Positions 1-44,556 of a stretch of 44,556 bases of DNA are shown here, piece after piece (the first letter of the stretch is position 1; the number at the start of each line of letters is the position of its first letter). The position numbers were made by a program, and so were the translations under genes. The stretch is taken from assembly GCA_947624705.1 (NCBI GenBank), contig CANQLL010000003.1:1-44556 (forward strand), given 5' to 3'. Source of the DNA: an uncultured Bacilli bacterium (lineage in GTDB: Bacteria; Bacillota_I; Bacilli_A; RF39; UBA660). The notes below the pieces were generated by a model that saw only the letters and a program-made list of their open reading frames with translations, was not told where the DNA came from and ran no database searches.

Positions 1-246
1 ATTATTGAACGTTTTAATCGTACTTTAAAGTATTATTATCGTCCTAAAGGTGGTTTTTCTTCTCTTGATAATGCCAATTCTTATATGGTTTTATTTGCTA
101 CTTATAATAACTTCTTAAGACCTAACAAATTTTTAAATTGGAAAACTCCGGTTGAACTTCCTGAACTTAATGGTATTTCCAACATGCCTAACAAATGGAT
201 TGAACTTCTTAACCTTGGTTACAAGTATTCGGATATTTACGCTTAA
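1..246 (+). CDS. DDE-type transposase, C-terminal fragment (5' end outside window)
   Basis: Frame 1 from base 1 reads IIERFNRTLKYYYRPKGGFSSLDNANSYMVLFATYNNFLRPNKFLNWKTPVELPELNG...SDIYA*; ERFNRTLK / YNNFLRPN pattern of integrase-like DDE transposases. Confidence 0.75.
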   Translation: MIERFNRTLKYYYRPKGGFSSLDNANSYMVLFATYNNFLRPNKFLNWKTPVELPELNGISNMPNKWIELLNLGYKYSDIYA

Positions 247-341
247 GTTAAAAATTGTTTTATTTAACTTCTTTTCATCATGCCTTTTTTTATTAATTAC
301 TATTTTCAAAGAACTATTTTTCTATCTTTTTTGATAGATTT

Positions 342-370
342 ATATTAAAATTTTCATTTTAATATCTTTT
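342..370 (+). terminator. Hairpin terminator after transposase fragment
   Basis: ATATTAAAAT-tttc-ATTTTAATAT perfect 10-bp stem followed by CTTTTT. Confidence 0.5.
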
Positions 371-432
371 TCTTCTAGTATGACTTGTTTTCCATAAAAC
401 TTTTCACACTATCTCGGCTTATTTTCGGTTTA

Positions 433-2544
433 TTACCCTAGATTAATAACTAAAGGAACATTTAAATCTATTTTATCATTAACATTTAAAGATGTAGATA
501 TTACTTTGCCATAGCCATTTATTTGATAATTTAAGCCAATCATTTTACATAAAGTTATAATATCATTGCGGCTCCAACCCGTAACATCAAGCATTGTATA
601 AGTATTTTCATTAGTTAAAATAAAGACTTTACTACCCGAAACTACGACCGTATTTTTTAAAGGATATTGATTTACGACCCGATCACCATTTCCTAAAATT
701 ATTGGCGTTAAGCCTAAAGAAGTTAAATTATCTTTAGTTTCCGTCACATTTTTACTAATATAATTATTTAAAGTAATAATTTTACTACTATCTAAAGCAC
801 TTTCTGTTTCGGTAATATTTTTATACTTAGCTACTTCTTCAACTGTTGTTTTAACTAAATTAGCGACTTCACTAATTGGTCCGACAAATTTTTTCGTCGC
901 TATATACAAAATATATTGGGGATCATCTTTAGGAAAAATTCCTGAAAAAGATCGAATATAATCATATTCTCCTGTTTCATAGCCGCCACTTGGTGAAGCT
1001 ATCTGGGCTGTTCCTGTTTTTCCAATTAAAGTAATATTATCAGCTTTATAATATTTAGCATCAGTAAGTCCACTATAAACGACATCATACATTAAATCTT
1101 TTAATTTATTAGTTGTTTCAATACTCGCAATTGTGGCAACTTCCTCTTTTTTGCCACTTTCAATTACTTTTCCCGTTTGCGAATCTACAATTTTATCAAC
1201 AATATAAGGTTTTAACATTACCCCATTATTAGCTACTGTTGTTAAACCTTGAATCATTTGAATCGGGGTTACTAAAATACCTTGACCAAAAGCCGCATTA
1301 GCTAGTTCAATATCATATTTAAAATTAATTTTACCCGTAGCTTCTTTAGGTAAAGCAATACCCGTTTGTTGACCAAAACCTAATCTAGTATAAAATTCTT
1401 TTAATTTGTCACGTCCTAATTTAAAAGCTAAATTAGTAGCAGCCGTATTAGAAGAATAAGCAAAACCTAAATCAAAAGAAATTCGCCCCCAACCGACTCC
1501 TTTATTAAAGTCTACAACTTTATCATCACCAACATTAATAGTTCCGGACATATAGGTATCACTACCATTATAAACACCATTTTCCATCGCAGCCATAAAC
1601 GAAAAGACTTTCATCGTACTTCCGGGTTCATAGGTATAAGATACTAATGGATTAATATAACTTTCAATCCCCTCTAAGGTATTTAAATTAAAAGTTGGTT
1701 TTGAGGCAGAGGCCACAATAGCTCCCGTTTTGGCATCAGCTATTGTCATCGTTAACCATTCAGCACTATAATTTTTTAAAAGTTCCGTAATAGAGTTTTC
1801 TAATAAAATTTGAATATTATTATCAATCGTTAAATAAATATCTTTTCCCGTTACTGGTTCTTCCGTTAAAGACGGAGTATTGGGCATTTGATAACCATTA
1901 ATATCTTTTTGATATTCCGTATAACCATCTTTTCCTTTTAAAATATCATTATAATATTCTTCAATGCCCATTTCGCCTTTTATTTCTCCCTCATCATCGG
2001 CTTTAGCATAGCCGATGATGTAAGGCGCAAAAGCTCCCATTTTATAATATCTTTTGGTAGAAGAAATAAAATCTATTCCCGGTAAATTTAATTCTTCAAT
2101 TTGACTTTTTAAAAGTTCGGTAATTCCTCGGCCTCCTGGACCTAATTCCACTTGATAAACATCTTTATTTAAAAGTTCTAAGATTTGTTCTTCACTCATG
2201 TTTAAAAGTGGCGCCAAAGCGGCGGCGGTGGCTTGTTTATCAACAACATGTTGGGGATTATTTTCATCCGTTGTTCTTTTTGGAGAAAGATAAGCAATAA
2301 CTGTATAAGAATTAACACTCTGGGCTAAAATTTCCCCATTTACATCATAAATCGTTCCGCGTGATGCAAATAAAGTTTCTTTCGCCGTATTACGATTATT
2401 GGCAAAAGCCGTTAAATTAATTCCATCCACTTTTTTACTTGTTGCCACATACACAGCTCGATAACAAGTAAAAATAAATAAAAGAACAATACAAAGAATA
2501 AAATATTTATTTATTTTAATTGTATTGTTCTTTTTTCTTTTCAT
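433..2544 (-). CDS. Penicillin-binding protein 2 / SpoVD-FtsI type transpeptidase with C-terminal PASTA repeats
   Basis: N-terminal TM; YEPGSTMKVFSFMAAMENG, SSNTAATNLA, GKTGTAQIA transpeptidase motifs; two PASTA-like C-terminal segments; position in dcw cluster. Confidence 0.9.
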   Translation of the reverse strand: MKRKKNNTIKINKYFILCIVLLFIFTCYRAVYVATSKKVDGINLTAFANNRNTAKETLFASRGTIYDVNGEILAQSVNSYTVIAYLSPKRTTDENNPQHVVDKQATAAALAPLLNMSEEQILELLNKDVYQVELGPGGRGITELLKSQIEELNLPGIDFISSTKRYYKMGAFAPYIIGYAKADDEGEIKGEMGIEEYYNDILKGKDGYTEYQKDINGYQMPNTPSLTEEPVTGKDIYLTIDNNIQILLENSITELLKNYSAEWLTMTIADAKTGAIVASASKPTFNLNTLEGIESYINPLVSYTYEPGSTMKVFSFMAAMENGVYNGSDTYMSGTINVGDDKVVDFNKGVGWGRISFDLGFAYSSNTAATNLAFKLGRDKLKEFYTRLGFGQQTGIALPKEATGKINFKYDIELANAAFGQGILVTPIQMIQGLTTVANNGVMLKPYIVDKIVDSQTGKVIESGKKEEVATIASIETTNKLKDLMYDVVYSGLTDAKYYKADNITLIGKTGTAQIASPSGGYETGEYDYIRSFSGIFPKDDPQYILYIATKKFVGPISEVANLVKTTVEEVAKYKNITETESALDSSKIITLNNYISKNVTETKDNLTSLGLTPIILGNGDRVVNQYPLKNTVVVSGSKVFILTNENTYTMLDVTGWSRNDIITLCKMIGLNYQINGYGKVISTSLNVNDKIDLNVPLVINLG

Positions 2545-2554
2545 AATGTTCTCC

Positions 2555-2857
2555 TTAATTACTATCTGTTATCACTTTGATATTGTCATTATTATAAGAT
2601 AATCCTTGTTCATTTGCAACTTCTTGTAATTTATCTAAAGAAGCTAATTCATTTATTTTCATATTTAAACTTTCATTTATACCACTTTGCGTATTAATTT
2701 TTTCTTTCATTTGTTCTAATTCAATACTAGTTTCAGAAAGTAAAGATTTCGTAAAAACGCTAATTAAAGGAGTAGCTACTAATAATATGGCAAACAGAAA
2801 ATAAATTATCTTTTCGCCTCTTAATAATTTTAATTTTTTTCCTTTTTGTTTACTCAT
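2555..2857 (-). CDS. ftsL: FtsL-like small bitopic cell division protein
   Basis: Short protein with one TM followed by coiled coil, located between rsmH and PBP. Confidence 0.7.
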   Translation of the reverse strand: MSKQKGKKLKLLRGEKIIYFLFAILLVATPLISVFTKSLLSETSIELEQMKEKINTQSGINESLNMKINELASLDKLQEVANEQGLSYNNDNIKVITDSN

Positions 2858-2861
2858 ATTC

Positions 2862-3782
2862 TTAAATCCTTTCTATAACTCTTAATTTAGCACTTTTACT
2901 CCGAGAATTTTCTTGCAATTCTTCCAAACTTGGAAGAATTGGCTTTTTATTGATAATTTTGATTAAAGGTTGATATTCTTCGGGAATACTCGGAAGACCT
3001 TTAACCATTTCATTAACTTCACTATATTTTTTAAAAATCTTTTTGACAATTCGATCTTCTAAAGAATGAAAAGTTATAACACATATTCTTCCCTTTTTTT
3101 TAAGAAGAGATATTGCTTGTGGTAATACTTCTTCTAACACTTTTAATTCTTGATTAACTTCAATTCGAATTGCTTGAAATATTTTTCTTTCGGGGTGATT
3201 TTTAAAAAAGTAATTAGCACCAACTGCTTCTTTAATGATATCAACTAATTCTAAAGTAGTTTTAATATTAATTTGTTTTCTTTTTTTAACAATTAAATTA
3301 ACAATTACTTTAGAAAGTTTTTCTTCCCCATAAGTATAAAATATTTTTAGAAGTTCTTCTTCTGAGTAAGTATTTACAACTTCATAAGCTGTAAGAGCTG
3401 CTTCTTGATCCATGCGCATGTCTAAAGGCGCATCTTGCATAAAGCTAAAACCTCTTTCTTTATTATCTACTTGCGGTGAGGAAAAACCTAAATCAAATAA
3501 AATACCATCAACTTGAAAAACATTTTCTTGCGCTAATAATTTTTTCATGTCTTTAAAATTAGCGTGAAATATTTTGTAATTGTCCCCTATTTCTGATAAA
3601 ACCTTATCAGAATAATTAATTGCTTCTTGATCAGCATCAAAGGCGAATAAGAAGCCCCTTTTTAATTCTTTTAATATCTTTTTACTATGACCAGCATATC
3701 CCATTGTGGCATCGATATACACGCCATCTTCTTTGATATTTAAATTAGCTAAACTTTCTTTAAGTAAAACACTATAATGCAT
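2862..3782 (-). CDS. rsmH: 16S rRNA (cytosine(1402)-N(4))-methyltransferase RsmH/MraW
   Basis: MHYSVLLKESL...DATMGYAGHSKKIL, ILFDLGFSSPQVDNKERGFSF, ITFHSLEDRIVK family motifs. Confidence 0.95.
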   Translation of the reverse strand: MHYSVLLKESLANLNIKEDGVYIDATMGYAGHSKKILKELKRGFLFAFDADQEAINYSDKVLSEIGDNYKIFHANFKDMKKLLAQENVFQVDGILFDLGFSSPQVDNKERGFSFMQDAPLDMRMDQEAALTAYEVVNTYSEEELLKIFYTYGEEKLSKVIVNLIVKKRKQINIKTTLELVDIIKEAVGANYFFKNHPERKIFQAIRIEVNQELKVLEEVLPQAISLLKKKGRICVITFHSLEDRIVKKIFKKYSEVNEMVKGLPSIPEEYQPLIKIINKKPILPSLEELQENSRSKSAKLRVIERI

Positions 3783-3784
3783 GA

Positions 3785-4216
3785 TTAACCCACTTCCGCA
3801 AAAAGATTCTCCGCTATTTCATCAAGTTGTTCAGAGTTTTCCTTTAAGAAATTAGTCCAAGCTTCTTGATCCCATACTTCAATTCTGTCATTGGCGCCGA
3901 TTATAACACATTCTTTAGTTAAATCGGCATGACCAATGAGCGGGGAGGTTATATTAATGCGACCTTGACGATCAACTTCGCATTGCGTGGCACCAGAAAA
4001 GAAGGATCTAATGAAAGTACGAGCATCCTTTTTAGTAAAAGGCAAAGTGTTTAATTTATCAACTATTTTTTGCCAAGCTTCATTTGGATAAATGTATAAA
4101 CATTTTTCAATTCCGCGGGTGATAATAAAATTATCACCAAGCATTTCGCGAAACTTAGCAGGAATAATTAAACGTCCCTTATCATCAATGGAATGATGAT
4201 ACTCACCCATAAACAT
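3785..4216 (-). CDS. mraZ: Transcriptional regulator MraZ (ORF track extends to 4240; likely ATG at 4216, [15 protein letters not shown])
   Basis: [22 protein letters not shown] and [11 protein letters not shown], typical duplicated MraZ/AbrB-like fold; GGGGGA RBS before 4216. Confidence 0.93.
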
Positions 4217-4224
4217 AAAATCCC

Positions 4225-4249
4225 CCACTTTCTTCCACAATGTACCACT
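4225..4249 (-). promoter_or_regulatory. Putative MraZ box: three GTGG direct repeats at 10-bp period
   Basis: Minus strand AGTGGTACAT TGTGGAAGAA AGTGGGGGAT immediately upstream of mraZ ATG. Confidence 0.55.
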
Positions 4250-4358
4250 GCTTAACTAAATAATACCCTAATTACCCATTTTTGTAAATATCAATTTTAG
4301 ATATTTGCTCATTTAGACAAAACTTTACAAAAAATTGACAAAAGAAAAAACTTACCAT

Positions 4359-5387
4359 TTAGCAAGTTTTTTGTCTAACATATTTTAATTCATGATCTAA
4401 ACTTTCTTTGGAAAGCTTTGTTTTATCTAAAGTTTCTTGATATATATTATTAGCTTGTTCTTCTATTTTAAATATTGCTATATCTGCTAACATATATGTT
4501 TCTTGTTCACTACTTGTTAAATCATCTTTTAATCGTTCTTTCATCTCTTGAAATTGGGCTTTATCTTGTTCTAAAGCCGTTAATTGTTTATTACATTTTT
4601 CAATTTGCTTTTTAGTTGTCTCATAAAAATCATATGGTATTTTAAATTGAGCTATTTTTTCTTTTAATTCTTTTTCATCTTTAGGAAAAGTCTTTGAATC
4701 AAAAGTTAAATCACTTATATAAAGTAAATTTCTGTTCGAATTTTTATTACTACAATAGTGAAGAAGATAATTGGCATTTTGGAAAGAACAATTATATTGT
4801 CCTTCTTCTATTTCATCAAAATCATTATTATAAATAAATTTAATTTGGCCATCACTTAAAATTATATTTTGAGAATTTACAGTGCATGGTTGACTTAAAG
4901 CTTTTTTGAACATAACAATATATATCCATTCTAAATCTAAAACCTTATCTATATTTTTAATTTTAAGTAAATTGTTATAAATTAAATCTATACTAGCATA
5001 ATTTAATTTTAAATACTCAGCAAATGCTATATAATTTTGTAAAATTGTAATTGGTTCGACAACAAATTCTTTTAAAACATCTTGATAACTTAATTCTCTT
5101 AATATTTCTTTTTCAGTTAAAGCTATTTCTAAAGATATTGAATTTTTAATATTCTTAAATTTGTTCTTATTTATTAATTGTAAGATTGGGGTATTAATAT
5201 CATAAGCAGATTTTTCTAAATAATCTAATAAATATTTTAAATCTCTATCTTTTTTAGAAAAGTTTTTTCTTAAATATTTAATACTTTTAAAAAAATTCCC
5301 TAATTCAATTGTTTCAATTTCTCTATCTTTACTATCTTTTATTATTTTTGTTAAGGTTAAAGCTGTATTTATTCTGACTTCTATCAT
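4359..5387 (-). CDS. Hypothetical protein with C-terminal coiled coil
   Basis: Long ORF; no family recognised. Confidence 0.6.
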   Translation of the reverse strand: MIEVRINTALTLTKIIKDSKDREIETIELGNFFKSIKYLRKNFSKKDRDLKYLLDYLEKSAYDINTPILQLINKNKFKNIKNSISLEIALTEKEILRELSYQDVLKEFVVEPITILQNYIAFAEYLKLNYASIDLIYNNLLKIKNIDKVLDLEWIYIVMFKKALSQPCTVNSQNIILSDGQIKFIYNNDFDEIEEGQYNCSFQNANYLLHYCSNKNSNRNLLYISDLTFDSKTFPKDEKELKEKIAQFKIPYDFYETTKKQIEKCNKQLTALEQDKAQFQEMKERLKDDLTSSEQETYMLADIAIFKIEEQANNIYQETLDKTKLSKESLDHELKYVRQKTC

Positions 5388-5399
5388 ATTAATTACTTC

Positions 5400-5570
5400 C
5401 TATCTTTTTAAAGTTAAACTTTTACTATAATCATTTATTAATTCTAAAGCATAACTTTCTTGCTTATAGAAAATAGCATAAGAATTATAAACTTTTTTAA
5501 TATCTATTCCTAAATTAAGTAAATAATTAACACAATTTTCATCAATTGTTTTATTTAATAAAATATACAT
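5400..5570 (-). CDS. Small hypothetical protein (56 aa), upstream of and probably cotranscribed with the 4359-5387 ORF
   Basis: MYILLNKTIDENCVNYLLNLGIDIKKVYNSYAIFYKQESYALELINDYSKSLTLKR*; GAAAGGGAAA upstream of ATG; absent from ORF track. Confidence 0.5.
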   Translation of the reverse strand: MYILLNKTIDENCVNYLLNLGIDIKKVYNSYAIFYKQESYALELINDYSKSLTLKR

Positions 5571-5639
5571 ATATATTTCCCTTTCATAGATTGTATCTTA
5601 ACATTAGTTGTATTAAATTGCAAGAAAAAACAATAAGGA

Positions 5640-6638
5640 CTATTGCTTATTATTTAATTGCTCTAATATAAAATAATTAATATTTGATTCAATGGCAATT
5701 TCACAAGATATTTTAATTATTTTTTCTATTCTTTTTTTATTTTCTTTTAATATTTGATTTTTACATACAAAATGTTGAAGAAAAGTTTTTTTAATTAATC
5801 TTTTTTCTAAAGATTGATAAGTTTTTAAGTAAATTTTATTATTAGTTAAATTGATTATATAACCGATAATTCCTCCAGCCAAGCCAGGAATTATAAAAAG
5901 TAAAGGTTGAAAACTAGAACTTATTACTAAATTTAATGGTAAACTAAACAATAAAATGGCAAAACTTAAACCTATTAATATAGATAATAAATAATTTAAT
6001 ATCTTTAATTTTCTATTTTTAAATTTTTTAAAAATATTAAATAAAGATGATTTATTATTGATAATATCTATTTCATCTTGATAATTATGAATTTTATTTC
6101 TTATGTTTTGAATATTTTCTTCTAGCATTTGTTTAGATTTTTTACTTTTTAAAGGGATATCATAATTTTTTAAGATATATTCTAAATAAGGATTATCATG
6201 TTTAGAATAATTTAAACTTTTTTCTAGCATTATAACTTGACTATCTAATCTTTTTATTTCCAAAAGGCAATTAATTTCTTCTTCTAATATTTCTTTTTGA
6301 TTTTGAGGATTACAAAATCCTAGCATCTTTAATTTATAATTTTTACATCGATAAAAAATAATGGTACTAATAATTCCTATAACAAATGTTAAAACTAACC
6401 AGATAAGAAGTTCTAAAAAAGATAAATGAATTCCTTTTATATATAAAATAAATAAAGCTAACATAATAATAAACCAAGAAATTAACCAAAAAATAAGTAA
6501 TGTATAAATTTTTTTAGAAAACTTATTTCTGTTAAGAATTTGCATTTCATTTTTTAACTTTTTAATTTTATTTTGATGTTCATTTAAATTATGTTTTAAA
6601 ACTTTAAAAATTTCATCCATCATTAATCCAAAATTCAT
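5640..6638 (-). CDS. Coiled-coil membrane protein, paralog of 6810-7940
   Basis: Two hydrophobic hairpins separated by coiled coil; same layout and N-terminal pattern as the next gene. Confidence 0.65.
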   Translation of the reverse strand: MNFGLMMDEIFKVLKHNLNEHQNKIKKLKNEMQILNRNKFSKKIYTLLIFWLISWFIIMLALFILYIKGIHLSFLELLIWLVLTFVIGIISTIIFYRCKNYKLKMLGFCNPQNQKEILEEEINCLLEIKRLDSQVIMLEKSLNYSKHDNPYLEYILKNYDIPLKSKKSKQMLEENIQNIRNKIHNYQDEIDIINNKSSLFNIFKKFKNRKLKILNYLLSILIGLSFAILLFSLPLNLVISSSFQPLLFIIPGLAGGIIGYIINLTNNKIYLKTYQSLEKRLIKKTFLQHFVCKNQILKENKKRIEKIIKISCEIAIESNINYFILEQLNNKQ

Positions 6639-6809
6639 ATTTACTACTCCTATTATTTAGATAATAGTAACATAAATATATATTTAAACAAAAAATTTGT
6701 CTTAAAATAACAAAATTTGTTTTTTTAAATAAATTATTATTATTTTATTTATTTAAATTTAATTTTAAACATATTTTAGCTAATTTAAGACAAATTAAAA
6801 TAATAAACA

Positions 6810-7940
6810 TTAATGCTTATTATTTTTGGTTCTAGTTAATTTAGGCCCATCTATTTCTAACCTAGAACTATATTCATTTTCCTTAATTATTGTTTTATTA
6901 ATTTCTTTAATTTCATCATTATTATTTTTTTCTTTTTCTTGATTTTCCATTTCTTCTAAAACACAATAATTAATATCAGCTTTTATTCCTAATTCACTTG
7001 ATTTAGTTATTAAATTGTTAACTTCTGAATTATAATTGGAAAGAGTTTTGTCATTTCCTAAATCATTAAAATCAGGTAAACTTTCTTTGTTTAAATCTTT
7101 AACAATATCTTCATATGCTTCAAGATAAATTTTATTCTGCCATTTTTTTATTCCATAACCTACTGTTCCCCCAATAATACCCGGAGCTGCAATCATAGTT
7201 ATGGCTAAAGGGAAAGCCATTTGATAATTAGATGATAAGCAAACTAATGCTAATGGCAAAACTTCAATTAGCAATCCGGCTGTTAGTCCTCCGCCAATAG
7301 CTTGAAAAAAATTAAATCTTTTCCAACTTTTATTTTTAACATCACAAAAATTAGTTAATAAAATGCTTTTATTATTTATATTATCTATTTCTGCTTGAAT
7401 ATGATTTATTTCTTGTCTTATTTTTTCTATTTCCAATTGTATTTCTTCTTTAGACCTAGAATCTTTAATAGCTAAATTATAACTTTTAAATAAATTTTCT
7501 AAATAAGGATTTTGTTCATTAGAAAAGTCTAGACATTTTTCTAACATTTTAGTTTGACTTTTTAATTTGGCAATTTCTAAATCATATTTTACATCTTCTA
7601 TTAAAAGTTCTTTTTGGGTTTGGGCTTTAGAAAATTCTTTTAATTTATTTTTATAATCATATTTTTTATAAAGATAATTAGTACCAAGAGCACCAACTCC
7701 TAAGGAAATTGCTGTATTTACTAACAGATATAAAGGTGATGCTTTTAATAAAGCAATAACAATAACACTAATCGCCCAAATTAACGCACTTATAATAGCC
7801 ATTGTAGTCAATTCATCTGTCCACTTATTTCTTTCAATAATTTTTTGCTTATATTTTAACTGGGCTATTTTTTCTTGATTTTTAGCTAAATTTCCCGATA
7901 ATTTTTCTTTTATTTTATTCATCATTTCACTATATTGCAT
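6810..7940 (-). CDS. Coiled-coil membrane protein, paralog of 5640-6638
   Basis: MM(D/N)xI..L..N...(H/N)Q.KI..LK......RNK(F/W) shared with the neighbour; two hydrophobic hairpins. Confidence 0.65.
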   Translation of the reverse strand: MQYSEMMNKIKEKLSGNLAKNQEKIAQLKYKQKIIERNKWTDELTTMAIISALIWAISVIVIALLKASPLYLLVNTAISLGVGALGTNYLYKKYDYKNKLKEFSKAQTQKELLIEDVKYDLEIAKLKSQTKMLEKCLDFSNEQNPYLENLFKSYNLAIKDSRSKEEIQLEIEKIRQEINHIQAEIDNINNKSILLTNFCDVKNKSWKRFNFFQAIGGGLTAGLLIEVLPLALVCLSSNYQMAFPLAITMIAAPGIIGGTVGYGIKKWQNKIYLEAYEDIVKDLNKESLPDFNDLGNDKTLSNYNSEVNNLITKSSELGIKADINYCVLEEMENQEKEKNNNDEIKEINKTIIKENEYSSRLEIDGPKLTRTKNNKH

Positions 7941-7997
7941 TTAAAACCACTCCCGACAAGTAAATAATAACATAAAACTTACTTTAACTTCAATAAA

Positions 7998-9116
7998 TTA
8001 TTTCATAATTAAATTATATATATCATCAATTGCTTTTTTCTTATTTTCATCTTTCATATTATTACTCATTCTTTTTAAAATTTCCGGATTAGTTTCAATT
8101 GTTTCTAAAAATTTTACAATTTGTTTCGGATGTTCAGCTTTTAAAGCATATTTTTTATTAACTAAATATTTATAATTACCTTTTTCTTGTCCCGCACTTT
8201 TATTAATTAAAATCATTGGTTTTTGTAAAAATAAACATTCCGTTACTGTTAGTCCACCCGGTTTAGTAACAACTACATCACTGGCCGCCATAAAGTCGAT
8301 AACATTATCAACAAAACCATATACTTTAACATTTTTAGCTTTGGTCTTAGTCACTATTTTTTGCACTTTTTTCTTTAATTCATTATTTTTACCAGCAATA
8401 AAAATAAGATTAAAATTAGCGTAATTTACAATAGCTTTAAAGAAAGGCAAAGAAACATTAGAGTTATTACCGCCCCCAAAAAATAAAATCGTTATTTTAT
8501 TATCTAATTTTAATTTTTCTTTAGCTAACTGCGGATTATTTTGAACACTAAATTCATCTGAAATAGGAATTCCAAATACTTTTATTTTATTTTTATCTAT
8601 TCCTTTTTTAATTAATTCTTTTTTCATTTCTTTATTACCAACAATTAAAGCTTCTTCTACTTTATTAGCTTTAAGCCAAGCTTCATGTAAATCATAATCG
8701 GTAATAATAGTATATAATTTAGAATTAATTAAATTATGTCTTTTATAACGAGATGCCAGCATACTAGCAAAAAAATGGGTTGAAATAATAACATCTGGAT
8801 TAAATTCTTGGATTTTTTGTCTTAATTTTTCTTTATCAAATATATGATAACATAAACTTTTCATTCCTAAAGAACGCCATTTATGATTATAAAAACGATA
8901 GATAAAATCCCAAATAATTGGATTTTTAGCAAACATGGTTTTTTCAAAAATTCCTTTACTAACTTTACGCATAAAAGGAGTGGCATAATCTAAGATATCT
9001 AAAGTTTCCACAATTAAATCAGGATTTTTCTTTTTAAAGTTTTTTTCTAAATACATTGCCACCATTTTATGACCATTACCATATGTAGCATAAGGAATTA
9101 AAATTTTTTTAACCAT
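7998..9116 (-). CDS. Processive diacylglycerol glycosyltransferase / MGDG synthase-like (MurG superfamily)
   Basis: IPYATYGNGHKMVAMYLEK N-terminus; VVTKPGGLTVTECLFLQKPMIL donor-binding motif. Confidence 0.88.
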   Translation of the reverse strand: MVKKILIPYATYGNGHKMVAMYLEKNFKKKNPDLIVETLDILDYATPFMRKVSKGIFEKTMFAKNPIIWDFIYRFYNHKWRSLGMKSLCYHIFDKEKLRQKIQEFNPDVIISTHFFASMLASRYKRHNLINSKLYTIITDYDLHEAWLKANKVEEALIVGNKEMKKELIKKGIDKNKIKVFGIPISDEFSVQNNPQLAKEKLKLDNKITILFFGGGNNSNVSLPFFKAIVNYANFNLIFIAGKNNELKKKVQKIVTKTKAKNVKVYGFVDNVIDFMAASDVVVTKPGGLTVTECLFLQKPMILINKSAGQEKGNYKYLVNKKYALKAEHPKQIVKFLETIETNPEILKRMSNNMKDENKKKAIDDIYNLIMK

Positions 9117-9283
9117 TGTTGCCTCACTCCTATTTCTATTATATCTTTATTTTATTTTACTTGCCAAGCAGAAAGTTCAGTTATTTTATCAAGAATGAAT
9201 AGATATTGTCAAATAAGAGCAAATTTAGCAACTTTAATTATTTATTTTGAAAATTCATGATATTATTTTTATGGTGATACTAG

Positions 9284-10651
9284 ATGAAAAAAGAAATATT
9301 TCGGGAATATGATATAAGAGGAATTTATCCTGAGGAATTAAATGATGAAGATGCTTATACTATTGGTTTAAGTTATGGTTCATTTATTTTCGAAAAATAT
9401 AATCAAAAAGTATGTGTAGTTGGTCAAGATAATCGTTTATCTTCTCCCGCTTTAGCAACTAATTTAATCAAAGGTTTAGTAGATAGTGGTTGTGATGTTT
9501 TTGATTTAGGAGTTTGTACTACTCCCATGTTTGCCTACGCCGCCTTAAAAACTAATATTATTTTTGGTTTAATGGTTACAGCTAGTCATAATCCCAAAGA
9601 ATATAATGGTTTTAAAATGACTTTTGATAATTTAGGAATGGCTCGCGGAAAACAGATTTATGATTTTCGAGATTTTACTTTTAAAAAGGAATTTAAACAA
9701 GGCAAAGGAAATGTAACTAAATTTAATATATTACCTTATTATACTTCTTTAATAAATAGTAGTATCAAAATGAATGATAAAAAATTAAAAGTTGTTATTG
9801 ATCCCGGCAATGGTACGACTTCCCTCTTTGCTAAAGATATTTATCAAAACTTTCCTAATTTAGATATTGTAATGATTAATGATACAAGTAATCCAACGTT
9901 TCCCAATCATCATCCTGATCCTAATGTGGCGGAAAATTTAAAAATGTTACAGGCCAAAGTTTTAGAAACAAAAGCTGATATTGGCCTAGCTTACGACGGA
10001 GATGGCGATCGCTTAGGTGTTGTTAATGATCAAGGGCAAATTGTTACTACAGAATATTTAATGATTTTAATTATTCGTAGTTTAATTAATAAAGTTACTA
10101 ATAAAACTTTCTTATATGATGTTAAATGTTCAAAAGTTTTAGAAGAAGAGATCAAAAAATTAGGGGGGAATTCTTTAGAATATCGAACTGGAGCATCTTA
10201 CACAAGAGCTAAAGTTAATGAAGATAATCTCGCCTTTGGCGGGGAATATTCTGGTCATTTATTCTTTAATGACCGGTGGCCAGGAATTGATTCGGGAATT
10301 TATAATGGTCTTAGAATTTTAGAAATTCTAAGTCATTCAGATTTAAAATTAAGTCAAATGTTTAATGATCTTCCTCAATATTTAATTACCCCCGAAATTA
10401 AAATTAAAGTAGCTGATAATGAAAAGTTTTCAATTGTAAATGAAATGAAAGTTGAATATGAAAAATTAAATTATCATTTATTAGCAATTGACGGGATTAA
10501 AGTTTTTTATGAAAATGGTTGGGTATTATTAAGAGCGAGTAACACAACCCCATGCTTAACTTATCGAATCGAAGCTGATACTAAAGAAAATCAAAATGCA
10601 ATCAATAATCATTTTATGAGTTTATTGCAAAAGTATTTACTTAAGCAATAA
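9284..10651 (+). CDS. Phosphomannomutase/phosphoglucomutase
   Basis: FREYDIRGIYPEEL, VTASHNPKEYNGFKM, AYDGDGDRLGVV, FGGEYSGHLFF motifs. Confidence 0.93.
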   Translation: MKKEIFREYDIRGIYPEELNDEDAYTIGLSYGSFIFEKYNQKVCVVGQDNRLSSPALATNLIKGLVDSGCDVFDLGVCTTPMFAYAALKTNIIFGLMVTASHNPKEYNGFKMTFDNLGMARGKQIYDFRDFTFKKEFKQGKGNVTKFNILPYYTSLINSSIKMNDKKLKVVIDPGNGTTSLFAKDIYQNFPNLDIVMINDTSNPTFPNHHPDPNVAENLKMLQAKVLETKADIGLAYDGDGDRLGVVNDQGQIVTTEYLMILIIRSLINKVTNKTFLYDVKCSKVLEEEIKKLGGNSLEYRTGASYTRAKVNEDNLAFGGEYSGHLFFNDRWPGIDSGIYNGLRILEILSHSDLKLSQMFNDLPQYLITPEIKIKVADNEKFSIVNEMKVEYEKLNYHLLAIDGIKVFYENGWVLLRASNTTPCLTYRIEADTKENQNAINNHFMSLLQKYLLKQ

Positions 10652-10670
10652 ACTTTTTTATTAATTTAAA

Positions 10671-10704
10671 AAATATAAATGTTGTTTATTTTACATTTAT
10701 ATTT
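10671..10704. terminator. Bidirectional terminator between convergent genes
   Basis: AAATATAAATG ... CATTTATATTT inverted repeat between 10651 and 10735. Confidence 0.5.
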
Positions 10705-10734
10705 TAATCTAACCAAAATTAATTTCACAAAGCC

Positions 10735-13128
10735 CTATTTGATATTGATTGGATTATCTACTTCACCCGTACCGGAATATGTTAGATTATCAGTTTTTAG
10801 ATTGATAACTGGCACCACGGCTCCGATATCATTATTGGCACTGACGTAGCTTAAGGAACCTGGAGTGCTAGCATCTAACACATAAACATGGCTATTAGAA
10901 TTGTTAGGCGAGGCCGTCCAATAACCATAACTTCTTCTTAAATAATTTTGCTCGGATGCATAAGTATTATATGATAATCCTCCCATTGCTAGTTCATCAG
11001 CTGTTATTAAGCCTATTTTACTTTTATATAGTCCCCCATATGTTCTTGATTGTTTATTTTTATTTACTTGTTCCGGACATACCAGGGTTGGGGTTACATT
11101 TGTTGAATTTGAAACTAATCTCTGGTACGCTCCATAATATAAAGTTGACGTTGAACTTGTATTATCTACTCCACTTCCATAACTAATATCATTACAAAAT
11201 AAACCATATGCTATTTGTTCATCATATTCATTTAAATTTGTTTTATACCACTCTTCTAAGGCATTTTTGATTGTACTATTTGTTCCTCCATTTTCATTTG
11301 TAAAAGTTTTTGTTCCTTTATTATATGTTACTTGACACGGGGAATTTATTGGACATGAATTTCCTCCACTGGTATAGCCTACTTTTTCATGTTCAGGTGT
11401 TGATGACTGCCAAGTATAATAATTATATTTTGAATTATTTGTTAATTTATCTTTTAACATTAATCGGACTGTTCCGTCCCCATTGACTCTTAGAATGCGC
11501 CATTCTTGGTCACCAAATTTGACATAGTTATTATCTACTTGACCTCGGAAGATATAACTTGTTCCACTATCATCTTGAGTGGCGTACAATCCACTTCCCG
11601 CTTTTATTTGGGCATCTGTTAAACTTTCACCTTCTGGTGGAAATCCTTTTGTGAAGTCAGGGTTGGTTACTTTTGGATAATTGGCTATTATCCATTCATT
11701 TAATTTCATTCTTTTAAAATTGACTGTACACTCTGTATCTTTACTTGGACTAGTTATGGTTAATGTATTATTTGCTTCATTATAACTTCCATTTTGTCCA
11801 TTTGTACATGTTACTCCTTTACTTGAATCATATACATAGCCAGAATTTGGATATACTTTCATTGTTGCCGTTGTTTTATAATCTGTTGTTTTAGTAATGT
11901 TTTCTCCTTCACTTATTACATATGGACTGCCGCTACTTCCACTTCCTGTTGCCATTACATCGGCTTTTAAATTGATAACTGGCCGCACTCCGCTAGAAGT
12001 ATTATTGACAGTAACGTCGTAAAGGTAGCCACTGTTGCCGCGAAGAACATAAGCATTGCCACTACTGAAGTAGTAAGGCGACAGGCCCCACCATGGAACA
12101 CCCTTATATAAATAATTACTACTTAAAGCATATGGACTACTATAAGCAAATCCTGCATAATTCATCTCATCAGCACTTAATAAACCTATCTTTAATTTAT
12201 ATAATCCTCCATAGGTATGATATCTTGTTCCATTTACTGTTGTGGTGTCTGTATTTGAGTAACCTGTCCCTGCTGTCGGATTTGGACATATTAAAGTGGG
12301 TTGCCCATATTTTGATGAACTTTTATTTGCAACTCTTTCGTACGCTCCATAATATGTAGTACTTGCTTCACTTCCACTTGCAAAACTAGTGTCATTACAA
12401 TATGTTCCATAGGCTATTTTACTATCATAATTTCTTAAATTATTATAATACCATGTCTCTAATTGTGTTTTTACATTACTATTTGTTCCTCCATAAGTAT
12501 TACTAAAGGTTGCACTATTATTATATGTACTTTGACATGGACTACTTGTTGTACACGGAGTGCTATTATTATATGTATAACCTGTGTACATTCGAGCATT
12601 AGATGAATTATTAAATGTATAGCCACCTATATTTTCATCTAATATGATTCTTATTGTTCCATCTCCATTTATTCGCACTATTCTCCATGTCTTTTCGGCA
12701 AATTTTACATAATTATTAACATTTCCTCTAAAGTAATAACTTGTTCCAGTTTCATCAGAAGTACTAAATAAGCCACTTCCTCCAACACTATTTCCACTTG
12801 CGGGTGGTTCTCCTATGGTGAAATCTGGGGTTACGGTTTTAAGAGTATTATTTTTTAATATTTTATCTACTAAACTTCCCTCTACATATCCATTATTTGC
12901 TTTAACATTTATTTTTATTTTTTTACTAGCAGTTGTTTTAAATGCTGAATATCTTCCTGAGGAAAAGGAATACATAGCCATACTTCTATAAATAAATATA
13001 CTTAATATTGCTACTCCTATAATACTAAACATTGTTACATATTTAAATTTTTTGCTATGTATTCCTTTTCCCTGAACTTTTTTTAATTCTTTTTTATAGT
13101 TAAATGGTTTTAACTTTATTTTCTTCAT
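10735..13128 (-). CDS. Membrane-anchored surface protein with two tandem DUF6273/C-type-lectin-like modules
   Basis: N-terminal basic segment plus TM; duplicated 'GSGL(F/Y)(S/A)T.D..GTSY.FRG.V.N.YVKF....WRI(V/L)R(I/V)NGDGT(I/V)R' and '(W)W..SP...YVL..GxL..V...PVINLK'. Confidence 0.75.
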   Translation of the reverse strand: MKKIKLKPFNYKKELKKVQGKGIHSKKFKYVTMFSIIGVAILSIFIYRSMAMYSFSSGRYSAFKTTASKKIKINVKANNGYVEGSLVDKILKNNTLKTVTPDFTIGEPPASGNSVGGSGLFSTSDETGTSYYFRGNVNNYVKFAEKTWRIVRINGDGTIRIILDENIGGYTFNNSSNARMYTGYTYNNSTPCTTSSPCQSTYNNSATFSNTYGGTNSNVKTQLETWYYNNLRNYDSKIAYGTYCNDTSFASGSEASTTYYGAYERVANKSSSKYGQPTLICPNPTAGTGYSNTDTTTVNGTRYHTYGGLYKLKIGLLSADEMNYAGFAYSSPYALSSNYLYKGVPWWGLSPYYFSSGNAYVLRGNSGYLYDVTVNNTSSGVRPVINLKADVMATGSGSSGSPYVISEGENITKTTDYKTTATMKVYPNSGYVYDSSKGVTCTNGQNGSYNEANNTLTITSPSKDTECTVNFKRMKLNEWIIANYPKVTNPDFTKGFPPEGESLTDAQIKAGSGLYATQDDSGTSYIFRGQVDNNYVKFGDQEWRILRVNGDGTVRLMLKDKLTNNSKYNYYTWQSSTPEHEKVGYTSGGNSCPINSPCQVTYNKGTKTFTNENGGTNSTIKNALEEWYKTNLNEYDEQIAYGLFCNDISYGSGVDNTSSTSTLYYGAYQRLVSNSTNVTPTLVCPEQVNKNKQSRTYGGLYKSKIGLITADELAMGGLSYNTYASEQNYLRRSYGYWTASPNNSNSHVYVLDASTPGSLSYVSANNDIGAVVPVINLKTDNLTYSGTGEVDNPINIK
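10801..10960 (-). other. Candidate DGR-type variable region, C-terminal copy
   Basis: NYLRRSYGYWTASPNNSNSHVYVLDASTPGSLSYVSANNDIGAVVPVINLK; GGT TCC TTA AGC TAC GTC AGT GCC codons, GC-rich relative to the rest of the gene. Confidence 0.4.
11965..12120 (-). other. Candidate DGR-type variable region, internal copy
   Basis: NYLYKGVPWWGLSPYYFSSGNAYVLRGNSGYLYDVTVNNTSSGVRPVINLK; codons TAC TAC TTC, CGC GGC AAC, GGC TAC CTT TAC GAC. Confidence 0.45.
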
Positions 13129-13180
13129 TTTCTTTCATCTCCTATTATGTAAAGTATATTTTCTAGGTTTACATAATAAT

Positions 13181-13208
13181 ATTTTAACCCCCCCCGACTT
13201 TTTGTCAA
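13181..13208 (-). promoter_or_regulatory. Promoter of surface protein with G8 tract in the -35/-10 spacer
   Basis: Minus strand TTGACA-AAAAGTCGGGGGGGGT(16)-TAAAAT, ~50 bp upstream of the ATG at 13128. Confidence 0.7.
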
Positions 13209-13283
13209 GAAAAAGAAGCTTACTTTACACTTTTTTCTTTTGGCAAATGTTAAGCGTTAAAAAAAGAGGTAATCCCCCTTTTA

Positions 13284-13427
13284 TTAATAATAGACTATAC
13301 CAGCAAGGATTATTGCTAGTAAAATATATAAGACAATGATAAAGTATGCATTGCTGCAACCGCAATTATTGTTATTTTTCTTTTGACAAGATTTTTGTGG
13401 TTTGCAACAAGAACTTGAAGTACTCAT
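13284..13427 (-). CDS. Small Cys-rich single-TM protein (47 aa), YjcZ-like architecture
   Basis: MSTSSSCCKPQKSCQKKNNNNCGCSNAYFIIVLYILLAIILAGIVYY*; AGGAGGG RBS; absent from ORF track. Confidence 0.65.
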   Translation of the reverse strand: MSTSSSCCKPQKSCQKKNNNNCGCSNAYFIIVLYILLAIILAGIVYY

Positions 13428-13452
13428 AGGATACCCTCCTTTATTTAATTTA

Positions 13453-13542
13453 TTAGATAAATGCTCCTACAATGATTATTAAAAGTATGAATAGCACTAG
13501 GATTATTGCAGGTCCTAAGCATCCGCAGCCATTGTTGTTCAT
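13453..13542 (-). CDS. YjcZ-family-like sporulation miniprotein (29 aa)
   Basis: MNNNGCGCLGPAIILVLFILLIIIVGAFI*; AAGGAGGAA RBS; absent from ORF track. Confidence 0.7.
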   Translation of the reverse strand: MNNNGCGCLGPAIILVLFILLIIIVGAFI

Positions 13543-13666
13543 AAATCATTCCTCCTTTTTTGTCTTTTCACTAATATAGTATACGAAACCCAGAATTTGT
13601 GTGAGTATTTAGGTTGTATTTTTCGAAAATGATTGATATAATTGGTTATGTTTAGGAGGAAAATAA

Positions 13667-14692
13667 ATGAAAAAGAAAATTGTTATTTTAGGAGTTTGTA
13701 TGCTACTTGTAGCTGGTTGTGGAAAAGAAGTTCCTAAATTAAAAGACGGAAGTGAAGCAGTTGTAACACTAAAGGAAGGAAATATTAGTGCAAATGAGTT
13801 GTATAGCGAAATAAAAGATACTTATGGTTTATCAACTTTAGTTAATATGATTGATAAAAAAATCTTAGAACAAGAATATAAAGATGATTTAGAAGATGCT
13901 AAATCATCAGCTAAAACGCAAGTTGAACAAATTCAAAATCAATATGGTGATAATGCTTTAGCAGCAATTCAACAATATACTGGTTTTTCAACAATAGAAG
14001 CTTATCAAGATTATTTATATATTGCTTATTTACAAAATTTAGCTGTTGAAGATTATGCTAAAGCGCAAATAAGTGATGATCAAATTAATAAATATTATGA
14101 AGATGAAATTAAAGGTGATATTAAAGTTAGTCATATTTTAATTACTCCAGATGTAAAAGATGATATGAGTGAAGACGATAAGACTAAAGCGGAAAATAAA
14201 GCGAAAGAAGAAGCAGAAAAAATCATAAAAGAATTAAATGAAGCTGATGATAAAGCTAAAAAATTTAGTGAACTTGCTAAAAAAAGTTCTGATGATGATG
14301 CTACAAAAGATAAAGATGGCGATTTAGGTTATATCAATACCGATACTTTATCAAGCGATTATGATGGTTTTGCTGATGCTGCTTATGCTCTTAAAGATAA
14401 TGAATATACTAAAGAACCAGTAAAAACAGCGTTAGGATATCATGTTATTTTAAGAACAAAAACTAAAGAAAAAGCTAAATTAGATAAAGTTAAAGATAAA
14501 ATTATTGAAACATTATCAAGTGATTTAATTAGTAATGATGCTACAACTTCAATCAACGCTTTACAAGATATTCGTAAAAAATATGGTGTAGAAATTAAAG
14601 ATAGTGAACTTAATAAACAATATTCTAACTACATTCAAAATTCTTTAAGTAGTGCTATTGAACAAAATTCCAGTAAAAATGAGCAAGAATAA
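13667..14692 (+). CDS. prsA: PrsA-like parvulin peptidyl-prolyl isomerase lipoprotein
   Basis: Lipobox LLVAGC; KVSHILI..., AKKSSDDDATKDKDGDLGYI, KTALGYHVI parvulin motifs. Confidence 0.9.
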   Translation: MKKKIVILGVCMLLVAGCGKEVPKLKDGSEAVVTLKEGNISANELYSEIKDTYGLSTLVNMIDKKILEQEYKDDLEDAKSSAKTQVEQIQNQYGDNALAAIQQYTGFSTIEAYQDYLYIAYLQNLAVEDYAKAQISDDQINKYYEDEIKGDIKVSHILITPDVKDDMSEDDKTKAENKAKEEAEKIIKELNEADDKAKKFSELAKKSSDDDATKDKDGDLGYINTDTLSSDYDGFADAAYALKDNEYTKEPVKTALGYHVILRTKTKEKAKLDKVKDKIIETLSSDLISNDATTSINALQDIRKKYGVEIKDSELNKQYSNYIQNSLSSAIEQNSSKNEQE

Positions 14693-14716
14693 GGAACCAA
14701 TTGGTTCTTTTTTCTT
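14692..14716 (+). terminator. Rho-independent terminator after prsA-like gene
   Basis: AAGGAACCAATTGGTTCTTTTTT. Confidence 0.75.
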
Positions 14717-14768
14717 GCCTTTTTTATTTTTATTGATATAATAATCATTCTTAGAAAGAAGGAAAATT

Positions 14769-15182
14769 ATGAAATCAAAAATATTTAAAACAATTAAAAA
14801 TCCAAAACTTTATGCTTTTGGTTTAGCTAGTATTTTATCACTTAGTTCTTTAAGTGGATGCTTAAACCAAGATACTAATACTGAAATAATTAATAATGAA
14901 AATCAAATTACAAATGATGAACAAATAGAACCTATAACTAAAACTTTTAATCCGGGTGAGCATATTATTTCGGAACCTTACTTGTATAACGCAATTAGTA
15001 ATAAATATCAGCAATATCCTTATCATCCCGGTTATATTATAGTTGACATTGAACAAATTCGTAATGTTGTAACATTTTTTTATCAAAATGAAAAAACTGT
15101 AGAATGCACATCTAATGAAAATGGCGAATTTATCGAGTTTGGTACTCCAGTTGAACAAGAAAAAACTTTAACTTTAAAATAA
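14769..15182 (+). CDS. Lipoprotein, tandem family member 1 (single module)
   Basis: Lipobox SSLSGC; FNPGEHIISEP...YHPGYIIVDI...FGTPVEQEKTLTLK shared with the next two genes. Confidence 0.75.
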   Translation: MKSKIFKTIKNPKLYAFGLASILSLSSLSGCLNQDTNTEIINNENQITNDEQIEPITKTFNPGEHIISEPYLYNAISNKYQQYPYHPGYIIVDIEQIRNVVTFFYQNEKTVECTSNENGEFIEFGTPVEQEKTLTLK

Positions 15183-15212
15183 CTACCCTTTGGGGAAGTT
15201 ATTTTATTTTTA
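15183..15212 (+). terminator. Repeated terminator, copy 1
   Basis: ATAACTACCC..GGGAAGTTATTTTATTTTT; same arrangement after all three lipoprotein genes. Confidence 0.6.
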
Positions 15213-15272
15213 AAAAGATTGACTTTCTTTATGCAAATAAATATAATAATAATCACTAGAAATGAGGTATTT

Positions 15273-15941
15273 ATGATAAATTATAATTTTTTTAAGAATA
15301 ATAAATCTAAATTAGTAGCTTGTAGCTTAGCAGGGATAATGTCATTAGGAATTTCAAGTTGTAATGATAAAACTAAAGAAACAGATGCAAAGACGCCTAC
15401 GGAAAGAGTCGAGATTACAAAATTTTTTGATGTAGGAAAGCACATTATTTCTGAACCTATTGAATATAGCACTGCCAACATTAGGCAATATCATAATCAT
15501 CCAGGATATAAATGTGTTGATATAACGTTGGGTGATGGAAAATTTTACCATAGTGCTTTACTCTTTATTAATGATTATCCCGTTGATGTCAAACCAACCC
15601 TTAAAAATCAGACGTTAAATTATAATAATTTTGGTACTCCTCGAAATTATTCCGTAGTTGAAAAAAGTATAACAAATAATTGCAAAGAATTTTTACCAGG
15701 TGAACATATTTTGTTAGTCCATTTAGAGGACAAAAATATTCAAAACAACCAAATTTTTGAAACTTATGATGGTTATGAAATTATGGGTATAAGCTATGCA
15801 TCTAATTGGAATCCGATAGTTTTATATGTAAACAAAGAAAATGTTATTTGCGAAATAACTGGTTATGATAAAAACAATAATCCTGAATTTTTAAAGTTTG
15901 GTACTCCAGTTGAACAAGAAAAAACTTTAACTTTAAAATAA
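15273..15941 (+). CDS. Lipoprotein, tandem family member 2 (two modules)
   Basis: ATG at 15273 (MINYNFFKNNKSKLVACSLAG) preceded by GAGG; lipobox GISSC; near copy of member 3. Confidence 0.78.
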   Translation: MINYNFFKNNKSKLVACSLAGIMSLGISSCNDKTKETDAKTPTERVEITKFFDVGKHIISEPIEYSTANIRQYHNHPGYKCVDITLGDGKFYHSALLFINDYPVDVKPTLKNQTLNYNNFGTPRNYSVVEKSITNNCKEFLPGEHILLVHLEDKNIQNNQIFETYDGYEIMGISYASNWNPIVLYVNKENVICEITGYDKNNNPEFLKFGTPVEQEKTLTLK

Positions 15942-16028
15942 CTACCTTTTTAGGAAGTTATTTTATTTTTAAAAAGATTGACTTTCTTTATCCAAATAAA
16001 TATAATAATCACTAGAAATGAGGTATTT

Positions 16029-16700
16029 ATGATAAATTATAATTTTTTTAAGAATAATAAGTCTAAATTAGTAGCTTGTAGTTTAGCAGGAATTATGTCT
16101 TTAGGAATTTCAGGTTGTAATGATAAAACTAAAGAAACAGATACAAAGACGCCTATAGAAACAGTTGAAAATACAAAGCTTTTTGATGTTGGAAAGCATG
16201 TTGTTTCTGAACCTATTGATTATGATACTGCCAATATTAGGCAATGCCATAATCATCCGGGATATAAATGTATTGATATAACTTCGTCAGTTGGATTTTC
16301 TTTTAACTATAGTACTTTAATCTTTATTAATGATTACCCTGTTGATGTCAAACCAACACTTAAAGATAAGACCTTAAATTATAATAATTTTGGTACACCT
16401 CAAAATTATTCCGTAGTTGAAAAAAGTATAACAAATAATTGCAAAGAATTTTTACCAGGTGAACATATTTTGTTAGTCCGTTTAAAGGATAAAAATATTA
16501 AAAACAACCAAATTTTTGAGGCTTATGATGGTTATGAAATTATGGGTGTAAGCTATGCAAATAATTCTGATCCGATAGTTTTATATGTAAACAAAGAAAA
16601 TGTTATTTGTGAAATAACTGGTTATGATGAAAATAATAATCCTGAATTTTTAAAGTTTGGTACACCAGTTGAACAAGAAAAATCTTTAACTTTAAAATAA
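16029..16700 (+). CDS. Lipoprotein, tandem family member 3 (two modules)
   Basis: ATG at 16029; lipobox GISGC; highly similar to member 2 along its length. Confidence 0.78.
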   Translation: MINYNFFKNNKSKLVACSLAGIMSLGISGCNDKTKETDTKTPIETVENTKLFDVGKHVVSEPIDYDTANIRQCHNHPGYKCIDITSSVGFSFNYSTLIFINDYPVDVKPTLKDKTLNYNNFGTPQNYSVVEKSITNNCKEFLPGEHILLVRLKDKNIKNNQIFEAYDGYEIMGVSYANNSDPIVLYVNKENVICEITGYDENNNPEFLKFGTPVEQEKSLTLK

Positions 16701-16716
16701 CTACCCTTTTGGGAAG

Positions 16717-17487
16717 TTATTTTATTTTTTCAATAAAATCATTTATTTGGTCAATACTATAACCTTTTGTATATAATTTATTTTTTAAATAATATATTAA
16801 TTCTTCTTTCTTTTCATATTTCTTTTGTAATTTTTGATAAATTAAATTAGCTTCTTTATTAAAATTATTACTATCTTCTATCTTAATTTCTTGAATTAAA
16901 AAATTAGTCATTTCATTATTATATCCCTCTTTAAAAAGATAATCTTTAATTTTTCTTTTAAATATTTGTTCACTATTTTTATTAACTTTTAATCTTTTAT
17001 TAATTATTTTAACAATTTTCTCTTGCCAAATATCAGGTGATATTTGGCTTAATTTTTCTTCAATTAAATTAATATCTAAATCTTGATTAACTAAATCATT
17101 TTTAATTTTTAAAGGTCCATTTAAAGTTAAAGTTACTTTATCTTTAATGTAATATCCAATATATTTTTCTTCATCAATATAACCTTCTTTTTCTAATCTA
17201 TTAATTGTTTTATTAATAATATTTTCTGAATAATTATCTTTTTTTAAATAAGTAGTAATTTCTTTTTTAGTACGCATTTTAAAAGTTAAATATTTTAAAG
17301 ATTTATAATAACTTTCTAATTCATTATTAAAATTTTTAATTTTAATAAATTCATTTTCAGTTAATGATTTATGATTAAGTAAATTAAATTTTAAAATTAC
17401 ATCATCATATAAAGTTATTTCGGGATGATCTTTAAAAATAATTTTATATTTATTATTATTTAATTTTTGAAATTTAATTATTTGCAT
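16717..17487 (-). CDS. recX: Regulatory protein RecX
   Basis: SYYKSLKYLTFKMRTKKEITTYLKKDNY....INRLEKEGYIDEEKYIGYYIKDK; RecX three-helix repeats. Confidence 0.85.
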   Translation of the reverse strand: MQIIKFQKLNNNKYKIIFKDHPEITLYDDVILKFNLLNHKSLTENEFIKIKNFNNELESYYKSLKYLTFKMRTKKEITTYLKKDNYSENIINKTINRLEKEGYIDEEKYIGYYIKDKVTLTLNGPLKIKNDLVNQDLDINLIEEKLSQISPDIWQEKIVKIINKRLKVNKNSEQIFKRKIKDYLFKEGYNNEMTNFLIQEIKIEDSNNFNKEANLIYQKLQKKYEKKEELIYYLKNKLYTKGYSIDQINDFIEKIK

Positions 17488-17519
17488 AAAACCTCCTACT
17501 TTGAAAAAAAGAATATAAT

Positions 17520-18482
17520 TTATTTTTTATATTCTTGACATGCTTTATCTAAAGCATTAATTAATTTATCAATATCTTCTTCTTTATCAGTTCTAACCCC
17601 ACTGGCAAATTTGTGACCTCCCCCGCCATATAAAGAAGCAATTTCATTAATAACTGGACCGCGCGAACGAATATTTACTTTATAAATATTGGTTCTTTCA
17701 TCATAAGTTACAAATAGCCAAACTAAAACTTCTTTAATAAAATTAAAATCATTTATCATGTTAGAAGCTGTGGCATGATCAACATTAAATTCATTAATTA
17801 TTTTATTATCTAATTTAAGATAAGCAAGTCCACTATCTAAAAGGGTTAAATTTTGAGAAAGATAACCATGAAATTTAATTTCATTAATTGGTCTTTCATA
17901 AAGCAAAGGATAATATTTTGTAAAATCTAAATGGGATTTTTGAATTAATTGGGTAATTAATTCAAAAGTCTTAGTTGTTGTATAAGGAAGTAAGAAACGA
18001 TCACTATCCGATACAACTCCTAAGAAAAGATTACGAGCTACTTCTTCTGTTAATCTTAAAGAAGAATTTAAAATAAGTTCAATAATTAATTGACAAGTAG
18101 AAGAAGCAGTTTCATCAACCCATTCAATTTTTCCCATTTTATCTTCATAGGGATGATGATCAATTTTAATTACTTGTTTAAATTTAGCATAATCATCAAC
18201 ATCAACTCGACTAATATTAGGAACATCTAAAACAATTAGAATAGCTTTTTCATAATTTGGTTCACCAATTTTATCAAGTTCACCAAAATATTTAAATTTG
18301 CTAACCGAAGTTCCAACAGCCAAAACTTTCTTATTTTTATAAGTGGCTTTAATAGTATCTCTTAAAGCCGTTTGACTCGCTATCGCATCCGGATCAGGCC
18401 CAATATGGCGAGCAATATAAATTTCATCGGCCATTTTAATGGCTTTAATTATTTTTTTGATTATTGGTTTGATAAAAACCAC
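17520..18482 (-). CDS. nrnA: DHH/DHHA1 bifunctional oligoribonuclease/pAp phosphatase NrnA-like
   Basis: ARHIGPDPDAIASQ, LIVLDVP, KIDHHPYEDKMG, GGGGHKFASG motifs. Confidence 0.9.
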   Translation of the reverse strand: MVFIKPIIKKIIKAIKMADEIYIARHIGPDPDAIASQTALRDTIKATYKNKKVLAVGTSVSKFKYFGELDKIGEPNYEKAILIVLDVPNISRVDVDDYAKFKQVIKIDHHPYEDKMGKIEWVDETASSTCQLIIELILNSSLRLTEEVARNLFLGVVSDSDRFLLPYTTTKTFELITQLIQKSHLDFTKYYPLLYERPINEIKFHGYLSQNLTLLDSGLAYLKLDNKIINEFNVDHATASNMINDFNFIKEVLVWLFVTYDERTNIYKVNIRSRGPVINEIASLYGGGGHKFASGVRTDKEEDIDKLINALDKACQEYKK

Positions 18483-18491
18483 TTCTTTCTA

Positions 18492-19673
18492 TTAATTAAT
18501 TAAATCGTAAGTATCAAGAGCAATCATTAATTCTTCATCAGTTGGCACAACATAAACTGGTATTTTAGAATCATTAGTACTGATTAAGCCAAATTTACCA
18601 AAAGTCTCAGCATTAACTTTACTATCAATCTCGACACCAAGAGAAGCAACTCTTCTAATAATTTCTTCTCTAAACTTAGGACCCTTTTCACCAATTCCAG
18701 CGGTAAAGCAAATGACATCGGCCCCGCCTAAAATATTATTATACATAGCAATATAATTAGCCGTTTTTTGAGCAAAGATATTATAAGCTAAGATAGCTCT
18801 TTTATTTCCTTCATCCATTGCAATTTCAATATCCCGGGCATCACTGGATACTCCACTTACACCAAGTAAACCAGATTTTTTATTAATATCATTCATTACT
18901 TCATCTAGCGTTTTATTTTCTTTAGTCATTATATAAGGAATAATACTAGCATCAAAATCACCAGCTCTAGTTCCCATCATTACACCTGGAGCAGGAGTAA
19001 AGCCCATAGATGTATCTAATACTTTGCCACTATCAATCGCTGCTAAAGATGCTCCACTACCAATATGACAAGAAATAACTTTTAAATTATCTTTCTTTAA
19101 ATATTCACTAATCGTTTTATTAATAAAACGATGAGAAGTTCCGTGAAAACCATATTTTCTAACTCCATATTTTGTATACCATTCATAAGGTAAAGGATAG
19201 ATATAAGCTTCTTCTTCCATAGTTTGATGAAAGGCTGTATCAAATACGCCTATCATTGGCGTATTTGGCATATTTTCCATAAAAGCTCGAACTCCAATTA
19301 AATTGGCTGGATTATGTAAAGGAGCAAGTTCATTAAATGATTCAATGTCAGCAATAATCTCTTCATTTAATAAAACACTTTTACTATACTTATCCGCGCC
19401 ATGAACAATTCGATGTCCTACTCCCTCAATATCTTCTAAAGAATCAACTACTTTATTATTAATTAATTCTTCAATTAAATATTTAACAGCCACAGAATGA
19501 TCTTTTAAAGCAACTTCTTTCTTTATTTTTTCACCATTTACTTTAATACTATAAAAACTATCTTCTATGCCTATTTTTTCAAATAACCCACTTATTAATT
19601 CTTTTTTTTCTGGTAATTCAAATAAAGTAAACTTTAATGATGAACTTCCAGCATTTACTGATAAAATTTTCAT
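18492..19673 (-). CDS. ackA: Acetate kinase
   Basis: MKILSVNAGSSSLKFTLFE, VGHRIVHGADKY, YGFHGTSHRFI, ISCHIGSGASLAAI, FTAGIGEKGPKFR. Confidence 0.97.
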   Translation of the reverse strand: MKILSVNAGSSSLKFTLFELPEKKELISGLFEKIGIEDSFYSIKVNGEKIKKEVALKDHSVAVKYLIEELINNKVVDSLEDIEGVGHRIVHGADKYSKSVLLNEEIIADIESFNELAPLHNPANLIGVRAFMENMPNTPMIGVFDTAFHQTMEEEAYIYPLPYEWYTKYGVRKYGFHGTSHRFINKTISEYLKKDNLKVISCHIGSGASLAAIDSGKVLDTSMGFTPAPGVMMGTRAGDFDASIIPYIMTKENKTLDEVMNDINKKSGLLGVSGVSSDARDIEIAMDEGNKRAILAYNIFAQKTANYIAMYNNILGGADVICFTAGIGEKGPKFREEIIRRVASLGVEIDSKVNAETFGKFGLISTNDSKIPVYVVPTDEELMIALDTYDLIN

Positions 19674-19699
19674 TTTTCCACCTCACTTCTAATTATACA

Positions 19700-19728
19700 A
19701 AAAAAAAGATAATTACGCTATCTTTTTG
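19700..19728 (-). terminator. Terminator of the 64-aa ORF
   Basis: AAAAAGATA-attacgc-TATCTTTTT inverted repeat with T-tract on minus strand. Confidence 0.6.
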
Positions 19729-19912
19729 TATTAATAAAATTCTTATTTACAGCTATTTTAGGCTTTAAAAATAAATTATCTTCATTAAAAGTTCTTTTAG
19801 AATTACTGGTAAAATTATAACCATATTCATTAACTAATTCAAAACGATTTCTTTCAATTTCATCTTGAAAATCTAAAGCCGATTGTTTGTAATGATAATC
19901 AACATATTTCAT
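19718..19912 (-). CDS. Small hypothetical protein
   Basis: 64-aa ORF followed by terminator hairpin. Confidence 0.4.
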   Translation of the reverse strand: MKYVDYHYKQSALDFQDEIERNRFELVNEYGYNFTSNSKRTFNEDNLFLKPKIAVNKNFINTKR

Positions 19913-19979
19913 AAATCTTCACCTACTATTAGCTTGTATAATTTTTTAAAAATTATACAGAATATTAATGGTGATAGAA

Positions 19980-20156
19980 ATGCAAAAAGAAGATCCATAC
20001 TATAACAAACAAATTGCTTGTAGTGTTCACAATTGTCATTTTAATGATTGTGATAATGAAGAATGTACTTTATCTAAAATTAAAATATGTAATATGAATG
20101 AAACAGATAAAAAACAAGCAACTATGTGTGATAGTTTTGAAAAAAGATGCGATTAG
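19980..20156 (+). CDS. DUF1540-like Cys-rich small protein
   Basis: QIACSVHNCHFND.DNEECTLSKIKICN...ATMCDSFEKR; ATG at 19980 after GGTGAT RBS. Confidence 0.6.
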   Translation: MQKEDPYYNKQIACSVHNCHFNDCDNEECTLSKIKICNMNETDKKQATMCDSFEKRCD

Positions 20157-20164
20157 GCATCTTT

Positions 20165-21352
20165 TTACAATATATCTTCATAATTTTTTTGATAATCACT
20201 TGTTATTTTAATTACTTCGTGATTCTTAAGAGCTTTTTTAATTAAAGTTTCATAATCAATTAATTTTTCATATTCTATACATTTAGTTAATTCAGGATTA
20301 ATAACCGGATGTTTAGGCACAAAGATAGTACAACAATCTTCAAAAGGTAAAATACTTGTTTCATAAGTAGCAATTTCTCTGGCTATTTTAATTATTTCGA
20401 CTTTATCAAAACAAGCAACAGGACGAATGACCGGTAATTTAACTACTTCATTAATTACACTCATACTTGTTAAAGTTTGCGAAGCAACTTGGCCAATTGA
20501 TTCCCCATTAACTAAGACTTTAGCTTTAATATCATGAGCAATGGCCTCACTTATTCGATACATCATCCTGCGCATTATAGTGATTAAATATTCATGAGGA
20601 ATATTTTTATAAATTTCTTCTTGAATTTCGGTAAAATTAATCACATGCAATTTTAAATTATTATTATATAAACTTAATTTTTTGGCTAGTTCAATAACTT
20701 TATTTTTAGCTTCTTGACTTGTATGGGGAGGACTTTCAAAATAAACAGCTTCTAACTTTACTCCTCTTTTAATACTTAAATAACCAGCGACTGGTGAGTC
20801 TATTCCACCACTTAACATTAATAAACCTTTTCCTAAAACTCCTACGGGATAACCACCCTTTCCTTTAAAAGTTTCAAAATAAAGATATGTTGCTTCTTTT
20901 CTTAATTCAATATTAATTATTTTTTCGGGATGATGAATATCAACTTTAATCTTAGGAATATTTTTAAGTAATATTCCCCCAATTTTAGCACTAACTTCCA
21001 TACTAGTTAAAGGATAACTTTTATTACTTCTTTTGGTTATAACTTTAAATGTTTGAAATTCATAATCTTTAATTAAATCTAATAAATTAGTAGCCATACT
21101 ATTAATTGTATTATCAGCAAACTCATAAGCAATAACTATTTCATGAATACCAAATACATTTTGTAATTTATGAACAATTAAATCAAAATTATCATGAGGA
21201 ATAACAAACATTCTTCCTTTATCAAATTTAATTTCATAATCTAAATTATCTAAAGTAATAACAATATTTTCTTTTAAAGTATTTAAAAATAAACCAATAT
21301 TTCCTTTTTTTGTTGATAATTCACCATATTTAAGCATAATTAATTTTTGCAT
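20165..21352 (-). CDS. thiI: tRNA 4-thiouridine synthetase ThiI (ORF track extends to 21412; likely start MQKLIMLKYGELSTKKGN at 21352)
   Basis: LKYGELSTKKGNIGLF, GKGLLMLSGGIDSPVAGYLSIKRG PP-loop, PFEDCCTIFVPKHP. Confidence 0.93.
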   Translation of the reverse strand: MQKLIMLKYGELSTKKGNIGLFLNTLKENIVITLDNLDYEIKFDKGRMFVIPHDNFDLIVHKLQNVFGIHEIVIAYEFADNTINSMATNLLDLIKDYEFQTFKVITKRSNKSYPLTSMEVSAKIGGILLKNIPKIKVDIHHPEKIINIELRKEATYLYFETFKGKGGYPVGVLGKGLLMLSGGIDSPVAGYLSIKRGVKLEAVYFESPPHTSQEAKNKVIELAKKLSLYNNNLKLHVINFTEIQEEIYKNIPHEYLITIMRRMMYRISEAIAHDIKAKVLVNGESIGQVASQTLTSMSVINEVVKLPVIRPVACFDKVEIIKIAREIATYETSILPFEDCCTIFVPKHPVINPELTKCIEYEKLIDYETLIKKALKNHEVIKITSDYQKNYEDIL

Positions 21353-21399
21353 GGGGGTTTCTTCCTCTCTAAATCGCAATATAATTTTATAATAAATCT

Positions 21400-21452
21400 T
21401 TTCTAACGTCAAACTTGTGAATCTTTTCTAACGTCATTTCTAACGTCAAACT
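21400..21452. repeat. Three copies of TTTCTAACGTCA between thiI and 180-aa gene
   Basis: Copies at 21400, 21425 and 21437; first and third extend to TTTCTAACGTCAAACT. Confidence 0.85.
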
Positions 21453-21453
21453 A

Positions 21454-21481
21454 TTGACTTTCAGATAAATTAAGTTATAAT
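21454..21481 (+). promoter_or_regulatory. Sigma-A-like promoter for the 180-aa gene
   Basis: TTGACT - 16 nt - TATAAT, directly downstream of the 12-bp repeats. Confidence 0.65.
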
Positions 21482-21501
21482 AAAAACCATTAAAGATTGA
21501 A

Positions 21502-22044
21502 TTGATAAATGTTTTTGAAGACAACTCCAATGTAGGTATATTTTATTTAAGTGACGAAGAAAGAGGAAAAATAATATCCGAAATAAAAAGTTATATTCAT
21601 AAAGGGTTTGATCCTAAAATATTAATTGCTCAATGTGAACATAAAATAATTGCTTTAAATGATAGTAAATTGTCTTACTTTTTTGCCAAAAATGTAAAAG
21701 GAGCACATGTAGATCTTCATTTAAATATTGCTATTGCTGATAAAGATTATGATATTTTATTTAAATTTGCCCAAAATATTCCTGGAGTTAATGTTGATGC
21801 TATAGGTGAAATTTTAGTAAATTCTTTCAATACTAAACTCTTAGAACTTTTTGTTGAAAAGTGTCATCCAACTAAATCATATGAGTATTATAAAGATAAA
21901 ATACATAAATTATATTATAAGGAATATGATAAACTACAAGATTTGCAATTAAATGAACTATCTGCGGCTCAACGACAAGAAATTAAATTATATAAGATTA
22001 ATGATAGTATTAAAAGAACAAACTTTTTAAAATATATTAAATAA
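21502..22044 (+). CDS. Hypothetical helical-repeat protein (FAxNVxGAxVD repeats)
   Basis: Two repeats LSYFFAKNVKGAHVDLHLNIAI / LFKFAQNIPGVNVDAIGEIL; TTG start assumed. Confidence 0.55.
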   Translation: MINVFEDNSNVGIFYLSDEERGKIISEIKSYIHKGFDPKILIAQCEHKIIALNDSKLSYFFAKNVKGAHVDLHLNIAIADKDYDILFKFAQNIPGVNVDAIGEILVNSFNTKLLELFVEKCHPTKSYEYYKDKIHKLYYKEYDKLQDLQLNELSAAQRQEIKLYKINDSIKRTNFLKYIK

Positions 22045-22082
22045 AGTTTTTATATAAATTTATTTTAGACTAGCATAAAATA

Positions 22083-22235
22083 TTGTCTAAAATTAAAATA
22101 TATGGTATAGTGAATATGCAAAGGAAATTTGCATAAAATAAAAAGGAACAAATTCAACAATGTCGTGTTAGTTGTTGCCAAAGTATAATTTTGTGAAGTC
22201 ATCTAAATCATTGCTGAGTTAGATGATTTCTTATT
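22083..22235 (+). ncRNA. Candidate structured small RNA with own promoter and terminator-like hairpin
   Basis: TTGTCT-17 nt-TATAGT; hairpins 22116-22134 (ATGCAAA-GGAAA-TTTGCAT), 22155-22177 (CAACAA/TTGTTG), 22195-22230 (GAAGTCATCTAA/TTAGATGATTTC). Confidence 0.4.
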
Positions 22236-22357
22236 TATATTAAATTTTTAATAATATTAATAAGATACTTAATAAAAAAAGGTGAACTTTTTTTAGAAGA
22301 CAATGAATAATATTGCATTATTCCCAAAATTTAGTGTATAATTAAATTGGTGATAAT

Positions 22358-22675
22358 ATGAATTCTATTTGGCAATATGTTATTATTGGAATTGTTTTAA
22401 TTATTATAGCTTTAATTGTCGTTAAAATTAATAAAAAAGATTTTGGAGTAGAAATAAATAAATTAATTCAATATCTTGGTGGTAAAGATAATATTATTAA
22501 TTGTGAATGTAATATGTCGCGTTTTAAAGTAATCTTAAAAGATGTCAGTAAAGCTGATAAAGATGGAATTCAAAAACTTGGAGCCAAAGGAATTGTCGAA
22601 GTTGATAATCAATTAAAAATAATCTTTGGCAAAAATGCTAAAGCCTTAAAAAGATATATTGAAGATTTATTGTAA
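22358..22675 (+). CDS. Membrane-anchored PTS EIIB-like domain protein
   Basis: N-terminal TM; LGGKDNIINCECNMSRFKVILKDVSKADKDGIQKLGAKGIVEVDNQLKIIFG matches the glucose-family EIIB pattern. Confidence 0.8.
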   Translation: MNSIWQYVIIGIVLIIIALIVVKINKKDFGVEINKLIQYLGGKDNIINCECNMSRFKVILKDVSKADKDGIQKLGAKGIVEVDNQLKIIFGKNAKALKRYIEDLL

Positions 22676-22702
22676 AAGTAAATCTTTTTTAGTGGTGATG
22701 TT

Positions 22703-23782
22703 ATGCAAATATATTTAAATTCTATTATTTGGGCTTTAGTCCTATTTCCTTTATTAGTTTTAATTTTATGTATTCCCTATATGATTATAGAATACCATAA
22801 ATATGGCGCTATAACTAAAAAGAAATTCTTTATTATGTTTTCCTTTATTTTTTATTTATTATGTGTTTATTTTTTAGTAATTTTACCTCTTCCTAAAATA
22901 AAAGATGTTGCTTTATATCGAGGAAAATGGTATAACTTAAAACTTTTTGATTTTATTAAAGAAATTCAAGGTAGTTCATCTTTTATTTTAACTAAACCTT
23001 CTACTTATATTTCTTTATTTACGACTAATCGGATTGTTGAACCAATATCAAATATTGTTTTAATGATTCCTTTTGGTATTTATTTAAGATATTATTTTAA
23101 AAAAGGTTGGTTTACAACTATTATTTATACACTTCTATTTTCTTTATTTTTAGAAATAACCCAATTAACCGGTTTATATTATATTTATCCTCGTCCCTAC
23201 CGTATGTTTGATGTTAATGATTTATTAACAAACACCATAGGTGGTTTAATTGGTTTTATAATAACCCCAATCTTTTCTAATCTTTTACCAACTGTCTTAG
23301 AATTAGATGAAGAAGTATTAAGAAAAGGAAAAAAAGTTTCTTTTTCGCGAAGAACTATTGGTTATTTAATAGATATCTTTTTAATTAATTTAATTCTTTT
23401 ACTTTTAAAAAATCACTTAAATTATTTAATTATTTTAATTGTTATAATTAGTTATTTTATTTTCAATAATTTAATTTTTAAAGGAAAAACTATAGGAAAA
23501 ATGGTAGTTAATATTAAAATTAAACAAAAAAGTTATTTAAAATATATATTAAGAAGTATTTTATTTGAAGGATTGTTTATGCATAATTATTTAGTTTTAC
23601 TAATCTTTAAAGTTCCATCTTTAATTGCTATTTTAATTCAAATAGCTTGTTACTTCTTTTTAATATTTAATATAATTTGTGAAAAATATTATGGACGTAA
23701 TAGTTTAGTAATTGATAAAATATTAAAATTAGAAATTGTAGATACAATTAAACATGAAGAAACTTATATTATTAGATTATAA
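22703..23782 (+). CDS. VanZ-like family protein fused to C-terminal RDD domain
   Basis: N-terminal multi-TM with NIVLMIPFGIYLRYYF...FSLFLEITQL (VanZ) and SFSRRTIGYLIDIFLIN...FKGKTIGKMVVNIKI (RDD). Confidence 0.8.
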   Translation: MQIYLNSIIWALVLFPLLVLILCIPYMIIEYHKYGAITKKKFFIMFSFIFYLLCVYFLVILPLPKIKDVALYRGKWYNLKLFDFIKEIQGSSSFILTKPSTYISLFTTNRIVEPISNIVLMIPFGIYLRYYFKKGWFTTIIYTLLFSLFLEITQLTGLYYIYPRPYRMFDVNDLLTNTIGGLIGFIITPIFSNLLPTVLELDEEVLRKGKKVSFSRRTIGYLIDIFLINLILLLLKNHLNYLIILIVIISYFIFNNLIFKGKTIGKMVVNIKIKQKSYLKYILRSILFEGLFMHNYLVLLIFKVPSLIAILIQIACYFFLIFNIICEKYYGRNSLVIDKILKLEIVDTIKHEETYIIRL

Positions 23783-23847
23783 TTAATGACACTCTTTTAT
23801 TAATTTCACATAAATTATTAGTGAGAATACATGAAAGGGTGAATAAT

Positions 23848-24312
23848 ATGTGTAATAATAATTCAACATCTAATCAAGGTAATTGCATTGCCGATATCTT
23901 AAATGTAATATTAATTCTTCAACAAAATGCAAGTCCTGAAAATTGTTTAGATTCTTGTGATCGACCAATGCTTGGAGGCGGGCCTAATTGTTTAATATGT
24001 AACACTCGTCCTGTAATGCTTTATACATGCTGCGGCAATGGGGTGCCTTGGACAATGCCAGTTTGTAAAGATACTTCAATAACTTGTTCAAATCCACAAG
24101 CTAGTGATAATGGTAATAATTGTTGCTCTTGTGTGTTTAGGGTTGAAAAGATAGATGGAAATTGTGCAACATTTAGAGTTTTAGCTGATAATCCCGAACC
24201 AAGTTGCTGTAACTCTATGCCATATATAGCAACAAATTCATTCTTCACAATGAACCTAAGCTGTGTATGTTGCATTAAATGTTTAAGTGATACAACTGTT
24301 GATTGTGTTTAA
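23848..24312 (+). CDS. Cys-rich spore coat CotY/CotZ-like protein
   Basis: CIADILNVILILQQNA...C..CDRPMLG...CNTRPVMLYTCCGNGVPW...F.MNLSCVCCIKCL; ATG at 23848 after AAAGGGTG. Confidence 0.7.
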   Translation: MCNNNSTSNQGNCIADILNVILILQQNASPENCLDSCDRPMLGGGPNCLICNTRPVMLYTCCGNGVPWTMPVCKDTSITCSNPQASDNGNNCCSCVFRVEKIDGNCATFRVLADNPEPSCCNSMPYIATNSFFTMNLSCVCCIKCLSDTTVDCV

Positions 24313-24320
24313 GAAGATAT

Positions 24321-24352
24321 AAAAAAATATGATCACCAAATCATATTTTTTT
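24321..24352. terminator. Bidirectional terminator between cotZ-like and nth
   Basis: AAAAAAATATGA-tcaccaaa-TCATATTTTTTT. Confidence 0.75.
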
Positions 24353-24970
24353 CTTTTTAAAATATTTACATTCTTTTTGAAGTAGACAATCTTGACATAA
24401 AGGATTTTTACTTTTACAAGTATAACGACCAAATAAAACCATTTGATGATGAGTTCTACTCCATTTATCTCTAGGCACCTTGCGCATGAGTTTTTGTTCA
24501 ACAACAAGGACATTATCATTTTCTTTAGCTAAACCTAATCTTTTAGCTACTCTTTCCACATGGGTATCAACAGCAATAGCGGGGACATCATAGATATTAG
24601 CCAGAACTACATTACAAGTCTTACGCCCTACCCCAGGTAAATTTTCTAAATATTTTCGATTGTTAGGAACTTTTCCCTTAAAATCTTTAACTAAAGCTTG
24701 CGCAATATTAATAATATATTCACTTTTTTTCGTATAAGTTCCTACTGGTCTAATTATTTCTTCTACATCTTTTTTAGAAGCTTTACTTAAAGAGAAAATA
24801 TCATATTTGCTAAATAATTCTTTAGTTACCATATTAACTCTAGCGTCAGTACATTGAGCTGATAAGACTGTTGCTATTAAAAGTTCATAATCTTTGCTAT
24901 AATTTAATTCACAACGGGGATTAGGAACCATAATATCCAATTTTTCTAAAATATTATATTTCATCATCAT
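24341..24970 (-). CDS. nth: Endonuclease III
   Basis: LIATVLSAQCTDARVN, LPGVGRKTCNVVLANIYDVPAIAVDTHVERVAKRLG, C-x6-C-x2-C-x5-C cluster. Confidence 0.95.
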   Translation of the reverse strand: MMMKYNILEKLDIMVPNPRCELNYSKDYELLIATVLSAQCTDARVNMVTKELFSKYDIFSLSKASKKDVEEIIRPVGTYTKKSEYIINIAQALVKDFKGKVPNNRKYLENLPGVGRKTCNVVLANIYDVPAIAVDTHVERVAKRLGLAKENDNVLVVEQKLMRKVPRDKWSRTHHQMVLFGRYTCKSKNPLCQDCLLQKECKYFKKKKI

Positions 24971-25607
24971 CTAACCAATCATAATCAAATAATTCTTTTT
25001 CTTCTTTTGGTTTATCATTTTTATTCATTAAATGTTTATTAACATCATCCATTGTTTTAAATCCCTTTTTCCCCCACTCATAAATTATTTTATCAATATA
25101 GCGAAAATTTCTAACGCCATTATAGATTGCTTCTTTTAAAGCGCCTAAAATTAACTCTTCACTAATATTATTTTCTAACCAGGCATTAACTATTTCATAT
25201 TCTATAGGAGAAAGTTGCCGATCAAATTCTTTTTCAAAAATATCAAAGATATTTTCTTTCCTACTTTTTTTATTTTCTTCTTTAACCTCACTGGTTAAAG
25301 AAGCATATAATAAATCTAAAGATATAGTTTCACTAATTTTCCCATTATCTAAAGTTTTAACTTCCATTTTAATTAATTGTTTATTCATTAAATTATTAAA
25401 AGCGTCTAAAATTTCTTTTTCATTTAAACCTAATTTTTGTTCAATATCTTTTAAATTAAATATTTTTTCATCTTCATTATAAAAATATATTATTAGTAAA
25501 AATTCATTTAAATTTAAATTATGTTTTAATAACTCTTTAATTATTATAGCTGAAATTACATAGTGTTTAGTATTAAACATATTTTTATAATCTAACATTT
25601 TAACCAC
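24954..25607 (-). CDS. dnaD: DnaD-like replication initiation protein
   Basis: IFDIFEKEFDRQLSPIEYEIVNAWLENNISEELILGALKEAIYNGVRNFRYIDKIIYEWGKKG. Confidence 0.9.
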   Translation of the reverse strand: MVKMLDYKNMFNTKHYVISAIIIKELLKHNLNLNEFLLIIYFYNEDEKIFNLKDIEQKLGLNEKEILDAFNNLMNKQLIKMEVKTLDNGKISETISLDLLYASLTSEVKEENKKSRKENIFDIFEKEFDRQLSPIEYEIVNAWLENNISEELILGALKEAIYNGVRNFRYIDKIIYEWGKKGFKTMDDVNKHLMNKNDKPKEEKELFDYDWLDDDEI

Positions 25608-26692
25608 ATTCCTTTATTATCAGTTATATATTTAATTAAAATTTCTTTTTCATTAGTAATTTTTTTATTTAAAATTAAAATAATTAAGCTATCCGTTATA
25701 TTTTTAATTATTTTAGATGGTTTAATCTTTAAAGCTTTTTGAATATCATCACCATCTATAGCCAGTTCACTCGCTCTTTTTATGGGCATTTCATTATATA
25801 TTTCATTTATTTTTTTAGAATCTAAGCCTAATATTTTTCCAGAAATTATACAAATATATAAACCATATTTAAATAAAATTCCATAATCTATTTTTCCATA
25901 ATTTACTACTTCTTTAATAGCTTCACAATTTTGTTTTTCTTCTTTAGTTAAAGGAAAATCATCAGGTAAATTAAGTTGAGCAAACATAGCATTAATATCA
26001 TCAACGTATTTTAATTTAGAATAAGATATTTTTAAAATATCTAAAATTTGTAATTCTTTTAAATAATTAAATCCTTCTACAGCATTAGGAGAAATTAACA
26101 TTTTGGTTATTTCTTCTTTTTTACGAGTACCAGAAATATTTTGAATATCTTCTTTATGAACATGAATATATTTAATTATTTCACTATCTATTATTAAATT
26201 ATGCGTTATTTTTAATCTTAAAGCTCTTAACATTCTTAAAGGATCTTCTTGAAATTTCGCATTAATATCACCAATAACTCTGATTGTTTTATTTTGCAAA
26301 TCTTCTAAACCATTAACTTTATCTATAATATGGCCATTTATATCCATATATAAAGCATTAATTGTAAAATCTCTTCTTTTTATATCAGGATATAAATCAT
26401 TAATATATTCTATTTTCGTTGGTTTGCCATGTTCGTATTTTAATTCTTTTCGATAAGTATTAATATCAATCGAATATTTATTAATATTTAATTTTAAAGA
26501 ACCATAACAAGATGTTTTAAAATCATCATCAGCAAATATTTGCATTAAATCTTTAGGTAAAGCATTAGTACAAATATCAACATCATTAGTCTCGCGATTT
26601 AAAATAAAATCGCGCACATAGCCACCTACAATATAGGCTTGATAACCAGCATCTATTATTTTTTGTAAAATTTTTTTTATGTCTTCTGTCAT
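25592..26692 (-). CDS. cca: CCA tRNA nucleotidyltransferase / poly(A) polymerase family
   Basis: AYIVGGYVRDFILNRETNDVDICTNALP, RRDFTINALYMD, DPLRMLRALR. Confidence 0.93.
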   Translation of the reverse strand: MTEDIKKILQKIIDAGYQAYIVGGYVRDFILNRETNDVDICTNALPKDLMQIFADDDFKTSCYGSLKLNINKYSIDINTYRKELKYEHGKPTKIEYINDLYPDIKRRDFTINALYMDINGHIIDKVNGLEDLQNKTIRVIGDINAKFQEDPLRMLRALRLKITHNLIIDSEIIKYIHVHKEDIQNISGTRKKEEITKMLISPNAVEGFNYLKELQILDILKISYSKLKYVDDINAMFAQLNLPDDFPLTKEEKQNCEAIKEVVNYGKIDYGILFKYGLYICIISGKILGLDSKKINEIYNEMPIKRASELAIDGDDIQKALKIKPSKIIKNITDSLIILILNKKITNEKEILIKYITDNKGMWLKC

Positions 26693-26725
26693 TATTGTCG
26701 AGTATATCTCCCTTTCTTTTTTAGC

Positions 26726-27658
26726 TTATAATGTTTTCGTTAAAACATGACCTTGCATTTCTTTTAATTCAAAATTTTCAGTCTTTTCAAAACTTAATAT
26801 TAAATCTTTAAGAGTTTCAGTTGTATAAACTATTTCATTTAAAGAATTAGTTGGTAATGGACACTCTTTGTCAGCATTTTCTAAAATTTGCTTTTCATTT
26901 AAATAGTATAAAACTTCCCCATTTATATTCATAATCATAACATTTTTAGCATCAGCTTCATGATAAATAAGCGGTTTAGCTTTTTTTTCAATTTCGATAA
27001 TATCTTTATAATTTTGTTTAGCTATTAATTCTAATAAGTATTGATATTGTTCTAAAGATAAAGAATAAACTTTATAAGTTTTATCCAAATTATATTGCAT
27101 ATTATATTCTAAGTATTGATATAAATTATCTCTGGAAATTTGCGTTCTTTCTGGATTTACTCTGATAACTTTATCTAATTTTTTAAGATAAGATTGATCT
27201 AAAGTAATAGTATTATCTAAAATTTGGTTGGTTAAAATTCTATATTTTCTTAAATTATTTTGAAATTCTTCTCTTTCTTTATGGGCTTTAGAACGAGGTA
27301 TATAAGAGCATTCATTATTAATTAAATTACTATTTTTTTCATTAGTAAATTTTAAAGCTTCTTCATAATTATCAAAAACTTGTTCCACAAGATTATAATT
27401 ATTACATTGAAAATTAAAATTGTATTGAGGAATAACTTTCTCTAAATCAAAGATTTTCGTTTTATCATCAAAATATATAGGTTGATAAGGAAAAACAACG
27501 GCATATTCTTTTTCATAGTCACCATCTATTTTATATATAGTTTTTTCCCCTACTAAATAACATTTTGAAACAATATAACATACAGTAGCTTTCTCTAATC
27601 TATTAATGGGTTCAATGATGGGCATAGCGGCATATTTAATGGGATAATTATATTTCAT
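26726..27658 (-). CDS. Hypothetical protein
   Basis: Long ORF in cca-dnaD-nth transcription unit; no family recognised. Confidence 0.6.
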   Translation of the reverse strand: MKYNYPIKYAAMPIIEPINRLEKATVCYIVSKCYLVGEKTIYKIDGDYEKEYAVVFPYQPIYFDDKTKIFDLEKVIPQYNFNFQCNNYNLVEQVFDNYEEALKFTNEKNSNLINNECSYIPRSKAHKEREEFQNNLRKYRILTNQILDNTITLDQSYLKKLDKVIRVNPERTQISRDNLYQYLEYNMQYNLDKTYKVYSLSLEQYQYLLELIAKQNYKDIIEIEKKAKPLIYHEADAKNVMIMNINGEVLYYLNEKQILENADKECPLPTNSLNEIVYTTETLKDLILSFEKTENFELKEMQGHVLTKTL

Positions 27659-27839
27659 AACTTAAACACCTCAAATTAATTATATAATGACTTTAGGAAA
27701 AAAGCTATTTATTTTTCTATTGGAATAAAATAAAAAGAACTATACTGTTAATATTATTTCAGTGACAATTTTTATTATTAATTTTATCTTTTTTAAGAAT
27801 TTCCTTTTTAATTCAACGCATATTAATAATGGTGATTTT

Positions 27840-28337
27840 ATGTATTTAATCAATATTTTTTTAAGTTATTCCATTATTGGTTATTTATTTGAATTAATAG
27901 TTGATTTAATTTTAAAAATTAAACCTAGTAGTGGCATTTTATTTGGACCATGGACACCTATTTATGGTTTTGGTGTTTTAATAATGTTATTTATTAAAAA
28001 TAAATTACAAAAATTAAATTTAAATAAAGTTTTAGAAATAATTATTTTCTTTTTTATCATCGTTATTACTTTAACTTTATTAGAACAATTAGGAGGAGTT
28101 CTTTTAGCAAAATTATTTCATAAAACTTTATGGGATTATCGTAATTTAAAATTTCATATAACTAAATATATTGCTTTAGAAACTTCTTTAGGTTGGGGAC
28201 TTGGTTCCATAATTATTGCTTATGTTATTCATCCAAAATTTAAAAAAATTTTAAAGAAAATTCCCTTTTTAATCTCCTCTTTAGTTTTTATTGCTTTTGC
28301 AATTGATGTAATAATAACAATATTTAAATATATATAG
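27840..28337 (+). CDS. CmpB-like putative membrane protein (PF06541 family)
   Basis: YSIIGYLFELIVDLI....GILFGPWTPIYGFGVL...LEQLGGVLLAKLFHKTLWDYRNLKF; ATG at 27840 after GGTGAT. Confidence 0.8.
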   Translation: MYLINIFLSYSIIGYLFELIVDLILKIKPSSGILFGPWTPIYGFGVLIMLFIKNKLQKLNLNKVLEIIIFFFIIVITLTLLEQLGGVLLAKLFHKTLWDYRNLKFHITKYIALETSLGWGLGSIIIAYVIHPKFKKILKKIPFLISSLVFIAFAIDVIITIFKYI

Positions 28338-28397
28338 GCTGATAAACAATTCAAGGTATAAATGTCTCATATTATATCTTGAAAGGGGAAATAAAAA

Positions 28398-28835
28398 ATG
28401 TTATTTGAAAACAATAATTTTGATGATAACTTTGGGTTAGACTTATCTTTTTTTAATCTAGATTTAGATAGTAAAAAAAATCCTAAATTATATGATGTAA
28501 AAGAAGGATTTTTAAAAGGAAATATGTTTAAAAATGAATTTGAGCCTTATAAGAATTATCCAGTAGCAACAATTGTTCCAAAAAATAAAAAAGAAGAATT
28601 AGAATTAAAAATATATGAATTAGATTTTGCTATTAATGATTTAAATTTATACTTAGATTTACATCCAGAAGATATGGAAATGTTTAATTTATTTAAAAAA
28701 TATATTAAAGATGCTAATCGTTATAAAGAAGAATATTTAAATGAAATAGGACCAATTTGTCTTACAGATGTTACTTCTAAAACTTATGATTGGCCCAATA
28801 CTTGGCCTTGGGAAAATAAAGGAGGTAATATCTAA
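28398..28835 (+). CDS. CotJA-CotJB fusion spore coat protein
   Basis: N-part EGFLKGNMFKNEFEPYKNY (CotJA-like); C-part ELDFAINDLNLYLDLHPEDMEMFNLF....TYDWPNTWPWE (CotJB); overlaps cotJC start (TAATG). Confidence 0.75.
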   Translation: MLFENNNFDDNFGLDLSFFNLDLDSKKNPKLYDVKEGFLKGNMFKNEFEPYKNYPVATIVPKNKKEELELKIYELDFAINDLNLYLDLHPEDMEMFNLFKKYIKDANRYKEEYLNEIGPICLTDVTSKTYDWPNTWPWENKGGNI

Positions 28836-29392
28836 TGTTTAAATATGAAAAAAAATTAAATTATCCGGTTAATTTAAAGAAAAAAGATTTAAAAATGGCT
28901 AAATATTTAATTACTCAATTTGGCGGTTCTAATGGGGAATTAGCGGCGGCGTTACGTTATTTTTCGCAAAAATTTACGATGCCTGATGCCAAAGGTAAAG
29001 CTTTACTTAATGATATAGCTACCGAAGAATTTGGTCATTGTGAAATGATTTGTACCATGATTTATCAATTAACTAAAGGTGCAACGGTGGAAGAATTAAT
29101 GAATGCCGGAATTGGCACAAAATATGTAGAACATGGTAAAGCTTTATACCCTACTGATTCGGAAGGAGTTCCATTTACAGCGAGCTACTTTAATGCTGTA
29201 GGTGACCCTCTTGCTGATTTAGCTGAAGATATGGCCGCTGAACAAAAAGCCCGGGCAACTTATGAACATTTAATTGATATTGCCACTGACCAAGATATTA
29301 TTGCCGTTTTACTTTTCTTACGCCAAAGAGAAGTTGTTCACTATAATCGTTTTAAAGAATTATTTGATATGTATCAAAAGCAAGGTTACTAG
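28835..29392 (+). CDS. cotJC: CotJC manganese-catalase-like spore coat protein
   Basis: GGSNGELAAALRYFSQKFTMPDAKGKALLNDIATEEFGHCEMICTMI. Confidence 0.93.
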   Translation: MFKYEKKLNYPVNLKKKDLKMAKYLITQFGGSNGELAAALRYFSQKFTMPDAKGKALLNDIATEEFGHCEMICTMIYQLTKGATVEELMNAGIGTKYVEHGKALYPTDSEGVPFTASYFNAVGDPLADLAEDMAAEQKARATYEHLIDIATDQDIIAVLLFLRQREVVHYNRFKELFDMYQKQGY

Positions 29393-29410
29393 TAACCTTG
29401 CTTTTTATTT
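29376..29410 (+). terminator. Terminator overlapping cotJC stop codon
   Basis: AAAAGCAAGGTTACT|AGTAACCTTGCTTTT perfect 15-bp palindrome plus T-rich tail. Confidence 0.8.
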
Positions 29411-29418
29411 TAAGTAAA

Positions 29419-29452
29419 ATCGTTTAATCGTTCGGAAAATCGTTCGATCGTT
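29419..29452. repeat. Four ATCGTT repeats with 8-12-8 spacing
   Basis: AATCGTTTAATCGTTCGGAAAATCGTTCGATCGTTC between cotJC and P-ATPase. Confidence 0.8.
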
Positions 29453-29459
29453 CAGCAAA

Positions 29460-32063
29460 TTATACTCCATATTTAACTTTTTTCTTTTTTAAAATTAATT
29501 TTCTTAAAAAATCAACAGGAATAACTGTAAAAGCTAATAAGATTACAATTAAAAATTCAAAACCAGTTAAACCATAAGTTCTAAACATATTTCCCCCATA
29601 ATAAATTAAATATATTTGTACTAATACTATGAAAAGAAAAGTTAATAAAAAGACTTTATTTTTAGTAATATTAGCTAAAATATTTAAACGTTCAGTTCTC
29701 GCATTAAAAGCATTAAAAATACTAACAAAAATAAATAAAGCAAAGTAAGCAGTCATTAAATATTTATAGTTAGTACCACTACGAATTAGCATTTTAAAAA
29801 TTGGTAATTTTAAAAATAAAATACATAAAATGGCGGAATATAAACCTGTAAATAAAATTTCACTATACATATACTTATTAATAATCGCTTCATCCTTTTG
29901 TTTAGGTGCTTCTTGCATATAATCGCGCAGTGGAGCTTCGAAAGAAAAAGCTAGTCCGGCTAAAGTATCCATAATCATATTAATCCATAACATTTGCATA
30001 ATCGTAATGGGAGTGTTAATACCGATAAAAGGCCCAATAATCGACATCGCTACCGCACAAATATTAACCGTTAATTGAAAGATAATAAATTTGCGAATGC
30101 TTTTGAAGATTGTCCGGCCAAATAAAATAGCTTTGCTAATTGATAAAATATTATCATCAACAATCACTATATCTGCGGCACTTTTGGCCACTTCCGTACC
30201 ACTTCCCATCGCAAAGCCCACATCACATTTTTTTAAAGCTGGGGCATCATTGACACCATCTCCTGTCATCCCGACAACTAAATTTTGACTTTGAGCAATT
30301 TTTACTAAACGACTTTTATCACTTGGTAAAGCCCGAGCTATTATTTTAATGGAAGGTAAGATACTAGCTATTTCCTCATCACTTAAACTACCTAAATCTT
30401 TACTTGTTAAAACTAAATCTTTAGAATTATTTATTAAATTAATTTCTTTCCCAATAGCCATGGCTGTTTCTTTAGAATCCCCGGTAATCATAATAGTTTG
30501 AATTCCCGCTTCTGTTACTAACTTTAATCCTTCTTTAGCTTCATCTCTTATTTCATCTTTAATGAAAACTAAACCAACTAGAGTTAAATTATCAAAATAA
30601 TTTAACTCTTTTAAATCTTCATTAATAGCCATTACTAAAACTCTAATTCCCCTATTTGTGGCATTATCTATTTCTTTTAAAATATCTTTTTTATTTAGTA
30701 AAACTTTTCTTTTACCCTCTTTATTATAATAATATTTACAAAAAGGTAAAATCTTTTCCTGCGCTCCTTTAATTAGAGAGAGTCTTTTACCTAAATCAAT
30801 GGTAGTGATAGCATATTTGTTACTACTATTAAAAGGTATTTTATTTATTATTTTAATATTTTGATATTTTTTTTGACAAAATTCCAGTAAAGCTCGATCT
30901 GTTATATTTCCGCCAATAATTTTACCATTTTCATCTATTTGACTAGCATTATTAACAGACATGGATAAATCAACTAAATATTCTAACTTTTTATCTATTT
31001 GTTGATGTTGAGTGTATCTTATTAAATCCCCAGTTATAAAATTAGTTACTTCTAATTTACCTTTGGTAATAGTTCCAGTTTTATCACTTAAAAGTAAATT
31101 AATACTACCCGCTGTTTCAATTCCGACTAACTTTCGAACTAAAACATTTTCTTTTAACATTCTTTTCATATTAGCTGATAAAACTAAAGTTATCATCATG
31201 GGTAACCCTTCGGGTACGGCTACTACAATGATTGTGACACTTAAAGTTAAAGCATAAAGAATATAAGAAAATAATTCTCGAAAGTTAGTTAAAGTAGCCA
31301 TAATTTCATTAACATTAAAATGATTATTTATAACAATCGTGGAAAATAAATAAGAAAAAGAAACCAAGAAAGCTCCAATATAACCTATTCGACTGATTAT
31401 TTTAGCTAAATGTCTTAATTTTAATTTTAAAGGACTATCAGGTTGTTTTTCTTGAATTTCTAAAGCTAATGAACCATAAATAGTTTTATCCCCTACTTCA
31501 CAGACTAACATTTTAGCTTCTTTATTAACTACGACACTACCTCTTAAAACTTTACTATCTTTTAAAGAAGATTTTTCTTTTTCTTTGGCTTCACCATTTA
31601 AAATAGATTCATCTACTTCTATTTCCCCTTCAATAATAATTCCATCCGCCGGAACTTTATCTCCTGAGGCTAATAAGACAATATCTTCTTTAACTACTTC
31701 ATCAATACTAATTTCTTTAATTTTACCGTCTCTTAAAACTCTTGATTTAGTTTTTTCCGCTTCATCTTGTAAACGTTTAAAAGCTTGCTCACTTCCATAT
31801 TCACTAATACTAGAAATAAATGAAGCTAAGAATATAGCAATAACTATGCCTAAAGTTTCAAACCAATCAAAATCTTGAAATAGAAAAACAACTTTAACAG
31901 CTAAAGCTATTAATAAAATTTTAATAATAGGATCTCCTAAAGATTCCAAAAGTAATCTAAAAAAGCCATCTTGTTTCTTATCTGTTATTTTATTAGTGCC
32001 ATATTTTTTTCTAGATATTATTACTTCTTCTTCGCTTAAACCTTTGCTATATTTATTTTTCAT
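29460..32063 (-). CDS. Ca2+-type P-type ATPase (ORF track extends to 32090; likely MKNKYSK start)
   Basis: LLSDKTGTITKGKLEV, VAVPEGLPM, GMTGDGVNDAPALKKCDVGFAMG. Confidence 0.93.
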   Translation of the reverse strand: MKNKYSKGLSEEEVIISRKKYGTNKITDKKQDGFFRLLLESLGDPIIKILLIALAVKVVFLFQDFDWFETLGIVIAIFLASFISSISEYGSEQAFKRLQDEAEKTKSRVLRDGKIKEISIDEVVKEDIVLLASGDKVPADGIIIEGEIEVDESILNGEAKEKEKSSLKDSKVLRGSVVVNKEAKMLVCEVGDKTIYGSLALEIQEKQPDSPLKLKLRHLAKIISRIGYIGAFLVSFSYLFSTIVINNHFNVNEIMATLTNFRELFSYILYALTLSVTIIVVAVPEGLPMMITLVLSANMKRMLKENVLVRKLVGIETAGSINLLLSDKTGTITKGKLEVTNFITGDLIRYTQHQQIDKKLEYLVDLSMSVNNASQIDENGKIIGGNITDRALLEFCQKKYQNIKIINKIPFNSSNKYAITTIDLGKRLSLIKGAQEKILPFCKYYYNKEGKRKVLLNKKDILKEIDNATNRGIRVLVMAINEDLKELNYFDNLTLVGLVFIKDEIRDEAKEGLKLVTEAGIQTIMITGDSKETAMAIGKEINLINNSKDLVLTSKDLGSLSDEEIASILPSIKIIARALPSDKSRLVKIAQSQNLVVGMTGDGVNDAPALKKCDVGFAMGSGTEVAKSAADIVIVDDNILSISKAILFGRTIFKSIRKFIIFQLTVNICAVAMSIIGPFIGINTPITIMQMLWINMIMDTLAGLAFSFEAPLRDYMQEAPKQKDEAIINKYMYSEILFTGLYSAILCILFLKLPIFKMLIRSGTNYKYLMTAYFALFIFVSIFNAFNARTERLNILANITKNKVFLLTFLFIVLVQIYLIYYGGNMFRTYGLTGFEFLIVILLAFTVIPVDFLRKLILKKKKVKYGV

Positions 32064-32156
32064 ATTGTCCTCCAACACAATATATGCCAAGGTTTAAACT
32101 TTTAGAATAAAAAAATTAGGACCATATTCTAAATAGTCCCCTATTAATAATTTCAA

Positions 32157-32690
32157 CTATTCATTAATTATCGCATAAACATATGCATCTTCATTTTTAT
32201 TTGTTTTACAAAAATATTTTTTTCTTAAAATACCTTCTAATTCAAAGCCACATTTTTCTAATAACTTACGACTGGCAATATTTGGGTCAATTGTTTCTGC
32301 TGATATTCTTATTAATCCATAATTTTTAAAATAATAATTTACTAATAATTTTATAGCTTCGCTCATTATTCCTTTTTTCCAATATTTTTGACTTAAGCAA
32401 TAAGCTATCTCCCCTGTTTTATGTCTTTTACTTGTTACAATATTAATTGAACCAACAACATTACCTTCATATTCAATCGCATATTGTTTAAAAGGATCAT
32501 CTTTTTTATAACATTCGATGTAATAGTTTATAGAATCTTTGGCATCTTCAATACTTTTATAATTTTTCCAAAGCATATATTTAGATACTTCTTCGTCCAT
32601 ACCCCAATTTTCATATAATTGTTTAGCATCATCTAGTTCAAATTCTCTTAATGTAACTTTTTTTCCTTTAATTGGTTCTAATTTTATCAT
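32157..32690 (-). CDS. GNAT (RimJ/RimL-type) N-acetyltransferase
   Basis: LREFELDDAKQLYENWG...GEIAYCLSQKYWKKGIMSEAIKLLVNYYF...SRKLLEKCGFELEGILRK. Confidence 0.92.
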   Translation of the reverse strand: MIKLEPIKGKKVTLREFELDDAKQLYENWGMDEEVSKYMLWKNYKSIEDAKDSINYYIECYKKDDPFKQYAIEYEGNVVGSINIVTSKRHKTGEIAYCLSQKYWKKGIMSEAIKLLVNYYFKNYGLIRISAETIDPNIASRKLLEKCGFELEGILRKKYFCKTNKNEDAYVYAIINE

Positions 32691-32806
32691 TTCTAATTCC
32701 TCCTTAATACCTTCATTATATTCTTGTTAGTTATTTTTTCATATTACTTAATAATAACGTAATATATATTTTTATTTCTTAAGAAAAAACAAGTTCTTCA
32801 AACTTG

Positions 32807-34921
32807 TTAAACTCTTTTAATTTCCACCATTTCATAGGCTTCAATAATATCTTTTTCTTTTATATCATTATAACCATCTAAAGTAATACCACATTCAAAA
32901 CCTTTTTTCACTTCTTTAGCAGCATCTTTTCCTCTTTGGATACTAGCTATTTTACCATCATGAATTATAACGCCATCGCGAATGACCCGAGCTTGAGCAT
33001 TATTTTTAATAAGGCCATCAGTTACATAAGATCCCGCAATAGTTCCAACTTTAGAAAATTTAAATAATTGTCTAACTTCAGCCGTACCTAGAATTTTTTC
33101 TTCAAATTCAGGATCTAACATGCCTTTCATGGCAAGTTCCATTTCTTCGACAACTTTATAAATTATTGTATAAAGTCTAATTTCGACTGAATACTCTTTA
33201 GCAATTTCTTTAGTCATGGCACTAGGAGAAACATTAAAACCAATAACAATAGCATTAGAAGCATTAGCTAAAACTATGTCGCTTTCGGTAATTGTTCCAA
33301 TTCCCGAACGAATAACATTAACAGTTACACCCTCAACATTAATTTTTTCTAAAGCATTGCGTACGGCTTCTTCCGAACCGCGCACGTCGGCTTTTAAAAC
33401 AACATTAATTTCTTTATTGCCGGCATTAATGTGAGCAAATAAATCATCTAAAGAAACAACTTCTTTTTTATGACGATTTTCTTTAGCATAAGTTTCTCTT
33501 TTTTGAGCAATAGATTTAGCTTGACTTTCCGTTTCAAAAGCCATGAATTTATCTCCAGCCGAAGGATTGCCGGATAAACCGGTAATTTCTACTGGCGTAG
33601 AAGGTCCAGCTGAAACAATTTGTTCCCCTAAATCATTTTTCATAGTTCTAACTTTACCAAAGTAATAACCAACTACAATCGGGTCACCTAATCTTAAAGT
33701 TCCATTTTGAATTAAGATTGAAGCCACTCCTCCCACATTTTTATCAATTTTAGATTCAATTACAGAGCCTACAGCATAACGTTTAGGATTAGCTTTTAAT
33801 TCACTCATTTCGGCAATAGTTAAAACAGTTTCTAATAGTAAATCAACGCCTTCGCCGGTTGCGGCAGAGATGTCCACAAAAGGAACATTTCCGCCCCATT
33901 CTTCCGGCGTTATATTAATTTCGGCCATTTCGGTTCTAATTCTATCGGGATTAGCATCTTTTTTATCAATTTTATTAACTGCAACAACAATAGGCACGTG
34001 AGCCGATAAAGCATGATCAACCGCTTCTTTGGTCTGTGGCATGACCCCATCATCAGCAGCCACAATGATGATAACAATATCAGTAACACTTGCTCCGCGT
34101 GCACGCATTTCGGTAAAGGCCGCATGACCAGGGGTATCGATAAAGGTAATTAAATCATCACCTTTTTTAACTTGATAAGCCCCAATATGTTGAGTAATTC
34201 CTCCAAATTCCGTATTAACAACATGAGATGAACGAATATAATCTAGTAAAGTTGTTTTACCATGATCAACATGACCCATAATTGTAACAACTGGTGGTCT
34301 TTTAACTAAATCTTTAACATCATCTATTACTTCATATTCTTCAAAGTTAGCTAAATCGCGGGTTGAATCTTTCTTTAAAGTCTTACCATATTCTAAAGCA
34401 ATAATCTCGGCATTTTCATAATCAATAGCTTGATTTAAACTTAACATTAAACCCGAAGTTATCAGTTTACTAATAACTTCACTACCAGTTACTTCTAACT
34501 GGCTTGCTAAATCATTAACAGTCATACCTTCATGATATAAAACCACATTTTCTTCTTCATTATTAGTTTTTAATTTAGACTTATTTTTATACATAGCCTT
34601 TCTTTTATTTAAAAACTCTTCTTTTGTCACATTATTATTTTTCTTTTTTAATTTTTCTTTTTTAACTTCATTTTTCATAGCAGCATTTTTAATGCTGGAT
34701 AATTCCATTATTTCATCAACAGCTTGATCAATAACATCCTCTTCTTCTAAAGAAGTATCATTTTCTGTACTAATTAAACTTAAAACATTATCTAAAATAA
34801 TAACATCATCATCTTCTAACAAATCGGTTGCACTACTAACATTAATATCAATTTCTTGACATTTTTTTAAAACCTCGGCAACTGTCATATTTACTGAATC
34901 CGCATATTCTTTTACAGTCAT
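32807..34921 (-). CDS. infB: Translation initiation factor IF-2
   Basis: VVTIMGHVDHGKTTLLDYIR, DTPGHAAFTEMRARGA, VAVNKIDKK; IF2_N domains. Confidence 0.98.
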   Translation of the reverse strand: MTVKEYADSVNMTVAEVLKKCQEIDINVSSATDLLEDDDVIILDNVLSLISTENDTSLEEEDVIDQAVDEIMELSSIKNAAMKNEVKKEKLKKKNNNVTKEEFLNKRKAMYKNKSKLKTNNEEENVVLYHEGMTVNDLASQLEVTGSEVISKLITSGLMLSLNQAIDYENAEIIALEYGKTLKKDSTRDLANFEEYEVIDDVKDLVKRPPVVTIMGHVDHGKTTLLDYIRSSHVVNTEFGGITQHIGAYQVKKGDDLITFIDTPGHAAFTEMRARGASVTDIVIIIVAADDGVMPQTKEAVDHALSAHVPIVVAVNKIDKKDANPDRIRTEMAEINITPEEWGGNVPFVDISAATGEGVDLLLETVLTIAEMSELKANPKRYAVGSVIESKIDKNVGGVASILIQNGTLRLGDPIVVGYYFGKVRTMKNDLGEQIVSAGPSTPVEITGLSGNPSAGDKFMAFETESQAKSIAQKRETYAKENRHKKEVVSLDDLFAHINAGNKEINVVLKADVRGSEEAVRNALEKINVEGVTVNVIRSGIGTITESDIVLANASNAIVIGFNVSPSAMTKEIAKEYSVEIRLYTIIYKVVEEMELAMKGMLDPEFEEKILGTAEVRQLFKFSKVGTIAGSYVTDGLIKNNAQARVIRDGVIIHDGKIASIQRGKDAAKEVKKGFECGITLDGYNDIKEKDIIEAYEMVEIKRV

Positions 34922-34937
34922 AATTATTTCCTCCTTC

Positions 34938-35198
34938 TCATCTTACTAATTTTCTTAAATTTTCATAAACCTCTTCTTGAACTTCTACTTCTAATACTCT
35001 ATCTAATATTTTATTTTGTTGCGCTTTATTTATCACAGCTAAATCCCTTTTTAAATAAGCGCCTTTGCCATTTAATTTTCCTGTTTCATCAACTATTACA
35101 TTTTTTTGGGGCGTTCTTACGACACGTATTAATTCTTTTTTTTCACATTTATCTTTCGTAATAACACAAGTTCGCATCGGAATTTTTCTTTGTTTCAT
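34938..35198 (-). CDS. ylxR: YlxR/RnpM RNA-binding protein
   Basis: MRTCVITKDKCEKKELIRVVRTPQKNVIVDETGKLNGKGAYLKRD. Confidence 0.93.
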   Translation of the reverse strand: MKQRKIPMRTCVITKDKCEKKELIRVVRTPQKNVIVDETGKLNGKGAYLKRDLAVINKAQQNKILDRVLEVEVQEEVYENLRKLVR

Positions 35199-35206
35199 GT
35201 TTCCTC

Positions 35207-36124
35207 CTAACTTAAAAATTTTTTAATTAATTCTTTTTCATTTTCCGGATTTAAATCACATGAAGATGCTAATTTATGTCCATAGCCATTAAATTCTTTC
35301 GCGATATTCTTAACTTCTATTTCATTATTAATACTTCTAAATGATACCGTTTCATTATCAACAGCCATAAATATTAAAACATCACAACTTTTATCATCAT
35401 TTAATTTATCAGCTAAGATATTACGATAATCATAAAGTCCATAAACAATCCCATATTTAATTTTATCTATTTTTTTATAAATAACTCTTTTTATTAAATT
35501 ATCTAAATATTTTTGTTCTTCTTCTAATTGTTCTTTAATCCAATTTTTTTCTTCTTCGTTATAGCGAAAATGAAGAGATATGACACTAAATTTATCATTA
35601 AAGTGATTTATATACCCAACACTTCCCAACTTGTGTAATAAAGTTTCTAAATGATAAGCATCTAAATTATTTTCTTCTTTCCACTTCCAAGTATCATGTA
35701 AATCAGTTAACTTAACAAATTCTTTTAAAGTTTTATTAGGAAGAATTAAATAATGATGTTTAACTAAATATTCATAAAATAAACTTGTTGCACATTTATC
35801 TAAATTAATATCAATAAATTGATAATCTTTATCTTTTATTTTTTCTAAGTTAGATATATGATGATCAATAATAAATATTTTATTATTTAATTTTTCATTA
35901 CTAGCAATTTTAGTTAAGATATTATCACTTGGACATAAATCAGTAATAAAAATTTTTTCATAATTTACATATTCTTCTTGATTAATAAAATCATTTAATT
36001 TTAAATCTAAATCTTTAAAATTTTTACATAAAGTATAATCTACTTCTTCAAAACATATTTTACTTAAAATGATACATCCTAAACCATCAGGATCAGCTTG
36101 ATGGGAAAATATTTTTATTGGCAT
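35207..36124 (-). CDS. DHH-family phosphoesterase (NrnB-like)
   Basis: IFSHQADPDGLGCIIL, FIIDHHISNLEKI, FNGYGHKLASSC. Confidence 0.85.
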   Translation of the reverse strand: MPIKIFSHQADPDGLGCIILSKICFEEVDYTLCKNFKDLDLKLNDFINQEEYVNYEKIFITDLCPSDNILTKIASNEKLNNKIFIIDHHISNLEKIKDKDYQFIDINLDKCATSLFYEYLVKHHYLILPNKTLKEFVKLTDLHDTWKWKEENNLDAYHLETLLHKLGSVGYINHFNDKFSVISLHFRYNEEEKNWIKEQLEEEQKYLDNLIKRVIYKKIDKIKYGIVYGLYDYRNILADKLNDDKSCDVLIFMAVDNETVSFRSINNEIEVKNIAKEFNGYGHKLASSCDLNPENEKELIKKFLS

Positions 36125-36139
36125 ATAACCACCTCCATA

Positions 36140-36601
36140 TTATTTAGTTTTTATATAAATATTTTGATTATTTAAAATTTCTGTTTCTTCATTTTTTAAA
36201 TTTTCAATTACTTCTAATATTTCTTCATTAGTATAAGTATCTTTAGCAATAGAATTATTATAATAATGCATAATACTATTTAAATCGATATTGTATATAA
36301 CTTCTCCATAAGGTTCTTGACCAAGTTCACCATGCAGTTTTTTATCAGTTCCAATTAAGATAATAGGTGTTTCAAGAGCCCCTAAACCCATTTTAGTTAT
36401 ATAATACTGAGGATTATTTTTTAAATCAATTATTTTTGTTATATAAAGATTATTTAAATTAGTAGCTTGACCTATTAATTCATCACTTTTGGTTTCTTCA
36501 TTATATTGATATTTTAAAGTGTTTTTGCTTTTACCACAAGCCGTAAGACTCATACTGGCAATTAGGGTGGTTGCTATTAAAACTTTTCTTCTGTGCTTCA
36601 A
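36140..36601 (-). CDS. Small lipoprotein in nusA operon
   Basis: MKHRRKVLIATTLIASMSLTACGK lipobox; overlaps nusA stop. Confidence 0.75.
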   Translation of the reverse strand: MKHRRKVLIATTLIASMSLTACGKSKNTLKYQYNEETKSDELIGQATNLNNLYITKIIDLKNNPQYYITKMGLGALETPIILIGTDKKLHGELGQEPYGEVIYNIDLNSIMHYYNNSIAKDTYTNEEILEVIENLKNEETEILNNQNIYIKTK

Positions 36602-37722
36602 TTTTGATTTCCTTCCTCATTTATTTGATTTAAAGTTTTAACACTAATTTTATACTTAGTTAAACGACTAGCTAATTTAACATTACTTCCCCCTTTACCA
36701 ATGGCTAAAGAGAAGTTACTATCATCTAAAATTGCTAAAGCTTCTTTTTTAACGGGATCAGTTATATTAACAATAGCATTTTTAGCTGGTGATAAAGCAT
36801 TTTGAATAAAGGTTACTGGATCTTCATCATATAAAACTAAATCTACTTTTTCGCCATTTAATTCTTTTAAAATACTACCAATTCTTGAACCATGTTCCCC
36901 AATACACGCGCCGATAGCATCAACTTTTTCATTGGTTGAATAAACAGCAACTTTACTTCTTAGTCCAGCTTCGCGCGCAACGGCATATAGCATTAAAGTT
37001 CCATCTTCAAATTCGGGAATTTCTCTTTCAAATAATCTTTTAACAAAACCATAATGTTTACGTGAAAGTAATATTAATGGTCCTTTGGTTCCGGCTTCGA
37101 CTTTGGTGACATAAACTTTAACTGAAGAACCCATTTTTACTTCTTCGCCTGGAATCATTTCACTTTTTGGTAAAATACCTCTCGTTCGGCCTAATTCTAC
37201 ATAATAATTTTTAGCATCTTCCATGGCTAGTGTTCCAACTAATAACTCATTTTGTTTATCTGCAAACTCAGCCATGATACTATTTCTTTCTGCTTCTCTT
37301 ATCTTTTGCGTAACTACTTGTTTGGCCGTACTAGCAGCCACCCGACCGAAATCAGCGGGAGTTACTTCTTTTTCAATAGTTTCCCCAACTTTAATATCAG
37401 GTACTATTTCTTTAGCATCTTCAAGTAATATTTGGGCATCAGGATTTATTTCTGGTTCGGTATAAGTAACATTACCTTCTTCATCCACTACTTCTTCTCC
37501 ATCAATATAATCTTCGACTACAACTAAATAAGAATAAACTTTAATATCTCCTGTTTCACGATTAATATCTACTCTAACGTTAGTTTTAGAATCAAAATTC
37601 TTTTTATAAGCTGTAGCTAAAGCTTGTTCCATCGCTTCAAAAACAATATCTTCTGATATACCTTTTTCTTCCACAATATTCTTTACAGCTTTAATAAATT
37701 CTTCACTATTCATTATAATCAT
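36598..37722 (-). CDS. nusA: Transcription termination/antitermination factor NusA
   Basis: S1 and KH domains: LGRTRGILPKSEMIPGE, RSKVAVYSTNEKVDAIGACIGEHGSRI, LAIGKGGSNVKLASRLT. Confidence 0.97.
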   Translation of the reverse strand: MIIMNSEEFIKAVKNIVEEKGISEDIVFEAMEQALATAYKKNFDSKTNVRVDINRETGDIKVYSYLVVVEDYIDGEEVVDEEGNVTYTEPEINPDAQILLEDAKEIVPDIKVGETIEKEVTPADFGRVAASTAKQVVTQKIREAERNSIMAEFADKQNELLVGTLAMEDAKNYYVELGRTRGILPKSEMIPGEEVKMGSSVKVYVTKVEAGTKGPLILLSRKHYGFVKRLFEREIPEFEDGTLMLYAVAREAGLRSKVAVYSTNEKVDAIGACIGEHGSRIGSILKELNGEKVDLVLYDEDPVTFIQNALSPAKNAIVNITDPVKKEALAILDDSNFSLAIGKGGSNVKLASRLTKYKISVKTLNQINEEGNQN

Positions 37723-37972
37723 CTCCTTTAACTTTACTTACAACATCTAGAATATAATATTCATCTATTAAATCATGTTTATCCACAATTGGATTAATTA
37801 CTTCTGTGGCTTTAACAATTGTATCTAAATCTATACCCCCAATTTTATCTAATTCAATTGTTAAAAACTTATACTTTTTTTCTTCCCGAATATTAATATC
37901 GGAAACTATAATTTCCATTTCTTTTAAAGCTTGATTAACATCACTTTCTAATTTTTTTAATTTTTGATCCAT
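37706..37972 (-). CDS. rimP: RimP, N-terminal domain only
   Basis: 88 aa; LTIELDKIGGIDLDTIVKATEVINPIVDKHDLIDEYYILDVVSK; immediately upstream of nusA. Confidence 0.75.
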   Translation of the reverse strand: MDQKLKKLESDVNQALKEMEIIVSDINIREEKKYKFLTIELDKIGGIDLDTIVKATEVINPIVDKHDLIDEYYILDVVSKVKGDDYNE

Positions 37973-38074
37973 ACCTCACCTCTTACCATATTAAAAGCAG
38001 GAATTTCTGCCCGCTTTCATCTGTTAAAAGTATTATAACAAAGATATGCTAAAAATGAAACTATTTTTTTCATT

Positions 38075-38340
38075 TTATTTAGTTCTTCTTGTAACTAATA
38101 ATTGATCTGGCATTAAATAAATTGTATCATTTTCACGCATGACTCTTTCTTTATCAATTCCAAATCGATTGGCCACAACATCTAAAGTATCTCCTTCAGT
38201 TGTTATATAATAACTATAGCCGCTTTTGGGAATTAAAATTTGTTGATTAGGATAGATATAATCATTCATTGTTAAACCATTTAAAGTTGCTAGTAATTCG
38301 GGATTAATATTATATTTTCTGGCAATAGCATATAAATTAT
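38075..38340 (-). pseudogene. 3' fragment of a LysM-repeat gene, separated from its 5' half by an inserted element
   Basis: Reads GDNLYAIARKYNINPELLATLNGLTMNDYIYPNQQILIPKSGYSYYITTEGDTLDVVANRFGIDKERV... in frame from the core at 38338-38344. Confidence 0.85.
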
Positions 38341-38344
38341 CCCC
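38338..38344. other. Predicted attachment-site core, left junction
   Basis: TATCCCC shared with 42035-42041; the LysM reading frame resumes exactly here. Confidence 0.75.
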
Positions 38345-38355
38345 TGATACTCTTT

Positions 38356-39909
38356 TTATGTCGTATTTTTAAATGTAAATATAATATCTATCCTTTTATC
38401 TTGATAGATATAAATTTTTTCTACTAAATTTATGATTAATTCTCTTGATAGATTTTCAATTGATAAAAATTTATCAATGTATTTTTCTATTTTTTTATTA
38501 TCTATTTTATTTGATTCTTGATTTTTTAATTTAGCAATATTTTTTTGATTATCTTCTATTTCTTTTTTGATATTTTTCCTTATTCTTAAATATTGTGATT
38601 CATCAATAAAACCTTTTAATCTATCCATATAAGTTTTATCTAAATTTTCAGTTAGTTTATTATTTGTAAGTTCTAAACTTTCAATTTGTTTTTTTATTTT
38701 TAAATTGTTGTCTGCAAATTTTATATTTCCTATAGAATCTTTTATTTTCTTTTTATCAAGGTACTTCTTACAAACATCTTTAATATTATCTAAAATAACA
38801 CGCTCTAATGTTTCATAATTATTTGTATGAGTAGTACAAACATGATACTTTGAGTAAGTTCTATAATAATTGCAAGTAGTATAACTTCTACCTGTTTTAT
38901 TTTGATATCTTATCGTTATTCGATGTTTACAATCTCCACAATATAAAAGGCCATCTAATAAATAAAATCTTTTTTTCTCTGGTCTTTTTACATTTTTAGG
39001 AAGAAGAGTTTGAACATAATTAAAAGTATCTCTATCTATTATAGCTTCATGAGTATTTTTTACAATGATATAGTCTTTAGGATTATTTTTAACTGTCTTT
39101 TTTAATTTATAATTAATCTTTTTAGTTTTTCCTTGTACTGAATCTCCCACGTAGATTTGATTAGTTAAAATTGCTTTTATTGTTGTATCAACCCATACAC
39201 CAAGTTCTTTTGAAATACATTTACTACTCTTTGTATTCCATACATAATTGTAGTAAGATGCTGGTGTTTTAATTTTTCTTTTGGTTAATTCTTGGGCTAT
39301 GTAATGATAAGTATTGCCTTTTAACGCTAAATCGAAGATTAATCTAACGGTCTTTGCTTGTTCTTCATTTATTATTAGATGATTTTTATTATTTGGATCT
39401 TTCATATAGCCAAAAGGACATCTACCTGATACATATAAACCATCTTTCATTCTTGAATGTAAACTAGACTTTACTTTTTTAGAAATATCTTTGGCATACA
39501 TATCATTCATTATGGCCTTAAAAGGTGCTATATCATTATTGGTATTATCTATGAATGTATCTATTCCATCATTGATAGCAATATATCTTATATTATTGTT
39601 GGGAAAATATTTTTCTATTAACTCGCCGGTGCCGATATAATCACGACCCAATCTTGACATATCTTTAGTAATAATCATATTTATTTTATTATTTTCTATA
39701 TCTTTAATCATTTTCTTAAAAGCTGGTCTTTCAAAATTAGTGCCAGTAAATCCATCATCCACATATTCATCAATAACATTATAATTATTTTCTTTAACAT
39801 ATTGATTAAGTAAACTTCTTTGACTAACAATACTATCAGATTCAATATTTCCATCATCTCTTGATAATCTTATATAAAGTCCGACTTTAAAACTATTATT
39901 GCCGATCAT
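38356..39909 (-). CDS. Large serine recombinase (resolvase/Recombinase/zinc-ribbon, TnpX/TndX-like)
   Basis: VGLYIRLSRDDG..SDSIVSQRSLLNQYV, VDDGFTGTNFERPAFKKMI, MITKDMSRLGRDYIGTGELIE, LLYCGDCKHRITIRY. Confidence 0.95.
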   Translation of the reverse strand: MIGNNSFKVGLYIRLSRDDGNIESDSIVSQRSLLNQYVKENNYNVIDEYVDDGFTGTNFERPAFKKMIKDIENNKINMIITKDMSRLGRDYIGTGELIEKYFPNNNIRYIAINDGIDTFIDNTNNDIAPFKAIMNDMYAKDISKKVKSSLHSRMKDGLYVSGRCPFGYMKDPNNKNHLIINEEQAKTVRLIFDLALKGNTYHYIAQELTKRKIKTPASYYNYVWNTKSSKCISKELGVWVDTTIKAILTNQIYVGDSVQGKTKKINYKLKKTVKNNPKDYIIVKNTHEAIIDRDTFNYVQTLLPKNVKRPEKKRFYLLDGLLYCGDCKHRITIRYQNKTGRSYTTCNYYRTYSKYHVCTTHTNNYETLERVILDNIKDVCKKYLDKKKIKDSIGNIKFADNNLKIKKQIESLELTNNKLTENLDKTYMDRLKGFIDESQYLRIRKNIKKEIEDNQKNIAKLKNQESNKIDNKKIEKYIDKFLSIENLSRELIINLVEKIYIYQDKRIDIIFTFKNTT

Positions 39910-40025
39910 TAACTTATACTCCTACTGAGTAAATTTTCTAATTCTATTTTTAAAACATTAGTTATTATTTCATTTAAAGTTTTTCCATTTTCTTTAAATT
40001 TTAAATTAATTTTATATTTAACCAT
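39909..40025 (-). CDS. Small TnpW-like accessory protein (38 aa) coupled to recombinase
   Basis: MVKYKINLKFKENGKTLNEIITNVLKIELENLLSRSIS*; stop overlaps recombinase start (TAATG); absent from ORF track. Confidence 0.6.
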   Translation of the reverse strand: MVKYKINLKFKENGKTLNEIITNVLKIELENLLSRSIS

Positions 40026-40057
40026 AGAATTTTATACCTCCAATAAAATTCTATGGT
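40021..40057 (-). promoter_or_regulatory. Perfect 15-bp inverted repeat with RBS in the loop and start codon in the stem
   Basis: Minus strand ACCATAGAATTTTAT-TGGAGGT-ATAAAATTCTATGGT. Confidence 0.8.
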
Positions 40058-40098
40058 TCTTAAATTAATAATATTGTAAATTACTGACAAAAATCAAT

Positions 40099-41955
40099 TT
40101 ATCTAATAATTTTGCCAATTTCTTCTATTCCACTTTGCATAGTATTCATTTTCTTTTGTTGCTCCTCAAGATTACTTATTATAACATTAATTTTTTTTAT
40201 ATCATTTGGATTAGTTGCTAATTTTTTTAACGTATATCCATCATTTATAAGCTTATTATTTATAACAATTAGCGTTGCAAGTTCTTTATCATCAATATAT
40301 CCGTCAGACATCATTATATGGTATGCTTCTTGAGCTTTATCTAATTTGTTTCTTAATTGTCCTATTAATCTAGAAAAATCTTTATCATTATTAATTTGAT
40401 TAATTTCTTTTTTTATTTCAGTTTGTTTTTGAGTTTTTATTTCAGAATGAAGTTTTTTATATTTTTCTTGGATCTCTGTTAAGATAATATTTTGTAATCT
40501 AATTTGCATTTCATTATGACTAAGTTCATAAATAGAACGAGTCATTATTTGCTCCAATTCATCTTCATTATTTAATGATTCGATTAGATAAGTTTCATTA
40601 TAAAATATTTCACCTATTAGCTGTTTCTTTTGTTCTTCAGACATTTGATTATTAGGATAGTATCTTTGTACTACTTTTATCATTTCATTAAAATAATAAT
40701 TAAAATCTTTCTTCTTTTTATCTTCTTGATTCATTTGAGAATATTTTTTAATATTGGCATTTTGATTGATATCAATTACTTGTTTTTCTCTTTCAATTAC
40801 CATGTTTTTTATATTAGAAATTATTTTATCTTGTTCAGTAATTAAATTAGGATTTTTAGTCATCTGATTATTAAATTCGGATATATAATTTTTAATCCTA
40901 GTAATATCAGTTTGTGTAAGATTAGGATTTTTTAAATCATGTGCAACTTTTTTTTGTAAACAGATAGTTAAAAATAAATCTAGCTTTTGAGATTCTTCTA
41001 ATGAAGATTCATTCTTTATTTTATTTAATGAATTAAGGATATTAAACATAGGCGGTTTACCTTGATATATTTTATCAGAAACCATTTTAAATTGATCAAA
41101 AAATTCATAGGCTACGATTGAATTTTCATACATTGCTTTAAAAGCTAAATTTTCGCCCATTACAATCTTCATCATTTTTCCATATGAAGTTATCTTATAA
41201 TTACTAGACTGATAATTATAAATATTCTTTTTAAAACCATTACCCATATTGTATAAGAATTGGGATTTATTAACACCAGTCACCCTAAGTGCCTCATCCT
41301 CATTAAAAATTTCATCAAGATATATCGCGTATGCATTTTTTGCATAGAAATCTCTTGCATCTTTACTTTTGTCATCTTTACGAATCACTTTCATACCTGC
41401 TTGTCTTATAGTTAACATTTCATTAGTAGATTGAAGTTTAAAATAATTGGGATACTTTGTATTTAGATTATTGATTAATTGTCTATATTTATTATCATCA
41501 TTTCCATACATCCCTTTAAATGATGTTTGCAAAGCATGACCTAATTCATGATTAAATACATTTAAAGATGCTTTTCTTAATGTCTCGTTATCCACATTAT
41601 GAATTCTATTTTGTAATTTATCCAAGGTTATATCTTCGATAAATTTATAATTCCCTATATATAGTGATTGGTCTTTTGAAGTATAAGCACCTTTAAGAGT
41701 ATTATCTTTATTATATGTTTGATCAAAATCATAATTTCTAATATTATTAACTAATCTATTAATGAAAAAATCTCCAATATCAGAACTATTTACAACTATT
41801 TTAGTCTCATTATTATTAAAATCAGGATTAACATTTTGATAGATTTTTACTCTTCTAATAATATTTTGCCTTATTAAATTAGCTTGCTCAGTACTTAAAT
41901 TATAAACTGACACTATTTCGTTAATTACAATATTAAGTTTTTTTTCAAAATTCAT
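40099..41955 (-). CDS. HELGH zincin-like metalloprotease-type cargo protein (track starts at 41967; likely ATG at 41955)
   Basis: SLNVFNHELGHALQTSFKGMYG HExxH motif; long helical C-terminus; ATG preceded by AGGTGGTGAG. Confidence 0.65.
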   Translation of the reverse strand: MNFEKKLNIVINEIVSVYNLSTEQANLIRQNIIRRVKIYQNVNPDFNNNETKIVVNSSDIGDFFINRLVNNIRNYDFDQTYNKDNTLKGAYTSKDQSLYIGNYKFIEDITLDKLQNRIHNVDNETLRKASLNVFNHELGHALQTSFKGMYGNDDNKYRQLINNLNTKYPNYFKLQSTNEMLTIRQAGMKVIRKDDKSKDARDFYAKNAYAIYLDEIFNEDEALRVTGVNKSQFLYNMGNGFKKNIYNYQSSNYKITSYGKMMKIVMGENLAFKAMYENSIVAYEFFDQFKMVSDKIYQGKPPMFNILNSLNKIKNESSLEESQKLDLFLTICLQKKVAHDLKNPNLTQTDITRIKNYISEFNNQMTKNPNLITEQDKIISNIKNMVIEREKQVIDINQNANIKKYSQMNQEDKKKKDFNYYFNEMIKVVQRYYPNNQMSEEQKKQLIGEIFYNETYLIESLNNEDELEQIMTRSIYELSHNEMQIRLQNIILTEIQEKYKKLHSEIKTQKQTEIKKEINQINNDKDFSRLIGQLRNKLDKAQEAYHIMMSDGYIDDKELATLIVINNKLINDGYTLKKLATNPNDIKKINVIISNLEEQQKKMNTMQSGIEEIGKIIR

Positions 41956-41960
41956 TTGAC

Positions 41961-42227
41961 TCACCACCTATAGTTATAATAACATTTTTCATAATTTTTA
42001 TTTTTTAAATATTCATTATTTCCCATAAAAACTGTATCCCCCTTTTCAATTGTATAATATTCAAAATATTGTTCTTTATTTTTGGGAACAACTATTTCCA
42101 TTCCCGCTCTTAAATAATTAACATTTTCTAAATTATTTAATTCTTTTAATACTTCAATTGAAGTATTAAATTTTTGGGCTATTACTTTTAAATCTTCGCC
42201 ACTTTTTAAAAGATATTTATCATACAT
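41961..42227 (-). pseudogene. 5' half of split LysM gene fused to element-encoded tail
   Basis: MYDKYLLKSGEDLKVIAQKFNTSIEVLKELNNLENVNYLRAGMEIVVPKNKEQYFEYYTIEKGD then element tail TVFMGNNEYLKNKNYEKCYYNYRW*. Confidence 0.85.
42035..42041. other. Predicted attachment-site core, right junction
   Basis: TATCCCC shared with 38338-38344; LysM reading frame is lost beyond this point. Confidence 0.75.
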
Positions 42228-42272
42228 ACTTAATCACTCCTAATAGTAAGATATGATAAACTCCTAATTTTG

Positions 42273-43379
42273 TTATTTAAAAACAAAAATCATTTTTTCA
42301 AAATTAAAATTCCATTCAAAATTTTCTAGTAATAATATTTCTCCTTCTTTAGGAGAATAACTATATAATTTATTTTCCTCTAAATAATAAACAGTATCAT
42401 CTTGTGTATCAATAATTTTTGCATTTTCTTTCTTACTTACTAACCTTTTATTTTCACTATTATATAATTTTAAATATAAATTTTTTTTACTTAAATAATA
42501 ATTATAATCTAATGTTTGAATAAATTTTCTTTCTTTATTTACTAATTCATTTAAAGTTATTTCTTTAAAACCATTTTCATAAATAATTCCTTTATTTTTC
42601 TTATTTCCTACTATTCTCAATTTTTTATGAGATGGTACTATTTCATACTCAATCTTATTTTTCTTATCAACTAAATAAACACTATCTTTATAAGTCCCTA
42701 AAACATAACTATCCATAGAAATATCGTAATCAATATTCCAAATTTCTTTTTTACCATTATCAAAATTAATAATAATAAATTGATTAAAATTATATTCTTC
42801 TTGATAATTAGCTAAAATTAATAAATTATGAATTTTAGCTATTACTTTAAGATTATATACATCTTTATCAGTTATTTTTATATTATCAGTTATATCTTTA
42901 TTTAAATAATAAAAACCTTTGTAATTCCATAATAAATATTTATTAGAGTTTAAATTATGAATTGTAATATTATTAAAATTAATTTTATTATCAATATTAT
43001 TTTCTTTTATTTTATAATGTTTAAGTATTTCTTCATCATTAATTAATCTAATATCTTTTAAAGTATTATTTTCATAACAAACCGGTTTAAGTACTTCTTT
43101 TTTTAAAGAAATACTTAAACATTTATTTTTTTCATTTGTAAAATAATCTAAATTTTCTACTAATTTACGTCCTTTGGTAGATGAAATAAATTCATAATCT
43201 TTGTTATCAATATTTATTTTAAAATAATGAATTTTTAAATCTTTATTATATTCTTCATAAATTTTGTAATTGTTAATTTTATATTCAATTTTATAATTGT
43301 GAGGAAGATGAAAGAGGATAATAATTACAATAATGGTAATTATTATCATATAAAATCTTTTTTTAACTTTCTTCTTCAT
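42273..43379 (-). CDS. Hypothetical membrane-anchored protein
   Basis: N-terminal TM KKRFYMIIITIIVIIILFHL; no family recognised. Confidence 0.6.
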   Translation of the reverse strand: MKKKVKKRFYMIIITIIVIIILFHLPHNYKIEYKINNYKIYEEYNKDLKIHYFKINIDNKDYEFISSTKGRKLVENLDYFTNEKNKCLSISLKKEVLKPVCYENNTLKDIRLINDEEILKHYKIKENNIDNKINFNNITIHNLNSNKYLLWNYKGFYYLNKDITDNIKITDKDVYNLKVIAKIHNLLILANYQEEYNFNQFIIINFDNGKKEIWNIDYDISMDSYVLGTYKDSVYLVDKKNKIEYEIVPSHKKLRIVGNKKNKGIIYENGFKEITLNELVNKERKFIQTLDYNYYLSKKNLYLKLYNSENKRLVSKKENAKIIDTQDDTVYYLEENKLYSYSPKEGEILLLENFEWNFNFEKMIFVFK

Positions 43380-43803
43380 TAGCTTGATATTTTTGTTTTT
43401 CGCGAATCATATATTCAGTTATTTCTGTTTCAATTTTACTTAAAGCCTTTTTAGAAAGTTTAGAGATGGTAATTACTTCTTTAACTGTATCAATAGTTAC
43501 TCTTCCCCAAATAACTCCTTCTCTTACCGTTAAATCATTATACATATCTGGAGTAATAGAAATAAAACTATAACCCCATAAAACTCTTTTTTTAGCAACA
43601 ATTAATCTTTTATTAGTAATAGCTACAACACAAGTGGAAAATATATCAAATAAACTTAAAGTCTTTTGACCCGTAAAAATAAATAATATTTCTTCTTCAG
43701 GATTTAAGTGTTCTTCTATAACTTTACAATGTTTTTTAATGCGCCAGGCGATTCCGCCTGGATAAGTATTAATATATTCAATTAATTTTTCATAAACTTT
43801 CAT
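43363..43803 (-). CDS. Bacterial PH-domain protein (YokE/bPH-like); track extends to 43851, likely start MKVYEKLIEY
   Basis: LNPEEEILFIFTGQ......CVVAITNKRLIVAKKRVLWGYSFISITPDMYNDLTVREGVIWGRVTIDT. Confidence 0.7.
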   Translation of the reverse strand: MKVYEKLIEYINTYPGGIAWRIKKHCKVIEEHLNPEEEILFIFTGQKTLSLFDIFSTCVVAITNKRLIVAKKRVLWGYSFISITPDMYNDLTVREGVIWGRVTIDTVKEVITISKLSKKALSKIETEITEYMIREKQKYQANEEES

Positions 43804-43966
43804 AAACTTTACCTCTAATCTTATTTTACCTATTAATAAAAGATTGCGCAAGGAAAATTTTTAAAAAATTACCAAATAAAAAAAGGAAATTGAAGTTAAA
43901 CCGATAATATATTTAATGAGGGTAATTATTTTTAATTCATAAAAAGAATGGAGGTGAAAATTAATT

Positions 43967-44556
43967 TTGAGTAAAAGAAAAAATGAAAATAACTTTATTC
44001 CCTTAACCTTTGACGGTATCTTTAAAGCTTTATTTAGACATAAAAGATATTTAATTGATTTTCTTAAAGATGTTTTAAAGTATGATATTGTTGATTTAGA
44101 ATATCTTGATTCTTATTTAGAAAAAGCTAATATTTCCACTAAAGAATCTTTCTTAGATGTCTTAGTTAAATTTAATGATGGCACTCATGCCATCATTGAA
44201 ATGCAAAACCAAGATCGTGGGAGTATGGTTACGAGAATTTTTTACTACCTTGGTAAACTAGCTACTAAAAGTTTAAAAACGGGTGAAGATTATAAATTAA
44301 TTAAAAAATATATTGGTATTTGTGTTTTAGATTATAATGACCCACGCTTTACAAATCTTCACAATGTTTGTAAACTATATAATGTAGATACCAAAGAAAT
44401 TCTAACTGATGAATTAGAAATTCATATTATTAATTTAAAAAGTAAAATTATGAATGATAAATTAAAATGGTTAGAAGTATTTAAAGAAGAGGATGATTGG
44501 GATATGGGTAAATATACTGATGAAGAATTAAAAGCTGCTGTTAATGAGTTAAAAAG
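43967..44556 (+). CDS. PD-(D/E)XK nuclease family transposase / Rpn-like, partial (runs off window)
   Basis: TTG start after GGAGGTG; PLTFDGIFKALFRHKRYLIDFLKDVL...ESFLDVLVKFNDGTHAIIEMQNQDRGSMVTRIFYYLGKLA. Confidence 0.85.
   Translation, partial: MSKRKNENNFIPLTFDGIFKALFRHKRYLIDFLKDVLKYDIVDLEYLDSYLEKANISTKESFLDVLVKFNDGTHAIIEMQNQDRGSMVTRIFYYLGKLATKSLKTGEDYKLIKKYIGICVLDYNDPRFTNLHNVCKLYNVDTKEILTDELEIHIINLKSKIMNDKLKWLEVFKEEDDWDMGKYTDEELKAAVNELK

Follow-up and report, generated by a model that had tools for sequence, protein, structure and literature searches.

A TnpX-like serine recombinase element in a triple-LysM gene, from a mobile family whose predicted attB is LysM-coding DNA

The large serine recombinases TnpX of Tn4451 and TndX of Tn5397 use GA as crossover dinucleotide. 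Among multi-targeting large serine recombinases, close enzymes have been shown to use several gene families as integration targets (Durrant et al. 2022, PMC10083194), and this clade includes TndX-like enzymes and commonly, although not universally, has DUF4368 (PMC10083194). Furthermore, sporulation genes interrupted by such elements are represented by skin in sigK, SP-beta in spsM and gin in gerE (PMC4191935, PMC5595907, PMC5025042), in which either the recombinase or a directionality factor is controlled by the mother cell (PMC5595907, PMC5025042). The present study concerns a 3.7-kb segment in a 44,556-nt stretch of DNA from an uncultured Bacilli bacterium (the window). We are confident that this segment belongs to a TnpX-like recombinase family whose attB would be the DNA coding for the LysM core; the family occurs in many uncultured bacteria of the gut. 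The gene that it hit, which encodes a small protein with cell-wall-binding LysM repeats, is probably a late mother-cell gene, and excision would restore it.

The recombinase has the same domain order as TnpX and TndX (Resolvase, Recombinase, Zn-ribbon), and the elements are, like Tn4451 and Tn5397, short, equipped with accessory genes and found at several sites. In contrast to those elements, the crossover here appears to lie at GG instead of GA, the target is a motif encoding a protein domain, and no resistance or transfer genes were found. As with the multi-targeting enzymes, related recombinases sit in several LysM gene types; however, the sites described here have in common a complex, in-phase coding motif of one domain family. 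LysM is absent from the main text of the systematic survey of large serine recombinases (PMC10083194). The locus also resembles skin, SP-beta/spsM and gin/gerE in that a serine-recombinase element splits an apparent mother-cell gene and predicted excision repairs the frame. Unlike in those cases, no clear mother-cell promoter precedes the recombinase operon, insertion affects a whole domain family instead of a single gene, and excision, known there, is predicted here from sequence.

A multi-targeting TnpX-like element is thus a known kind. As far as could be checked, the domain-encoding attB and the frequent use of apparent mother-cell genes are new; a literature search on serine integrases and LysM, with subscription papers and preprints outside its scope, returned one irrelevant match.

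The split gene and its element

The triple-LysM gene runs on the minus strand from 42227 to 38075 and is interrupted by a 3,697-bp element. A first-pass annotation had proposed a LysM gene split by a 3.7-kb serine-recombinase element, and deletion of the 3,697 bp in silico indeed leaves an open frame of 151 codons, whose product has three Pfam LysM domains. No stops or frameshifts were found in the gene halves of the window. The annotation had also noted GGGGATA at both junctions in one codon phase, and this was confirmed: the 5′ and 3′ fragments have it in common (minus-strand copies 42041-42035 and 38344-38338), and its plus-strand form TATCCCC occurs at 38338 and 42035 and elsewhere in the window only at 31487. 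In coding direction, the element carries the cargo gene (622 aa), a small ORF (38 aa) and the large serine recombinase (517 aa), the latter being, as annotated, the last gene inside the element, directly before its right end. The junctions predicted after precise excision are attB = AAAAGGGGGATAATTTATATGC and attP = GTATCAGGGGATACAGTTTTTATGG.

41961..42227, minus strand: 5′ part of the triple-LysM gene; host sequence as far as the core (42041-42040), followed by codons of the element and a stop
38075..38344, minus strand: 3′ part of the triple-LysM gene; remainder of LysM 2, and LysM 3, without its own start codon at the junction
38345..42041, minus strand: inserted element, 3,697 bp; ends ambiguous inside the common GGGGATA
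42000..42041, minus strand: attL; host LysM codons ...GG followed by the element left end NGATANNNTTTTTATGGRRAATAATGA
38338..38365, minus strand: attR; element right end ACATAAAAANNGTATCWGG followed by host LysM codons
38356..39909, minus strand: large serine recombinase, 517 aa; Resolvase, Recombinase and Zn-ribbon domains; best solved relative TnpX
39909..40025, minus strand: small conserved ORF, 38 aa; overlaps the recombinase start; candidate directionality factor
40020..40055, minus strand: inverted repeat CCATAGA...TCTATGG around the Shine-Dalgarno sequence and start codon of the small ORF
40099..41967, minus strand: cargo gene for a 622-aa protein with a HELGH motif; no match to a family

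The attribution of the insertion to a large serine recombinase is borne out by the domains of the enzyme and by its best match among solved structures, the TnpX catalytic domain (E=2e-27). DUF4368 gave a weak match (18.5 bits against a cut-off of 25). The small ORF has 38 aa in the window versus the usual 55-63 aa (about 59) in other copies. The inverted repeat at its start is kept in 60 of 61 copies with covariation almost absent; its arms are nearly invariant, hence covariation offered no test of a start-codon hairpin, and that candidate was set aside. Such a repeat over the start (39909-40055) could shield the small ORF from read-through transcripts.

The 622-aa cargo protein has a relative (63%) inside another LysM-inserted element (L156). 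No match to its family was obtained in Pfam, NCBIfam, PHROG or PADLOC, the best PDB hit had E=0.8, and the structure model was poor (mean pLDDT 57.6). In other family proteins (L350-L357), its N-terminal region, which carries HExxH in L354 and L355, is found apart from its C-terminal region, as if the protein were modular. Elsewhere in the window, two tandem, very similar 240-aa ORFs lie at 15219-16700, with a shorter relative directly before them (14769-15182).

The check for an empty, intact gene in relatives, suggested with the annotation, was run, and the ~150-aa gene proved unbroken in all eight congeners searched (63-80% identity). Since it is intact there, the insertion would most simply have arisen in the window's lineage; among the genus members searched, only the window genome has this gene split. 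GGGGATA had been expected at the empty sites. Congener DNA reads GGC GAT, GGG GAC, GGA GAT, GGT GAT or GGG GAT, so that GGN GA(T/C) was found in 8/8, but the exact 7-mer in only 1/8. Therefore, the conserved feature is the Gly-Asp codon pair and not the 7-mer. Across the family, the triple-LysM gene was detected in 255 of 386 genomes (E<=1e-15), full length in most cases listed. Some ten other species likewise have an insertion in this gene or a close relative of it, usually within LysM 2 and once within LysM 3 (L181).

The element family and its target sites

Recombinases 82-94% identical were found in the window's genus and in other genera. Five complete elements and one spanning two contigs have the same two ends, namely a left end GGNGATANNNTTTTTATGG..AATAATGA (one mismatch in L064 and L066) and a right end ACATAAAAANNGTATC[AT]GGNGATA. 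Joining the flanks of these six elements gave an open LysM gene in every case; the rebuilt genes encode two peptidoglycan-binding domains with LysM, Amidase_3 with LysM, or LysM only. Scanning species genomes for the recombinase yielded 80 loci, 77 of them with a candidate right end, and 73 of these 77 run on in frame as GDx[LI] LysM codons (GG^N GAT) in one phase. Of the remaining four, one has a stop two codons past the junction, whereas the other three fit the pattern poorly. Both halves could be joined in silico in 44 loci (element length 2.3-7.9 kb, median 4.1 kb), and the halves are open, with no stops or frameshifts. The DNA end pattern alone, whose right-end part contains GATA, so that these bases are conserved partly by construction, was found in 60 of 386 family genomes and 45 of 150 genera; a reversed control pattern had no match in the genomes listed. 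Ends found by pattern alone join LysM codons in 39 of 40 cases inspected; this collection overlaps the recombinase-based one, and the two counts are not additive. The targets comprise triple-LysM, amidase-LysM, PGBD-LysM, N-terminal-LysM, and M23- and lysozyme-like LysM genes.

The cargo of these elements is varied (judged by eye from the translations, it includes SWIM-like, RhuM-like, S41-like, MMPL/TetR-like and Fic-like proteins), and insertion sites differ within genera g153, g109, g104, g72 and g61. Furthermore, the elements are mostly 80-92% alike, versus mostly 63-79% for the flanking hosts. Variable cargo, differing sites and the greater similarity of the elements together indicate that they are mobile. 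These sequence comparisons show that the window element is one copy of a mobile family that is inserted at the LysM coding motif.

The attP is most palindromic about the point between the two G of GG, with 15-17 of 24 pairs in 5/5 complete elements. The third base of the Gly codon resembles host GGN usage at attR, and at attL it is mostly G, as if element-derived. Because the palindrome centre and the third-base composition both point there, we place the probable crossover dinucleotide at GG. When compared within the same genes, LysM repeats that are occupied and those that are not have nearly identical DNA, except for a C at position 6 (a Thr instead of a Ser codon), present in 75% of the occupied versus 40% of the unoccupied repeats. 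Thus, attB appears to be essentially the LysM core coding sequence. A scan of 372 genomes with the attP pattern gave no acceptable junction; the exact matches read closely, a part of the total, were look-alikes in which host LysM codons V-S-G-D imitate the element right arm.

In the mechanism that we propose, a presumably active TnpX-like enzyme would recombine the palindromic attP (CATAAAAANNGTATCWGG^NGATACNNTTTTTATG, crossover GG) with an attB consisting of the DNA for the LysM repeat core Y-x-V-x-x-G-D-[TSN]-L. Every LysM gene would be a possible target, always in equal codon phase. The gene hit here encodes a leaderless triple-LysM protein whose synthesis is probably confined to the mother cell at a late stage of sporulation; its interruption should therefore cost vegetative cells little and would be tolerated. 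Excision by attL x attR recombination would rebuild the 151-aa protein.

Some further arrangements were observed. In L068 (G008:C3), tandem elements occupy a LysM gene; the right end of one abuts a degenerate left end, which belongs to an element with a decayed recombinase. Another LysM gene of the window genome (L248, G000:C82) breaks off at ATACTTTATATAAA, at a contig end and at the expected crossover site, where there may be a second insertion or a branch in the assembly. The amidase motif S-P/R-G-G-D-G-A-E-V is a second site at which leaderless Amidase_3-LysM genes are interrupted (L081-L087, L102, L261, L263), and the recombinases nearby are of other lineages (37-43% identity); in L083, L086 and L087 the two halves of the gene were both found, and in L066 the amidase-motif site and the LysM site both seem occupied.

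Sporulation link and fate of the interrupted gene

The sigma-K promoter pattern is AC, about 16 nt, and CATANNNTA. One such site precedes the triple-LysM gene:

42247..42273, minus strand: sigma-K-type promoter of the triple-LysM gene, ACAAAATTAGGAGTTTATCATATCTTA (AC-N16-CATANNNTA)

A comparison of 16 sequences covered the window, twelve intact orthologues and three interrupted ones. In each of them CATANNNTA begins 25-29 nt before the ATG, and 15 of the 16 have AC 16-17 nt ahead of CATANNNTA. The Bacillus subtilis sigma-K consensus consists of two blocks with a 14-16 nt gap (PMC517825). Four strict sigma-K-type sites occur in the window, among them those before the CotZ gene (23791) and the triple-LysM gene; a third is a chance occurrence within another gene on the opposite strand. 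Shuffled sequence gave 0.08 sites with a ribosome-binding site and start. A sigma-K-type site also precedes 8 of 11 amidase-LysM genes, which are related to one another; among random 110-nt stretches the share is 0.65%. The triple-LysM protein has no apparent signal peptide; a preference of the elements for leaderless genes was considered and rejected, as most LysM genes read in relatives are leaderless and a bias could thus not be demonstrated.

The window holds spore-coat genes at 23821-29392, i.e., CotZ (23821), CotJB (28398) and a CotJC-like manganese catalase (28835). The sporulation link drawn in the annotation is strengthened by the conserved sigma-K-type promoter and by spoIVA and an intact sigK, above the curated cut-off, in the host genome. 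In related orders of uncultured Bacilli, sporulating members are predicted to occur side by side with non-sporulating ones (PMC10868615). Some targets have no sporulation-related look. From promoter motif and conservation, the LysM targets look like late mother-cell genes. A skin-like developmental excision is therefore plausible.

It is quite conceivable, though short of probable, that the LysM gene is dispensable and that the element will in practice not leave before the two halves have decayed. For elements of this kind, plain insertion is what one expects by default; moreover, the gene is split in none of the other genus members searched, and the small ORF is truncated. However, the window halves and the 44 reconstructed cases are free of stops and frameshifts, which may reflect young insertions, and the gene is widely kept in the family (255/386 genomes, mostly full length among those listed).

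With almost equal probability, the interruption could be programmed, such that the vegetative and the spore genome keep the element and its precise excision in the mother cell rebuilds the LysM gene for the spore envelope. This would add a regulated step to the mobile-element explanation without contradicting it. The promoters before the triple-LysM (15/16) and amidase-LysM genes (8/11), the leaderless products, sigK and spoIVA in the host, the open halves in the 44 cases and a congener's sigK itself split by a serine-recombinase element are consistent with such control. In that congener, of the window's genus (L358, G007:C2:11000-22500), the sigK parts lie about 9 kb apart (11994-12320 and 21317-21673), and a 595-codon serine recombinase frame stands directly before the second part, as in a skin-like element. 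In-frame restoration itself is no evidence of regulation, because any conservative integration yields it. Against control, a sigma-K site is absent from all 61 recombinase operons, and a strict sigma-E match is present in only 11 of the 61, which by this strict pattern do not include the window copy. A sigma-E promoter before the recombinase was rejected as unconvincing; the window has a near match, but the conserved blocks are spaced by 20 nt in 32 copies and by 14 nt in another 12. Furthermore, sites turn over fast within genera, and the small ORF, a possible directionality factor, is shortened in the window. The low dN/dS in the gene halves of L119 and L164 (0.09-0.10) was likewise rejected as proof that the split gene functions. 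The L119 recombinase is nearer to those of L108, L104 and L112 than to that of L164, and the cargo is common, to the same degree, to an element inserted in a different gene. The two insertions are at least as likely to be independent, which voids the test.

A clade-wide form of such rearrangement, in which the elements home to the LysM motif, thereby reaching spore-envelope genes of the mother cell, and leave the genome of that cell as it dies, is conceivable but less likely than not; if true, insertion would be nearly free for host and element. A prophage remnant or conjugative element sitting in the LysM gene by chance is highly improbable, for although large serine recombinases are common on phages and this one matches the PHROG 95 integrase, the element holds no further phage or conjugation gene, its end pattern has no exact match in viral contigs, and the LysM rule is kept across dozens of copies with diverse cargo.

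Implications for element and host

Our study thus describes a large serine recombinase family whose integration site appears to be set by the coding sequence of a protein-domain repeat. One enzyme would thereby find many equivalent in-phase sites per genome, and the enzymes bring with them a well-defined attP and attB. The evolution of skin-like elements out of ordinary mobile elements becomes directly testable here. In this gut lineage with core sporulation genes, where many LysM genes look like mother-cell genes, LysM targeting may put the elements where interruption is harmless or reversible.
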